Part shown: in pieces, positions 1 to 57,345 of the stretch
Layout: each line of letters begins with the position of its first letter
Numbering within the stretch: position 1 is the first letter of the stretch
Source of the DNA: Komagataeibacter xylinus
GTDB lineage: Bacteria; Pseudomonadota; Alphaproteobacteria; Acetobacterales; Acetobacteraceae
Assembly (NCBI RefSeq): GCF_004302915.1
Contig: NZ_QQBI01000021.1
Location: forward strand, 1-57,345
Length of the DNA stretch: 57,345 nt
Direction of reading: 5' to 3'
Notes under the pieces: model-generated
What the model saw: only the letters and a program-made list of their open reading frames with translations
Databases searched by the model: none
What the model was told of the DNA's origin: nothing
Program-made: the position numbers and the translations under genes

Positions 1-125
1 AGGCGCTCGACCGCGCGGATGGCGCGTGGGGTCAGGATCTTGTCCTTCGTGACCAGTGTGCCATCCACATCGGCCAGCACCAGCCTGATCTGGCCTGCCG
101 GTGTTCCGGCTGCGTCGTGGGGCAT
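1..125 (-). CDS. HAD-IIB (Cof-type) hydrolase, partial at window edge
   Basis: Only the first 41 codons are present; the gene continues beyond the left edge. The visible N-terminus contains LVLADVDGTLV, the HAD motif I with the nucleophile Asp and the Asp two residues later, followed by the K-x-x-L-x-P-R-A stretch usual in Cof-type sugar-phosphate phosphatases. The ATG at 125 is preceded by AAGGGAGAGG at good ribosome-binding distance. The start lies 28 bases after the stop of a paralogous HAD gene, so the two are a tandem pair at the end of the pentose-phosphate block. Substrate cannot be told from the sequence; a phosphosugar is likely from the family and location. Confidence 0.8.
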   Translation of the reverse strand, partial: MPHDAAGTPAGQIRLVLADVDGTLVTKDKILTPRAIRAVER

Positions 126-153
126 GTTGCCTCTCCCTTCTGTGCCGCGCGCC

Positions 154-990
154 TCAGGGGCGGGGCAGGACAAAGTTTTCCATCGCGTAGGCCCAGCCAT
201 CATCGGTATTGGGCCGGGTCACGAAACGGGCATGGGCCTTGACGTTATCAAGCGCGTTGCCCATCGCGATGCTGACCCCCGCTTCCTTCAGCATGGGGAT
301 GTCGTTGTTCATATCCCCGATGCATGCCGTATCCCGGATATCAATATCCAGCAATTTGGCCAGTTCTTTTGCCGCATAGCCCTTGTTCGCCTGCGGGTGC
401 GTAATATCAAGGTAGATGGCCGAGGACTGGTGTACGCTCGCCTTCCCCCCCAGCATGTTTGCAAGGTCTCGTTCCACGCCCGGCAATGCTGCCGGGTCGC
501 TGGCCACGCCCATGATCTTGCCCACATTGACATAATGACCGGCAAAATCATCCACCCGCACGGGCGTGGTCTGCACCACTTCGCTCTCATGGGCGACCTG
601 TGGCGTGTCATCACGGCGCACCAGCCAGTCATGGCCGATGAACAGCCACGGCTCGACCCCGTGGTCGATCAGGAATTCAACCGCCCTTTGCGCCACCACC
701 GGCTCAAGCGACAGGCGCTCGCGGATGGTGCCATCAGGCGCGCAGATCAGCCCGCCATTGAGCCCGGCGATGGGCTCGCGAATATCAAGGGCGCGGACGA
801 ACTGCATCATGCCGCGTGGGGCGCGGCTGCTGATGAGGCTGAGTTTTATGCCCGCCGCCCGCAGGTCGGCCGCCGCCTTGTGGGCTGCGGGGGTGATGAC
901 GCGCTCAGGCGTAATCAGGGTGCCATCAATATCGGACACCACAAGCCTGACGGCATGCGGGCGGGAGACGGGTGCGGTCATGGGCATCAT
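154..990 (-). CDS. HAD-IIB (Cof-type) hydrolase
   Basis: A 278-residue protein, normal length for Cof-type phosphatases. Motif I is VVSDIDGTLI (residues about 18-27), motif II lies around LSLISSRA, and motif IV is CIGDMNNDIPML near the C-terminus, giving the Mg-binding acidic residues. The middle third is the expected C2 cap, which sets substrate choice. The start ATG overlaps the zwf stop codon (ATGA), so translation is probably coupled to zwf. The neighbouring glucose-6-phosphate dehydrogenase suggests a phosphosugar or gluconate-related substrate; this is inference. A second Cof-type gene follows directly, so this looks like a tandem duplication. Confidence 0.88.
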   Translation of the reverse strand: MMPMTAPVSRPHAVRLVVSDIDGTLITPERVITPAAHKAAADLRAAGIKLSLISSRAPRGMMQFVRALDIREPIAGLNGGLICAPDGTIRERLSLEPVVAQRAVEFLIDHGVEPWLFIGHDWLVRRDDTPQVAHESEVVQTTPVRVDDFAGHYVNVGKIMGVASDPAALPGVERDLANMLGGKASVHQSSAIYLDITHPQANKGYAAKELAKLLDIDIRDTACIGDMNNDIPMLKEAGVSIAMGNALDNVKAHARFVTRPNTDDGWAYAMENFVLPRP

Positions 991-2516
991 CCAATCTTAA
1001 GCCAGTGGCGGTGGTCGCGGGCCAGCAGGGCATCGGCGGCTTCCGGCCCTTCGCTGCCGGCGGCGTAAAAGGCAAGGCTGTGGGCATCCTGCCCCCAGTC
1101 CAGCACCGGCTGCACGGCGCGCCAGCCTGCCTCGATATTGTCGGCGCGCTGGAACAGCGTGGCATCGCCGATCATGCAGTCATAGATCAGGGTCTCATAG
1201 CCCGTGCTCGGTCCTTCGCTGAACCATTCGGCGTAATCGAACTTCATGCGCACGCCCCCCAGCCTGACCGAGGGGCCGGGAATCTTGGCCGAGAACTGCA
1301 TGGTCACCCCCTCGGTCGGCTGGATGTGGATGACCATGATATTGGGGGCCAGCTTGTCCACCGGCGTGTCACGGAACAGGGCATAGGGCGCGGACTTGAA
1401 GTGGATGGCGATCTCGGTCTTGCGCGCGGCCAGCCGCTTGCCGGTGCGCACGTAAAACGGCACCCCCGCCCAGCGCCAGTTGTCGATGCCGAATTTCATG
1501 GCCACATACGTCTCGGTCAGGGAATGGGGGTCAACGCCCGGCTCCTGCCGGTAGCCCGGCACGGCTTTTTTCCCCACCATGCCCGGCGCGTACTGCCCGC
1601 GCACCACATCGGCGGGGGCAAGGGGGTGGATGGCGTCGAGCACCTTGGTCTTTTCGTTGCGCACGGCATCGGCATCGAACGAGATGGGCGCTTCCATCGC
1701 CGTCATGGCCAGGAGCTGCATGACGTGGTTGGGCACCATGTCGCGCAGGGCGCCGGTGCCTTCATAGAATCTGGCGCGCTGTTCCACGCCCACGGTCTCG
1801 GCGGCGGTGATCTGGACGTGGTCGATGTTCTGGCGGTTCCAGAGCGGCTCGAAAAACCCGTTGGAGAAGCGCAGGGCGAGGATGTTCTGCACCGTCTCCT
1901 TACCCAGATAATGGTCGATGCGGTAGATCTGCTGCTCCTCGAGCGTGTTGAGCAGCCTTGTATTGAGTGCGATGGCCGATTGCAGGTCGTGGCCGAAGGG
2001 TTTTTCCACGATCACGCGGCGGAAGGCGTCCGGGCCTTCACACACCAGCCCCGCCTCGCCCAGCCGGTCCACGATCGGGCCGAAGAAGCGGGCCGCAACG
2101 GCAAGGTAGAAGATGCAGTTCTGCCCTGCCGTGACATCGGCTACGGCCTGATAGGTCTGCTCGGATTCAAAGTCGCCCTGCACGTAGCGGATGCGCGGCA
2201 GCATCCAGGCCCAGACATCCTCACGCAGCTTGACGGCCTCGGCCCCCCGGCGGGCGGTAAAATCCTCAAGGGCCGTGCGCACGTTCTCGCGCAGCTGCCC
2301 GTCGGTCAGGTCCGCGCGATCAACGGCCACGATGCCAAAGCCATCATCAAGCAGCCCGGCGCAGGCCAGGTTGTATATGGCAGGCAGCAGGAGGCGACGG
2401 GTCAGGTCGCCACCACCGCCAAAGATGACAAACGACCCCGGCGGACTGCGCCGGGGGGCGGCTTCATGGTGCGTATCGCCAACCTGCGAGACTGCCGAGG
2501 CAATAATGTTTTCCAT
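987..2516 (-). CDS. zwf: glucose-6-phosphate 1-dehydrogenase
   Basis: Catalyses oxidation of glucose 6-phosphate to 6-phosphogluconolactone, the first step of the oxidative pentose phosphate pathway. At 509 residues it has family length. The nucleotide-binding motif is IFGGGGDLTRR (residues 31-41), a glycine-rich variant of the commoner GASGDL form. EKPFGHDL (171-178) and the substrate-binding RIDHYLGKE (199-207) are intact. It lies downstream of gnd on the same strand and overlaps the following HAD gene by 4 bases. A 150-base gap holding a long hairpin separates it from gnd. Cofactor choice between NADP and NAD is not decided here. Confidence 0.97.
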   Translation of the reverse strand: MENIIASAVSQVGDTHHEAAPRRSPPGSFVIFGGGGDLTRRLLLPAIYNLACAGLLDDGFGIVAVDRADLTDGQLRENVRTALEDFTARRGAEAVKLREDVWAWMLPRIRYVQGDFESEQTYQAVADVTAGQNCIFYLAVAARFFGPIVDRLGEAGLVCEGPDAFRRVIVEKPFGHDLQSAIALNTRLLNTLEEQQIYRIDHYLGKETVQNILALRFSNGFFEPLWNRQNIDHVQITAAETVGVEQRARFYEGTGALRDMVPNHVMQLLAMTAMEAPISFDADAVRNEKTKVLDAIHPLAPADVVRGQYAPGMVGKKAVPGYRQEPGVDPHSLTETYVAMKFGIDNWRWAGVPFYVRTGKRLAARKTEIAIHFKSAPYALFRDTPVDKLAPNIMVIHIQPTEGVTMQFSAKIPGPSVRLGGVRMKFDYAEWFSEGPSTGYETLIYDCMIGDATLFQRADNIEAGWRAVQPVLDWGQDAHSLAFYAAGSEGPEAADALLARDHRHWLKIG

Positions 2517-2610
2517 TGTGCTGCTGTCCCTGAACTGTGTTCGCTATAATCCTCCCCCGGCTGTTCCGGTTGCAGTCATTAAGCGCTGTCATTTCATGGG
2601 GAACAGCCAG

Positions 2611-2643
2611 AGCCTGCCCCGATGCCTAGCATCCGGGCAGGCT
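2611..2643 (-). other. strong hairpin between gnd and zwf
   Basis: Two nested arms pair perfectly: nine bases (2611-2619 with 2635-2643) and five bases (2621-2625 with 2629-2633), interrupted only by one C-C mismatch and closed by a 3-base loop. In the gnd-to-zwf direction it begins 25 bases after the gnd stop. There is no T-run after it, so it is not a classical terminator. A role in mRNA stability or uneven expression of gnd and zwf is a guess. Confidence 0.55.
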
Positions 2644-2667
2644 GTCAGTTACCGGCCAGGCGTCGGG

Positions 2668-3666
2668 TCAGTTATTCGTACCCTCAATGTGACCGCCAAA
2701 GCCGAAACGCATGGCAGAGAGCATCTTCTCGGCAAAGTTGTTGCCGGTACGCGAGCGGAAGCGCGTGAACAGCGAGGCGGTGATGACGGGCACGGGCACC
2801 GCCTCCTCGATCGCGGCCTCGATGGTCCAGCGCCCCTCGCCGGAATCGGCCACGTCGCCCTTGTAGTCCGACAGGTCCGGATTGCCCGCCAGCGCGCTGG
2901 CCGAAAGGTCGAGCAGCCACGACGAGACCACGCTGCCGCGCCGCCACACCTCGGCAATGTCGGCCATGTTCAGGTCGAAACGCTGGTTCTCGGGCAGGGC
3001 ATCGGTGTTCTTGGACTTCATCACGTCAAACCCTTCGGCGAAGGCCTGCATGATGCCGTATTCGATGCCGTTATGGACCATCTTCACGAAGTGGCCCGAA
3101 CCCGCCGGGCCACAATGCAGGTAGCCCTGCTCGGCGCGCGGGTCGAAACCGGGCTTGTCGCGGCCCGGCGTGCGCGCGATGTCGCCAATGCCCGGTGCCA
3201 GGGCTGACAGGATGGGGTCGATATGGTCGGTGGCTTCCCTGGTGCCGCCGTACATCATGCAGTAGCCGCGCTCCAGCCCCCACACGCCGCCCGAGGTGCC
3301 GACATCAACATAGTCGATGCCCTTCTTGACCAGTTCGGCAGCACGACGGATGTCATCCTTGTAGAAGGAATTGCCGCCATCGATCACGATGTCGCCTTTC
3401 CCCATCAGCTTGCCGAGTTCCTGCACCGCCTGCTCGGTCACTTCACCTGCGGGCAGCATGAGCCAGATGATCTTGCGGCCCGTGAGCTTGCCCACCATGT
3501 CCGCAAGCCCGGTGGCGGCGGTGGCGCGGCCCCCTTCGGCCTGCGCGCAGACCTTGGCGGTAACGGCAGGATCACGGTCGAAGGCCACCACGTCATGGCC
3601 ATGGCGGGTCAGGCGGATGGAAATGTTGCCGCCCATCTTGCCAAGGCCAACAATACCGATTTGCAT
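2668..3666 (-). CDS. gnd: 6-phosphogluconate dehydrogenase, decarboxylating (short form)
   Basis: Oxidatively decarboxylates 6-phosphogluconate to ribulose 5-phosphate. The protein is 332 residues, the short (GndA/YqeC-like) class rather than the roughly 470-residue E. coli Gnd. The N-terminal Rossmann motif is GIVGLGKMG (4-12). The substrate loop GTSGGVWGL lies at 123-131, and the catalytic segment [13 protein letters not shown] at 191-203 supplies the Lys and Asn. It lies between tal-pgi and zwf on the same strand, completing the oxidative branch. An inverted repeat in its leader and a terminator just upstream suggest it may have its own promoter. Confidence 0.96.
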
Positions 3667-3686
3667 GATCTAACACTCCTGGAAGC

Positions 3687-3710
3687 GGGATAGGCCTGTA
3701 GTCCTATCCC
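3687..3710. promoter_or_regulatory. inverted repeat in the gnd leader
   Basis: Eight-base arms GGGATAGG and CCTATCCC flank an 8-base centre, ending about 20 bases upstream of the gnd start. It could be an operator or an RNA hairpin in the leader. The symmetry is seen; no function is shown. Confidence 0.35.
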
Positions 3711-3740
3711 CTCGAGGGCCATTTCCCAATGATCCCCATC

Positions 3741-3770
3741 AAAAAACCCGCCCCGCCAGGGGCGGGACGG
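3741..3770 (-). terminator. rho-independent terminator after tal-pgi
   Basis: On the minus strand an 8-bp G/C stem (3759-3766 with 3747-3754) and a 4-base loop are followed by six T (3746-3741). It begins 13 bases after the tal-pgi stop. Confidence 0.85.
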
Positions 3771-3783
3771 GCATACGGTCGGC

Positions 3784-6642
3784 TCAGACCGCGTGGGCGA
3801 TATCAAGCCCGAGTTTTTCAAGCCCTGCCTTCAGGTCGCCATGGATGTGCACCCGCAGCACGCGGCGGCCACGTTCGGCCAGCACCTCCATGTCGCCGCG
3901 CGCCTGGGCTTCCTTCACGATGCTGAAGGTATATTTCTCACCCGGCACCGGCAGGTTCACCTCATCATCGCAGGTGATCTGCACGAACACGCCCGTGTCA
4001 GGCCCGCCCTTGTAGGCCTGCCCCGTGGAATGCTGGAAACGGGGGCCGAATTCGGCCGCCGTTGCCAGCTTCAGCGCATCACGCAGGCCAAGCCGCGCCT
4101 TTTGGATCCATTCACGCGTGAAGGTGTCGCGGTCGATATAGGCCAGCAGGGCCACGTAATCACCGGCCTTTGCGCGTGCGAAATGCGCCTTGAGGATGGC
4201 CTCCGCCGTCTTGGCCCCGCCAAGCGCCTGCGCATTCTTCGGGTCGGCATAGAAGGCGAACGGTCCATCCTTGGCGAACGGCTCGTAAGGCGGGAGCTTG
4301 CCGGTCTCGTTATAGGCGGTGGTGATCTTCTTGGTCTCGATCTTCGATTCCTCGACATCGGGCTGGTTGAACGGGTTGATCCCGATCACCGCACCGGCCA
4401 CCGCAGTCGCGAACTCCCAGCGGAAGAACTCCTCAAGCACCTGGCGGCGCTCATGCAGCTCGATGGTCACCACCGGCTCGCCTGCCTCGACCAGGGCCGC
4501 GAAGGCGGCATCCTGCCTGGGGCACGGGTCCTCGGCCAGGCGCAGGTAGGTGAACACGCGGTCCTTGCCATACACGCCCGGCTTGCCGATCGTCTCGTCA
4601 TCGATGGGGATCAGGCCACGCCCGTCCTTGCCGGTCGATTCCGCAATGAGCTGCTCAAGCCACGCACCCATGTCGTAAATGCCGGGCGATGCGATAATGG
4701 TCACCTTGTCGCGGCCAAAGTCGCGGGCCGCCACGCCAAGCACCGCACCGAGCACCACGCCGGGGTTCTGCGCGGGAGGCACGGAGGCCGCACATGACTT
4801 CTCGCCACGCTGGGCGGATTCGAGCAGCAGTTTCAGCGGCAGGCCTGCCACGGCGGCAGGCACCATGCCGAAATCGGACAGCACGGAGTAGCGGCCCCCG
4901 ATCTGCTTCTCGCCGTAGAAGATTTTCCAGAAGCCGTCCTTCTTCGCCACGTCTTCCATGTGCGAGCCGGGATCGGTCACGGTGATGAAGTGCGAGCCGA
5001 CCTTGTCGCCCAGTACCTTTTTCGCCTGATCGAAGAAATAGGCCTTGAGGATGTTGGGCTCCAGCGTGCCGCCGGACTTGGACGAGACGATGAACAGCGT
5101 CTTGCTGATATCGATCTTTTTCTCGAAGTCACGCACCTGCTGCGGGTCGGTGCTGTCGAGCACGTAGAGATGCGGGAAGCCCTCATGCTTGCCGAAGGTC
5201 TGGGCCAGCACTTCCGGCCCGAGGCTCGAGCCGCCCATGCCCAGCAAGAGCGCATCGCGGAAGCCGCGCGCCTTCACCTCGGCCTGGAAATCCTCGAACT
5301 TGGACAGCGCCGCCACCTGGTCATCGGTGATGTCGAGCCATTTCAGCCAGCTTGCCTCGTCCTTGCCGGTCCAGACGGTGGCGTCCTTGTCCCACACGCG
5401 GCGCACGGTGCCGTCCTTGCGCCAGGCTTCCAGCTCCGCATCGACCGCCTTTTGCAGGTCGGCAGGCAGCTTGAGCGCGGTGGAGGTGACCTTCTTGCCC
5501 AGGAACGCCGCCTGCTTGGCCGCGACCGAGCCGAGCAGGTCGTCAAACGCATCGGCAAAGGAGGCAACGCCTTCATCGACCAGCTTGCGCGTGACACCAT
5601 CAAGGTCGAGGCCAAGGCTCTTTGCCTCATCGAGCACCCGCAGCGCGCCCGCCACGTCCTGGGTCAGCGTCTCAGCCACCTTGCCGTGCTCACGGAAGGC
5701 ATCGAAGGTTGCGGGCGGAATGGTGTTGACCGTGTCGGGGCCGATCAGGCCATCGACATACACCACGTCGCTATAGGTCTTGTCCTTGGTGCCGGTGCTC
5801 GCCCACAGCAGGCGCTGCGGGTTGGCGCCTGCCTCGGCCAGCTTCTTCCAGCGCGGGCTTGCGGTCACTTCGCGCCAGTATTCATAGGCCGCCTTGGCGT
5901 TGGCGATGGCGACCTTGCCGCGCAGGGCCTTGAGTTCGGCGGAATGCTTGTCGCCTGCGGCCACGCGGGCGTCGATTTCCTTGTCGATCTTGACATCGAT
6001 GCGGCTGACGAAGAAGGACGCGACCGAGGCGATGCCCTTCACGCTCTCACCACGGCCCAGGCGGTCTTCCAGCCCGGTGATGTAGGCTTCGAGCACCTTT
6101 TTATACGCATCGATGGAGAAGAGCAGGGTGACGTTGATGCTCAGCCCTTCGGCAATGGCGGCGCGGATGGCGGGAACGCCTTCCTCCGTGCCGGGAATCT
6201 TGATCATGAGGTTGCGGGCGCCGACCGCTTTCCACAGGCGCAGCGCCTCGTGCAGCGTGCCCTTGGTGTCGCGTGCAAGGTAGGGCGAGACCTCGAGGCT
6301 GACATAACCGTCAAGCCCCTTCGTCTGTTCATAGACGGGGTAGAGCACCTTGGCCGCGGCCCGGATGTCATCAATGGCGAGCAGTTCGTACAGCGCGCCC
6401 GCGTCAAGCACATGATGTGCCAGCACATCGCGGATCTGGGCATCGTAATCGGTGCCCTGGCCCATCGCCTTCTGGAAGATGGCGGGGTTGGAGGTCACAC
6501 CCTTGAGGCCGTCTTCCTCGACCAGCTTCTTCAGGCTGCCATTCTTGGTATAGGAGCGCTGGATGAAGTCCAGCCAGGGGGACTGACCCAGACGCGCCAG
6601 TTCCTTTAATGGGTTTTCAGCACCAGATTCACGCGCACTCAT
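3784..6642 (-). CDS. tal-pgi: bifunctional transaldolase / glucose-6-phosphate isomerase
   Basis: A 952-residue fusion of two central sugar enzymes. The N-terminal part (about 1-370) is transaldolase: GVTSNPAIFQKAMG near residue 48 and MIKIPGTEEG with the Schiff-base Lys at 148. The C-terminal part (about 400-952) is phosphoglucose isomerase: GMGGSSLGPEVL, VSSKSGGTLEPN and GGRYSVLSDFG are the substrate-binding and catalytic segments. The fusion joins non-oxidative pentose phosphate carbon to fructose/glucose 6-phosphate exchange, feeding zwf downstream. The start ATG has AAAGGAAG 8 bases upstream. Such fusions are known in acetic acid bacteria and some other lineages. A terminator separates it from gnd. 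Confidence 0.96.
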   Translation of the reverse strand: MSARESGAENPLKELARLGQSPWLDFIQRSYTKNGSLKKLVEEDGLKGVTSNPAIFQKAMGQGTDYDAQIRDVLAHHVLDAGALYELLAIDDIRAAAKVLYPVYEQTKGLDGYVSLEVSPYLARDTKGTLHEALRLWKAVGARNLMIKIPGTEEGVPAIRAAIAEGLSINVTLLFSIDAYKKVLEAYITGLEDRLGRGESVKGIASVASFFVSRIDVKIDKEIDARVAAGDKHSAELKALRGKVAIANAKAAYEYWREVTASPRWKKLAEAGANPQRLLWASTGTKDKTYSDVVYVDGLIGPDTVNTIPPATFDAFREHGKVAETLTQDVAGALRVLDEAKSLGLDLDGVTRKLVDEGVASFADAFDDLLGSVAAKQAAFLGKKVTSTALKLPADLQKAVDAELEAWRKDGTVRRVWDKDATVWTGKDEASWLKWLDITDDQVAALSKFEDFQAEVKARGFRDALLLGMGGSSLGPEVLAQTFGKHEGFPHLYVLDSTDPQQVRDFEKKIDISKTLFIVSSKSGGTLEPNILKAYFFDQAKKVLGDKVGSHFITVTDPGSHMEDVAKKDGFWKIFYGEKQIGGRYSVLSDFGMVPAAVAGLPLKLLLESAQRGEKSCAASVPPAQNPGVVLGAVLGVAARDFGRDKVTIIASPGIYDMGAWLEQLIAESTGKDGRGLIPIDDETIGKPGVYGKDRVFTYLRLAEDPCPRQDAAFAALVEAGEPVVTIELHERRQVLEEFFRWEFATAVAGAVIGINPFNQPDVEESKIETKKITTAYNETGKLPPYEPFAKDGPFAFYADPKNAQALGGAKTAEAILKAHFARAKAGDYVALLAYIDRDTFTREWIQKARLGLRDALKLATAAEFGPRFQHSTGQAYKGGPDTGVFVQITCDDEVNLPVPGEKYTFSIVKEAQARGDMEVLAERGRRVLRVHIHGDLKAGLEKLGLDIAHAV

Positions 6643-6705
6643 TGACTGTGCTTCCTTTATTTTTCAGCAATGCGGCAAACCCGCACGGCCAATACTACTT
6701 TGCTC

Positions 6706-6740
6706 AAAAACACGACAGGCAGGACTGGGTGTCCTGCCTG
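6706..6740 (-). terminator. terminator after tkt
   Basis: A perfect 10-bp stem (6716-6725 with 6731-6740, 5-base loop) lies 13 bases after the tkt stop. On the minus strand it is followed, after five bases, by TTTTT (6710-6706). It separates tkt from tal-pgi. Confidence 0.75.
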
Positions 6741-6753
6741 CCTGCGTGTTCTT

Positions 6754-8814
<2,061 letters not shown>

Positions 8815-9242
8815 GCCGCCACCTCCTTCAGGAGCCATGAGGGGGGATGTGTACAAGGAACGCATGAGGGACCGGCCTCCTTACAGCCATGGTTGTTGTT
8901 CCGACCAAACCGGGCCGCGTGCCGGAAGCCGACAACCCTTCTTGTTATTCTTTCCGCGCTACCCGCACCCGCCCGCCCCGCATGCACGCGCGCAGCGGGA
9001 AGGCGCAGGGATAAAGGCTTTTCACGGCGCGTACCTTCTCACGACCTTCGGGACGGAACAAGCCATCTCATCAAGCCGTTATCCAATCCACGCCCTGGCG
9101 GCCCGGCAGGCACGCATAGGTGCCAGCGCATGCGCCCGCCCCCGGTTCCGCCCGACCGCGCCCGCAGGCAGGGAATTTGACACAGGGCCACCCGCCCGTT
9201 CACCTGTTGCCCCTGGATACGCCGGCAGATGGAGACCCACGC
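8815..9242. other. divergent intergenic region, tkt / MBL hydrolase
   Basis: This 428-base gap must hold the promoters of tkt (minus) and of the MBL hydrolase (plus). No convincing promoter boxes, operator or small gene were recognised by eye; short open frames here lack ribosome-binding sites. Confidence 0.4.
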
Positions 9243-10268
9243 ATGCCCCAGCCACCCGCCAGCGACCACACGGATGGCACGCATTTTTTCAACCCGCCCG
9301 CCATCTGCCCCGAGGGCACGCAGCCCGGCCGCCTGCGGCGGCTCGCCATTCTCGAATGGCAGTGGAACCGCCCGAAATCGGACTGGCCGGCCTGGATTGA
9401 AAATCCCACCCCCACCGGCGACCCGCACACCCTGCCCGCGCCCGACACGGTGCAGCTGACCTTTATCGGCCACAGCACCTTTCTCATCCGCCTGCCCCGG
9501 CCCGATGGCACGGCGCTCACCATCCTGACCGACCCGATCTTTTCGCAACGCTGCTCCCCGCTGCCCTTCCTGGGGCCCAAGCGGGTGCGCGCGCCCGGCC
9601 GCAGGCTGGCCGACCTGCCACGCATCGACATCGTGCTGGTCTCGCACGCGCATTACGACCACATGGACCTGCCCAGCCTGCGCGCCATCGCGCGCCGTGG
9701 CGACAACCCGCTGGTGGTCACGCCGCTCGCCAATGCGCGCTTCATGCGCAGGACCGGGCTTAAGCGCATCATGGAACTGGACTGGTGGCAGGCGGTAGCC
9801 GCCGGCGGCATCCACATCACCTGCACGCCTGCCCGCCACGGCGCGGCCCGCACGCCCTTTGACCGCAATACCAGCCTGTGGGGCGGCTTCATGCTGCGTG
9901 ACGAGGCCGGCCACCAGCTGTTCTTTGCAGGCGACACCGCCGATGGCCGCCACTGGCGCCTGATCCGCCAGCGCCTTGGCGCGCCCGATATCGCGCTCCT
10001 GCCCATTGGCGCGTATGAGCCGCGCGCGCTGATGGAGCGCGTGCACACCACCCCGGAGGAGGCGCTGTCGGGCCTGCGCCAGCTTGGCGCGCGACACGGG
10101 ATCGGCATGCATTTCGGCACCTTCCGCCTGACGGATGAACCCATGGACGAGCCGGTCCAGCGCCTTGCAAAAGCCGTGCGCGACGCGGGCCTGCCGCCCG
10201 ATACGATGGGCATCATGGCCCATGGCGCGTGTCGTGGCATTGCGTGGGATCAGCCCGGTGATGCATGA
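9243..10268 (+). CDS. MBL-fold metallohydrolase (NAPE-PLD/UlaG-like)
   Basis: A 341-residue metallo-beta-lactamase-fold protein. The metal motif HAHYDHMD lies at about 135-142, a typical FIGHSTFLI strand at 74-82, a conserved TDPIF near 96, and FAGDTADG further on supplies the next metal Asp. This arrangement matches the family of N-acyl-phosphatidylethanolamine phospholipase D and bacterial UlaG-like hydrolases. Its bacterial substrate is not known from sequence. There is no signal peptide, so it is probably cytoplasmic. The ATG at 9243 was chosen because ATGGAGA lies upstream and the family resemblance begins soon after. It stands alone upstream of the ankyrin gene. Confidence 0.85.
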   Translation: MPQPPASDHTDGTHFFNPPAICPEGTQPGRLRRLAILEWQWNRPKSDWPAWIENPTPTGDPHTLPAPDTVQLTFIGHSTFLIRLPRPDGTALTILTDPIFSQRCSPLPFLGPKRVRAPGRRLADLPRIDIVLVSHAHYDHMDLPSLRAIARRGDNPLVVTPLANARFMRRTGLKRIMELDWWQAVAAGGIHITCTPARHGAARTPFDRNTSLWGGFMLRDEAGHQLFFAGDTADGRHWRLIRQRLGAPDIALLPIGAYEPRALMERVHTTPEEALSGLRQLGARHGIGMHFGTFRLTDEPMDEPVQRLAKAVRDAGLPPDTMGIMAHGACRGIAWDQPGDA

Positions 10269-10370
10269 TTGCCCGATGTTCTTTTCAGCCGAACCGTCCT
10301 ATGATCACCCGCTCATGACGGGACCGGCCTCCGCCCCCGTTTCGCGCAATCCGACCAGCCAGGCAGGCAC

Positions 10371-10922
10371 ATGAGCAAGACAATCGCCCACGGCGACCCC
10401 GCCGCCGACGCACCCGAATCCTTCAGCAACGCGGAAATCGAGACCCTGTTCCTCTCCGCGGCACGGGATGGGCAGACGGATCTCGTTACCGAATTCCTCA
10501 AGGCGGGCATCAACCCCGATACCCGCAACGACAAGGGCTACACCGCACTGATCCTGGCTGCCTATAACGGCCATGAACCCACCGTGCGCGCCCTGCTGGA
10601 AGGCGGCGCCAGCCCCGACCTGCAGGATGCCAAGGGGGCGACTGCGCTCGCGGGCGTGGCCTTCAAGGGCGACCTGCCATGCGCGCGCGTGCTCGTGGCG
10701 CATGGCGCGGGCATTGACGTGCCCAATTTCGTCGGCCGCACGCCGCTGATCTTTGCAGTGATGTTCAACCGCGACCCCATGGTCACCTTCCTGCTTGAAC
10801 ACGGCGCCAACCCCGACCTGCGCGATGGCGAGGGCATCAGTGCGCGCCTGTTCGCCACCCGGCAGGGCAACACCGCCCTGCTCGAGGCCATGAAGCATAC
10901 GGCCACCGCCCCGCAGGGCTGA
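10371..10922 (+). CDS. ankyrin-repeat protein
   Basis: A 183-residue protein built largely of four or five ankyrin repeats (about residues 22-180). Recurring units of the type [21 protein letters not shown] and [21 protein letters not shown] are clear. No signal peptide or membrane segment is seen, so it should be cytoplasmic and work by protein binding. The partner is unknown. The ATG follows AGGCAGG. It lies about 100 bases after the MBL gene and 91 bases before hisC, so shared transcription is possible but not shown. Confidence 0.88.
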
Positions 10923-11013
10923 ACCACGCCCGTTTTTTCATCCCCTTGCCACCGCCACGGCCCCGGTTGCCGTGGCGTATTTTCATGTTCATGACCTTGT
11001 GGAATTCGCCCCG

Positions 11014-12084
11014 ATGAGCCGTTTCTGGAGCCCGATCGTACACAGCCTGACCCCGTATGTGCCGGGCGAGCAGCCCAGGATGGCCAACCTGATCAAGCTG
11101 AATACCAACGAGTGCCCGTACGGCCCCTCACCCAGAGTGCTCGAGGCCATCAGGGCGGCGACCAACGACACGCTGCGCCTCTACCCCGACCCCACGGCCC
11201 ACGGCCTGTGCACGGCCATTGCCACCGCGCATGACGTGCCGGTGGACCATGTGTTCGTGGGCAATGGCTCGGACGAGGTACTTGCCCATGCCTTTCAGGG
11301 GCTGCTCAACCATGAGGCTCCCCTGCTCTTCCCCGACATTACCTACAGCTTCTACCCCGTCTATTGCGGGCTGTATGGCATACGCCATGAGACCGTGCCG
11401 CTTGACGGGGCGATGGGCATCGACATCGCGGCCTATCGCAGGCCGTGTGGCGGCATCATCCTGCCCAACCCCAACGCGCCCACCGGCATCGCCCTCGGGC
11501 TGGAGGCCATACGCACCCTGCTGCGCGACCACCCCGATGCGGTGGTGGTGGTGGATGAAGCCTATGTTGATTTCGGGGCCGAGACGGCCATACCCCTCGT
11601 AGCAGAACACCCCAACCTGCTCGTGGTGCGCACGCTCTCCAAATCAAGCGCGCTGGCGGGGCTGCGGGTGGGCTATGCCATTGGCCAGCCTGACCTGATC
11701 GCAGCCCTGACCCGCGTCAAGGACAGTTTCAACTCCTATCCGCTTGACCGCCTGGCGCAGGTAGGTGCCATTGCCGCGATTGAAGATCGGGAATGGCTTG
11801 CAAACACCAGCGCCAGGATCATAAGCTCACGCGACAGGCTGACAGACAGCCTGGGAAAGATGGGGTTCGAGGTCCTGCCATCACGGGCGAATTTCGTATT
11901 CGCCCGGCATCCGGACCGTGACGGCGCACAGCTTGCCGCAGCCCTGCGGGCGCGGGCGATCATTGTGCGTCATTTCCGGACCCCGCGCATTGCACAATGG
12001 CTCCGCATCACCATTGGCACGGAGGCCGAATGCCAGGCCCTGATACAGGGGCTGGCCGACGTGCTTGCGCTGAACGAGGGGTAA
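11014..12084 (+). CDS. hisC: histidinol-phosphate aminotransferase
   Basis: Fold-type I PLP aminotransferase of 356 residues. Motifs seen are [12 protein letters not shown] near the N-terminus, [16 protein letters not shown] with the PLP-contacting Asp and Tyr, and [16 protein letters not shown] with the Schiff-base Lys. It transfers the amino group from glutamate to imidazole acetol phosphate in histidine synthesis; HisC enzymes often also act on aromatic amino acids. It is not in a his operon here, so it may be a second, broader-range copy. The start MSRFW at 11014 is preferred over an upstream ATG because family proteins begin close to this point. Confidence 0.9.
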
Positions 12085-12216
12085 CCCCCCGGTTCATCAT
12101 GCATCGCGCTGCCACCCGTCCCACTCGGGCCGGGCAGGCGTGGTGCGTGCTGCGCCTCTTTCCATAATACGGTTAACAACTCATTTCCTGGACCACAGGT
12201 CCACAGGATCCTTATC

Positions 12217-12501
12217 ATGCGCGCATTCCACGGACAGATGTCCGATAACCAGCCGATCCGTCGCACCCTTGCCGAAAAGCAGAAGCAGTTGCGCGACCTG
12301 CGCGAGACGCTGGCCTCCATGAAATCGCATACCGCACCCGCCCTGCGCGAAAGCGTACAGAAACGCATCCGCCAGCTTGAAAGCGAAGTGACAGCCGCCC
12401 CTGCCCTCAAGACAGCCGACCGGCGCAACACACAGGTGGCGGCACCGGGGGGCGCCGACCGCCCGCGCTCCCCGCGCAGGCGGCCTGAACGCAACCTCTG
12501 A
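12217..12501 (+). CDS. small coiled-coil protein, unknown function
   Basis: A 94-residue charged protein. Residues about 16-60 are rich in Lys, Glu, Gln, Arg and Leu with heptad-like spacing, suggesting a coiled coil; the tail is Pro/Arg-rich and probably disordered. No enzyme motif or membrane segment. The ATG at 12217 has AGGA 8 bases upstream; a second ATG at 12238 is possible. A good terminator follows immediately, which supports a real transcript. Not recognised as a named family. Confidence 0.6.
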   Translation: MRAFHGQMSDNQPIRRTLAEKQKQLRDLRETLASMKSHTAPALRESVQKRIRQLESEVTAAPALKTADRRNTQVAAPGGADRPRSPRRRPERNL

Positions 12502-12509
12502 TCCATAGG

Positions 12510-12543
12510 AAAAGGCCGGAGCCCACAGGGTTCCGGCCTTTTT
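12510..12543 (+). terminator. rho-independent terminator
   Basis: A perfect 10-bp stem (12511-12520 with 12532-12541) starts about 10 bases after the small coiled-coil gene. It is A-rich before and T-rich after, so it could act on both strands. Confidence 0.88.
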
Positions 12544-12575
12544 CATATCGTCACGCCGGGCGTCAGACCCACAAT

Positions 12576-12660
12576 CAAAAGTTTCTGGGTGCCGACTTTT
12601 TTCAAAAAGGCAGTGTTTTTCTTAAGCTTTTTGAAAAAAGCGTCCCCAAAAACTTCTGAT
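12576..12660 (-). repeat. dispersed palindromic repeat, copy A (reverse orientation, diverged)
   Basis: One of six copies of an approximately 85-bp element in this window. It begins with AAAAGTTTCTGGGTGCCG and ends with CCCCAAAAACTTCT, which are imperfect inverted repeats of each other. Inside are degenerate versions of two A/T-centred hairpins. It lies between convergent genes (small coiled-coil gene and MFS transporter) and between their two terminators. Confidence 0.75.
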
Positions 12661-12676
12661 TTTTGCGATACGCCAT

Positions 12677-12712
12677 AAAAAACGGGCCTGCCCCTTCATG
12701 GGGGCAGGCCCG
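12677..12712 (-). terminator. rho-independent terminator after the MFS gene
   Basis: On the minus strand a perfect 12-bp GC-rich stem (12701-12712 with 12683-12694, 6-base loop) is followed by six T (12682-12677). It lies about 50 bases after the transporter stop. Confidence 0.92.
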
Positions 12713-12763
12713 CTTGACCCACAGGCCCCTGAAGGCGCCTGCGGGGCAGGAAAAGTGGATGGA

Positions 12764-14080
12764 TCAGTGACCCAGCGTCACTTCCTCCGCCACGTCACCG
12801 CGGGCCGCGGCTTCATCAATGTAGCGGCGGGCTTCGGGCGAGACCGTCAGCACCAGCGTCAGCGCGGCCGAGGCCACATACAGGCCACAGAAGATCCAGA
12901 TGATCCCCTCGATGCCGTGCCAGCTTTCGAACCACGTCACGATGGCCGGGCCAACCCAGGTGCTCGCACCCGCGCCCAGACCCAGGGCGGACAGGGCAGC
13001 GGCCTTTTCCTTCGGGCAGATCTGCGGCACCAGGCCAGACAGCGGCACGAAGGCGGCAATAGTGGCGCCATACAGCGCGCCCATCACGGCGGCGATGGCG
13101 AAGTTGCCGGGGAACATCTGCGGCACGTAGTAGAACAGCGGCACCGTGATCGCGGCACCAACACAGCCGAACAGGGCGACAACGGTGCGGTGGCCCAGAC
13201 GGTCCGCCGTGATGCCGGACACGAGGTTCACCAGGATGTTCGACAGGAAGATGATCGACAGGAGCTGCAGCCACTGCGACAGCGAGAAGCCGATGACCTT
13301 GGTGAAGAACGCCGGCATGATCACCAGGAACGCATATTCCGACGACGTGTTGATGGTGCGCACGATCATGGCGACAAACGTCTTGGGCTCACGCCACAGG
13401 ATGCTGATCGAACTGAAGAAGATCGTAGCCGGCTTGGTACCCACGGGGGCCAGGCGGCGCGAGCCGATGGGCTCACGCGTCATGAGCAGGGCCAGCAGGC
13501 CACCAAACATGACCAGACCCAGCGAGGACCAGAACGTCGCCATCTCGCCGATCAGCGGAATGGAGAAGCTGGCGAACAGCGAACCCAGCGTGGGCAGCCC
13601 GCCCGAGAACGCGAACCAGAACCACCCGGCAGCCGAGCCAAGCTGGCGCGGCGGCGTTGCAGCCGCGATCCACACCAGGAAGCCATAGGTGAACAGCGGG
13701 TAGCCAAAACCGCGCATGGTGTAGGCGGCCAGCATGATGGGATAGCTGTTGACGGCCACGCCAAAGGTCAGGAACACGACCTCGAACACGCCCCAGATGG
13801 CAAGGCCGATCCACATGACCCGCTTGGGGCCCCACAGGTCGGACAGTGGCCCCGAAGCCCAGGAGGACAGGGAGACGGTCACGCCATAGATGGTGAACAG
13901 AAGCGCCGTATTGCGCGATGAAATGCCCTGCCCCTCAAGATAGGGCGCCAGGTAGCCGGCCTCGACACCATCACCGATCATGAAGAACAGCAGACCGACG
14001 AACCCCCAGAACAGGGGGGCCGGAATGCCAAGCCGATCGGCCAGGGACGTTGATTCGGACAGATTGTCTGTCTGTTTCAA
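12764..14080 (-). CDS. MFS transporter, polyol-type (RbtT/DalT/CsbX-like)
   Basis: A 438-residue inner-membrane carrier with about 12 hydrophobic segments. The major-facilitator loop 2-3 signature appears as SGPLSDLWGPKR, with a matching GITADRLGHR after segment 8. The overall pattern, including GDGVEAGYLAPYL near the start, resembles the ribitol/D-arabitol/CsbX branch, so a polyol or sugar acid is the likely substrate. I chose a TTG start at 14080, preceded by AAAGAGGAGA; an ATG at 14137 in frame would add 19 residues but has no ribosome-binding site. Upstream lies a long AT-rich region with an inverted repeat. The mannitol 2-dehydrogenase at 20187 could use its substrate; that link is inference. 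Confidence 0.85.
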   Translation of the reverse strand: MKQTDNLSESTSLADRLGIPAPLFWGFVGLLFFMIGDGVEAGYLAPYLEGQGISSRNTALLFTIYGVTVSLSSWASGPLSDLWGPKRVMWIGLAIWGVFEVVFLTFGVAVNSYPIMLAAYTMRGFGYPLFTYGFLVWIAAATPPRQLGSAAGWFWFAFSGGLPTLGSLFASFSIPLIGEMATFWSSLGLVMFGGLLALLMTREPIGSRRLAPVGTKPATIFFSSISILWREPKTFVAMIVRTINTSSEYAFLVIMPAFFTKVIGFSLSQWLQLLSIIFLSNILVNLVSGITADRLGHRTVVALFGCVGAAITVPLFYYVPQMFPGNFAIAAVMGALYGATIAAFVPLSGLVPQICPKEKAAALSALGLGAGASTWVGPAIVTWFESWHGIEGIIWIFCGLYVASAALTLVLTVSPEARRYIDEAAARGDVAEEVTLGH

Positions 14081-14801
14081 GGGGAGAGTCTCCTCTTTCA
14101 CAGGCAGCCGACACGAAAACGAGCGGCCCCGCCTCATTGCGGAGCGTCGATGCAGGCTGCGTCCGCACAGTCCGGCTTTCCGGAAACACCAGTGCGGAAC
14201 TCAGTTTCACAAGTCGGGCGTGCAACCACCCGTGCGGGTCACGACCATGAGGGGCAGGCAGGCGGCACAAGCGCCAAAACGCCAGCGCATCATGCCTGGC
14301 AGACCTGCTGTTCATGCGTGTGACCAGCCGCAAGTCGTCAATCCGGCAGGAAAACGCGCCCCTAGGCGCGGCTTTCATAGCAATGCGATGAAAAAACACA
14401 TAAAGCGCACCGAAAAACGCGCACGATGCCGTGATTTCCCAGCGCCGGAAAGACCATGAATTGGCCAGATATACAAAATCGTTTCAGTATCGAACGATTT
14501 CAAAATAACAGGATAGTTTCTGACCTCCGCCAAAACACGAAAAATATATTCAGTGGGGATAATCTATACTAAAAAAGTCTCGTGAATGTAAGGGAATTTT
14601 CGAAATTTTGACACGATTCCGATTTCTTCCTTATTATATCAATAACTTTCAGATGATATTTTTATGCATGGACCGCATGCATCGCCCACCACCCCCACCT
14701 TTCGCGCCGGGTGGGTTCCTGCCATAGTCGGGGCCGCACCCCGGTGGGGCAGATGCGCCCGCGCTGCCCCTCGTGGTCGGGACAGGACAAACGGAACGGT
14801 C
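14081..14801. other. long AT-rich regulatory gap, MFS / exported protein
   Basis: About 720 bases without a supported gene between divergent genes. From about 14460 to 14660 the DNA is strikingly A/T-rich compared with its surroundings and carries an 8-base-arm inverted repeat (14476-14500). It is the likely promoter and control region of the MFS transporter. No small RNA was identified. Confidence 0.5.
14476..14500. promoter_or_regulatory. candidate operator upstream of the MFS transporter
   Basis: A perfect inverted repeat, AAATCGTT and AACGATTT, separated by 9 bases, lies in the AT-rich divergent gap. Size and spacing suit a dimeric helix-turn-helix repressor. No regulator gene adjoins it; the binding protein is unknown. 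Confidence 0.45.
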
Positions 14802-15257
14802 ATGGTGAACATCAAGCTGTCTTTACGCCTCGCCGCGCTGCCGGTTGCATTGCTGCTTTCTTCTGCGGGCTTCAGCACGCTGGCCCATGGGCAGAGCCTG
14901 GCCACGCAGAAAGTGCAGCGCGCCATGGATGTGCTGCGCCTCAAGCCCGACCTGGCCAGCAAGGCGTGCCTCGACAAGCTTGACGACCTGCACAAGATGG
15001 AAAAGGTGATTGAGGAGGCGGGCGAGAGCGCGCACAACCCCAACCTGTCGCTGGCACATGACGTGATGGAATCCGACTACGAGGACGCCACCGAATCCTG
15101 CGTGCCCGATGCCGCCAAGCTGTGTGCCAGCCCCGGACCGCTTGCCAGCGCCAACCAGAAGAAACTGTGCGACTCGCTTGATGCGATCATGTCGGTTGAT
15201 GGATCGGATGAAGGCGATGAAGCCGTCTCCGCCCCGCAGGGCACGTCATCAGACTGA
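14802..15257 (+). CDS. small exported protein, unknown function
   Basis: A 151-residue protein with a clear Sec signal peptide: Lys/Arg at the start, a hydrophobic core LAALPVALLLSS, and a likely cleavage after AHG or nearby (about residues 27-28). The mature part has four Cys (in KACLDK, ESCVPD, KLCASP and KKLCDS), probably two disulfides in the periplasm. The C-terminus is acidic and Ser-rich. I chose the ATG at 14802 because it starts the signal peptide; the frame is open further upstream without a signal. Not recognised as a named family. Repeat copy B follows it. Confidence 0.7.
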   Translation: MVNIKLSLRLAALPVALLLSSAGFSTLAHGQSLATQKVQRAMDVLRLKPDLASKACLDKLDDLHKMEKVIEEAGESAHNPNLSLAHDVMESDYEDATESCVPDAAKLCASPGPLASANQKKLCDSLDAIMSVDGSDEGDEAVSAPQGTSSD

Positions 15258-15287
15258 CCAGCCTTCAGCCATCCCGCTGAAACCATA

Positions 15288-15369
15288 GAAGTTCCTGGTT
15301 AAGCTTTTCCAGAAAGCTTCAAGAGAATGCCGCCTTTCTGAAAAAAAAGGCGGCACCCGAAACTTTCAC
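15288..15369 (+). repeat. dispersed palindromic repeat, copy B
   Basis: The copy begins GAAGTTCCTGGTTAAGCTT and ends GGCGGCACCCGAAACTTTC. Both internal hairpins are present: an AAGCTT-type palindrome (about 15300-15320) and a strong GCCGCCTT/AAGGCGGC hairpin (15329-15354). It lies exactly between the convergent ends of the small exported protein and opgH and may terminate both. Confidence 0.8.
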
Positions 15370-15373
15370 CATT

Positions 15374-17560
15374 TCAAGGCAGTTGCGCCAGCAGGTGCAG
15401 CCCTTCGGCGCTGCCCAGCACGGCGGATTTTTCCGCCCGGTTGAGTTCGCGCACCGCCGTGGCCAGGTCAGGCGCCTCGCGCAGCTTGAGCAGCCCCACC
15501 AGCAGCGCCGGGTTGATCGGGTCGCCCCGCCTGCGCGGCGGCGGCAGCATGATCTCGTGCACCCGCAAAAGCCCCCCACGGGCGCGCAGGGCGGCAATGG
15601 CCTCCTGTATCGGGTGGCCTGCCATCTGGCCCATATAGGTCACGGCCTCATGCAGCACCGGCGGCGGGTCCGTCTCCTCGGGGATGAGCAGCAGCCGTGC
15701 GCGGCGCAGGGCCTGGCCTGCGGCTTCACTGCCGGTAAAGGCGGCAAGCGGAATGGCGCAGACCAGCCCCAGCGTGACCGGCAGCATCCATAAAAACAGC
15801 GGCAGCGACACGCTCCACGCTGCCCCCGCCAGTGCAAGGCCCAGCACCGTATGCACCCAGTACAGCCGCACGTTCTGCATGATCTGCAGGCCGCCCGCAT
15901 CACGCCGCTGCGCATTCCAGCCGGAATCACGCCCCAGCAGGATGGACAGCACGCCCGCCGTCTGGATCATCATGGCAATCGGCGCGATCAGGCCGCCGAT
16001 CAGCGTCTCGACCATAATGGAGGCCGCCGCCATGATCGCGCCACCGCAGCCCCGGCGCAGCGGACCATCAATGAGCAGCAGCATGTAGGCCAGGATCTTG
16101 GGGGCAAGCAGCACGATCATGGTGCCGATGAACATGTATTCCGCCTGCACGGGGTCAACATGCGGCCAGTGCGGGTAGAGCAGCTTGGTATCGCCAAAAT
16201 ATTCCGGCTTGTAGAAGCGGTTCTGCAGCGAGACCACAATGCCCACGAGCAGGAAAACCAGCCATAGCGGCGCCGTGACATAGGAGCCGATGCCCATGAG
16301 CATGTGCATACGGCTGACCCAGTGCAGCCCCCGCGCAGGCAGCACCTTGGCGTGCTGCAGGTTGCCCTGGCACCAGCGCCGATCGCGGATGGCGATATCG
16401 GTCAGCGAGGGCGGGCTTTCCTCATAGGAGCCCATCAGGGCGGGCACCATGTGAATGGCCCAGCCGCCACGGCGCATGAGGGCCGCCTCGACAAAGTCAT
16501 GGCTCAGGATCGCCCCGCCAAAGGGCTTGCGGCCCGGCAGGTGCGGCATGCCCGCCTGCTCGGCAAAGGCTGCCGTGCGGATGACCGCGTTATGCCCCCA
16601 GTAATTGCCCTCCGACCCGTGCCACCAGGCAATGCCGTGGGCAATCAGCGGGCCATAAACGCGGCCTGCGAACTGCTGCATGCGCGCAAACAGCGTGCGC
16701 CCGTTCACGATCACCGGCAGGGACTGGATCAGGGCCACGCCGGGATTGTTTTCCATGGCCGAGGTCAGGCGCACGATCACGTCGCCCGACATGACGCTGT
16801 CGGCATCGAGCGTGATCATCTGCTGGTAGGCCGCGCCGTAATTGCGCACCCATTCGCCAATATTGCCGGCCTTGCGGTCGGTATTGACCGCGCGCCTGCG
16901 GTAGAACAGCCGCCCGCCCCAGCCCGTGGCGCGGCACAGGGCCATGTAGGCGGCTTCCTCCGCCACCCAGATGTCGGGGTCAGTCGTGTCGGACAGGATG
17001 AACACGTCAAACGCGCGTTCCTGCCGCGTGGCGCCCAGGCTGTCGATGGTGGCGCGCAGCCCGGCCATGACGCGGCCCGGATCTTCATTATAGGTGGGCA
17101 TGAGCAGCGCCGTGCGGGTGGTGACCCGCGGCAGCGCGCCACTGCGCCTGATGCCAAGCCCAAGCCCGCCATGCGCCAGCATGGAGGCAAAGCCCGCCAG
17201 CGCCGAGGTAAAGGCCAGCGCGATCCACAGGAACAGCATGACGAACAGCAGCAGCATGACCATGCCCGCCACCGAGCGCTGCACGGCATTGAACACGAGG
17301 TCCATCTCGTAACCGGCCATGGCGGTCATGGCCACGGCGCCGCCAATCACCAGCAGCCGCCGCAGCCCGATCAGCCGCCACTCGGTGGTGGGCACCGGGG
17401 GGCGGCCATGCCGGTCGGGCTCGGCTTCGAGCGCGCGCACGGGCATGTCGAGCGGGGCTTCGGGCGGCAGGGCGGCCCAGCCCTGCGGCAGCAGGCTGGC
17501 AGGCGGCACGGGCCGGGCCGGGCGCGGTGGCGCCCCTATGGCGTCCATCGATAGACCCAT
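15374..17560 (-). CDS. opgH: glucans biosynthesis glucosyltransferase
   Basis: Inner-membrane glycosyltransferase (GT2) that builds the beta-1,2-linked backbone of osmoregulated periplasmic glucans from UDP-glucose. It has 728 residues, near family length. The cytoplasmic catalytic part carries ITLDADSVMSGD (DxD region) and DRRWCQGN (the Q/R-x-x-R-W-type motif), flanked by N-terminal and several C-terminal membrane segments. The gene overlaps the end of opgG by 25 bases (or 13 if the internal ATG at 17548 is used), so the two are translated together. Repeat copy B lies just after its stop. Confidence 0.95.
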   Translation of the reverse strand: MGLSMDAIGAPPRPARPVPPASLLPQGWAALPPEAPLDMPVRALEAEPDRHGRPPVPTTEWRLIGLRRLLVIGGAVAMTAMAGYEMDLVFNAVQRSVAGMVMLLLFVMLFLWIALAFTSALAGFASMLAHGGLGLGIRRSGALPRVTTRTALLMPTYNEDPGRVMAGLRATIDSLGATRQERAFDVFILSDTTDPDIWVAEEAAYMALCRATGWGGRLFYRRRAVNTDRKAGNIGEWVRNYGAAYQQMITLDADSVMSGDVIVRLTSAMENNPGVALIQSLPVIVNGRTLFARMQQFAGRVYGPLIAHGIAWWHGSEGNYWGHNAVIRTAAFAEQAGMPHLPGRKPFGGAILSHDFVEAALMRRGGWAIHMVPALMGSYEESPPSLTDIAIRDRRWCQGNLQHAKVLPARGLHWVSRMHMLMGIGSYVTAPLWLVFLLVGIVVSLQNRFYKPEYFGDTKLLYPHWPHVDPVQAEYMFIGTMIVLLAPKILAYMLLLIDGPLRRGCGGAIMAAASIMVETLIGGLIAPIAMMIQTAGVLSILLGRDSGWNAQRRDAGGLQIMQNVRLYWVHTVLGLALAGAAWSVSLPLFLWMLPVTLGLVCAIPLAAFTGSEAAGQALRRARLLLIPEETDPPPVLHEAVTYMGQMAGHPIQEAIAALRARGGLLRVHEIMLPPPRRRGDPINPALLVGLLKLREAPDLATAVRELNRAEKSAVLGSAEGLHLLAQLP

Positions 17561-19059
17561 TCTTCTGATACCGGGCCATTGTCATCGGCCAGCACGCAGT
17601 TCAGTTCCGCCACCTTGGCATCATTGGGGGCAAACTCGAACGTGCTGCGCCAGCCATGGATAGGCTCGACCGGCTCGACCACCACATTGCGGATTTCCCC
17701 CGCCGAGGTACGGCATTGCAGGTGGAAATGCGGGTTATCAGGCAGTTTGTCGAAGGGCGTGCCGGTAAAATCGAGATCGAAGAAGCGCGTATGCGAATCA
17801 TCGGTCGCATCCCCCACGCGGGTCGCGGCGATGCGCGCAAGCTTCGTGGGCCAGGGCGTATCCCACCCCCAGTACATGCGGTAGGTGAACACATATTCAC
17901 GGCCTGCCGCCAGCGGCTCCTGCGGGCGCCAGAACGAGACGATGTTGTCATTGACCTCGTTGGGGGTGGGGATTTCCACCAGGTCAACCGCCCCTGCCCC
18001 CCAGTCCCCGATCGGCTCGATCCATAGCGAGGGGCGCTTTTCGTAATTCAGCGCCACGTCCTCGAAGTCAGCAAAGGCACGCTTGCGCTGCATCAGGCCA
18101 AAGCCATGCGGCCGCACATCGGTAAAGGCGGAGAACTGCAGGTCACGCGGGTTGCGCAGCGGGCGCCACAACTGCTGGCCGCTGCCGGTCCACATGGAAA
18201 GCCCCTCGCTGTCATGGGCGGCGGGGCGCCAGTCATCCACGTGCGAGCGGTCATTGGCATCAAAATAGAACATGCCGGTAAGCGGGGCGATGCCAGACTC
18301 GGCAATCGCCTTGCGCGGGTAAAGCGAGGACTGCACGTCAAACACCGTGGTCTCGCCGGGGCGGATGGTAAAGCGGAACGCACCGGTGAGCGAGGGGCTG
18401 TCGAGCAGTGCATGCAGCACCACGCTATCCACGCCCGCTTTGGGCTTTTCCAGCCAGAAGGCACGGAACAGGGCGAATTCCTCGCCCGTCGGGTCGCCGG
18501 TGCCATTGGCGAAGCCACGGGCGGACAGGCCATAGGTCTGCCCCTTGGCCACGGCGCGGAAATAGGACGCGCCGAGAAAGACGCAGAACTCCTCCATCAC
18601 GCCCGGCGTATTGATGGGCGCGCGCAGGCGCAGCCCGGCAAAGCCGATATCATCATTCACGCGCAGGGCGGGGTCGTTATAGGTAAACATGTCGGGGTTG
18701 AAGGCGATGGGGCGGCTCTGGCCATCAACCACCTCGTTCATGTCGATCCGGGGCGCGTACAGATAGCCACGGGGAAAGAACTCGACCTCGAAACCGAGGT
18801 TCTCGCCATGCCACAGCGCCTGCTCGGGGCGGTAGGCCATGGAATTGTACTGATCGAAATTCAGGTTGCGCAGGGCTGTGGGCAAGGACTGGGAAGGCGG
18901 CTGGTAAGCCTGCTGCGACAACTGGTGGGCCAGGGTGCGAACCGTGTTGGAATCAAAATTGCTGCTCTGGGTTGCCCTGGCTGCGCGTGGCGCGGCAAAC
19001 CCCACGACCGACAGGGCGGACAGGGCCGTGCCCGCTTTCATGAAATTACGTCGTAACAC
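17536..19059 (-). CDS. opgG: glucan biosynthesis protein G
   Basis: Periplasmic protein needed for synthesis and branching of osmoregulated periplasmic glucans together with OpgH. It has 507 residues. The N-terminus MLRRNFMKAGTALSAL has a twin-arginine motif followed by a hydrophobic stretch and an Ala-x-Ala type site (about residue 29), so Tat export is likely. The start codon is GTG at 19059, with GGAG nine bases upstream. The overlap with opgH defines an opgGH operon. OpgC, which decorates the same glucan, is encoded about 5 kb away at 24486. Confidence 0.95.
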   Translation of the reverse strand: MLRRNFMKAGTALSALSVVGFAAPRAARATQSSNFDSNTVRTLAHQLSQQAYQPPSQSLPTALRNLNFDQYNSMAYRPEQALWHGENLGFEVEFFPRGYLYAPRIDMNEVVDGQSRPIAFNPDMFTYNDPALRVNDDIGFAGLRLRAPINTPGVMEEFCVFLGASYFRAVAKGQTYGLSARGFANGTGDPTGEEFALFRAFWLEKPKAGVDSVVLHALLDSPSLTGAFRFTIRPGETTVFDVQSSLYPRKAIAESGIAPLTGMFYFDANDRSHVDDWRPAAHDSEGLSMWTGSGQQLWRPLRNPRDLQFSAFTDVRPHGFGLMQRKRAFADFEDVALNYEKRPSLWIEPIGDWGAGAVDLVEIPTPNEVNDNIVSFWRPQEPLAAGREYVFTYRMYWGWDTPWPTKLARIAATRVGDATDDSHTRFFDLDFTGTPFDKLPDNPHFHLQCRTSAGEIRNVVVEPVEPIHGWRSTFEFAPNDAKVAELNCVLADDNGPVSEEWVYRWTP

Positions 19060-19177
19060 CTAGTTCAACTCCAGTCCGTTCTTCTTTTCAGAAGTGCTGA
19101 CACATTTATTCTTAATTTTTTACCACTGGGCAAAGGCACTTATGCCACAACCGTGATCAACAGTGCTGATGGCTTTT

Positions 19178-19531
19178 TCACGGCGTGGATGAACACATGC
19201 CTGCCAATGTTTCAAGTGGGCCCCGTACTGCCTCGCGCGCGGCCTGCTCGATTTCACGGTACAGGCGCAGCACCGCCTCCCCCTCCGCCGAAAGGCCGGC
19301 CCCGCCGCCGCCGCCCGGTCGCGCGCTGACCAGCGGGCGGGCAAAAGTGGTATTCATCGCCTCGACCAGCAGCCACGCCCGCCGGTAGGACATGCCCATG
19401 GCCCGTGCGGCCGCCGAGATCGAGCCGGTCTCGCCAATCTGCTCGAGCAGGCGGATCTTGCCATGCCCGAGCAGGGGCGTGCCATCGGCGTCGAGCCGCA
19501 AGGTCAGGCGCATCTGTGTCATGTTTTCCAT
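19178..19531 (-). CDS. ModE-like winged-helix regulator (N-terminal domain only)
   Basis: A 117-residue protein with the ModE/LysR-type winged helix: LLEQIGETGSISAAARAMGM followed by SYRRAWLLVEAMN (about residues 28-60), the recognition-helix pattern of molybdate regulator ModE. It lacks the C-terminal molybdate-binding domains (full ModE is about 260 residues), as in single-domain ModE-like proteins. No molybdate transport genes are nearby, so what it senses is open. It lies between opgG and a divergent GNAT gene 73 bases away and may control either. Confidence 0.82.
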   Translation of the reverse strand: MENMTQMRLTLRLDADGTPLLGHGKIRLLEQIGETGSISAAARAMGMSYRRAWLLVEAMNTTFARPLVSARPGGGGGAGLSAEGEAVLRLYREIEQAAREAVRGPLETLAGMCSSTP

Positions 19532-19604
19532 ACTCCCGGCAGGCCGCTATGATAATGGCCTCTTCTACCTGAAATATCCTTATCTGGAATGGATTTTTCC
19601 CATT

Positions 19605-20165
19605 ATGTACCACCCTGCCCCCGCATCGGGGTCACCTTCGGCTTCATGGGCCCCGATGCAGCCGGGCCATCTGCCTGCTGTGGCAGCACTCGCCGCCCGG
19701 ATGCACCCCGGCTGCCCCGAACGGGCGGAGGTGCTTGATGAACGCCGCAGCCTGTGCCCGGCGGGCTGCCAGGTATTGGTCAAGCCGGACGGGCAGGTGC
19801 GCGGCTACATGCTGAGCCACCCGTGGCACATGGCCCACCCGCCTGCGCTCGATACCCTTCTTGGCCGCCTGCCCGCCCGGCCCGACTGCTGGTATCTGCA
19901 TGATATTGCTATCGATCCCGCGCTGCGCGGTCAGGGCCATGCCCATGCGGCGCTGCGCCATCTCGGTGCGCAGGCGCGCCTGCATGGCGTGAAATGGCTG
20001 GCCCTGATGGCCGCGGAAGGGGCGCGCGCGCTCTGGGCGCATCTGGGGTTTGCGCCAATACCTGAGGTGCCCGCCGCCATTACCGTAAGCTATGGCGCGG
20101 ATGCCTGCCCCATGCGCCGGGCAGCGGACATATTTCAAAATAATAAAGGTCGCGAAACCTTTTGA
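19605..20165 (+). CDS. GNAT family N-acetyltransferase
   Basis: A 186-residue acetyltransferase. The acetyl-CoA binding motif A is seen as LHDIAIDPALRGQGHAHAAL, followed by WLALMAAEGARALWAHLGF, a typical GNAT C-terminal half. I chose ATG 19605 because the frame upstream has no ribosome-binding site and overlaps the ModE-like gene on the other strand; ATG 19653 is an alternative. Substrate unknown. The stop codon and last few codons lie at the edge of repeat copy C, suggesting the C-terminus was remodelled by it. Confidence 0.82.
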   Translation: MYHPAPASGSPSASWAPMQPGHLPAVAALAARMHPGCPERAEVLDERRSLCPAGCQVLVKPDGQVRGYMLSHPWHMAHPPALDTLLGRLPARPDCWYLHDIAIDPALRGQGHAHAALRHLGAQARLHGVKWLALMAAEGARALWAHLGFAPIPEVPAAITVSYGADACPMRRAADIFQNNKGRETF

Positions 20166-20191
20166 AAAAAGCTGCACCAGAAACTTTTACA
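20146..20191 (-). repeat. dispersed palindromic repeat, copy C (half copy)
   Basis: Only one half is recognisable: CCTTTTGAAAAAAGCTGCACC, one base too long to be a perfect match, then AGAAACTTTTAC as the terminal motif. It bridges the convergent ends of the GNAT gene (whose TGA stop lies inside it) and the mannitol dehydrogenase gene. It is the most degenerate of the six copies. Confidence 0.55.
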
Positions 20192-21653
20192 GTTCCTTCA
20201 TGACGGCCCGCACCCCGCGTTCACGGATGGCGCGGCGCGTGGCCACCACGGCGGCGTCAAGCGCTGCCGCATCCATGTCACGCCAGCCATCAAAGGCCGG
20301 CAGGGCCAGGGCTGCGGCAAGATTGGCCTCATTGACCAGCGCCATGTCATCGGCATCGAGCGTGGGCTCGAGCGGGGCATAGCTTTCGCCCGTCTCGTCA
20401 CGGCCACGCAGCATTTCGAGGTAGGCGGCAATGCCGAAGGCGATGCGGCCCAGGTCATGCCCGCTCTCGAGCGAGCGGCGCACGGTATCGGTCCAGAACA
20501 CACGCACCTTCGAGGCCCCGTCGCTACAGATCCGCAGCAGCGTATCGGCCACTGCCTGGTTGGAGAAACGGCTGAGCAGCCGCCGGCGATAGGCATCAAG
20601 GTCAAAATCCGCCGGCGCATCGATCTGCGGCATGGCGTCAAGCGTCCAGTAAGCGTTGGCCAGGCGCTCGAGGTCGGCATCGGCCACGGTTTCATGCGCG
20701 TAGCGGTAGCCAAGCAGCAGGCCCACGGCCCCCAGCAGGATGTGCGATGCGTTGAGCATGCGCACCTTCACCTGCTCATAGCCCGCCACGTCATCAACAA
20801 ACTGCACGCCTGCCTTTTCCAGCGCGGGGCGGCCATTGCAGAAATTGTCCTCCAGCACCCACTGGCTGAAATCCTCCGCCAGCACGGGCAGTTCGTCATC
20901 AAGACCGCTGGCCTCGTTCAGCGCCTGGCGCGTGGCGCGGTCCACGCCGGGCGTGATGCGGTCGACCATGGAGCACGGGAAGGTGACGTTGGCCTCGATC
21001 CACCCGGCCAGATCGGGGTCAACCGCGCGGGCATAGCCCACAAAGGCTGCCCGGGCGACATGGCCATTGCTGCGCAGGTTATCACATGAAAGCACGGTAA
21101 AGGGCGGCACGCCCGCCTCGCGCCTGCGGCGCAGCCCCTCCACCACGTAACCGAACACGGTAGCCGGCCTGCGCGGATGGGCAAGGTCCGCGCTCACGCC
21201 CGCCTCATCAAGGCGGAAAAGCCCGGTTTTCTCATCGATGTTGTAGCCGCCCTCGGTAATCGTCATGCTGACGATGCGGGTTTCGGGGTCGGCCAGCCGG
21301 GCCAGCACGGCCTCGGGGTCGGCGGGGGCGAGCAGGTATTCGCGCAGCGCCCCGATGATGGAGACGGTGCGCGCACCATCGGCGGCCACCTCGGTCAGGG
21401 AATACAGGCAGTCCTGCTGCTGGAACTGGCGCGCCTTGGCCTCCCCGCGCGGGCCACCGTTCAGCCCCACGCCCACGATACCCCATTGCGACTGCCCCGG
21501 CAGGCCAAGGCACTGATTGACGTACCACGCCTCATGCGCGCGGAAGAAATTGCCCACGCCAAAATGAACGATCCCTCGCCCTACCGCCTCACGCCTGTAG
21601 GCCAGCGCCTGCACGCCAGCGGGAAGGGTGGTGAGGGTTGTTTCGTTCAGCAT
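20187..21653 (-). CDS. mannitol 2-dehydrogenase (polyol long-chain dehydrogenase)
   Basis: A 488-residue member of the long-chain mannitol dehydrogenase family. VGRGIVHFGVGNFFRAHEA near residue 24 is the N-terminal nucleotide-binding start, SMVDRITP lies mid-protein, and VKVRMLNASH carries the conserved catalytic Lys. The likely reaction is D-mannitol to D-fructose with NAD; fructuronate or tagaturonate reductase relatives share the fold and cannot be fully excluded. It is the last gene of a htrA-FUSC-dehydrogenase run, 17 bases after the FUSC stop. A polyol-type MFS carrier is encoded 6 kb away. Confidence 0.88.
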   Translation of the reverse strand: MLNETTLTTLPAGVQALAYRREAVGRGIVHFGVGNFFRAHEAWYVNQCLGLPGQSQWGIVGVGLNGGPRGEAKARQFQQQDCLYSLTEVAADGARTVSIIGALREYLLAPADPEAVLARLADPETRIVSMTITEGGYNIDEKTGLFRLDEAGVSADLAHPRRPATVFGYVVEGLRRRREAGVPPFTVLSCDNLRSNGHVARAAFVGYARAVDPDLAGWIEANVTFPCSMVDRITPGVDRATRQALNEASGLDDELPVLAEDFSQWVLEDNFCNGRPALEKAGVQFVDDVAGYEQVKVRMLNASHILLGAVGLLLGYRYAHETVADADLERLANAYWTLDAMPQIDAPADFDLDAYRRRLLSRFSNQAVADTLLRICSDGASKVRVFWTDTVRRSLESGHDLGRIAFGIAAYLEMLRGRDETGESYAPLEPTLDADDMALVNEANLAAALALPAFDGWRDMDAAALDAAVVATRRAIRERGVRAVMKEL

Positions 21654-21670
21654 GGTATTCTTGTGCTCCT

Positions 21671-22816
21671 TCAGGGTGAGGGGCGGGCACGACCCTCCGG
21701 CATGGGAACGGAGGCAGCCTTGCCCGCGGGCTCAAATCCGGCCTCGGCCACCAGCGGGTGGCCATCAAGCGGGAACGGACCATCATCCGTGCGCCCGTCC
21801 GACCAGATATTCCGCACGGCCAGCCGCATGTCGGCATGCAGCAGGCCAACAGCGAAACGCATGACAGGGGTCCAGTGTTCCCCGCCCTGCTGTTCAAGCC
21901 GGTCAAGCAGGGGGCGCATGTCATCATCGGGCAGGGCATGGCCCCGGCGGGTTCTGGCCAGCATGTCGCACCGCGCGGCCATCTGGCCCAGCACATCGGC
22001 CAGCATGTCACGCTCATGGGCCAGGATGTCACCCGTATGGGCGGTTTCGCCCTCGGTGCCCGCGCGCGCGATGAAAATGGCATCCGAGCGGATGCGGCGC
22101 AAAAGCCCCGGCAGGCGCAGCACCAGCGGGTCATGCTTCGCCAGCGAGGACGGGTGCTCCACCTCCGCCTCCTGCACGCCGTCATTGAGGTCCTGCAACA
22201 GGGAGCGGCACATCGTATCGATGGTGGCCAGCGCGTCATGGTCGGGGTGATTGTGCAACGCGCCCGAAAGCAGGTCGGACAGGCGGCGCAGCAGGCTTGC
22301 GGCATTGCCCAGCACCTCGCGCCGCGCCTCGCCGCGCAGCACGAAGAACGACACCGCAAACGACACCACGACCCCGGTCATGATCGAGGCGATGCGCTGC
22401 AGCGGCCGCGAAAACGGCTCGCCCGTGGCGGGGAACAGCAGCACCACCATGAGGGTGACAATGGCCACCCGCATCTTGGGCCGCAGCGCCACCAGCACGG
22501 CAAGCGGCATGAGCATGACCCAGAACACCATGCCCACCGAGAGCGAGGTATACTGCTCGAGCGCAATGGCGGACATGCCCGCCGCAGCGCCGATGAGCGT
22601 GCCCACGATCTGCTCGCGCCCTGTCGAGAGTGTCTGCGTCAGGCGGCTCTGGGTAATGACGATGACCGAGGTGATGAGCGCCCAGACCGGCTCATCAAGA
22701 TGGATGACGGTGGCGACGATGCCGGACAGGATGAGCGAGACATTCATCCGCACGACCTGCCGCCACGTGCCCGGCCCCATGATGGAATAAAGCAGGTTCT
22801 TCAGGCGTTCCGGCAT
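21671..22816 (-). CDS. FUSC family membrane protein
   Basis: A 381-residue inner-membrane protein. The N-terminal half (about residues 20-165) has about six hydrophobic segments with the FUSC/aromatic acid exporter pattern WALITSVIVITQSRLTQTL and GTLIGAAAG. The C-terminal half is a soluble, Leu/Arg-rich helical domain. Family members (AaeB, YccS and relatives) are thought to export small organic acids. It begins 5 bases after the htrA stop, so it is part of that operon. Its substrate is unknown. Confidence 0.82.
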   Translation of the reverse strand: MPERLKNLLYSIMGPGTWRQVVRMNVSLILSGIVATVIHLDEPVWALITSVIVITQSRLTQTLSTGREQIVGTLIGAAAGMSAIALEQYTSLSVGMVFWVMLMPLAVLVALRPKMRVAIVTLMVVLLFPATGEPFSRPLQRIASIMTGVVVSFAVSFFVLRGEARREVLGNAASLLRRLSDLLSGALHNHPDHDALATIDTMCRSLLQDLNDGVQEAEVEHPSSLAKHDPLVLRLPGLLRRIRSDAIFIARAGTEGETAHTGDILAHERDMLADVLGQMAARCDMLARTRRGHALPDDDMRPLLDRLEQQGGEHWTPVMRFAVGLLHADMRLAVRNIWSDGRTDDGPFPLDGHPLVAEAGFEPAGKAASVPMPEGRARPSP

Positions 22817-22821
22817 GCAGA

Positions 22822-24405
22822 TCAGTGCCCGCCCCCTTCAGGCAGGGGGAAGGGCACCCAGCGCAGGCCATCGGCGTTCTGCACCAGGAACAGCACGGTC
22901 TTGCGGTGCTGGGCGCGGGCGGCATCGATCTGGCGGCGCAGGTCGGCGGGCGTGTTTACGGCTGCCTGCTGCACCTCGGTCACAACGTCACCGGGGCGCA
23001 GGCCGCGCTCGGCGGCGGGGCTGTCATCGGTCACGCCAGTCACCAGCACGCCCTTCTGCCCTTCGGCCATGTTGTATTTCTGGCGCGCGATATCGTCGAT
23101 CTCGCCTACCGTAAAGCCCATACCCGCAATGGCCAGGCTGCCCTGGGCGGGGTTCTTGCTGGCGGGCTTGCTGTCGGCCTTGTCGGTCTTTTCCTCAGGC
23201 AGGGCGCCGATGGTAATGGCCACGGTCATCTGCTGGCCCTTACGCCAGATGCCCAGATGCGCGACGCTGCCGCCCGCAAGCTCGGCCACGAGGCGCGGCA
23301 GGGCGCGGCCATCGATATCCTTGCCGTTCAGGCTCTGGATCACATCACCGGTCTGCAGATGCGCCACCGCCGCAGGCCCCTTGGGCTCGACGCCCGCGAT
23401 CAGCGCGCCATGGGGGCTTTTCAGGCCCAGCCCATCGGCAATTTCCTGCGTCACGTCCTGAATGCGCACGCCAATCCACCCGCGCGTGACCCGGCCACGA
23501 TGGCGCAACTGCTCGATGATGCCCTGCGCCTCAGCCGAGGGAATGGAGAAGCCGATGCCGACCGACCCGCCCGAAGGCGAGTAGATGGCGGTATTGATGC
23601 CGATCACCTCGCCGCGCAGGTTGAACAGCGGGCCGCCGGAATTGCCCTTGTTGATGGGCGCATCGGTCTGGATGAAATCATCATACGGCCCCTGCTCGAT
23701 ATTGCGCCCGCGCGAGGAGACGATGCCCGCCGTCACCGTGCCCGACAGGCCGAACGGGTTGCCGATCGCCAGCACCCAGTCGCCCACGCGGGCGTGGTCG
23801 CTATCGCCAAACGGCACGGCGGGCAGGGGCTTGGGGCTGTCCACCTTCAGCACGGCAAGGTCGGTGCGGTCGTCATGGCCGAGCAGGCGGGCCTTGAGCA
23901 CGGTGTTGTCCTGCAGCGTGATGGTGATCTGGTCGGCATGGCGCACGACGTGGTTGTTGGTCACGACCACGCCGGAGGGATCGATGATGAAGCCCGAGCC
24001 CAGCGCCTGCATCTTGCGCGGCGGCGCGTTGGGGCTGTCCTGGCGGTTCATGAAGTCGTGGAAGAATTTCTCGAACGGCGAGCCTTCGGGGAAGTTGGGC
24101 ACCTGGGGCGTGCTGTCGCCATCATCGCCGTCGTCATCGTCCTCACCGGGGCGGACCATCTCGGTGGTGGACACGTTCACCACGGCGGGCAGCAGCCGGG
24201 CCGCAAGGTCGGCAAAGCTGTCGGGCATGTTGCGCCCCTCGCCGGGCAGGCGCAGGGGGGCGGCCGGGGCAGGCGGCGTGGCGGGGGCCGGAACGGGTGT
24301 TGACGCCGGGGCGGTATCGACCGCACGGGCGGCCTGGGCCCCAAGGGCCGTGACCAGCCCCATGGCAAGGCAGGATCGGGAAAAGACTGCGGCGCGAAAG
24401 GACAT
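22822..24405 (-). CDS. degP: Do-family serine endopeptidase (DegP/HtrA)
   Basis: Periplasmic quality-control protease of 527 residues. A signal peptide (about 1-28, ending AARA) is followed by a Pro/Ala-rich linker. The trypsin-like domain shows the catalytic triad in NNHVVRHADQ (His), RTDLAVLKV (Asp) and NKGNSGGPLFNL (Ser). Two PDZ domains follow: one around GWIGVRIQDV, the second near GVLVTGVTDDSPAAERGLRPGD. The gene lies after opgC and 5 bases before the FUSC gene on the same strand. It degrades or refolds damaged envelope proteins. Confidence 0.95.
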   Translation of the reverse strand: MSFRAAVFSRSCLAMGLVTALGAQAARAVDTAPASTPVPAPATPPAPAAPLRLPGEGRNMPDSFADLAARLLPAVVNVSTTEMVRPGEDDDDGDDGDSTPQVPNFPEGSPFEKFFHDFMNRQDSPNAPPRKMQALGSGFIIDPSGVVVTNNHVVRHADQITITLQDNTVLKARLLGHDDRTDLAVLKVDSPKPLPAVPFGDSDHARVGDWVLAIGNPFGLSGTVTAGIVSSRGRNIEQGPYDDFIQTDAPINKGNSGGPLFNLRGEVIGINTAIYSPSGGSVGIGFSIPSAEAQGIIEQLRHRGRVTRGWIGVRIQDVTQEIADGLGLKSPHGALIAGVEPKGPAAVAHLQTGDVIQSLNGKDIDGRALPRLVAELAGGSVAHLGIWRKGQQMTVAITIGALPEEKTDKADSKPASKNPAQGSLAIAGMGFTVGEIDDIARQKYNMAEGQKGVLVTGVTDDSPAAERGLRPGDVVTEVQQAAVNTPADLRRQIDAARAQHRKTVLFLVQNADGLRWVPFPLPEGGGH

Positions 24406-24485
24406 GGGGCTCTTACATCCTGCTGAACGGGATCGATCGGACGGGCACCTATATCACGCCCTTCACGGGGGCGGAAACCACGGCT

Positions 24486-25637
24486 TCAGCCCCGGCACAG
24501 CGGAGCGCCCGCGGGCACCGATGCCGCCCGGCCCTGCCTTGCCGCCACGCGCTGGCGTTCCTTCACCCTTGCTACGGCCAGCAGCACGTAAAATCCCGCC
24601 ACGTTCACCACCACCTGCATCATCCACCCCGTGCCGAAACTGGTCAGCACCAGCCGCCCGTACAGGTCGACCAGCGTGCCTGCGGTGAAGATTTCCAGCG
24701 AGTGGCGGCCAAACAGCGCCATGAGCTGGCCCGGCCGCGTATTGGCCCACACGGTGGCGCGCGGCGAGGACTGCACGAGGTAGAACAGGGCCAGCACATC
24801 AACCAGCCGCCATGGCGAGAGGATCATCTTGTCCGGCAGCGCCATGACCACGGGCCTCAGATCGGCAAAGCCCCAGTCCGTCCACGGAAAGGACTGCACG
24901 GCGGAAAACACCAGGTAAAGCGCGCACAGCGCCGCAAGCCAGCGCGCGCGCGGCAGGCTGCCATCATGCCGGCCCGCAACCCGGGCGGCGCACACGCCCA
25001 GCACGAACAGGAACTGCCAGGCCAGCGGGTCGAAATACCAGCCATCAGGGTCGAGCCAGTTGGGAAAATTCAGCCGCGGGTCATAATTCACCCCCAGCCA
25101 CACTGCCGCACTCAGCCCCAGCACCACGGGCGTGCCCACCCCGCGCAGCAGGGCGTAAAGCGGGGCGAAACCCAGCAGCAGCACGATATAGAGCGGCAGG
25201 ATGTTGAGGTTGCCCGGCAGCGCCACGAGCGAGAGCACCCGCCATGCCGAATCCAGCCCATGCGCCAGTTCCGGCTCTAAAAAATCAACCGGCACCGGCC
25301 AGAAATGCCGCCAGATGCGGATGGTGGCGATACACACCACCACCATCACGATCTGGAACACGTAAAGCTGCCAGCACCGCCGCCCGATGCGGGCCAGAAC
25401 CGTGACCACCGGCTTTTTGGCAAAGGCCCGCCCGTAAGCCAGCCATGAGGCATAGCCCGCCAGCAGCACGAACACCTCTGCCGCATCGGCAAAGCCGATA
25501 TTGCGCATGGTAAAGCGGTTGAGCCAGTTCTGGGGGATATGGTCGATGCACATCATGAGGAGGGCCGCACCCCGCAGGGCGTCGATACGGTGGTCACGCC
25601 GGTGCGGGGCCTGCGCCCGCTCGCTGGAAATGCCCAT
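24486..25637 (-). CDS. opgC: OpgC family glucan succinyltransferase
   Basis: Multi-pass inner-membrane protein of 383 residues, of the OpgC branch of membrane acyltransferases. The start region has RIDALRGAALLMMCIDHIP, a signature of OpgC proteins; about ten hydrophobic segments follow. OpgC adds succinyl groups to osmoregulated periplasmic glucans; related enzymes transfer other acyl groups. The ATG at 25637 was chosen because AGGGAA precedes it; upstream in-frame codons are unlike the family. It lies upstream of htrA (80-base gap) and about 5.4 kb from opgGH, so the glucan genes are split. Confidence 0.9.
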   Translation of the reverse strand: MGISSERAQAPHRRDHRIDALRGAALLMMCIDHIPQNWLNRFTMRNIGFADAAEVFVLLAGYASWLAYGRAFAKKPVVTVLARIGRRCWQLYVFQIVMVVVCIATIRIWRHFWPVPVDFLEPELAHGLDSAWRVLSLVALPGNLNILPLYIVLLLGFAPLYALLRGVGTPVVLGLSAAVWLGVNYDPRLNFPNWLDPDGWYFDPLAWQFLFVLGVCAARVAGRHDGSLPRARWLAALCALYLVFSAVQSFPWTDWGFADLRPVVMALPDKMILSPWRLVDVLALFYLVQSSPRATVWANTRPGQLMALFGRHSLEIFTAGTLVDLYGRLVLTSFGTGWMMQVVVNVAGFYVLLAVARVKERQRVAARQGRAASVPAGAPLCRG

Positions 25638-25860
25638 GATGTTCCCTGCCTGCCTCAACACGATGCGCCCGGGCCGTGGCCCGGCGGCGCCCCGATGAGC
25701 GTAAAGCAGCAAATCGGATCGCAAACCATTCTCATCATGGCAGGGATGCCCCGCAACACTGTCATGGCGCGCCGGTGGCGCCTGCGCACCGTTTCATGAC
25801 TCGACCACCCTGCCCCACCCCTTCTATACCCGCACGGGCGAGAGAGCAGGGAGCGCAACC

Positions 25861-27000
25861 ATGACCAGTCCCGACCGGGCAACCATAGAAACCGTGCTGC
25901 GACAGGTGCGCACGGACGACAGGGCCGCAAGTGTTGCGGAGCTGGGCAGCCTTGATGCCTTCATGATGCGTGACGGCGTGCTCCATGTCGCCCTGGCGAC
26001 AGACCGGGCGCGGGCCGAACGCCTGCAGCCCCTGCTGCCCGCACTCGAACGCGCCCTTGTTGCCACGGTTCCCGGCAGCACGGGGGCCAGTGTCATCCTG
26101 ACCGCGCACCGCCCGGCCCCGGCACCCACCACGCCCGCGCCTGCGGCAGGCGGCGGCCACCGCCCGCTCAACCTTGGCGGTGGCAAGGCGGGCAGGAAGG
26201 CCCCCACCGGCCCGCTGCCCGCAGGCGTGGGCGTGGTCATTGCCGTGGCCTCGGGCAAGGGGGGTGTTGGCAAGTCCACCACGGCGGTCAACCTTGCCGT
26301 GGGGCTGGGGCTGGAAGGGCTGAAGGTGGGGCTGATGGATGCCGACGTGCATGGCCCCTCCCTGCCACGCATGATGGGCGTGCACGGCCAGCCCGAAGTG
26401 CGCGATGGCCGCCTGATCCCGCCGCATGAATGGGGCATTTCCGCCATGTCGATCGGCATGCTGGTGGAAGAGGACAAGGCCATGATCTGGCGCGGGCCGA
26501 TGGTGATGGGCGCCATTGGCCAGCTGCTGGGCGATGTGGAATGGGGCGCGCTTGACGTGCTGGTGGTGGACATGCCGCCCGGCACGGGTGACGCCCAGCT
26601 GACCCTTGCGCAGAAAACCGCGCTGGCCGGAGCCATTATCGTTTCCACCCCGCAGGACATCGCCCTGCTCGATGCCCGGCGCGGTGTTGCCATGTTCGAG
26701 AAGATGAACGTGCCGGTACTGGGCGTTGTGGAGAACATGTCCTATTTCTGCTGCCCCAACTGCAACCACCGCACCGAACTGTTCGGCCATGGTGGGGCAC
26801 GGGCGGAAGCCGAAAAAATGGGCGTGCCCTTTCTGGGCGAGATCCCGCTGCTGGCCGATATCCGCGCCAGTGCCGATGAGGGTGCGCCCATCGTGATCGC
26901 CGCCCCCGACAGCCCGGCAGGCCAGGCCTATCGCGCACTGGCCCATACGGTCGGCACGGCGCTGCGTCGCCTGCTGGAGAAAAAGAAGCCCACGACCTGA
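25861..27000 (+). CDS. apbC: Mrp/ApbC iron-sulfur cluster carrier ATPase
   Basis: Cytosolic P-loop ATPase that binds and hands on [4Fe-4S] clusters. It has 379 residues. An N-terminal DUF59-like domain (about 8-85) is followed by an Ala/Pro linker and the deviant Walker A ASGKGGVGKST (130-140). MDADVHGPSLPRMMG, VVDMPPGTGDAQL and ENMSYFCCPNCNH follow; the CPNC pair is the cluster ligand motif. It is transcribed alone, divergent from opgC. It may serve Fe-S clients encoded here such as class I fumarase and QueG; that is inference. Confidence 0.95.
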   Translation: MTSPDRATIETVLRQVRTDDRAASVAELGSLDAFMMRDGVLHVALATDRARAERLQPLLPALERALVATVPGSTGASVILTAHRPAPAPTTPAPAAGGGHRPLNLGGGKAGRKAPTGPLPAGVGVVIAVASGKGGVGKSTTAVNLAVGLGLEGLKVGLMDADVHGPSLPRMMGVHGQPEVRDGRLIPPHEWGISAMSIGMLVEEDKAMIWRGPMVMGAIGQLLGDVEWGALDVLVVDMPPGTGDAQLTLAQKTALAGAIIVSTPQDIALLDARRGVAMFEKMNVPVLGVVENMSYFCCPNCNHRTELFGHGGARAEAEKMGVPFLGEIPLLADIRASADEGAPIVIAAPDSPAGQAYRALAHTVGTALRRLLEKKKPTT

Positions 27001-27508
27001 GTGCTGGAATCAGATCACGCAAAAAATGGGGGCGCGGGCAGAGGCTGGAGTCCCGATCGGGATGTCAGCCCACCGCGCGAGGGTGTGCGGGGGTTCGCTG
27101 CGAGCGGTGATTAAAAAGCGCCACGCACATCCGGGCGCGGCCGGGAAGCCCGGAAACGGCAACCTGTCCGGCCTCTTGGCCTGTGCGATGGCTGCGGCGA
27201 AATGCGCCAGAAGGCATGTTTGGGCAGCAGGTGACGCGCACTGACGAAACTGCCCTGATACGGAAAACCGAAAATATCTACCTGCCGCCGGGTGCCGTGC
27301 ATCGGCTGGAAAGTCCCGGTCGCATCCCCCGATCCTGATCGGGATCCAGCCCCTATCCTGGCGGAGATGATATTGTCTGGAAGCTGTAGACAAACGTCCG
27401 TAGCAACCCGTTCAGCCCGCTTCAGGCGCAGCCCGCGCCCCATGACCGTCCGATGGTTGATCCGTGCCGCTTTTTATGAGTCAGGGCACGGATCTTATCG
27501 ACAGGGCC
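27001..27508. other. structured intergenic region between convergent apbC and djlA-like genes
   Basis: About 508 bases with no supported gene. It holds a 12-base perfect palindrome TCCCGATCGGGA (27051-27062), a related one with a 2-base centre (27328-27343), and a 10-base-arm inverted repeat (27459-27468 with 27485-27494). Short frames on both strands lack ribosome-binding sites and family resemblance. It could hide a small RNA or a decayed element. Confidence 0.45.
27459..27494. terminator. 10-bp inverted repeat after the TerB-DnaJ gene
   Basis: Perfect arms GATCCGTGCC and GGCACGGATC with a 16-base loop lie about 15 bases after the stop of the minus-strand TerB-DnaJ gene. There is no T-run, so termination is only suggested by position. 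Confidence 0.4.
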
Positions 27509-28324
27509 TTACAGCTTGCGATCACGCTTTATCCGGTCCCATGCCGCGTTGATCTCGGCAGTCCGGGTCTGGCCCTGCGCGCGTTCGGCTTCACTCGCGC
27601 CACGTGAGCACAGCGCATCGGGGTGGTTCTCACGCACGAGGCGGCGCCAGGCCACGCGCACTTCGTGATCGCTGGCATCGCGTGAAATGCCCAGCACCTC
27701 ATAGGCGCTGATTTCGCTCACGCCGGGGCGGGCGCCGCCTTCTCGCGCGCGGTCCCACGCACCGGGGCTGAGGTTGAAGGCCCTGTGCACGCCGCGCAGG
27801 AAGGCTTCCTCCTGCACGTTCACGTCACCATCGGCGCGGGCAATGACGAACAGCGCGGCCAGTGCCTCCTCGAGCATGTCGGTCTTGTTGGCAAAGGCGC
27901 GCCCCAGTTCGGTGGCGAAGGCCTTATAGTCATCGGTGCGCTGGCGGGCGTTGTCGAACAGGCGCCCCACTTCCTTCATGTTCTCGGGCGGCAGCTGGAA
28001 GCGGCGCTTGAACGCGTCGATCTCGGCGCGGTTCACCGGCCCGTCGCACTTGGCCACCTTGGCGGACAGGACAATGATGACCAGCCCGTATAACTGGTCG
28101 CGCTTGCCCATGGCGGCTGCCATCTTGGCGGCCATGAAGGTGGCCGCCCCGTTGGGATCGGCATTGAGCCGCGGGCCCCAGCGGTCGGTCCAGCCGCCTG
28201 CCGGGGTTTCCAGCAACGAGCCGTTATCCGCCGCGTGCCCGAGCGCCGTGCCCACGACCGCGCCCATGGGGCCGCCAACCGCGAACCCCGCAACGCCACC
28301 AAAAATCTTGCCCCAGATCGCCAT
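27509..28324 (-). CDS. TerB and DnaJ domain protein (DjlA-like)
   Basis: A 271-residue protein. Residues about 8-28 form a glycine-rich hydrophobic segment (GGVAGFAVGGPMG), a likely membrane anchor. A TerB-like helical domain covers about 65-190, and a J domain closes the protein, with ENHPDALC holding the HPD motif that stimulates DnaK. The order (anchor, TerB, J) is that of DjlA, a membrane-linked co-chaperone. It is transcribed alone, convergent with apbC. Confidence 0.9.
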   Translation of the reverse strand: MAIWGKIFGGVAGFAVGGPMGAVVGTALGHAADNGSLLETPAGGWTDRWGPRLNADPNGAATFMAAKMAAAMGKRDQLYGLVIIVLSAKVAKCDGPVNRAEIDAFKRRFQLPPENMKEVGRLFDNARQRTDDYKAFATELGRAFANKTDMLEEALAALFVIARADGDVNVQEEAFLRGVHRAFNLSPGAWDRAREGGARPGVSEISAYEVLGISRDASDHEVRVAWRRLVRENHPDALCSRGASEAERAQGQTRTAEINAAWDRIKRDRKL

Positions 28325-28350
28325 GCCGCAACGCTAGCACGATTGCCCGG

Positions 28351-28650
28351 TCAACCCAACTGATCTTGCCTTTCCCCACCAGCCATTTCCGGCAGGGCTG
28401 GCATCCATTCGCGCAATGCCTCCACCCGCAGGGCGGACGCCAGGGGCCGGTCAGGCGGACGCGCGGCATCGACCTGCCCCACAAGGGCCGCCAGCGCCAG
28501 CCCGCGTGCCTGGGCAATGAGGTGCAGCGCGTGCCAGAACTCTGGCTCCAGCGCAACGGAGGTGCGGTGGCCCGACAGGTTGAGGCTACGCTTTTGCAAC
28601 ATCCGCGCGCCGCGCTGGGCGGGCAGCGGCATGGCGGGCGGCGCGCTCAT
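28351..28650 (-). CDS. ribbon-helix-helix domain protein
   Basis: A 99-residue protein. The segment [19 protein letters not shown] followed by [13 protein letters not shown] has the beta strand plus two-helix form of RHH_4-type DNA-binding or protein-binding proteins of alphaproteobacteria. The ATG at 28650 overlaps the queG stop (ATGA), which decides the start against an ATG at 28674. It is the last gene of the queuosine operon. Its role is unknown; it may be a regulator carried with the operon. Confidence 0.75.
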
Positions 28651-29714
28651 GCGGGCAGCCGCAGGGTGGCCCATTGCGCGGCCTCGGCCACCACGGGGTC
28701 GGGGTCATTGCACAGGTGGGCGACTGCCGGGCGCAGGGCCGCCTGCCCGCTATTGCCAATGGCCACCGCCACGTTGCGCACGAACCGGTTGCGCCCGATG
28801 CGCTTGATGGGCGAGCCGGAAAAACGCGCCCGGAACCCTGCATCATCCAGCGCCGCAAGTTCGCACAGCGCGGGCGCGCGCAGGTCATCGCGCGCGGCAA
28901 GCTTCATGTGGCCAGTCGCCTGCGCGAACCGGTTCCACGGGCACACGGCAAGGCAGTCATCGCAGCCATAGATGCGGTTGCCCATGGCCGGGCGCAGGGC
29001 CTCGGGAATCGGGTCGCGGTTCTCGATGGTGAGGTAGGAGATGCACCGCCGCGCATCCATCACGCCGGGGGCGGGAAAGGCATCGGTCGGGCAGGCATCG
29101 AGGCAGCGGGTGCAGGTGCCGCACCCCCCGCCCGAGGGAGCGGATTGCGGCAGGTCGAGCGTGGTATAGACCTCGCCCAGGAACAGCCAGCTCCCGTGCT
29201 GGCGCGACACCAGCGAGGTATGCTTGCCCTGCCAGCCCAGCCCCGCATTCTGCGCCAGCGGCTTTTCCATGACCGGGGCGGTATCGACAAACACCTTCAC
29301 CTCTGCCTCAAGACCCGCCCGTCGGCCCTCGTTGACCACAAACTGCGCCAGATGCTTGAGCATGCCCTTGACCACGTCGTGATAGTCGCGGTTGCGGGCA
29401 TAGACGGAAATATTGCCCGCATCGGGCACCCGCGTGGTGGCCAGCGCGTCGCCCGGGGGCGCGTAGTTCAGCCCCAGCGCGATGACGCTGCGCACCGCGG
29501 GCCACAGGGTGGCAGGGTCGCCGCGCTGGGCCATGCGCTCGGCCATCCAGCCCATGCTGCCCGCAAATCCGTTCTCCACAAAGGCGGCAAGGCGGGCGCG
29601 CGTCGCCTCATCGAGCCGCGCTGGCGCAAAACCCACGGCATCGAAGCCCAGCGCGCGCGCATGGGCTTCGATGCGGGCCGCAAGCCGGGCCGGATCAGGG
29701 GGCGTGCCGGCCAT
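28647..29714 (-). CDS. queG: epoxyqueuosine reductase
   Basis: Carries out the last step of queuosine synthesis, reducing epoxyqueuosine in tRNA to queuosine with a cobalamin and two [4Fe-4S] clusters. It has 355 residues. Ferredoxin-like motifs [16 protein letters not shown] and [10 protein letters not shown] supply eight Cys, and [19 protein letters not shown] is the typical active-site stretch. A HEAT-like tail ends the protein. Its ATG overlaps the tgt stop by one base (TGATG), and its stop overlaps the next gene. Confidence 0.96.
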
Positions 29715-30874
29715 CAGGGCACGGGCGGAATGTCGGGAAAGGGCATTTCATCCCCACTCCAGTCATCCATCGCCCACTGCGCCCGCAGGTGGGCGGCATG
29801 GGCTTCGAACGTGCCATCGACAATGGCCGCCCGCATGCCACGCATCAGCCGCTGGTAATAGGCGATGTTGTGCCATGTCAGCAGCATGGGGCCGAGCATC
29901 TCGTTGGCGCGGAACAGGTGGTGCAGGTAGGCGCGGCTGTGGCGCGAACAGGCCAGGCAGTCGCAATGCGGCGAGATGGGCCGCGAATCGCTGGCATGCC
30001 GCGCATTGCGGATGTTGAGCGTGCCGCGCTCGGTATAGGCGCGCGCCGTACGCCCCGCCCGCGTGGGCATGACGCAGTCGAACATGTCCACCCCGCGCTC
30101 GACCGCACCAAGCAGGTCATCGGGCGTGCCGACGCCCATCAGGTAGCGCGGGCTGCCATCGGGTATGAGCGGCACGGTGGAATCAAGGGTGGAGAACATC
30201 AGCTCCTGCCCCTCGCCCACCGCAAGGCCACCGATGGCGTAACCCTCGAAGCCGATGCCGGTCAGCGCCTTCACGCTCTCGGCCCGCAGTTCCGGCTCGG
30301 TGCCGCCCTGGATGATGCCGTACTGCGCGTAACCGGGCCGCTGCACGAACGCCTCGCGGCACCGCTGCGCCCAGCGCATCGACATGCGCATGGACTGGGC
30401 AATGACCTCTGGCGCCGCAGGCAGGGCGGGACATTCGTCAAAGCACATGCTGATGGTGGCATCGAGCGCGTGCTGGATGTCGGTCGAGCGCTCGGGGGTG
30501 AGGCGGTGCTTCGAGCCATCGATATGCGAGCGGAAGGTCACGCCGTCCTGGTCCAGCTTGCGCAGTGGGCCGAGCGACATGACCTGAAACCCGCCCGAAT
30601 CGGTCAGGATCGGCCCTGGCCAGTCCATGAAGCGGTGCAGGCCACCAAGCTGGCGCACCCGCTCCGCCCCTGGACGGAGCATGAGGTGATAGGTATTGCC
30701 CAGCACGATGCCAGCGCCCGTAGAACGCACGCTGTCCATCGTCATGGCCTTGACCGTGCCCACCGTGCCAACAGGCATGAAGGTGGGGGTGGCGACCGTG
30801 CCATGCGCGGTGTCGAGCCAGCCTGCGCGGGCATGGCCGGAGCGGGCTTCGGGGCGCCAGCGGAAAGTAGTCAT
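29714..30874 (-). CDS. tgt: queuine tRNA-ribosyltransferase
   Basis: Swaps guanine at position 34 of GUN-anticodon tRNAs for preQ1. It has 386 residues. [12 protein letters not shown] holds the catalytic Asp, GGLAVGEG is a substrate loop, [10 protein letters not shown] contains the nucleophile Asp, and [17 protein letters not shown] is the zinc site. The start ATG overlaps the queA stop (ATGA), and the stop overlaps the queG start, so the three enzymes are a tight operon. Confidence 0.97.
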
Positions 30875-31929
30875 GGCAGGTCTCCCTCGGTGCGGTGCAG
30901 CAGGCAGGCATCGCCATAGGAATAGAAGCGGTAGCCGCTGGCAATGGCATGGGCATAGGCCGCCTGCATGCGGTGGTAGCCGCCAAAGGCGCAGACCAGC
31001 ATGAACAGGGTCGAGCGCGGCAGGTGGAAATTGGTCAGCAGCATGTCCACCGCGCGAAAGCGGTAGCCGGGCCTGATGAAGATGGCCGTCTCGCCATGGA
31101 AGGGATGGACGATGCCGCTCTCGTCCGTCGCACTTTCAAGCAGCCGCAGCGAGGTGGTGCCGACGGCCACGATCCGCCCGCCCGCAGCCCGCGCGGCGTT
31201 GATGCGCTGGGCCGCATGCGGCGAGATGGTGCCACGCTCGGCATGCATGCGGTGGGCGGAAATCTGGTCGCTGCGCATGGGCAGGAAGGTGCCCGCGCCC
31301 ACATGCAGCGTCAGGGTCTGGCGGATCACGCCTGCCCTGTCGAGTGCTGCCAGCAGGTCAGGCGTAAAGTGCAGCCCTGCCGTGGGGGCGGCCACGGCAC
31401 CGCGATGCTGGGCGAAGATGGTGCTGTAGTCCTTGCGGTCTGCCTCGGTCGGGCCATCGGGGCGGGCAATATAGGGCGGCAGGGCCAGCTTGCCTGCATC
31501 GTGCAGGAACTGGTCGAATGCAGCACCCTCCACGCTGAAGCGCAGGGTCACGTCGCCCGCATCGCCCCGGCTGATGACCTCCGCCGTCACCGCGCTACGG
31601 CCAAAAGTGAGCGTATCACCCGGGCGCAGGCGGCGGGCGTTGCGGGCCAGCACATGCCATGAGCCATCGGGCAGGATTCGGTCGAGCGTTATGCCGATCT
31701 TCGCCTCGCCGCGCATGGCGGCAAGCTGGGCCGGAATGACTGCCGTGTCATTGGCCACCAGGATGTCGCCGGGCCGCAGGCAGCCCGGCAGGTCGCGCAC
31801 GTGGCGGTCGATGAAGGGGCCTGCCGCGGGCACATCAAGCAGGCGCGCGCTGTCACGCGGGCGGGCCGGGTGGTCGGCGATGCTCGTGGGCGGGAGGGTG
31901 AAATCGAAATCAGAAACCAGATCCGTCAT
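30871..31929 (-). CDS. queA: S-adenosylmethionine:tRNA ribosyltransferase-isomerase
   Basis: Transfers and isomerises the ribosyl part of S-adenosylmethionine onto preQ1 in tRNA to make epoxyqueuosine. It has 352 residues from the ATG at 31929, which is preceded by AAGGGGG; an in-frame upstream ATG at 32016 lacks this. Family segments include [22 protein letters not shown] at the N-terminus (22 residues, of which DFTLP and RPRDSARLL are most typical), GLHFTPDLL and [11 protein letters not shown]. It is the first gene of queA-tgt-queG-RHH. Repeat copy D lies upstream in the divergent gap. Confidence 0.96.
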
Positions 31930-32270
31930 GCGGCCCCCTTTACGGAATCCGCACCCCGGTTGCCAGCATGAACTCTCATGACCCTTACAAAGAAACTGCT
32001 GAAAACGCCTGATCACGGCATATGCCGCAAATCATGGAAAAGTTTTTGGTGAAGCTTTTTTCAAAAAGCTTCAAAGAACGCTGCCTTTTTGAAAAAAGGC
32101 GGCACCCAAAAACTTTTATTCCATTTTCCAATACGCTTCCTGCGCCTGCCGCATGGCGGCGTTGGACAGACGCAGCCGGGAAAGCCACAATGCGGCAGCG
32201 ATTCCCGCATGGGAATGTTCCCGCCCGCACCCGGCGCAGCCGGATGCCGCGAAATTTATGGAGTTATGCC
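31930..32270. other. divergent gap queA / small protein, with repeat copy D
   Basis: About 340 bases. Repeat copy D fills 32037-32120. Promoters for queA (left) and the small protein (right) should be here. I looked for a preQ1 riboswitch before queA and saw nothing convincing. Confidence 0.5.
32037..32120 (+). repeat. dispersed palindromic repeat, copy D (well conserved)
   Basis: A clean copy. It starts AAAAGTTTTTGGTGAAGC and ends GGCACCCAAAAACTTTTA, which are inverted repeats. Internal hairpins are at about 32051-32073 (AAGCTTTTT with AAAAAGCTT) and 32081-32105 (GCC-GCC type with A/T centre). It is the only copy in a divergent rather than convergent gap. Confidence 0.88.
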
Positions 32271-32498
32271 ATGTCCTACGCCGCCCTTGATGCCGTCCGC
32301 ATTGCCCGCGCCTGCAAGACCGCGCTGCATGTGCTCGAAACGGTGGAAGAAAAGGACCGCAGCGAGGCCCACCAGCGCAAGACCATCATGATCCAGCGCA
32401 TCGAGGCCCTGGCCCGCGCCGCTGCCGAGAGCAAGAACAATGATCAGGTCATTACCCTGACCTCGGAAGAATTCTGGCTCATCAGCCAGAACTGGTAA
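32271..32498 (+). CDS. small conserved-looking protein, unknown function
   Basis: A 75-residue, mainly helical, charged protein with no signal or membrane segment. The ATG at 32271 was chosen because TATGGAG lies upstream; the frame is open further upstream only through repeat copy D. The C-terminus VITLTSEEFWLISQNW is markedly more hydrophobic and aromatic than the rest. Not recognised. It precedes the PEBP gene by about 60 bases on the same strand. Confidence 0.6.
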   Translation: MSYAALDAVRIARACKTALHVLETVEEKDRSEAHQRKTIMIQRIEALARAAAESKNNDQVITLTSEEFWLISQNW

Positions 32499-32559
32499 TT
32501 CCGGGCGCCATTACCCTCCCCCTATTCGCGCCACCCGACGCGAAAAGCAGGAAACCCAC

Positions 32560-33054
32560 ATGACGTTTACACTGACCAGCCGCTCCTTCAACGATGGCGA
32601 CCGCCTGCCTGAAGCACAGGTGTTTGAAGGCATGGGCTATTGCGGCGGCAACATCTCGCCGCCGCTGGCATGGCAGGACCCGCCCGCCGGGACCAAGAGC
32701 TTCGCCATCACCATGTATGACCCCGATGCGCCTACCGGCTCGGGCTGGTGGCACTGGGTTGTCATCAACATCCCTGCCACCGTCACCTCACTGCCTGCCG
32801 GTGCGGGCTCGGGCGACAACAACCTGCCCGAACATGCCGAGATGACGCGCACCGACTTTGGCGGCAACGTGTATGGCGGCGCAGCCCCCCCGCCGGGGCC
32901 GGACCACCATTACATCTTCACCATCCATGCGCTTGACATCGCGCAGATCGAACTGCCGAGCGATGCCTCAGGCGCAATGGTGGGGTTCGTGATCAACCAG
33001 CACAGCCTTGGCTCGGCCAGGCTGACTGCCGTTTATGGCAAGAAGCCGAAATAA
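32560..33054 (+). CDS. YbhB/YbcL family PEBP (Raf kinase inhibitor-like) protein
   Basis: A 164-residue protein of the phosphatidylethanolamine-binding family. The ligand-pocket motifs DPDAPTGSGWWHWVVINIP and YGGAAPPPGPDHHYIFTIHAL are intact. No signal peptide, so cytoplasmic like E. coli YbhB. The ATG follows CAGGAAACCCAC. The bacterial function is not known. Repeat copy E begins 6 bases after its stop. Confidence 0.92.
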   Translation: MTFTLTSRSFNDGDRLPEAQVFEGMGYCGGNISPPLAWQDPPAGTKSFAITMYDPDAPTGSGWWHWVVINIPATVTSLPAGAGSGDNNLPEHAEMTRTDFGGNVYGGAAPPPGPDHHYIFTIHALDIAQIELPSDASGAMVGFVINQHSLGSARLTAVYGKKPK

Positions 33055-33059
33055 GAGAC

Positions 33060-33138
33060 GTTTTCGGGCGCCGCCTTTTTTCTCAAAAAGGCGGCGTTTT
33101 TTGAAGCTTTTTAAAAAAGCTTCACCAAAACCTTTTAT
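33060..33138 (-). repeat. dispersed palindromic repeat, copy E (reverse orientation)
   Basis: Both hairpins are clear: GCCGCCTTTTT with AAAAAGGCGGC (33070-33095) and GAAGCTTTTT with AAAAAGCTTC (33103-33123). It ends CACCAAAACCTTTTAT. It fills the gap between the convergent PEBP and VOC genes almost exactly, and probably acts as their shared terminator. Confidence 0.85.
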
Positions 33139-33144
33139 CCGGTA

Positions 33145-33537
33145 CTACCCCTGATACGAGGCGATCTCGATCAGGTTGCCATCCGGGTCGTGGCAGTAAA
33201 CCGAGGTGACCGGCCCGAGCGCGCCAAGGCGGGCCACCGGCCCCTCGGTCACGCGCACGCCGCATTTTTCCAGGTGTTCAATCACATCCACGCTGTTGAG
33301 CGCGGTGGTGAAGCACAGGTCATTGGTGCCGGGCAGCGCATCTTCCGCCGTGACCCAGCCCTCGGCCCCGTACGGGCGGAGGTTGATCTTCTGGCCGCCG
33401 AATTTCAGCGCCGTGCGGTTGTTGCGCCCGTATTCCTCGCGCTCCATGCCCAGCACGCGCTGGTACCACGAGGCCGAGACCTCAAGGTCCCGCACACTCA
33501 CCACAAGGTGGTCAAGACGATCGACGGTAAAACGCAT
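33145..33537 (-). CDS. VOC (glyoxalase/dioxygenase fold) family protein
   Basis: A 130-residue vicinal-oxygen-chelate protein. RLDHLVVSVRDLEVSASWYQ at the start has the metal-binding His, and SVYCHDPDGNLIEIASYQ at the end carries the Glu ligand. Reaction unknown; close relatives are annotated as glyoxalase-like or ring-cleavage dioxygenase-like. AGGGAG precedes the ATG. It lies 66 bases after the fumarase stop on the same strand. Confidence 0.88.
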   Translation of the reverse strand: MRFTVDRLDHLVVSVRDLEVSASWYQRVLGMEREEYGRNNRTALKFGGQKINLRPYGAEGWVTAEDALPGTNDLCFTTALNSVDVIEHLEKCGVRVTEGPVARLGALGPVTSVYCHDPDGNLIEIASYQG

Positions 33538-33603
33538 GGCGCTCCCTAACCTTCGGTTGTCCGGCCCGACTCAGGCAGGCCGGACGCCCCATCAGGGTGA
33601 CGT

Positions 33604-35256
33604 TCAGCCGGTCAGGCCATCATAAAAATCATTACCCTTGTCGTCGATCACGATAAAGGCCGGAAAATTCTCGACCTCGATCTTCCACACCGCTTCCATG
33701 CCCAGCTCGGGGTATTCCAGCACTTCGACCTTGCGAATGCAGTCCTGCGCAAGGCGGGCGGCAGGGCCGCCGACGGAGCCGAGATAGAAGCCGCCATATT
33801 CGTGGCACGCAGTGCGCACGGCCTTCGAGCGGTTGCCCTTGGCCAGCATGATGTACGAACCGCCCGCCTTCTGCAGCATGGCAACGTAGCTGTCCATGCG
33901 GCCAGCCGTGGTGGGGCCGAACGCGCCGGTGGGCATGCCCTCGGGCGTCTTGGCGGGGCCGGCGTAATAGACGGGGTGGTCCTTGAGGTATTGCGGCAGG
34001 CCCTCGCCCTTTTCCAGCCGCTCGCGGAACTTGGCGTGGGCGATGTCGCGCGCCACCACCATCGTGCCGGTCAGCGACAGGCGCGTGCGCACGGGATACT
34101 GCGAGAGCTTGCGGCGGATCTCGTCCATCGGCTGGTTGAGGTCGATCTGCACCGCCTCGCCCTCAAGGTCGTCATCCGTGGTCTCGGGCAGGAAGCGGGC
34201 GGGATCGGTCTCGAGCTGCTCAAGGAACACGCCATCACCCGTGATCCGTGCCTTGACCTGCCGGTCGGCCGAGCACGACACCCCGATTCCCACCGGCAGC
34301 GACGCGCCATGGCGCGGCAGGCGCACCACGCGCACGTCATGGCAGAAATACTTGCCGCCAAACTGCGCACCAATGCCGAGGCGCTGGGTCAGCTTGTGGA
34401 TTTCCGCTTCCATCTCAAGATCACGGAAGGCATGGCCGTGCACGCTGCCCTCGGTGGGCAGGCTGTCGAGCCAGCGGGTGGAGGCGAGCTTTACGGTCTC
34501 GAGGTTCTGCTCGGCGGACATGCCGCCAATCACCACCGCAAGGTGGTAGGGCGGGCAGGCGGAGGTGCCGAGCGTGCGGATCTTGCCGTCCAGCCATTTC
34601 AGCAGGTTTTCCTTGTTCGAGAGCAGCGCCCGCGTCTCCTGGAACAGGAAGGTCTTGTTGGCCGACCCGCCACCCTTGGCGATGAACATCAGGTCCATCT
34701 GCTCGGCATGGTAGTCGCCCGGTGTGGCCGAGATATGGAACTGCACCGGCAGGTTGGTGCCGGTGTTCACTTCCTCGAACATGGAGACCGGGGCCATCTG
34801 CGAATAGCGCAGCGCCGTGCCGGTATAGGTATCGTACACCCCGCGCGAGAAGGCTTCCTCCTCATTGCCATCCACCCACACGCGCTGGCCCTTCTTGCCG
34901 TACACGATGGCCGTGCCGGTATCCTGGCACATGGGCAGCACGCCGCCGGCCGCGATGCAGGCGTTCTTGAGCAGGTCCATCGCCACGAAGCGGTCGTTCT
35001 CCGACGCCTCGGGGTCTTTCAGGATCTTGGCAAGCTGCGCGAGATGACCCGGCCGCAGCAGGTGCGCCACGTCGTTGAAGGCCCGGGCGGCCAGAGCCGT
35101 CAGCGCCTCGGGGCGGACATGGACTACCGTGCGGCCCGCGAGGGTCGAGGTGGTGATGCCCTCGACCTCAAGCTTCTTCCACGGTGTGTCATCATCATGC
35201 AACGGAAAGAGCGGGCCATACACGAATGGCTTGCGCGCGGGTGCGGATACGTTCAA
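33604..35256 (-). CDS. fumarate hydratase, class I (iron-sulfur)
   Basis: Hydrates fumarate to malate in the tricarboxylic acid cycle. It has 550 residues, the single-chain FumA/FumB form. The Cys ligands of the [4Fe-4S] cluster lie in [26 protein letters not shown] regions. [15 protein letters not shown] is typical of the C-terminal lobe. Class I enzymes are oxygen-sensitive, which is notable in an obligate aerobe. Transcribed with sspB upstream (104-base gap with a 7-bp hairpin) and VOC downstream. Confidence 0.95.
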
Positions 35257-35330
35257 CGGACACTCTCCTCTGCCTTTTCCCCCGGATTGGTTCCGGGTGG
35301 CGGCGTTGTCGAATCAGGGCGCGTCCGGTG

Positions 35331-35349
35331 CATCCGGCGCACCCGGATG
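35331..35349 (-). other. hairpin between sspB and fumarase
   Basis: Seven-base arms CATCCGG and CCGGATG around a 5-base loop lie 12 bases after the sspB stop. There is no T-run; it could be a weak or rho-dependent termination structure. Confidence 0.35.
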
Positions 35350-35360
35350 GTTGATGTGGC

Positions 35361-35945
35361 TCAGCCCGGCCCGCCCGGCCCGCGCTTGCGGAAGGCGGCA
35401 AGGCTTACGACCTGCGAGCCTTCACCCCTGTCCTTTTCCCCCTCGCCTTCCTGCGCTGCGGGTGCGTCCACCTGTGCGGCGGCTGCGGGCATGACCGGCA
35501 CCACGTTTTCGCCCTCGGGCACGGCGGCCACGGGCGGCTGCTCGGGCACGCTGAAGCGCAGGGCAAGGCGGATATGCGGATCGGCAAAGGCGGAGATGGC
35601 GGCCACCGGGATCACCAGCGTGGAGGGAACGCCGCCAAACGACAGCCCGACCGAGACAATCTGCCGGGTGCGGTCGACCTTGAGATCCCAGAACTGGTGC
35701 TGGAGCACGATCGTGATCTCGTGGGGGTACTGCGCGCGCAGGCGGTCGGGCATTTCAACGCCCGGCCAGTCGGTCCTGAATGTCAGGTAAAAGTGATGAT
35801 CGCCGGGCAGGCCGTGGGCTGCGGCATAATCAAGCGCGCGCAGCATGACATGGCGGTATGAATCCTCGATCCAGGAATCATAGGGCATGAGGCTGTCGGG
35901 GATGGCGGCATCGAAACCGTTTTCCTCGTCGTGATCATCAGACAT
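35361..35945 (-). CDS. sspB: SspB-alpha family ClpXP adaptor
   Basis: Adaptor that captures ssrA-tagged proteins and delivers them to ClpXP. It has 194 residues. The folded core (about 20-130) carries FYLTFRTDWPGVEMP and FGGVPSTLVIPVAAISAFADP, the tag-binding fold of SspB. A disordered Pro/Ala/Glu linker follows, and the tail VVSLAAFRKRGP is the conserved ClpX-binding end. Its start lies about 185 bases downstream of the tmRNA gene on the same strand, linking tag maker and tag reader. Confidence 0.92.
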   Translation of the reverse strand: MSDDHDEENGFDAAIPDSLMPYDSWIEDSYRHVMLRALDYAAAHGLPGDHHFYLTFRTDWPGVEMPDRLRAQYPHEITIVLQHQFWDLKVDRTRQIVSVGLSFGGVPSTLVIPVAAISAFADPHIRLALRFSVPEQPPVAAVPEGENVVPVMPAAAAQVDAPAAQEGEGEKDRGEGSQVVSLAAFRKRGPGGPG

Positions 35946-36129
35946 TTCGGACTTCTCCGTACATCCGCCCGGGCAATGCTGACCCGGAACGGATTTTTGC
36001 AGACATGCGGGTTCGGACCACGCCGTGCCACAGCACCAAGCTGTGCGTCAAACTTCATGGCATGGCAAGCCACGGGCGCGCGGCATCCCTTCACGAAGCG
36101 GATACCGCGCCATCAACCTAACATGAGCA

Positions 36130-36424
36130 GAAGAAAAGGTGGGAGGGCTTCTGTTGCCCGGTGCCCTCCCGAACCGCGCTTATCGCTTATGCAGCGACAG
36201 CGAGCACCTCTGAGTTATCGTTGGCACTTGTGATTTAGCCCGATAACGGTGGTACAATGCCGGGCAAAAGGCGGGTCTTTACCATGCGTGTCGAGCCTGT
36301 TTCGTCCCCATATCCCCCACCTGGGAGGGAAACTGGTGGAGACGCCGGGTACCGCCCCCGGGTCCACAACACTTATTCCACGCGCCGTTTATCGCCATAG
36401 CCAAGGGGCAAGCCCCTCCGGCAC
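36130..36424 (-). ncRNA. ssrA: tmRNA, two-piece permuted (alphaproteobacterial)
   Basis: Rescues stalled ribosomes. On the minus strand the acceptor piece comes first and ends in an encoded CCACCA (CCA ends at 36334), after a T-arm with CCGGG/CCCGG stem (about 36340-36362). A 23-base intervening segment (36311-36333) follows. The coding piece then starts at 36310 with TGGGGAC, which pairs over 7 bases with GTCTCCA of the acceptor end. The tag frame (36225-36187) reads ANDNSEVLAVAA then TAA. After it a GGGAGGGC/GCCCTCCC stem with a T-rich tail (about 36165-36131) forms a pseudoknot stem or terminator. Outer ends are approximate. Confidence 0.95.
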
Positions 36425-36429
36425 TTACC

Positions 36430-36458
36430 AACATAGGTGTTCGCCCCGCATCTGGCAA
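36430..36458 (-). promoter_or_regulatory. sigma-70-type promoter of ssrA
   Basis: On the minus strand TTGCCA (36458-36453) and TATGTT (36435-36430) are separated by exactly 17 bases. Start of transcription would fall near 36423, just before the acceptor piece. Confidence 0.75.
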
Positions 36459-36576
36459 GGGGTGCGGCATGCCATGACGCGCAGAACGGCTGGTCCCTGC
36501 CCGGCCCATGCGCCATGATACCGCCGTGATGGCTGCCTAGGAAAACGCCCCTAGGACAGGCCTGCAAGGATATGGT

Positions 36577-37581
36577 ATGGCCCGCGTCCCTGTGGTGATG
36601 CATATGAGCGAGGCGGTAGGACACATGTTTTCCAGCGAGCAGAAATCGGCCATCGAGGCAGCCCGCGCCGGATGGGCACAGACCCGCCGCCTGGTCGTGC
36701 CCGCGGTGGAAGACGTGCTGTATTCCCCCATTCCCGTGCTCGAGACCGGCTTCGTGCGCGCGGTAGACTACATGGGCGGCGATAGCGGCATCGTGCAGGG
36801 GGCGCGCGTCTCCTACGGCAAGGGCACGCGCAGCACGTCCGATGACCGGGGCCTGATCCGCTACCTCATGCGCCACCGCCACACCAGCCCGTTCGAGCTG
36901 GCCGTGATCAAGCTGCATGTGCGCGCGCCCATATTCGTCACCCGCCAGTGGTTCCGCCACCGCACCGCCAGCATCAATGAATACTCGGCGCGCTACTCCG
37001 TGCTGGAGAAGGAATTCTACTTCCCCCGCCCCGAGGACATCGCCGCACAGTCAACCAACAACAAGCAGGGCCGCGCCGACGCCCTGCCGCCCGAGCAGGC
37101 GGCACAGGTGCTCGACATCCTGCGCAATGACGCCTCGCGCTGCTATGAGCACTATCTCGACCTGCTCAACGAGGACGAGAACGGCGAGAAGCGTGACCCG
37201 TCGCGCCCCGCCATCGCCCGCGAGCTGGCGCGCATGAACCTGCCGGTCAACATCATGACGCAGTTCTACTGGCAGATTAACCTGTGGAACCTGCTGCACT
37301 TCCTGCGGCTGCGCGCCGACAGCCACGCCCAGTACGAAATCCGCGCCTATGCCGACGCCATCCTGCAGATCGTGGAAAAATGGGCGCCGCTCACCTACGA
37401 GGCGTTTACCGACTACATGCGCGACGCCGTGCTGCTGTCCGGCCCGGCGCTGCGCGTGCTGCGCGCGGCCATGGGCGGGCAGGACATTGACCCCGCAGCC
37501 CACGGGCTGAGCAAGCGCGAGGCGCGCGAGCTTGCCGAGATGTTCCCCGAAATCGCACCCCGGCTGGTCCGCCAGGGCTGA
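36577..37581 (+). CDS. thyX: FAD-dependent thymidylate synthase
   Basis: Makes dTMP from dUMP with FAD and methylene-tetrahydrofolate. It has 334 residues. The signature RHR-x7-S is present as RHRTASINEYS, with the upstream FVTRQWF. The N-terminus extends about 50 residues before the core, as in other alphaproteobacterial ThyX. The ATG at 36577 has AAGGA 6 bases upstream; ATGs at 36601 and 36625 are also possible. It is divergent from ssrA. Confidence 0.95.
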   Translation: MARVPVVMHMSEAVGHMFSSEQKSAIEAARAGWAQTRRLVVPAVEDVLYSPIPVLETGFVRAVDYMGGDSGIVQGARVSYGKGTRSTSDDRGLIRYLMRHRHTSPFELAVIKLHVRAPIFVTRQWFRHRTASINEYSARYSVLEKEFYFPRPEDIAAQSTNNKQGRADALPPEQAAQVLDILRNDASRCYEHYLDLLNEDENGEKRDPSRPAIARELARMNLPVNIMTQFYWQINLWNLLHFLRLRADSHAQYEIRAYADAILQIVEKWAPLTYEAFTDYMRDAVLLSGPALRVLRAAMGGQDIDPAAHGLSKREARELAEMFPEIAPRLVRQG

Positions 37582-37916
37582 CAGGCGCGTTCAACAAAGC
37601 GTGATCCGGTGCCACTGCTCCGTTGCGGTGGCGTTGAGGGGATGTGGATTTTACGTCACACCCAACGCGGCAATTCTGCCAGCATCCCCTCCCCGCAGGC
37701 CCGTCCGGCCCGGGTTCAGCCCCATGTGCATCCTGCAGGGCAGCCACAATCTTCCCTCATCATCGGGCTAGCGGATTGCACAACAGCCATCCCATGCTAG
37801 AGAGTGACGCGAGAAAGGGGCGGTATCGCCCGGTTCAGGATTCTTGCAAACACATTGGGCCACCCCGCCATGCCTGCATGACGGTGAAGCAAAGACAGAG
37901 GGAAGCGGAAACGAGT
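37582..37916. other. gap thyX / mlaA
   Basis: About 335 bases, open in the mlaA frame but without a good start before 37878. It contains a long-range 9-base pair of arms (GAGGGGATG 37636-37644 and CATCCCCTC 37683-37691). Likely holds the mlaA promoter; nothing else recognised. Confidence 0.4.
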
Positions 37917-38735
37917 ATGCGCGCAGAGACAGGATCGAATTCTTGGTCGTCCCGCCCGTTCCCGTCCCCGCGTCGTCCGGCGCTGCGCGTCGTGGGGGTG
38001 ATGCTGGGCCTGCTGGGGCTTGCCTCATGCGCGGCCCCGCCGCCCACCGACCCGGACGCCCTGGCTGAATACAAGGAAGCCAACGACCGCTACGAAAAGC
38101 TGAACCGCAAGGCCTTCGGCATTACCATGTGGGCCAACAAATACACCCTGCGCCCGGTGGCCAAGGCCTATATCTGGGCCGTGCCGCGCCCGCTGCGTAA
38201 TGCGTTTGGCGGCCTGTACCAGACCATGAACGAGCCGGTGGTGTTCTTTAACGACGTGGGCGCGGGCAGGCCCCGCCGCGCGGGTGACGCCTTCGTGCGC
38301 TGGTGCATCAACATGACGGTCGGCATCGGCGGGCTGATCGATGTGGCGAACTACGCAGGCTACAAGCACCATGACAACGATGCCGGCCTGACACTGGCCA
38401 CATGGGGCGTGCCCTCGGGGCCGTACCTGTTCCTGCCGGTGCTTGGCCCGTCCTCCTTCCGTGACGGCGTCGGCTATGGCATCGATACCGGCCTGTCACC
38501 GTGGAACTATGTGCCCAGCGGTTATGGGTTGGTGACCTTCAACTGGGCCTATAACATCATGGGCACCATCAACGGCATGGCCAACAATGTCGATGCGCTT
38601 GACCAGGTGATGAAGGATTCGCTCGATCCCTACGCCACCATCCGCAGCGCCTACCAGCAGCAGCGCAAGGCCATGGCCGAAGCCATAAAGAACGACCACC
38701 GGGCCACCGTGCCCGACTGGTACCACACGAAATAA
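37917..38735 (+). CDS. mlaA: MlaA (VacJ) outer-membrane lipoprotein
   Basis: Removes phospholipids from the outer leaflet of the outer membrane. It has 272 residues from the ATG at 37917; ATG 37878 would give 13 more. The signal ends in a lipobox LGLASC with the lipidated Cys at about 38. The core carries NRKAFGITMWANKYTLRPVA and LGPSSFRDGVGYGIDT, as in VacJ proteins. mlaC follows after 19 bases, so it hands lipid to its periplasmic partner MlaC. The inner-membrane mlaFEDB genes are not in the window. Confidence 0.92.
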   Translation: MRAETGSNSWSSRPFPSPRRPALRVVGVMLGLLGLASCAAPPPTDPDALAEYKEANDRYEKLNRKAFGITMWANKYTLRPVAKAYIWAVPRPLRNAFGGLYQTMNEPVVFFNDVGAGRPRRAGDAFVRWCINMTVGIGGLIDVANYAGYKHHDNDAGLTLATWGVPSGPYLFLPVLGPSSFRDGVGYGIDTGLSPWNYVPSGYGLVTFNWAYNIMGTINGMANNVDALDQVMKDSLDPYATIRSAYQQQRKAMAEAIKNDHRATVPDWYHTK

Positions 38736-38754
38736 CCAATAAAGGGACACAGCG

Positions 38755-39369
38755 ATGCAGAGATTCATCCCCCGTCGCCACGCACTGGCCCTGCTGGCAG
38801 CACTCGCCACCATGCCTGTTGCTTCAGCATGGGCGGTTGATGCTGGCGCGCAGGCCCGTTCCTTCGTCACCATGTTTGGCAGCAAGCTCGTTGGCGTGGT
38901 CAACAGCGACATCTCGCTGGAAAAGAAGAAGCAGGACATCCTGCCCCTACTCGAGCAGTATGTGGATGTTGACGCCATCGGCCGCTACTGCCTTGGCCGC
39001 TACTGGCGCACCGCAACCCCAGACCAGCAGGCCCGCTACATCAAGCTGTTCCATCAGGTGCTGGTCAATGCCATTACCGACAAGATCGGTGACTATCGCG
39101 GCGTGACCTTCGTGGTCGGCTCAAGCGCGCCCTCGGGCGATGACACGGCCGTCTCCACCGTCATCAACCGCCCCGGCCAGCCGGGTGCCGATACGCAGTG
39201 GATCATCAGCACCGCCAGCGGCAGCCCCAAGGTGGTGGACGTGGTGGGCGAAGGGGCAAGTCTGCGCCTGACCCAGCGGCAGGATTACGGCTCCTTCATC
39301 GCACGCAATGGCGGCAATGTGGACGCCCTGCTGCGCGCGCTCGACAAGCAGATCGCCAACCATCACTGA
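38755..39369 (+). CDS. mlaC: MlaC periplasmic phospholipid-binding protein
   Basis: Carries phospholipid between MlaA and the inner-membrane Mla complex. It has 204 residues, with a signal peptide (about 1-27, ending ASAWA). GRYCLGRYWRTATPDQQARYI and GDYRGVTFVVG are family segments. The operon ends with a strong terminator 30 bases after its stop. Confidence 0.92.
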   Translation: MQRFIPRRHALALLAALATMPVASAWAVDAGAQARSFVTMFGSKLVGVVNSDISLEKKKQDILPLLEQYVDVDAIGRYCLGRYWRTATPDQQARYIKLFHQVLVNAITDKIGDYRGVTFVVGSSAPSGDDTAVSTVINRPGQPGADTQWIISTASGSPKVVDVVGEGASLRLTQRQDYGSFIARNGGNVDALLRALDKQIANHH

Positions 39370-39398
39370 AAGCTTTCCCTATCGCGGGCAGCAGACAT

Positions 39399-39426
39399 AA
39401 AAAAGCCGGTTTATACCGGCTTTTTT
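39399..39426 (+). terminator. rho-independent terminator of mlaAC
   Basis: A perfect stem of at least 10 bp (39401-39410 with 39415-39424), 4-base loop, flanked by A-run and T-run. Confidence 0.93.
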
Positions 39427-40020
39427 AATGCTGATGGTCACCTGGCCCTTTGTGACAGCAAAAGTGCACGACGCATTACGGAAAGCTGTTTGCATCCGCT
39501 GCACGGGAGTTCCGCGCTGATGTTCTTTGCGATCACGCAGAAAATATGCTCAAACCGCACTTCTGCGTAAATTCACCCCATGCCCATATCGTCTTGCGTT
39601 TCATGACATTACAACAATCCTCACGGCCTCGTTATAATGAAGGGAGAAATCTGCGTCTTTCCCGTGTCATGCAGCAGAAAGGCGGGATGGGGAAGATTGC
39701 CTGTGTCCATGACGGCACGACCGATGACCCGGCCATGTGTCAGCCAGCCTGCCGGGCCAGACCACGCACCGGGCACCCATGCGGCGGTCATCCTCAATTC
39801 CACCCGCAGGTGCCGCCCGAAGCCAAGACCAGTCTCATCGGTACCTGTCATGATGCGGATACGGTTTATGCCCCGGGGAGTGCATTTCGTGGCTACAGGC
39901 AGCATTGATGAATATCTTGGTTGCGTCTCCGATGAAGTAACGGAGCGCTCATCATACAGGGTTGGGCGCCCCGTAAAATCGTACGATTTCGGCTAATGAC
40001 CGAGAAAAAGAGAACGTAAA
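39427..40020. other. gap between mlaC and the AT-rich pair
   Basis: About 590 bases. A 120-codon open frame (39546-39908) is present but has no ribosome-binding site, no domain and Cys/His/Pro-rich composition typical of chance frames. Base composition falls toward A/T near 39900. It may hold the promoter for the next gene or the edge of a transferred segment. Confidence 0.4.
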
Positions 40021-41103
40021 ATGAAAAATATTCTGAAATCGGATAAGATTCTCTTTTTCTCGTTTATTATATCCGCCCTGTCCCTTGTTATCTTTGATCT
40101 CGAGACCATACCCTTTGGCGGCCTGACATACAGCACCTGCAAATGGGACTGCCTGTGGTACAGAGATATCATCCTGCATGGCTACCAGCCTGATACCTAC
40201 CTGTCGCTTCGCCATATGGGCTTTGCGGCATGGCCGTTTTTCCCGCTTTTTCCGGGGCTTGCCGCCTGTATAAGATACCTGACGGGCCTGAGTGCCGAAG
40301 CCTCGGCGCTGCTGCTGAACCAGGCCCTCTTTTTCTTTCTCGTCGCCATATCGGCCCTGTATTACAGGAAATTCGTCGATAGCCAGAAATATGCCCTGTT
40401 CATATTAGTGCTGTGCCTGTCGCCATTCGCCCTGTGGTACAAGATACAATATACTGAATGTATCTACGGCGCATTGATGGTGTGTATTGCTTATTTTACG
40501 CGCGACAGAAGGTACATACCCCTTTTCATCTGCTCCTTCCTTGAAACCCTGACGCGCCCCACGGGCATCCTTGTGGTGGGAACATGCAGCGCCTACCTCA
40601 TGATCGATGCCCTGAGGACACGCAACCTGAATGCCTTCCTGAATGGCGGTTTTCCCGTCATGGCAGGCAGTCTGGGCCTGTCCGTCTACATGCTCTACCT
40701 CTATTACCTGACCGGTGATGCGCTGGCCTTCTCCCATATGCAGAGCAGCTGGGGGCGCGCGTTCGGTTTTCCCGGCAAGTGGATCATTGAAGCCATTATC
40801 CACGGCCGCCGGATCAACGGGGTCATTGCGGCCTTCATCAGCATGTTTTTCCTGTATTACGGCTTCAGGAAGCGGATGTATCTGGAAACATCGATCCTGA
40901 CCGTTACATTCCTGTTCGCCCTCAGTTCCGGCGTTCTGTCACTGCACAGATTTATCTTTGGCAATCCTTTATTCGTCATGATTTTCTGCCGCATATTTGA
41001 CAATAAAAGCCAGAAGGTTACAAACTATTCCCTTTTGATACTTTTCATTCTTGGCCTCATTGCCGCATATATGTGGTTCAATGACTCACATTACCTTTTC
41101 TGA
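40021..41103 (+). CDS. Gpi18/PIG-V-like membrane mannosyltransferase (GT-C)
   Basis: A 360-residue integral membrane protein with about nine hydrophobic segments. Near the N-terminus WDCLWYRDIILHGY gives the W-D/x-W-Y and G-Y pattern, with AAWPFFPLFPGL in the next loop; both recall Gpi18/PIG-V mannosyltransferases, which use polyprenyl-phosphate sugars. TRPTGILV further on also fits. Activity is inferred. The gene is visibly richer in A/T and in codons such as ATA, AGA and TTA than its neighbours, suggesting transfer. It is followed 18 bases later by a small membrane-anchored protein. Confidence 0.75.
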   Translation: MKNILKSDKILFFSFIISALSLVIFDLETIPFGGLTYSTCKWDCLWYRDIILHGYQPDTYLSLRHMGFAAWPFFPLFPGLAACIRYLTGLSAEASALLLNQALFFFLVAISALYYRKFVDSQKYALFILVLCLSPFALWYKIQYTECIYGALMVCIAYFTRDRRYIPLFICSFLETLTRPTGILVVGTCSAYLMIDALRTRNLNAFLNGGFPVMAGSLGLSVYMLYLYYLTGDALAFSHMQSSWGRAFGFPGKWIIEAIIHGRRINGVIAAFISMFFLYYGFRKRMYLETSILTVTFLFALSSGVLSLHRFIFGNPLFVMIFCRIFDNKSQKVTNYSLLILFILGLIAAYMWFNDSHYLF

Positions 41104-41121
41104 GCAGGAAGGTACTGCAAT

Positions 41122-41397
41122 ATGTCAAATAGATTGATAATTACCTTTTTTATTATTGTATCTGCTTTTAATATATTTGTCCTGTACAAGGCCGCGCATC
41201 CGGATACAAGTAAAAATTACATGGATTATTTCATAAAGAAAAACATATCGACTACAGAATACAATTCTAGGGAGCTATACGATTACGATGCACTAAGGGA
41301 AGCCAATCCCGACATGGAAACCTGGCGGTTCCGGCCCATATGCCAGGACAAAGGGCACGAATGCGTCCTGCCCCACCCTGCCGGCCCGTCAAGATAA
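41122..41397 (+). CDS. small membrane-anchored protein, unknown function
   Basis: A 91-residue protein with one N-terminal hydrophobic segment (about 5-22) and a polar tail containing two Cys. It shares the AT-rich composition of the glycosyltransferase gene before it and probably its transcript. The GC content climbs back near its 3' end. Not recognised. Confidence 0.6.
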   Translation: MSNRLIITFFIIVSAFNIFVLYKAAHPDTSKNYMDYFIKKNISTTEYNSRELYDYDALREANPDMETWRFRPICQDKGHECVLPHPAGPSR

Positions 41398-41424
41398 CCG
41401 CTGACAGGCCGCCAGCCCAAGGGT

Positions 41425-42408
41425 TCATGCACCCTTGAGAATGGCAACATGAGCCACGCCATCATGCGTGATCCAGCCCCGGTACATGCCATCCGTGTTG
41501 AAGGGCATGGCGATATTGCCCCTGTCATCGAGCAGGATCGCACCGCCATCACCGCCAAGTGCTGGAATTTCGTGGTTGATCACCTCATCCGCCGCCTGGG
41601 CCAGTGGCTGGTGCATCATCGTCACCCGCATGCAGATTTCATGGGCGGCGACCGTGCGGATGTAATATTCACCCCACCCCGTACCTGACATGGCGCAGCC
41701 TGCATTGGCGTATGTGCCCGCCCCGATCAGCGGCGAATCGCCCACGCGGCCCCACATCTTGTCTGTCAGTCCCCCTGTCGAGGTCGCGGCCGCCAGGTGC
41801 CCGTTGCGGTCAAGGGCCACGGCGCCCACCGTACCATGATGGGTATCCGCCTCCTGCGCCTGCTTCTGCCGGTCTTTTTCCAACGCCTCCTGCAACTGCG
41901 CCCAGCGCCGGTCGGTGCGGAAATAGGCGGGGTCAACCAGGGCCACGCCCTGCGTTACGGCAAAGGCTTCTGCCCCATCGCCAATCAGGAACACATGGGG
42001 CGAATGCGCCATTACGGCGGCTGCCAGCGTTATGGGGTTGCGCACATGCGTCACCCCCGCAATGGCCCCGGCCCGCAATGTCGCGCCATCCATGATCGCG
42101 GCATCCATCTCGTTGTGGCCATCATGCGTGAACACCGCGCCCTTGCCTGCGTTGAATTCCGGGTCATCCTCCAGCACCTGCACGGCGGCTTCAACGGCCT
42201 CGACCGCGGGCCTGCCGGTGTTCAGCTTTTTGTAGCCAGTGCGCAACGCGCGCCTGAGGGCTGCCTTAACCGCTTTTTCACGCGCGGGCGTCATGTCCTT
42301 GCGGATCACGCCCGCCCCACCGTGAATGACCAGCACCGGCTCGGCCGCATGGGCCGATACCGCCACGGAACACAGCAGGCAGGCCAGCGCCGCAGAAAAT
42401 ATTTTCAC
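41425..42408 (-). CDS. isoaspartyl peptidase / L-asparaginase (Ntn-hydrolase), exported
   Basis: A plant-type asparaginase precursor of 327 residues. A signal peptide (about 1-21, ending SAHA) directs it to the periplasm. Self-cleavage should occur before Thr193 in HHGTVGAVALD, the nucleophile. HGGAGVI near the N-terminus and TSTGGLTDKMWGRVGDSPLIG (of which GGLTDKMWGRVGDSP is the key part) are family signatures. I chose a GTG start at 42408 with GGGGAGA upstream because it begins the signal peptide; an ATG at 42492 would bury it. It hydrolyses isoaspartyl dipeptides or asparagine. Confidence 0.9.
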   Translation of the reverse strand: MKIFSAALACLLCSVAVSAHAAEPVLVIHGGAGVIRKDMTPAREKAVKAALRRALRTGYKKLNTGRPAVEAVEAAVQVLEDDPEFNAGKGAVFTHDGHNEMDAAIMDGATLRAGAIAGVTHVRNPITLAAAVMAHSPHVFLIGDGAEAFAVTQGVALVDPAYFRTDRRWAQLQEALEKDRQKQAQEADTHHGTVGAVALDRNGHLAAATSTGGLTDKMWGRVGDSPLIGAGTYANAGCAMSGTGWGEYYIRTVAAHEICMRVTMMHQPLAQAADEVINHEIPALGGDGGAILLDDRGNIAMPFNTDGMYRGWITHDGVAHVAILKGA

Positions 42409-42586
42409 CTGTCCATCTCCCCGGAGAACCAAGGCAGGGAGTTTACAGAAATAATACGGACAGGAAACGAATTCTTCCACACGCAGCCGCACGTGTGTTG
42501 CAAAAGCATTGACTGAGCGGAACCGTTTTACGGCCTTCGGGCAAACAGCCCTGCCTCAGGCTGCCTGTGCGGGTTTCAAAACAGCT

Positions 42587-43117
42587 TTAATGCAGGCTGG
42601 CCCATGCGGGCGCGCCACGCAGGCTGTGATAGAGCAGGATATCCGGCCCACAGCGCTCCGGCTGCTCCGGGCACACGCTCATGCCCGCCCCGCCAAAAAC
42701 CTGCCGGGCCACGATGTCATGTTCACGCACATAGGCAATGACGCGGCTCACCCCCGCATCATGCGCAAAGGCCAGCGCCGTGGTCGTTGCCTCGCGTGAG
42801 AGCGCCGTATCACGCGCGTCAGCTATCATGGTGAACTGCAATTCATGGCAGTCAGGCGCGGTGGTGGAAGGCTGCACGCCAGCCAGCCCGATGAACCGCC
42901 CCTGCTGGCGCACGGTAAACATGCCCACGCCCTCACGGCCCCAGGTCATGAGGTCGGTCAGCATGTCCTGCTCGCTCAGCGCCCGGTTGCATACGCCGCC
43001 TGCCAGCCGCCCGGTCACGCCCGCGCTGGCCTTGAGCCGCACTACATCTTCAAGGTCGGTCCATGAGACCGGATCAAGCTGCAGATGGCCTGTCTGTATG
43101 TGACATCGACATCCCAT
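42587..43117 (-). CDS. GNAT family N-acetyltransferase
   Basis: A 176-residue protein of RimJ/RimL-like GNAT shape: GMFTVRQQGRFIGLAGVQ, then ELQFTMIADARDTALSREATTTALAFA as the acetyl-CoA region (the R/Q-x-x-G-x-G/A loop is poorly conserved) and VIAYVREHDIVARQVFGGAGM. The ATG at 43117 has GGGGAGG upstream. Substrate unknown. It lies downstream of ettA on the same strand. Confidence 0.75.
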   Translation of the reverse strand: MGCRCHIQTGHLQLDPVSWTDLEDVVRLKASAGVTGRLAGGVCNRALSEQDMLTDLMTWGREGVGMFTVRQQGRFIGLAGVQPSTTAPDCHELQFTMIADARDTALSREATTTALAFAHDAGVSRVIAYVREHDIVARQVFGGAGMSVCPEQPERCGPDILLYHSLRGAPAWASLH

Positions 43118-43192
43118 TACCGCCTCCCCAGGGCCGGTGCGTGAAACCCGGCCTTTATTGAAGGCAGATAATGGGGCCGATGGCAAATGGAA

Positions 43193-44872
43193 TCAGCGCG
43201 CGATGGGGCGGTACTTGATCCGGCTCGGCTCGGTCGCATCCGGGCCAAGGCGGCGGCGCTTGTCTTCCTCATAGGCCTGGAAGTTGCCTTCGAACCACTC
43301 AACGTGGCTGTCACCCTCAAAGGCGAGGATATGGGTGGCCAGGCGGTCAAGGAACCAGCGGTCATGGCTGATGATGACAGCACAGCCCGCGAATTCGGCC
43401 AGGGCCTCCTCCAGCGCGCGCAGCGTATCGACATCAAGGTCGTTGGTCGGCTCATCGAGCAGGATCACGTTGCTTTCCTGCCGCAGCATCTTGGCCAGAT
43501 GCACGCGGTTGCGCTCACCACCCGAGAGCACGCCCACCTTCTTCTGCTGGTCAGCACCCTTGAAGTTGAAGGCGCCGACATAGGCGCGCGACGGCACGGC
43601 GCGCTTGCCAAGGTAGATCACGTCGGTCCCGCCGGAGATTTCCTCCCACACGGTCTTGTCATCATCAAGGCTGAAGCGCGACTGGTCCACATAGCCGAGC
43701 TTGACCGTGTCACCGATGACAAGCTTGCCGCCATCGGGCTGCTCCAGCCCCATGATCATCTTGAACAGGGTGGACTTGCCCGCGCCGTTCGGCCCGATCA
43801 CGCCCACGATGCCGCCCGGCGGCAGCTTGAAGTTCAGGTCATCGATCAGCAGGTGGTTGCCAAAGCCCTTGCGCAGGTCCTCGGCCTCGATCACGGTGCC
43901 GCCAAGGCGGGGGCCGGGCGGAATGACGATGTCGGCCACGCCATTCGCCTTCTCGTTATTCTGGGCCAGCATTTCCTCATAACGCGCGATACGCGACTTG
44001 CTCTTGGCCTGGCGGGCCTTGGGCGAGGAGCCGATCCATTCCTGCTCGGCGGCAAGGGCGCGCTGGCGTGAGCTCTCTTCCTTTTCCTCCTGCGCCAGGC
44101 GCTTGCGCTTCTGGGTCAGCCAGGAGGAGTAGTTGCCCTCGAACGGATAGCCACGGCCACGCTCAAGTTCGAGAATCCAGTTGGTCACGTTATCGAGGAA
44201 GTAACGGTCATGGGTAATGACCATCACGGTGCCTTCGTAGTCACGCAGCGTTTTTTCCAGCCAGGACACGCTCTCCGCATCAAGGTGGTTGGTCGGCTCA
44301 TCGAGCAGCAGCAGGTCGGGCTTTTCAAGCAGCAGGCGGCACAGGGCCACGCGGCGGCGCTCACCACCGGAGAGCTTGTCCACCGGGCTGTCAGCGGGCG
44401 GGCAGCGCAGGGCCTCGAGCGCGATCTCGAGCTTGCGGTCGAGTTCCCAGCCATCGCCCGCGTCGATCACTTCCTGCAGCTCGGCCTGTTCGGCCAGCAG
44501 GGTGTTCATCTCGTCATCGGACATGGGTTCGGCAAACTTCATCGAGATCTCGTTGAAGCGGTCCACGGCCTTTTTCAGCTCGCCAAAGCCCAGCGCCACG
44601 TTCTCGCCCACCGTCAGGCTCTCGTCGAGCTTGGGTTCCTGCTCGAGGTAGCCCACGCGCGCGCCCTCGGCGGCCCATGCCTCGCCGCCAAATTCCTTTT
44701 CCACGCCCGCCATGATCTTGAGCAGCGTCGATTTACCGGCACCGTTGACGCCGAGCACGCCAATCTTGACGCCGGGCAGGAAGGACAGGGTAATGCCCTT
44801 GAAGACCTCACGCCCACCCGGATACGCCTTGGTCAGGTCCTTCATCACATAGACATATTGCGTGGCGGCCAT
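43193..44872 (-). CDS. ettA: ABC-F energy-dependent translational throttle EttA
   Basis: Ribosome-binding ABC-F ATPase that gates the first elongation step by energy state. It has 559 residues, normal for EttA. Two ABC domains are present: Walker [10 protein letters not shown] (41-49) with LSGGERRR and [12 protein letters not shown], then GPNGAGKST with LSGGERNR and [12 protein letters not shown]. The linker has the arm between. The ATG at 44872 is set by AGGAG 9 bases upstream; the longer open frame runs back to the tRNA and is not used. Confidence 0.96.
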
Positions 44873-44970
44873 GACGGTCGGCTCCTGATAAACTGATGAG
44901 AAAATGGTCAAGTCGCCGCACGGCGTGGGCTGCATCGGGGCATGCCCGCCGTGCCGCATGCTGAAAAGCC

Positions 44971-45044
44971 TGCGCCCGGCAGGACTTGAACCCGCAACCA
45001 AGCCGTTATGAGCGGCCCGCTCTAACCAATTGAGCTACGGGCGC
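44971..45044 (-). tRNA. tRNA-Ile (anticodon CAT, lysidine type)
   Basis: A 74-base tRNA with acceptor stem GCGCCCG/CGGGCGC and discriminator A. The anticodon loop CTCATAA has CAT at 45010-45008. The segment after the anticodon stem, GCTTGGTTGC, matches the pattern of tRNA-Ile2 (read as AUA after lysidine modification) rather than elongator or initiator Met. CCA is not encoded. Confidence 0.9.
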
Positions 45045-45307
45045 GCAGGCAGCCCCTGATCTCGCGCATGTCGCGGGATTTGGCAAGGTCAACGTGCCTT
45101 TTTGTGCGTAATTTTTTCCGTTACAGAGGCGATATCGCCATAAAAAAAACAGGTTCATGATCTGGCTCATGGTGAGCCACCCAGCCACGGAACATGACTT
45201 GCACAGAAAACGCGGGCAGATATACCGTCATCCCCCGTTAATTCATGCCGCCCCGCTCTGGGGTGGCCCTTAACGCACATTACAGGCAGCAGGAGGCCTG
45301 AACAGCA

Positions 45308-45835
45308 ATGGACGTATCGAAGATTTCCCCCGGCAAGGACGTACCCAACGACATCAACGTCGTGATCGAAATTCCGCAGGGTTCAGGCGTCAAGTACGAG
45401 ATCGACAAGGATAGCGGCGCGCTGGTGGTGGACCGCATCCTGTTCACGCCCATGGTCTATCCGGCCGCCTATGGCTTCATTCCCAACACGCTGGCCGCCG
45501 ATGGCGACCCGACCGATGCGCTGGTGCTGATGCCCGCCGCCGTGGTGCCCGGCGTTGTGGTGCGCGCGCGCCCCATCGGCGTACTGCGCATGGAAGACGA
45601 GAGCGGCCAGGACGAAAAGATCATCTGCGTGCCGCACGACAAGGTGCACCCGTACTATTCCAACGTGGAAAAGCTCGAGGACCTGCCCGAGATCGTGCTC
45701 AAGGAGATCGAGCACTTCTTCACCCGCTACAAGGACCTGGAAAAGGGCAAGTGGGTCAAGGTTGCAGGCTGGGCCGACAAGAAGGTCGCGGGCGAAGTGA
45801 TCCTTGAATCCGTCAAGGCCGTCGCTGGCAAGTAA
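45308..45835 (+). CDS. ppa: inorganic pyrophosphatase
   Basis: Soluble family I pyrophosphatase of 175 residues. DGDPTDALVL holds the metal-binding Asp triad, and YPAAYGFIPNTL and KVAGWADKK are conserved. It pulls biosynthetic reactions forward by removing pyrophosphate. AGGAGG lies upstream of the ATG. Repeat copy F starts 10 bases after its stop. Confidence 0.96.
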   Translation: MDVSKISPGKDVPNDINVVIEIPQGSGVKYEIDKDSGALVVDRILFTPMVYPAAYGFIPNTLAADGDPTDALVLMPAAVVPGVVVRARPIGVLRMEDESGQDEKIICVPHDKVHPYYSNVEKLEDLPEIVLKEIEHFFTRYKDLEKGKWVKVAGWADKKVAGEVILESVKAVAGK

Positions 45836-45844
45836 GACCTGCCG

Positions 45845-45930
45845 ATAAAAGTTTTTGGTAAAGCTTTTTTCAAAAAGCTTTGAAAAAACGCCGCCTTTTT
45901 AAAAAAAGGCGGCACCCAAAAACTTTTATC
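45845..45930 (+). repeat. dispersed palindromic repeat, copy F (well conserved)
   Basis: The copy starts ATAAAAGTTTTTGGTAAAGC and ends ACCCAAAAACTTTTAT, giving a near-perfect terminal inverted repeat. The AAAGCTTTTT/AAAAAGCTTT and GCCGCCTTTTT/AAAAAGGCGGC hairpins are both intact. It sits between the convergent ends of ppa and the glycosyltransferase gene. Confidence 0.9.
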
Positions 45931-45937
45931 TTCCTTG

Positions 45938-47185
45938 TCAGGCCGCGTTGACGAGCCTGCTGCCACCTCGGGTCAGTTCCCCGATCAGTTGATGGTAGCG
46001 CGCCATATAGTCCTCCATGGCCAGGGTTTTTACGGCATGGGCACGGACATTGGCCCGCAGTTGCGCGGCCATCTCTCCATCCTCGAGCAGTTCCACCACG
46101 CCCTGCGCAATGCGCCGTGGCGCGAGGAAGGGCACAAGCCGCGCGGTGCGGCCATCGTGCAGGAATTCCTGCACCGGCGCGGTCTGGCTACCCACAATCG
46201 CGCAGCCACAGGCCATGGCCTCACGCAGGGACCATGACGCAACAAACGGGTATGTCAGGTAGACATGCGCGTCCGATCGCTGCAGCAGGCGGCGGAAATC
46301 GTCATAATCCACCCTTCCCGCAAAATGCACGCGCCGCATGTCCAGCACGCTGCCGAGTTCGGCCAGCATGTGCTGCCGCCATGTCTGCCCACCCGGCGCG
46401 GGGCCGCCATAGCTGACCCCATCACCACCCACCAGCACCACCTGCGCATCAGGCCGCGCCCGCAAAATATGCGGCAGCGCGCGCATGAACACATGAAAGC
46501 CCCGATACGGCTCAAGGTCACGCGCAACATAGGTGACCAGTTTCTCGCCAGGCCGCACCACAACATTGCCCAGCGTGAAGGGGCGCAGGCGGGCCTGCGG
46601 GTCCGGGGCGCAGGTGCGCAGGTCCACCCCTTCAGGCAGCAGGGTCAGGCGCGGGCGCGCCCAGTCGGGATAGGTCGCGTGCTGGAAGCGCGTGGGCGTG
46701 TGCCCCCACCCCGGCAGGGCAAGGGCGAGCAGGTTGAGCGTATTGCGCGCGCGGATGAGCGGCGCCACATCGGGTGCAGGCGCGAATTCGGGGTCGAAGC
46801 CCACATCCAGACCGGTGGGATGATAGAAGAATTCATAATAGCCCAGCAGCGGCACGCCGGGATACACATCGGGCAGGTCCAGCATCTCGCCCCAGCCATG
46901 GTGGCCGATGATGATATCGGGCACATAGCCCAGCCCCCGCAGGGTGCGGGCCGCCTTTGCTACGGCCGCCGCGCGCTGCATGGCACGGGCGAGTTCCGCC
47001 ACCGGCCCCGGTGCGGCCAGTTCCGGCGCGGGCGGCAGGCGGTAGGACACCCGGCGCACGCCCGCCATATGGGACGTTCCTGATTCGCTGATGAAAATGA
47101 TCTCGTTACCGCCCTGCCCGCGCAGGTCGCGCAGCAGGTGCAGGAACTGGGCCGGGAAATTCTGGTGCACGAACAGGTATTTCAT
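45938..47185 (-). CDS. GT4-type glycosyltransferase
   Basis: A 415-residue GT-B glycosyltransferase. MKYLFVHQNFPAQFLHLLRD is the start of an N-terminal donor/acceptor lobe. VTYVARDLEPYRGFHVFMRAL and VVLVGGDGVSYGG lie in the C-terminal nucleotide-sugar lobe, with SLREAMACGCAIVGS as the GT4 E-x7-E-type region. It is the last gene of the secretion/glycosylation operon, 28 bases after the ChW-like gene. It may add a sugar to the protein exported by the operon; this is inference. Confidence 0.88.
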   Translation of the reverse strand: MKYLFVHQNFPAQFLHLLRDLRGQGGNEIIFISESGTSHMAGVRRVSYRLPPAPELAAPGPVAELARAMQRAAAVAKAARTLRGLGYVPDIIIGHHGWGEMLDLPDVYPGVPLLGYYEFFYHPTGLDVGFDPEFAPAPDVAPLIRARNTLNLLALALPGWGHTPTRFQHATYPDWARPRLTLLPEGVDLRTCAPDPQARLRPFTLGNVVVRPGEKLVTYVARDLEPYRGFHVFMRALPHILRARPDAQVVLVGGDGVSYGGPAPGGQTWRQHMLAELGSVLDMRRVHFAGRVDYDDFRRLLQRSDAHVYLTYPFVASWSLREAMACGCAIVGSQTAPVQEFLHDGRTARLVPFLAPRRIAQGVVELLEDGEMAAQLRANVRAHAVKTLAMEDYMARYHQLIGELTRGGSRLVNAA

Positions 47186-47213
47186 GCACGCCCTCCGCGC
47201 CCGCCACTTTCAG

Positions 47214-48347
47214 TCATGAACCGGCCAGCACGCCGGGCCTGCGGGGTGTTGCGCCCCCACGCCGGGGCGACCGGGCGGGCGAGACCGCCGCGCCACCGGG
47301 CTTGCGGTGCCACCACGGCACGGGCTGGTCCGGGCTGGCCTGCGCCTTGCGCTTTGTTTTTTCAGGCGGGGCACCGTCCTGCGCGGCCTCTACCGCGCCG
47401 GATGGCTCCCGCCGTTGCTGCGGCGGCACGCGCCTGCCCCGCCTCACCCGCCCCACAGGCGGCGCGGGGGTTACGGGCGGGGCCAGCGCATCGAGCACCT
47501 GATCTTCCATGCCTGCATCACCCTGCGCCGGGGCAGGCGGTTGAACCGGAGCCCGGGGCCGCACCACCACGCGAAAAGCCTCGAGCGGGGCCTGTGTTGC
47601 GGCCATGACCGGCGCATCCGCCACCGGCCCGATGCGGCTGCCATCGGTAAAGCTGGCTTCCACCTCACATTCGCAGGCTTCAGCTGCCGCCCCCTTCAAC
47701 CGCACGCGCAGGCCCAGCAGGGGCAGCGCCATGCCCCGGCTGCCACAATACGCGCCCCCGCTCACCCAGGGCGAGAACCAGTCCTGCCCCAGTATGGCCT
47801 GATATTCGAGATCGGTCGGGGCCACGCCGGGGGCGGGCTGGATGGCAAACCCCTCCAGCCAGTGCCCGCTCCCGCTCTCGCCCATCCATGCCCCAAGCGC
47901 GGCCCGCACATCGCCACGGCGCTGGATATGGGCGATCATGCTACCCGGCGCGGGTGCCGCCTGCTCACTGCGTGCCGGCTCGGTGGGAGGCCGGGCTGCG
48001 ACCGGGCTGCCAAGGCGCACAATCTGCAGGGCAGGCAGTTCACCGGGTGCGTCGTGGTCGCGATAGGTGGTGACCAGCACCGCACCGCCCCCTGCGGCCA
48101 CCATGACCAGCGCCGCGCCGCCGCTGGCCCCGATCCAGCCCTGCGCGTCAAACGTGCTGACCCGCACCCCATCATTGCCCGGCGGCACGCTGACGCGCAT
48201 GCCCGTCAGCCTCCCGAAGCGCGTGGGGGCGGACAGGGCCGCATGAAACAGGCAGTACAGACCCGCTTCAAGCTGCATGAGCCGTGCGGTGGCCTGCACG
48301 GCATCGGGCTTTGCCACGGATGCGGGTTCGCTTGCGGTCTGCATCAT
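47214..48347 (-). CDS. unknown protein with ChW-like (hydrophobic-W) motif
   Basis: A 377-residue protein of unknown function. The middle part has DWFSPWVSGGAYCGSRGMAL followed by PLLGLRVRLKG; this W-x3-W-V-x-G-G-x2-C-G-x2-G pattern resembles the ChW repeat first noted in Clostridium surface proteins. The last 120 residues are Pro/Arg/Lys-rich and disordered. No signal peptide was found at either possible start. ATG 48347 is used; ATG 48455 would overlap the preceding gene by 29 bases. It lies between two glycosyltransferase genes. Confidence 0.65.
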   Translation of the reverse strand: MMQTASEPASVAKPDAVQATARLMQLEAGLYCLFHAALSAPTRFGRLTGMRVSVPPGNDGVRVSTFDAQGWIGASGGAALVMVAAGGGAVLVTTYRDHDAPGELPALQIVRLGSPVAARPPTEPARSEQAAPAPGSMIAHIQRRGDVRAALGAWMGESGSGHWLEGFAIQPAPGVAPTDLEYQAILGQDWFSPWVSGGAYCGSRGMALPLLGLRVRLKGAAAEACECEVEASFTDGSRIGPVADAPVMAATQAPLEAFRVVVRPRAPVQPPAPAQGDAGMEDQVLDALAPPVTPAPPVGRVRRGRRVPPQQRREPSGAVEAAQDGAPPEKTKRKAQASPDQPVPWWHRKPGGAAVSPARSPRRGGATPRRPGVLAGS

Positions 48348-48426
48348 GGCCGCTCGACCAGCAAAAGGAACGGCACGGGCGCACGGACAAAGGCGGGATA
48401 GGTCAAGGCGGGCCTCTCGCAACGGG

Positions 48427-51360
48427 TCAGGAACAGGCCGGGCGTGCAACGTCATGCCCGATCCGTGCATAAGACAGCAAAAACGTATTCAATTGGTGAA
48501 CGGGCAGCCCCGGCGGCACGCACGTACCCCGCCCCGTGGCGCGGATGCGCTGCGCGATGGTGCCGATATCAAACGCCACGGCCCGCAGCCCCGCCCGCCA
48601 CAGCAGCGTAAGCGTGAAGCACCATGTCTCTGGCCAGAGTGCTGGCATGAAGCCCACATCGCCCGCACAGCCCCGCACCAGCGCCAGGCCATCCGCCTCG
48701 TCATAGTGGCCGGTCACGAACACGCGGCCCGTTTCCAACAGGGCGGCATCATCCGCCGTGTGGCCCACCACCACGAATTCCAGCGGCAGGTCACGTGCGC
48801 GCGCATCGCGTGCCGCCGCGAGCACGATGGCATGGCCTTTTTCCAGCCCGATCCCCCCCACGATCACCACCCGGCAGCGCTCATTGCGCGGCGGCAGGCC
48901 GGTGGCGGCAGGCGTGGCATCGCGGGCTGCGAACTGCGGCAGGGACTGCGCGGGGCAATCCTCCTCCAGTGCGTGCACATGGGGCGTGACATGAGGGAAA
49001 TACCGGCCCAGCCGCCGTGCGACCTCCGCCGAGGGCACGATCACCCGCCGTGCACCGGCAAGGTCACGGGCCGTGTCGCGGCGCAGGCGCGCCACATCCC
49101 GCTCCCCCACCACGGAGCCGAGTACGCCCACGCAGGCTGCGCAGCCCGCCGCATCCGGCTCGCCGCAATACCGCCCCGCAGGCCCCACCAATGTGACGCG
49201 CGGGCACAGCCCGGCATAGTCATGCACGTAATACGCATAGGGCAGCGCCAGCACGCGGCACAAAGCCCGCGCGCGCCCGTCGTGGCCGAGTTGATGATGG
49301 ATCTCGACCCTTGCCACACCCAGCGCACGCAGCAGGGCCACAAGGGCCTGCCCATCGGCGGGCCAGGCAAAATGCAGGTCGGGCCAGTGGGCATCGGGCC
49401 TGCCATCGCGCAGCACGAACCCATCGGGCGTGGGGTCGAGCACGACTGGCAACTGCCCTGCCGCCAGCCCGTGCCGTGCCCGTTCCCGCACCACGCGCGC
49501 CACCCCGCCGCCTTCACCGTGGCTGACCAGCAGCACCGCCACCCCCAACGCCACTGCCGCCGCACCCCGGCACCACACCACAACCGACAGCCTGTGCCGC
49601 GCCACCCGCAGCGGGTCGGCCTTGGCATGAGCGGCCACCAGCGCGTCATAACCGGGAAAGAGCCGGTTCAGAATCCAGATATTGCGCCGCAGCAGGTCAG
49701 CCCGCGCGCTGGCAAACGACACGCCCCCCACATGCCCCACGAACGCGCCCACCGCCGCCCGGTGCCGCCAGCCACTCAGGCGCGCGCGCATGCAGAAATC
49801 ATTTTCCTCCCCATACCCCCGGCCGAACAGTTCGGGGCGAAAGGAGCCGGTCTGGCGCAGGCAGTCGTGGCGGATGAACATGCAGAACCCATGCGCGGTG
49901 GGAATCTCCACATCCTGCCCGCCATTGGCCCGCCTTGCCGCGTCCATCAGCCGCCGCACCGCCGCAGGGCCGCCCGCCAGCGGTGCGGGGCGTGCAGGGT
50001 CGGGCCATGTGAGGATGGTGGCATCGTTGGAAAGCGGCGAGACGGTGCCCGTATCGGCGCGGGCATAGGCGACTAGCCGCATTTCCTCCAGCCAGCCGGG
50101 TGCCACCAGCGTGTCGCTGTTGAGCAGCACTACGTCACGGCCCTGCGCATCGGCCAGTGCGGTGCACACCGCAGCCGGATAGCCCCGGTTACGGGCATGG
50201 CGGCGCAGCACGATACGCCCCTGCCCTGCCAGCGCATCCAGCGCGCGGGCAAGGTCAGGGTCCGGCGTGGCGTCATCCACCACCATGATCTCGGTCGTGG
50301 CCTGCGCCGGGGCCGCAAGGCTGGCCAGCACGCTGTCGATACAGGCCAGCGTGCCCGCGCGGTCGGCATAGACGGGAATGACGATCCGGCATTGCGCGGC
50401 ACATGGCGGCACGCGCACCGGCGCCACGCCACGGCCACGCATGGCGGGAAAGACGGGCCGGGCGGCAGGAAGCCCGATGGGTAGCGGCGAGCCGGTCAGG
50501 TCCCGCCCATCAGGCCGCACGACCCGCACGCTGCCCCCTGTCGCCATGGCCTGCCATGGCACATGAAACGTCCAGACCGGCAGGCCGGGGCCTGCCGCGC
50601 TGTCCTGCGCGCCCGTTTTGCCGCGCATGAGCGTGAGGGGCCGCCTGCCCTGGGCATCGATCAGGTGCAGCACGGGGCAATGATCAGGCCGGGCGGGCAT
50701 GAAGGCCCAGCCTGCAAGCCCATGGTCATGGGGCCACATGGCACCAAGTGTTGCGCATAAGGCCGCGCGGTCGGGGCGACCACCAAGCAGCACGCTGCCC
50801 GCATGGCGCACCGCGATCTCGCCCCCATGCCGCCAGTGCGGGGGCAGCCGCCAACTGCCGCCCGGTTGCGTCGGGCAGGGCTGGCCATCAAGCATGATAT
50901 CGGGCAGGGCGCGCGCGGGCAGGTCGCCCCAGCGCAGCACGCCATCGGGGTCAAGCGCGCACCAACCGGGCCGCCCCGTATGCTGGCATACCAGCGTTGC
51001 CGCGCGGCACAGGTCGGGGTCGAAGCCATAACGGGTAAAAAAACGCTCGAGCGCCGCCGCCGCACGGTTCCATGCCCCGGCACCGCACAGGGCCAGCACC
51101 AGCAGCTTCAGCCCTGCGCGGAATTCCTGCCCGGCCATGAGCCGCTCGATGGCCTGCGCGGCCTGCATCGCCTGCCCGGCGCCCAGCAACACCGCCGCCT
51201 GCGCGAAACGGACCGCCCTGTCGCCCGCAGCCATGCGGGCGGCGCGCGCCATCCACGCCACGGCCTGCGCATGCTGCCCCGCCGCCGCCAGCCGCCAGGC
51301 CTGCCGCATGGCGGCGGTGACCTCTTTCTCCGGCACGGCATCGGGCTGCTGGCCGTTCAT
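48427..51360 (-). CDS. large two-domain glycosyltransferase (GT2 + GT4)
   Basis: A 977-residue protein. Residues 1-110 look like TPR-type helices. A GT2 domain follows at about 325-585: CRIVIPVYADRAGTLACIDS, MVVDDATPD, LLNSDTLVAPGW (DxD region) and YGEENDFCMRAR (acid catalytic region). A second, GT-B domain covers about 605-977 with LLVSHGEGGGVARVV and VVIVGGIGLEKGHAIVL. Two linked activities could build a short glycan. The ATG overlaps the stop of the SEL1 gene (ATGA). The target is unknown; context suggests a secreted protein. Confidence 0.88.
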   Translation of the reverse strand: MNGQQPDAVPEKEVTAAMRQAWRLAAAGQHAQAVAWMARAARMAAGDRAVRFAQAAVLLGAGQAMQAAQAIERLMAGQEFRAGLKLLVLALCGAGAWNRAAAALERFFTRYGFDPDLCRAATLVCQHTGRPGWCALDPDGVLRWGDLPARALPDIMLDGQPCPTQPGGSWRLPPHWRHGGEIAVRHAGSVLLGGRPDRAALCATLGAMWPHDHGLAGWAFMPARPDHCPVLHLIDAQGRRPLTLMRGKTGAQDSAAGPGLPVWTFHVPWQAMATGGSVRVVRPDGRDLTGSPLPIGLPAARPVFPAMRGRGVAPVRVPPCAAQCRIVIPVYADRAGTLACIDSVLASLAAPAQATTEIMVVDDATPDPDLARALDALAGQGRIVLRRHARNRGYPAAVCTALADAQGRDVVLLNSDTLVAPGWLEEMRLVAYARADTGTVSPLSNDATILTWPDPARPAPLAGGPAAVRRLMDAARRANGGQDVEIPTAHGFCMFIRHDCLRQTGSFRPELFGRGYGEENDFCMRARLSGWRHRAAVGAFVGHVGGVSFASARADLLRRNIWILNRLFPGYDALVAAHAKADPLRVARHRLSVVVWCRGAAAVALGVAVLLVSHGEGGGVARVVRERARHGLAAGQLPVVLDPTPDGFVLRDGRPDAHWPDLHFAWPADGQALVALLRALGVARVEIHHQLGHDGRARALCRVLALPYAYYVHDYAGLCPRVTLVGPAGRYCGEPDAAGCAACVGVLGSVVGERDVARLRRDTARDLAGARRVIVPSAEVARRLGRYFPHVTPHVHALEEDCPAQSLPQFAARDATPAATGLPPRNERCRVVIVGGIGLEKGHAIVLAAARDARARDLPLEFVVVGHTADDAALLETGRVFVTGHYDEADGLALVRGCAGDVGFMPALWPETWCFTLTLLWRAGLRAVAFDIGTIAQRIRATGRGTCVPPGLPVHQLNTFLLSYARIGHDVARPACS

Positions 51361-53102
51361 CTGCCCGCCAGTTGCGCGTAATCGGCCCGCGCGGCCTCAA
51401 GCCCCTGTGCAAGTGCGTGTTCCAGCCAGTGACGGGCCTGTGCAATATCCACGCGCCCGGCCAGCCCCCGCGCCAGGTAGCGCCCCGCCATCATCTGTGC
51501 CAGCGCATGGCCCGCTTCTGCCGCCTGAAGGAACCAGCGCAAGGCCTGCGCCCGGTCGGGCGTGATATCATGCCCGCCGCCATACAGCGCACCCAGCGAG
51601 AACATGGCCTCCGCCCGGCCAGCGGCGGCAGCTTTGTGATACAGGGCCAGCGCCCCCGCATGGTCGCGCGGGCCGCCACGCCCCTCCAGCCGGAGTTGGG
51701 CTGCGGCAAGGCAGGCCTCGGGCAGGCCCTGCATGGCCGCCTGCTCCAGCCACTGCCGCGCCTGCGCCGGATCAGCCACCACGCCATCACCTTCGAGCAG
51801 CATGCGGCCATGCCAGTAGCCGGCATTGACCACGCCCGCGCGGGCGGCGCGTTCCATCCACATGGCGGCCGCCACGCGGTCCATGGGTCGCCCCACGCCT
51901 TCATGCAGGCTGACCGCGAGGTTGAAAGCGGCAACCGGGTCACCCGCCCGTGCCGCCGGTTCAAAATCAACCAGGGCGGGAGTGGTGGCGGGCTGTTCCG
52001 CCCCGCCAGCCAGCAGGCCAGCGGCAAGGTCGCTCATGGCGGTGACATCACCAAGTTCCGCCGCGCGCTCCAGCCACTGGCGGGCCAGTTCAGGGTCAGC
52101 CGCCACGCCGCGCCCCTGCTGGTACAGCACGGCCAGCATGCGGCAGGCCAGCGCATGACCGTGTTCTGCCGCCATGCGGTACCACGCCACCGCTTCATGA
52201 TCGGCGGGAATGGCCGCCTCGCCACGTGCATGCAGGTCGCCCAGCAGGGCAGCGGCCTCGCGGTCGCCGGCACGGGCCGCGCGGCGCAGCCATGTCTCGG
52301 CCATCAGCCTATTGCGCGAACCATCCGCCTGGTCCTGCAGCAACAGCGCGCCATAGCGGGCCTGCGCGGGGCGCACACCCTGTTCTGCCGCCCGCCCGTA
52401 CCACAGCGCGGCCTGACCCGTGTCACGTGCCATGCCCCAGCCGCGCTCATGCAACAGGCCCAGCATGTACTGCGCGGTGGGCAGGCCGCCTTGTGCCGCC
52501 CGGTGCAGGGCGGCCACCGCATCGGGGTCGGTGCCCGGTGGTTGCGCCGCAAGATGCGCCACCGCCAGCCCCAGGTCCCCCTGCGGGCACCCCGCCTGTG
52601 CCGCGCGCATACACCATTCGCGTGCCGCCCGCACATCACGCACGCTTTCTGGCCCGCAGGCCAGCAGGTAGCCATACAGCGCCTGTGCATCGGGCAGGCC
52701 GAGGGTGGCCGCACACTGCGCCCAGCCGGTGGCGGCAACAGGGTCGGGCCAGCGTTCGATGCCTGCGGGCAGGCTTGCGGGCAGCAGGCCATCACCCCCC
52801 CTGCCATCAGGCGGGTCAACCAGCAGCATGAGCGCCATGGCAAAACAGGCTTCGGCATGCCCGGCGGTTGCGGCACGGTGCATCCAGCGCACGCCCTCGG
52901 CCGGACTGCGGGGTGCGCCACAGCCTTCCAGATAGGCACGGGCCACCTGGTACTGCGCGGCCACCATGCCCTCCTGCGCCAGCCTGCCCAGCAGGGCAAA
53001 ACCCTGCGGGGCGCGGCCTTCATGCTCCAGCCAGCCCATGGCGCGCTGCAGGCGCCCCTGCGTGGAGAACCTCTCCCGCCAGCGCGAAAGCAGCTTGTAC
53101 AT
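51357..53102 (-). CDS. SEL1-like repeat protein
   Basis: A 581-residue protein made of about a dozen SEL1/TPR-like repeats of some 36 residues. Units such as AQYMLGLLHERGWGMARDTGQ and ACRMLAVLYQQGRGVAADP show the A-x-x-x-L-G-x-x-Y/H-x-x-G-x-G-V core. No signal peptide. Such proteins are scaffolds. It is flanked by hlyD (15-base gap) and the large glycosyltransferase (4-base overlap), so it may hold glycosyltransferases near the exporter; this is inference. Confidence 0.88.
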   Translation of the reverse strand: MYKLLSRWRERFSTQGRLQRAMGWLEHEGRAPQGFALLGRLAQEGMVAAQYQVARAYLEGCGAPRSPAEGVRWMHRAATAGHAEACFAMALMLLVDPPDGRGGDGLLPASLPAGIERWPDPVAATGWAQCAATLGLPDAQALYGYLLACGPESVRDVRAAREWCMRAAQAGCPQGDLGLAVAHLAAQPPGTDPDAVAALHRAAQGGLPTAQYMLGLLHERGWGMARDTGQAALWYGRAAEQGVRPAQARYGALLLQDQADGSRNRLMAETWLRRAARAGDREAAALLGDLHARGEAAIPADHEAVAWYRMAAEHGHALACRMLAVLYQQGRGVAADPELARQWLERAAELGDVTAMSDLAAGLLAGGAEQPATTPALVDFEPAARAGDPVAAFNLAVSLHEGVGRPMDRVAAAMWMERAARAGVVNAGYWHGRMLLEGDGVVADPAQARQWLEQAAMQGLPEACLAAAQLRLEGRGGPRDHAGALALYHKAAAAGRAEAMFSLGALYGGGHDITPDRAQALRWFLQAAEAGHALAQMMAGRYLARGLAGRVDIAQARHWLEHALAQGLEAARADYAQLAGR

Positions 53103-53117
53103 CTACCCCCCCCCCGC

Positions 53118-54572
53118 TCAGGGTTCGCGCATGCCGTCGGTCACGGCAGGCAGCAGGCGGTTGAGCAGGTACTGCATCATGGTGCGCCGCCCGATATGGA
53201 TATCAGCCTCGACCGGCATGCCCGGCTGCGGGTGGAAGAAGGGTGGCACGCCATGCAGGGTGTAACGGTCGATGGACAGGCGCACGCGGTAGAAAGCGTT
53301 CATCGGGTCGCCATCTTCCTCGCCCGTCTGCGCGCCGGCCCCGCCTGCGTGGCCTGAGGCATCGGTAAACGCATCAGGGCTGATAACACGCACCGTGGCA
53401 TCGCCGCCGCCATATTGCGTGTAGGGAAAAGCCGAGAATTTGAGCAGCGCATGATCGCCCGCGCGCACATAGCCCGCATCCACTCCGCGCAGCGTGGCCT
53501 CGACATCAAGCGTGGCGGCAGCGGGCACCAGTGTCATGAGCGGGCTGGCGGCCTGAATGACCGAGCCTGCGGAAAGATGGGCGATGCTCAGCACCACCGC
53601 ATCGCGGTCGGCGCGCATGATGACAAGGTCATGGTGCAGCATGGCCTTGCTGTAGCTGCCCTCGGCATCGGCCAGACGGTGCTGGGCCAGGGCCAGGTCC
53701 TGGTACACGGTGGCGTGCCAGTTGCTGGCATAGCCATCGCGCTGCGCCGTCATGCCATCAAGACGCGCGCGCGTGCTGTCCGCCTCGTGCCGGGCGGAAA
53801 CCTGCGAGCGCACCACCTCCATCAGGCTGTCCTGCGCTGCCAGCGTGGAAAGCCTGCTGCCCACCTGCTCGTGCTGCAGGCGCATGCGCATGTCCTGCAC
53901 GTCACGCGCCACGCGGGCGCGGGCGGCATACATCGCGGCACTGGCCTCATAACCCTGCAACTCGCTTTTCAGCCCCGCGATCTGTCGGTCGTAATTGGCC
54001 ATCTGGGCGGTATATTCGGCCTCGCGCCGCAAAAATGCCGCTGCCTCCTGCACGGAAGCGGGGTCGTTCACATCCGCCCTGTAGGGCTGGCCTGCGGCCT
54101 CGGCAGTGCGGCGGGCCACCTCGGCGCGATAGGCCATGACCTGGCGGCGCAGGTTGGTCACGTCGGCATCGGTCATGGTGGGGTCGAGGCGGGCCAGCAC
54201 CTGCCCCTTGCGCACGGTGTCGCCCTCATGCACGTCGATCGAGCGGATGATCGCGGTCTCGAGCGGCTGGATGACCATCGTCTCGTCAAACGGGGTGAGC
54301 CTGCCATTGACACTCACCACCCGGTCGAGCGGCAGGAAGGTCATGACCAGCAGCCCCGCCCCTGCAAGGGCCGCGATCAGCCAGACCACGTAACGCGCGG
54401 CATCCGACGGCGGCAGGCCGACCAGTGCTGCACTGGGCGAATAAAAGGACAGCAGCGCCGGCGGCAGGTCGGTTGGCACATCCGCCGTGGGCGGTGGCAG
54501 CACCGACAGGATCGCGCCTTCGGCAGGGCCGCCCTGCGCATCGGGTGGGGGGAGCAGCGCCTGCCCGCTCAT
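53118..54572 (-). CDS. HlyD-family type I secretion adaptor
   Basis: Periplasmic membrane-fusion protein of 484 residues. One membrane segment (about 62-82) follows a Pro-rich cytoplasmic tail. LDRVVSVNGRLTPFDETMVIQPLE is the lipoyl-like start, a long coiled-coil hairpin covers about 135-330, and the C-terminal beta-barrel ends with HPQPGMPVEADIHIGRRTMM, the HlyD-type end. Its ATG overlaps the ABC stop (ATGA). It links the ABC exporter to an outer-membrane TolC protein, which is not in the window. Confidence 0.93.
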   Translation of the reverse strand: MSGQALLPPPDAQGGPAEGAILSVLPPPTADVPTDLPPALLSFYSPSAALVGLPPSDAARYVVWLIAALAGAGLLVMTFLPLDRVVSVNGRLTPFDETMVIQPLETAIIRSIDVHEGDTVRKGQVLARLDPTMTDADVTNLRRQVMAYRAEVARRTAEAAGQPYRADVNDPASVQEAAAFLRREAEYTAQMANYDRQIAGLKSELQGYEASAAMYAARARVARDVQDMRMRLQHEQVGSRLSTLAAQDSLMEVVRSQVSARHEADSTRARLDGMTAQRDGYASNWHATVYQDLALAQHRLADAEGSYSKAMLHHDLVIMRADRDAVVLSIAHLSAGSVIQAASPLMTLVPAAATLDVEATLRGVDAGYVRAGDHALLKFSAFPYTQYGGGDATVRVISPDAFTDASGHAGGAGAQTGEEDGDPMNAFYRVRLSIDRYTLHGVPPFFHPQPGMPVEADIHIGRRTMMQYLLNRLLPAVTDGMREP

Positions 54573-56383
54573 GCCGCATCTCCGTGCATGGCGGTGAGCG
54601 ATCCGGTTTCAGCCAGGCTGTTCTGCTGCATCCACAGCGTGCGGTAGATGTCGCAGCGCCCCAGCAGTTCGGCATGCGTGCCGATATCGACCACCCGCCC
54701 ATGGTCGAGCACGCAGATCTGGTGGCATTCCACCAGCGAGGCCAGCCGGTGCGACACGATGACCATGGTGCGCCCGCGCGCGAGGTGGCGCAGGTTGGCG
54801 TTGACCACCGCCTCGCTCTCGGGGTCAAGGGCGGAGGTGGCTTCATCGAGGATCATGAGCTTGGGGTCGGAAATCACGGCGCGCGCAATGGCGAGGCGCT
54901 GGCGCTGGCCGCCGGAAATGTTGGTCGACCCCTCCTCGATCCAGGTATCGAAGCCCGCGGGCATGCGCTCGATGAACTCCTCCGCCCCCGCAAGGCGGGC
55001 GGCGCGCACCACGTCCTCCAGCGTCAGGCCCGGTCGGCCCGCGATGATGTTGTCGCGGATGGTGCCGCGAAACAGGAAGTTGTCCTGCAGCACCACGCCA
55101 CAGGAGCGGCGCAGGTAGGTCAGGTTGATCTCGCGCAGGTCGATGCCATCAAGCCGCAGATGGCCGCTATAGCTGCGGCTCACCCCCTGCAGCAGCCGCG
55201 TGATGGTGGACTTGCCCGAGCCGCTGCGCCCCACCAGCCCCAGCATGGTGCCCGCCGGCACGCTGAAGGTGATGTCATCCAGCGCAGGCGCCGATGCACC
55301 GGGATAGGTAAAGCACACATTGGCGAATGACAGCGCGCCGTGCAGCGGCGGGCGCAGGCCGGTGGTGAGCGCGCGGGTCTCGGTCGGGCGGTTGAGCACG
55401 GAGCCGGTCTCGGCGAGGGCGGCGCGCACCTCGTTAAGGTCATCGATCAGCCGGGCCATGCTCACCAGCGGCGCGGCCACGCGGCCGCCCAGCATCATGA
55501 ACGCCATGAGCGCGCCTGCCTCCATGCCCGAACTGGTGGAGGTAATGGCCATGTACGCCCCGATGAGGATGATGCCGCGATTGATGAACAGGTCGAGCGG
55601 CATGACCGCCGTGCCCACCCAGTTGCCCATGCGCCCGGCATCAAGCGAGGCGGTGACGACATCGGCGGTTTTTTCATCCCACACCGCGCGGCGCACCGGC
55701 TCCAGCGCCAGCGTCTTGACGGTGCGGATGCCGGCCACCGTTTCATACAGTGCGGCGCTGCGGGCCATCTCGGCGCGGATCTGCCGGTTGATCAGCCGCC
55801 CCACGGTGGGCATGGCCAGCAGGATGATGACGCCAATCAGTGCTGCGCCCACAACGGTCATCCACGCCAGCGTGGTGCTGAGCCAGAACAGGAAGGGCAG
55901 CACCACCAGCAGGGTGAACAGGTCAAGGAAAGTGCCCAGCAGCTTGCCGGTCATGAACTGCCGCACCTTGTAGATGGCGCTGATGCGACCAATGATGTTG
56001 CCCGCCTGCTCGCGCTCGAAAAACTCCAGCGGCAGGGCCAGCAGCCGGTCGAACACCGCAAGCGAGATGCGTGTATCGAGCCGCGTGGTCAGCACCAGCG
56101 TGATCTCGCGCCGCGCATGGGTGAGCAGGATTTCATACACCGCCATGACCACGACCAGCCCGGTGAGCGAGACCAGCGTGGCCATGGAATGGAAGTTCAC
56201 CACCCGGTCGATCACCTGCATGACGATGAGCGGCGGGAATATGGCCAGCACGCTGATCACGATGGAGGCCAGCACCACATCACGCAGCAGCCTGCGCTCG
56301 CCCAGAACGAGGCGGCGCAGCCATGCGAAATCGACCGGCGGCTCGGGGCGCGTGCTGTCATGCTGGCCGCGCACCAGCAGCAC
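54569..56383 (-). CDS. type I secretion ABC transporter (HlyB-like), 5' end cut by IS1380-type element
   Basis: Inner-membrane exporter: six-helix membrane domain (about 30-300), then an ATPase with GLVGRSGSGKST, NISGGQRQRLAIAR and LMILDEATSALD. From the GTG at 56383 it has 604 residues. The frame stays open upstream to 56431, encoding LEAVWTGDVLLVRGQ, the end of a peptidase-like (C39-like) domain seen in HlyB types (about 700 residues). An in-frame TGA at 56434-56432 then coincides with the start of insertion-element DNA. So this is probably the 3' part of a broken gene, perhaps still expressed from the GTG. The first codons have no clear ribosome-binding site. Confidence 0.88.
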   Translation of the reverse strand: MLLVRGQHDSTRPEPPVDFAWLRRLVLGERRLLRDVVLASIVISVLAIFPPLIVMQVIDRVVNFHSMATLVSLTGLVVVMAVYEILLTHARREITLVLTTRLDTRISLAVFDRLLALPLEFFEREQAGNIIGRISAIYKVRQFMTGKLLGTFLDLFTLLVVLPFLFWLSTTLAWMTVVGAALIGVIILLAMPTVGRLINRQIRAEMARSAALYETVAGIRTVKTLALEPVRRAVWDEKTADVVTASLDAGRMGNWVGTAVMPLDLFINRGIILIGAYMAITSTSSGMEAGALMAFMMLGGRVAAPLVSMARLIDDLNEVRAALAETGSVLNRPTETRALTTGLRPPLHGALSFANVCFTYPGASAPALDDITFSVPAGTMLGLVGRSGSGKSTITRLLQGVSRSYSGHLRLDGIDLREINLTYLRRSCGVVLQDNFLFRGTIRDNIIAGRPGLTLEDVVRAARLAGAEEFIERMPAGFDTWIEEGSTNISGGQRQRLAIARAVISDPKLMILDEATSALDPESEAVVNANLRHLARGRTMVIVSHRLASLVECHQICVLDHGRVVDIGTHAELLGRCDIYRTLWMQQNSLAETGSLTAMHGDAA

Positions 56384-56431
56384 GTCGCCTGTCCAGACCG
56401 CCTCAAGCCGCAGGGCATCGACGCGGAAATC

Positions 56432-57345
56432 TCACGGAAGGGTTGTACATCGGGTCAGATTATGAAAAAGTCTGTTTTGTAGAAAAGATGTTTTCATAAG
56501 CAATAAACGAACCCGATGCAGACAGAGTGTAGCGCAGGCGCGTATGACTTTCCAGCCTCCTGTGGACGGCGTGTAGTAGCCCATTTTGATGGAGGTCGCA
56601 TGAGTTCGGATGGCGGTGTCATTCTGCTAAAGCAGGTCGATGATCGTCTGGGGCTCAGTCGCCGTTTTGCTGCCTGTTTTCGCGATGAGCGGCATCCTGC
56701 CTTTGTGGAATACCGGGTTGAAGACCTCGTCCGTCAGCGGATCATGGGACTGGCCCTGGGCTACGAAGACCTCAATGATCATGATGCCTTACGTCATGAC
56801 CTGATCTTTGGTCTGGCGTCGGGCCGTCTTTCAGGAGGCCGGGCCAACTGTGCCGCACTGGCTGGCAAATCCACCCTGAACCGGCTGGAGCGTAGTGGCC
56901 ACGAGGCAGACCGTTACTGTCGTATCATTGCTGATCATGAGGCTCTGGCCGGACTGTTCGTCACACTCTTCATGGACCAGCATGACCGCGCGCCTGCCCG
57001 GATCATTCTGGATGTGGATGCGACCGACGATCGTATCCATGGTCATCAGGAAGGCCGGGCCTTTCATGGGTATTACGGCCATAACTGCTATCTGCCGTTA
57101 TACATCTTCTGCGGAGACCATCTCCTGAGCGCCAGCCTGCGCACGGCAGACCGGGACCCGGGGAACGAAGCACTGGCAGACATCAGCCGGATCGTGAAAC
57201 AGATCAGGAACCGCTGGCCCCGGGTGCGTATCCTTATCCGCGGAGATAGTGGCTTCGCCCGCGACAGCCTGATGACATGGTGCGAAGACAACCACGTTGA
57301 CTTCCTGTTCGGGCTTGCAGGAAACACCCGCCTGTATGACCGGAT
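56432..57345 (+). mobile_element. IS1380-family insertion sequence, left part
   Basis: Begins close to 56432, where the ABC reading frame is broken, and runs past the window edge. It carries an IS1380-type transposase in the opposite direction to the operon. IS1380 was first described in acetic acid bacteria. The left terminal repeat should lie in the first tens of bases; the right end and target duplication cannot be seen. Confidence 0.85.
56516..57345 (+). CDS. IS1380-family transposase, partial at window edge
   Basis: At least 276 codons, no stop before the edge. The ATG at 56516 begins MQTECSAGAYDFPASCGRR, then HFDGGRMSSDGG and LALGYEDLNDHDALRHD, typical of IS1380. Catalytic acids lie in ILDVDATDDRIHGHQEG and LIRGDSGFARDSLM. 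GYYGHNCYLPLYIFCGDHLL is also a family stretch. Later ATGs (56600) would drop the conserved N-terminus. The DNA is somewhat less GC-rich than the operon. Confidence 0.93.
   Translation, partial: MQTECSAGAYDFPASCGRRVVAHFDGGRMSSDGGVILLKQVDDRLGLSRRFAACFRDERHPAFVEYRVEDLVRQRIMGLALGYEDLNDHDALRHDLIFGLASGRLSGGRANCAALAGKSTLNRLERSGHEADRYCRIIADHEALAGLFVTLFMDQHDRAPARIILDVDATDDRIHGHQEGRAFHGYYGHNCYLPLYIFCGDHLLSASLRTADRDPGNEALADISRIVKQIRNRWPRVRILIRGDSGFARDSLMTWCEDNHVDFLFGLAGNTRLYDR

Follow-up and report, generated by a model that had tools for sequence, protein, structure and literature searches.

A conserved six-gene operon of Acetobacteraceae encodes a type I exporter with glycosyltransferases and co-occurs with a candidate small RTX-like cargo

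TolC and cargo genes are common, though not obligatory, companions of type I exporter genes. Type I genes also stand beside sugar-polymer genes, as in the sphingan atrB/atrD and rhizobial prsD/prsE loci, where the transferases make free polysaccharide. In the Gram-positive, SecA2-based accessory Sec systems of serine-rich-repeat adhesins, one gene cluster encodes the glycosylation enzymes, an exporter dedicated to a single Ser-rich protein, and that cargo itself. In Caulobacter flagellin O-glycosylation, as portrayed in excerpts of PMC7591256, FlmG is a modular transferase of the cytosol, and its N-terminal domain picks out a protein destined for later export. Among RTX surface proteins, cyanobacterial SwmA (130 kDa) and oscillin (646 residues, 46 repeats) are reported or thought to be glycosylated, according to portions of PMC3034196 and PMC2943079.

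Here we describe an operon from a 57,345-nucleotide stretch of Komagataeibacter xylinus DNA (the window), in which six minus-strand genes at positions 45938 to 56431 encode an ABC exporter, an HlyD adaptor, a Sel1-repeat protein, a GT2+GT4 double glycosyltransferase, a ChW-domain protein, and a GT4 enzyme (Table 1). The coordinates and the Pfam and NCBIfam scans bear out the first-pass annotation, which had called six same-strand genes with these domains. The ABC and HlyD genes overlap by 4 bp, as do those for Sel1 and GT2+GT4; gaps of 15 and 28 bp separate HlyD from Sel1 and ChW from GT4, respectively, and the GT2+GT4/ChW overlap is up to 44 bp, its start codon being uncertain. We consider it on balance probable that these genes serve a type I secretion pathway in which a small RTX-like cargo receives its glycan in the cytosol before being sent to the cell surface.

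Table 1. Operon genes and the adjoining insertion sequence gene in the window
Feature	Position	Strand	Evidence
ABC exporter, HlyB kind, 5'-truncated	54569..56431	-	Pfam PF00664, PF00005
HlyD-type periplasmic adaptor	53118..54572	-	TIGR01843, 321.3 bits (cut-off 208.65)
Sel1-repeat protein	51357..53102	-	PF08238, 9 stretches, 4e-64; hydropathy scan
TPR-like helices + beta region + GT2 + GT4 double glycosyltransferase	48427..51360	-	Pfam; AlphaFold model; fold matches
ChW-domain protein, two beta domains	47214..48470	-	PF07538, 23.8 bits (cut-off 22); model
GT4 glycosyltransferase, PF12000 group	45938..47185	-	PF12000, 3.2e-48
DDE transposase gene of insertion sequence	56516..57345	+	PF13701, 1.2e-88; runs off contig

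The operon copy in the window is broken. The transposase gene cuts the ABC gene, and the ABC protein lacks its N-terminal ~120 residues, with the transmembrane and ATPase domains present. Residues 2 to 130 of an intact ABC homologue have a counterpart, 88% identical, on a different contig of this genome (G000:C29). The strain represents a natural interruption of the exporter.

In related genomes, where uninterrupted loci are found, the genes stay together, as expected from the first-pass annotation. All six lie on one strand and in order in 48 of 60 Acetobacteraceae loci (59 genomes; L045 and L051 are the same contig), and in 10 of the remaining 12 the exporter end is on a second contig. In 20 of 20 loci located through HlyD in Komagataeibacter, Novacetimonas, Gluconacetobacter entanii, and Neokomagataea, tblastn found the same six genes in the same order, 3 of the loci having a frame break in one gene. 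Because the same arrangement recurs in both sets, it is not due to chance. HlyD is present in all 69 ChW-positive genomes of the family. On this comparative evidence, the six-gene operon is a real, ancient unit of acetic acid bacteria and their relatives.

It is quite improbable that shared inheritance alone keeps the genes together while their products work in unconnected processes. Such an explanation would suit an operon largely confined to one family, with few ChW matches outside it (6 of 385 genomes of the class have one, 4 of the 6 within Acetobacteraceae). However, gene order is preserved over ~30 genera, and partial sets recur together, fused or rearranged, in other alphaproteobacterial families. 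In two of these families the GT2+GT4 protein and a relative of the ChW protein form a single fusion: one locus (L096) carries the cargo described below, a TPR-GT2-GT4-ChW fusion, a methyltransferase, and a GT4 on one strand, with a further GT4 and Sel1 beside this set, and the other (L097) has the same GT2-GT4-ChW fusion. Within the same taxonomic family as L096, three loci (L216 to L218) have an ABC gene adjoining ChW-methyltransferase-GT4, and a fourth (L219) has one adjoining a GT4/ChW chimeric frame.

The operon HlyD passes the curated type I adaptor model TIGR01843 and is the only match above its cut-off in each of the 30 operon-positive genomes of the family that were examined (18 + 12). 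The best NCBIfam match of the ABC protein is the HlyB model TIGR01846, below cut-off (517.5 versus 725.55 bits) in the truncated window protein; an intact homologue (L027) scores 529.8 bits, still below cut-off, and TIGR01846 is its best model over the full length. ATPase motifs are intact in the aligned ABC copies. The remark in the first-pass annotation that the exporter adjoins sugar transferases rather than its substrate and TolC also stands. No TolC-like gene match, using an HMM built from only two OEP proteins, and no hit for either cargo profile (A1 and A3, below) was obtained in the 60 loci, the flanks of which extend to about 10 kb at most. The missing cargo gene and the below-cut-off score of even the intact ABC protein would fit an ABC/HlyD pair that carries no protein but instead a glycan or glycolipid produced by the transferases, with the RTX-like protein taking another route. 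That explanation is highly improbable given an HlyD that satisfies the type I model, is the sole such adaptor in the genomes examined, and co-occurs with a candidate type I-like cargo.

For the proposed protein export pathway, the candidate cargo is a protein of ~450 residues, nearly Cys free and rich in Ser, Thr, Gly, and Asn, with an MxxVTVxGAxG-like motif at the N terminus, RTX-like repeats of the calcium-binding type, and a putative type I-like C terminus; the members listed contain 0 to 0.2% Cys and 0.2 to 6.2% Lys plus Arg. In the window's genome it is a 449-residue protein encoded on another contig (G000:C18). Profile A3, built from 30 genomes of which 29 are ChW positive, finds a match at E ≤ 1e-38 in 60 of 69 operon-bearing (ChW-positive) genomes versus 1 of 21 operon-lacking genomes of the family, or in 42/51 versus 1/21 with one genome per genus (Fisher p 6e-10). 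Among held-out ChW-positive genomes it matches 32 of 40, and 14 of 22 outside the window's genus. The contrast stays at looser cut-offs (62 versus 3 genomes at 1e-30, 63 versus 3 at 1e-25), weaker matches in operon-lacking genomes being counted as general RTX similarity. Profile A1 (7 sequences; E ≤ 1e-12) matches 57 of 69 ChW-positive and 1 of 21 ChW-negative genomes, and 34 of 46 held-out genomes outside the window's genus. A strong A3 match (E ≤ 1e-38) is missing in 9 of the 69 operon-bearing genomes, and G047 and G059 have no cargo match at E ≤ 1e-12; one genome (G022) has the cargo and lacks the operon.

The RTX repeat model PF00353 (cut-off 23) scores 35.3 bits in the cargo of the window's genome, 22.4 in L174, and 111 in L096. 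At E ≤ 0.01 it finds a match in 14 of 21 genomes, some in proteins other than the cargo. We rejected it as the sole mark of the cargo because five operon-bearing genomes have no match at all; by A3, three of these match at E ≤ 1e-38, G087 more weakly, and G047 not at all. Polyurethane-esterase and serralysin are type I substrates, and the cargo's C-terminal end aligns, below cut-off, with the C-terminal part of their models in two of the three members scanned (L170 and L096; not L173).

A giant neighboring protein was also considered as cargo and rejected. The first-pass annotation had suggested looking for a conserved giant repeat protein adjoining the operon; none was found in the 60 Acetobacteraceae loci, and the candidate that emerged is small and encoded elsewhere. 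Four long frames outside the operon were scanned: those in L030 and L071 encode methionine synthase, and those in L054 and L066 have no Pfam match. Two Herbaspirillum records and Trinickia do have giant RTX proteins next to distantly related ABC/HlyD pairs; the rest of the operon is absent there.

Of 38 cargo loci, 16 have a glycosyltransferase gene no more than two genes away from the cargo gene and 22 have none detected; none is that near in Komagataeibacter (L170 to L172). Glycosyltransferases account for 25 of 145 genes within two genes of the cargo versus 5 of 343 farther off, a count made with HMMs whose seeds included some of these genes; when the HMMs were restricted to the operon families, the figures are 12/145 and 3/343 (p 6e-5). 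In the one genome with the cargo beside the glycosyltransferase set (G364), the only curated HlyD belongs to a distinct, distant type I pair located on a separate contig. Of the earlier suggestion that a large surface protein is glycosylated, one part holds: a repeat protein of secreted type accompanies the operon across genomes, and many genera encode it among glycosyltransferases. That protein is small, however, and encoded elsewhere, and both its glycosylation and its export by the operon's exporter are what we infer.

The AlphaFold model of the GT2+GT4 protein (mean pLDDT 81.9) has seven helices at residues 11 to 128, a TPR-like N terminus seen in the window protein only in the model and not by Pfam; TPR_19 is above cut-off in the L096 homologue. 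By Foldseek, polypeptide GalNAc-transferases are closest to the GT2 domain model, with other GT-A enzymes tying. The C-terminal GT4 domain is under the Pfam gathering cut-off in the window protein, and it may be inactive or atypical because the second Glu of the EX7E motif is absent in 21 of 21 aligned copies. The Sel1 protein has no signal-like hydrophobic N terminus in a hydropathy scan and is probably a cytosolic scaffold. The ChW model says little, as its confidence is only 62 and it has no clear PDB match, and we do not put it forward as a new fold.

Rhizobial PrsDE lies beside exopolysaccharide genes, and the cargo might likewise be exported unglycosylated and bind a surface polysaccharide made by the transferases, the genes adjoining because both serve the matrix. 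The GT4 proteins do resemble exopolysaccharide enzymes such as EpsE, weakly and far below the NCBIfam cut-off, and an RgpF-like match was found in the single scanned member of c4, a gene cluster present in 10 fetched cargo-region loci. We nevertheless regard a matrix polysaccharide as unlikely, since the Pfam and NCBIfam scans detected no flippase, polymerase, priming transferase, or Wzm/Wzt pair among the six operon proteins, and the TPR, Sel1, and ChW parts and the GT-ChW fusions fit a protein substrate better.

In the cytosolic glycosylation pathway that we favor, the HlyB-like ABC protein and HlyD would form a type I exporter whose operon would also supply dedicated machinery for glycosylation in the cytosol. 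There, the unfolded cargo would be held by the TPR and Sel1 repeats while the GT2+GT4 and GT4 enzymes assemble its glycan, helped in some genera by additional double transferases whose genes neighbor that of the cargo. The ChW protein would partner the GT2+GT4 enzyme, perhaps binding the cargo or the nascent glycan. The exporter would then recognize the C-terminal RTX-like signal, and the product would leave via an outer-membrane channel encoded elsewhere. As evidence against this reading we counted the absence of a cargo gene from the 60 loci, the genomes lacking a strong cargo match, G022, the cargo loci without a glycosyltransferase, the missing EX7E Glu, the G364 HlyD, and the ABC score below the HlyB cut-off. 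More tentatively, and with some doubt, TPR-GT2-GT4, ChW, Sel1, and GT4 could form a dedicated cytosolic O-glycosylation complex physically coupled to the exporter, with ChW as an intracellular reader of cargo or glycan; this type I counterpart of accessory Sec would turn a new family of small RTX-like proteins into a major glycoprotein coat on the surface of acetic acid bacteria.

If the favored pathway is correct, type I secretion joins the export routes with their own cytosolic protein glycosylation, the family-conserved Sel1, ChW, and double-glycosyltransferase proteins gain a function, and a cargo open to testing is named. Acetobacteraceae include cellulose producers and vinegar bacteria, and a surface glycoprotein could, speculatively, matter for pellicles, acid tolerance, and association with insects. 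A literature search that left out most subscription journals found no paper on type I secretion with glycosyltransferases in Acetobacteraceae or on type I secretion in Komagataeibacter.

Compared with known systems, the operon would share with accessory Sec the combination of glycosylation enzymes and a dedicated exporter, whereas here the exporter is of type I and the cargo is encoded elsewhere. With the sphingan and rhizobial loci it shares a type I exporter adjoining glycosyltransferases. The HlyB-like ABC protein, the HlyD above its curated cut-off, and a candidate cargo with RTX-like repeats and a putative C-terminal signal recall RTX type I secretion, as outlined in part of PMC3034196; in contrast to it, sugar transferases, Sel1, and ChW adjoin the exporter here, and neither cargo nor TolC-like genes turned up next to it. 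SwmA and oscillin are larger proteins from another phylum, and the portions of their sources cited above describe no operon of the present composition. FlmG, in the excerpts cited, is a cytosolic modular transferase acting before export, an order of events that would hold here too, but it serves flagellar export, is a different transferase, and has no type I exporter. To glycosylate a protein and then export it via a dedicated machine is thus a known principle, of which a type I version with this gene set would be new.

The six minus-strand genes at the end of the window encode an ABC protein, HlyD, a Sel1-repeat protein, a GT2+GT4 double glycosyltransferase, a ChW protein and a GT4 protein, with a 4-bp overlap at two of the junctions. 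The window HlyD shares 98 to 99% identity with records from Komagataeibacter xylinus, K. nataicola and K. melomenusus, which places the genome in Komagataeibacter. Of the operon genes, ABC is disrupted in this strain (see table) and the remaining five are open. The absent ABC N terminus (residues 2 to 130 of an intact homologue) was matched with 88% identity on contig C29 of the same genome, where the fetched stretch (L167) stops 70 bases past the ABC homology.

The operon is old and stable. Searching with HlyD gave 24 loci, 20 of them from Komagataeibacter, Novacetimonas, Gluconacetobacter entanii and Neokomagataea. The first-pass annotation had read the six genes as a unit, and they do stay together: their order is kept in all 20 of these loci, three with a single-gene frame break. 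Such breaks in the ChW, Sel1 or ABC genes of relatives may reflect decay or sequencing errors. Extending the set to 60 loci (the 20 named records plus 40 further genomes; one contig appears twice, as L045 and L051), we found all six genes collinear in 48, spanning about 30 genera. Of the 12 remaining loci, 10 have the ABC end on a second contig; in L057 (genome G049) a GT2+GT4 gene is on a separate contig (L233), and for L064 (G059) no GT2+GT4 gene was seen. ChW is present in 69 of 147 relatives, every one from the window's family; class-wide, it occurs in 6 of 385 genomes, four of them in that family. The genes also co-occur, HlyD being found in 69/69 ChW-positive genomes and GT2+GT4 (E ≤ 1e-60) in 66/69 (exceptions, G027, G030 and G059). 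Among all relatives, HlyD matched in 89/147 at E ≤ 1e-25, including six family genomes beyond the ChW-positive set (five weak, G086 strong), and GT2+GT4 in 69/147 at E ≤ 1e-60, including G021, G123 and G144 outside that set. A second GT2+GT4 homologue, with other large proteins adjoining, was seen in L112 (G060:C13; 36%) and L113 (G017:C102; 34%). Within the 60 operon loci there was no TolC-like gene, as judged by an HMM built from two proteins, and no match to the cargo profiles.

The candidate cargo lies elsewhere in the genome. RTX repeats (PF00353) were found in 14 of 21 genomes searched, the single match in the window genome being a 449-residue protein on contig C18. Seven candidate cargo proteins share their ends, with MxxVTVxGA close to the N terminus and a final stretch resembling GGNTTxxLxDxxKITFVGVTDLKA. 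A first profile of these seven, all from operon-positive genomes, matched 57/69 ChW-positive versus 1/21 ChW-negative family genomes at E ≤ 1e-12, and 34/46 held-out genomes beyond the genus. A 31-member profile matched 60/69 versus 1/21 at E ≤ 1e-38 and, with one genome per genus, 42/51 versus 1/21 (p = 6e-10), a contrast that is partly circular because 29 of the 30 genomes contributing members are ChW positive; among held-out ChW-positive genomes it matched 32/40, and 14/22 beyond the window's genus. No strong cargo match was obtained in operon-positive G032, G036, G047, G049, G059, G070, G071, G085 and G087. The exception among ChW-negative genomes, G022 (480 contigs, 90% complete), carries cargo but lacks ChW and, at E ≤ 1e-40, any match to the curated HlyD model. 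In operon-negative G034, which encodes another curated HlyD and gives 81 RTX matches, the cargo profile matches only weakly (2.8e-15).

Cargo proteins contain 0 to 0.2% Cys, 0.2 to 6.2% Lys+Arg and 15 to 27% Ser+Thr. The Komagataeibacter cargo from L170 matched RTX regions of solved proteins, and its C terminus and that of the L096 cargo gave under-cutoff matches to models of polyurethane esterase and serralysin, in the C-terminal portions of these models; the L173 cargo C terminus gave no such match. In 30/30 operon-positive family genomes examined, the curated type I adaptor model TIGR01843 scored above cutoff once, at the operon HlyD. Because this HlyD is exclusive and the cargo co-occurs with it, the operon exporter would be the cargo's natural route.

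A glycosyltransferase lies within two genes of the cargo in 16 of 38 cargo loci, as one or two proteins of about 780 to 1270 residues; six that were scanned had GT4+GT2, GT4+GT4 or GT2+GT2 domains (two each). None lies that close in the three Komagataeibacter loci and 19 others of the 38. Glycosyltransferases made up 25/145 genes near cargo versus 5/343 far, by HMMs seeded partly with these same genes; with operon-family HMMs only, the figures were 12/145 versus 3/343 (p = 6e-5; 12/38 loci).

The gene set recurs, in rearranged form, outside the window's family. One strand of locus L096 (G364) carries a cargo-like gene, GT2+GT4, a methyltransferase and GT4, and the opposite strand GT4 plus a Sel1 gene. 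In this locus and in L097 (G334) the GT2+GT4 protein bears a ChW relative fused at its C terminus (homology to the window's ChW, E = 1.5e-33 and 1.8e-25, respectively; Pfam ChW scores, 21.5 bits in L096, marginally below the cutoff of 22, and 30.9 in L097); the L096 fusion has an N-terminal TPR match (26.9; cutoff, 25). ABC, HlyD and Sel1 stand together at the start of a separate G334 contig (L232); the one curated HlyD of G364 (C97) is part of another type I pair (24 to 30% identity). The methyltransferase was matched in 12/39 genomes of G364's family, and 12 loci besides G364's were fetched around such matches. In L216, L217 and L218, ABC and a response-regulator-like gene adjoin ChW, methyltransferase and GT4, with HlyD visible in L216 and L218; the extra genes of L216 hint at regulation and a methylated glycan. 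In L219, one frame matching both GT4 and ChW, perhaps an assembly chimera, accompanies ABC, the methyltransferase and the regulator-like gene. L220 and L222 show ChW on short contigs with no ABC in view, and L221 and L223 to L227 have no such set around the methyltransferase match. The other four HlyD-found loci (two Herbaspirillum, Trinickia and Halodesulfovibrio) hold distant ABC/HlyD only; an OEP (TolC-like) gene adjoins these in the scanned Herbaspirillum (L047) and Trinickia (L048) records, the latter a possible betaproteobacterial parallel.

Features located in the window and in fetched loci
Sequence	Positions	Feature	Remark
Window	56440-57345	DDE transposase gene (PF13701), from 56516	Interrupts ABC gene; contig ends there
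L029 (also L008)	9639-10876	Frame break (ChW)	
L037	11469-13164	Frame break (Sel1)	
L041	8153-9935	Frame break (ABC)	
L045 (Neokomagataea)	18704-19843	Sugar-transferase-like protein (by eye), downstream of operon	No match
L045 (Neokomagataea)	20534-21349	Sugar-transferase-like protein (by eye), downstream of operon	Caps_synth match under cutoff
L048 (Trinickia)	148-12228	RTX protein, ABC, HlyD, OEP, then PF12000 GT4	GT4 40% identical to window's
L205 (G022)	3835-5115	Clear cargo-family gene	Beside 1267-residue GT2-like gene, near 917-residue GT2GT4-like gene
L216	3809-4570 and 5704-6297	Response-regulator-like gene, methyltransferase	

Beyond the observed gene content, order, fusions, co-occurrence and neighbours, we infer a pathway in which the TPR/Sel1 repeats would bind the cargo, the bound cargo would be glycosylated in the cytosol, and the ABC/HlyD pair would export it through an unlinked outer-membrane channel. 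The accessory Sec system is a further known parallel to such an arrangement. The literature searched gave no example of such an arrangement combined with type I secretion. The proposed pathway would resemble the FlmG system in that a protein is glycosylated in the cytosol before export (PMC7591256), and cyanobacterial RTX proteins in that an RTX protein is glycosylated (PMC3034196).
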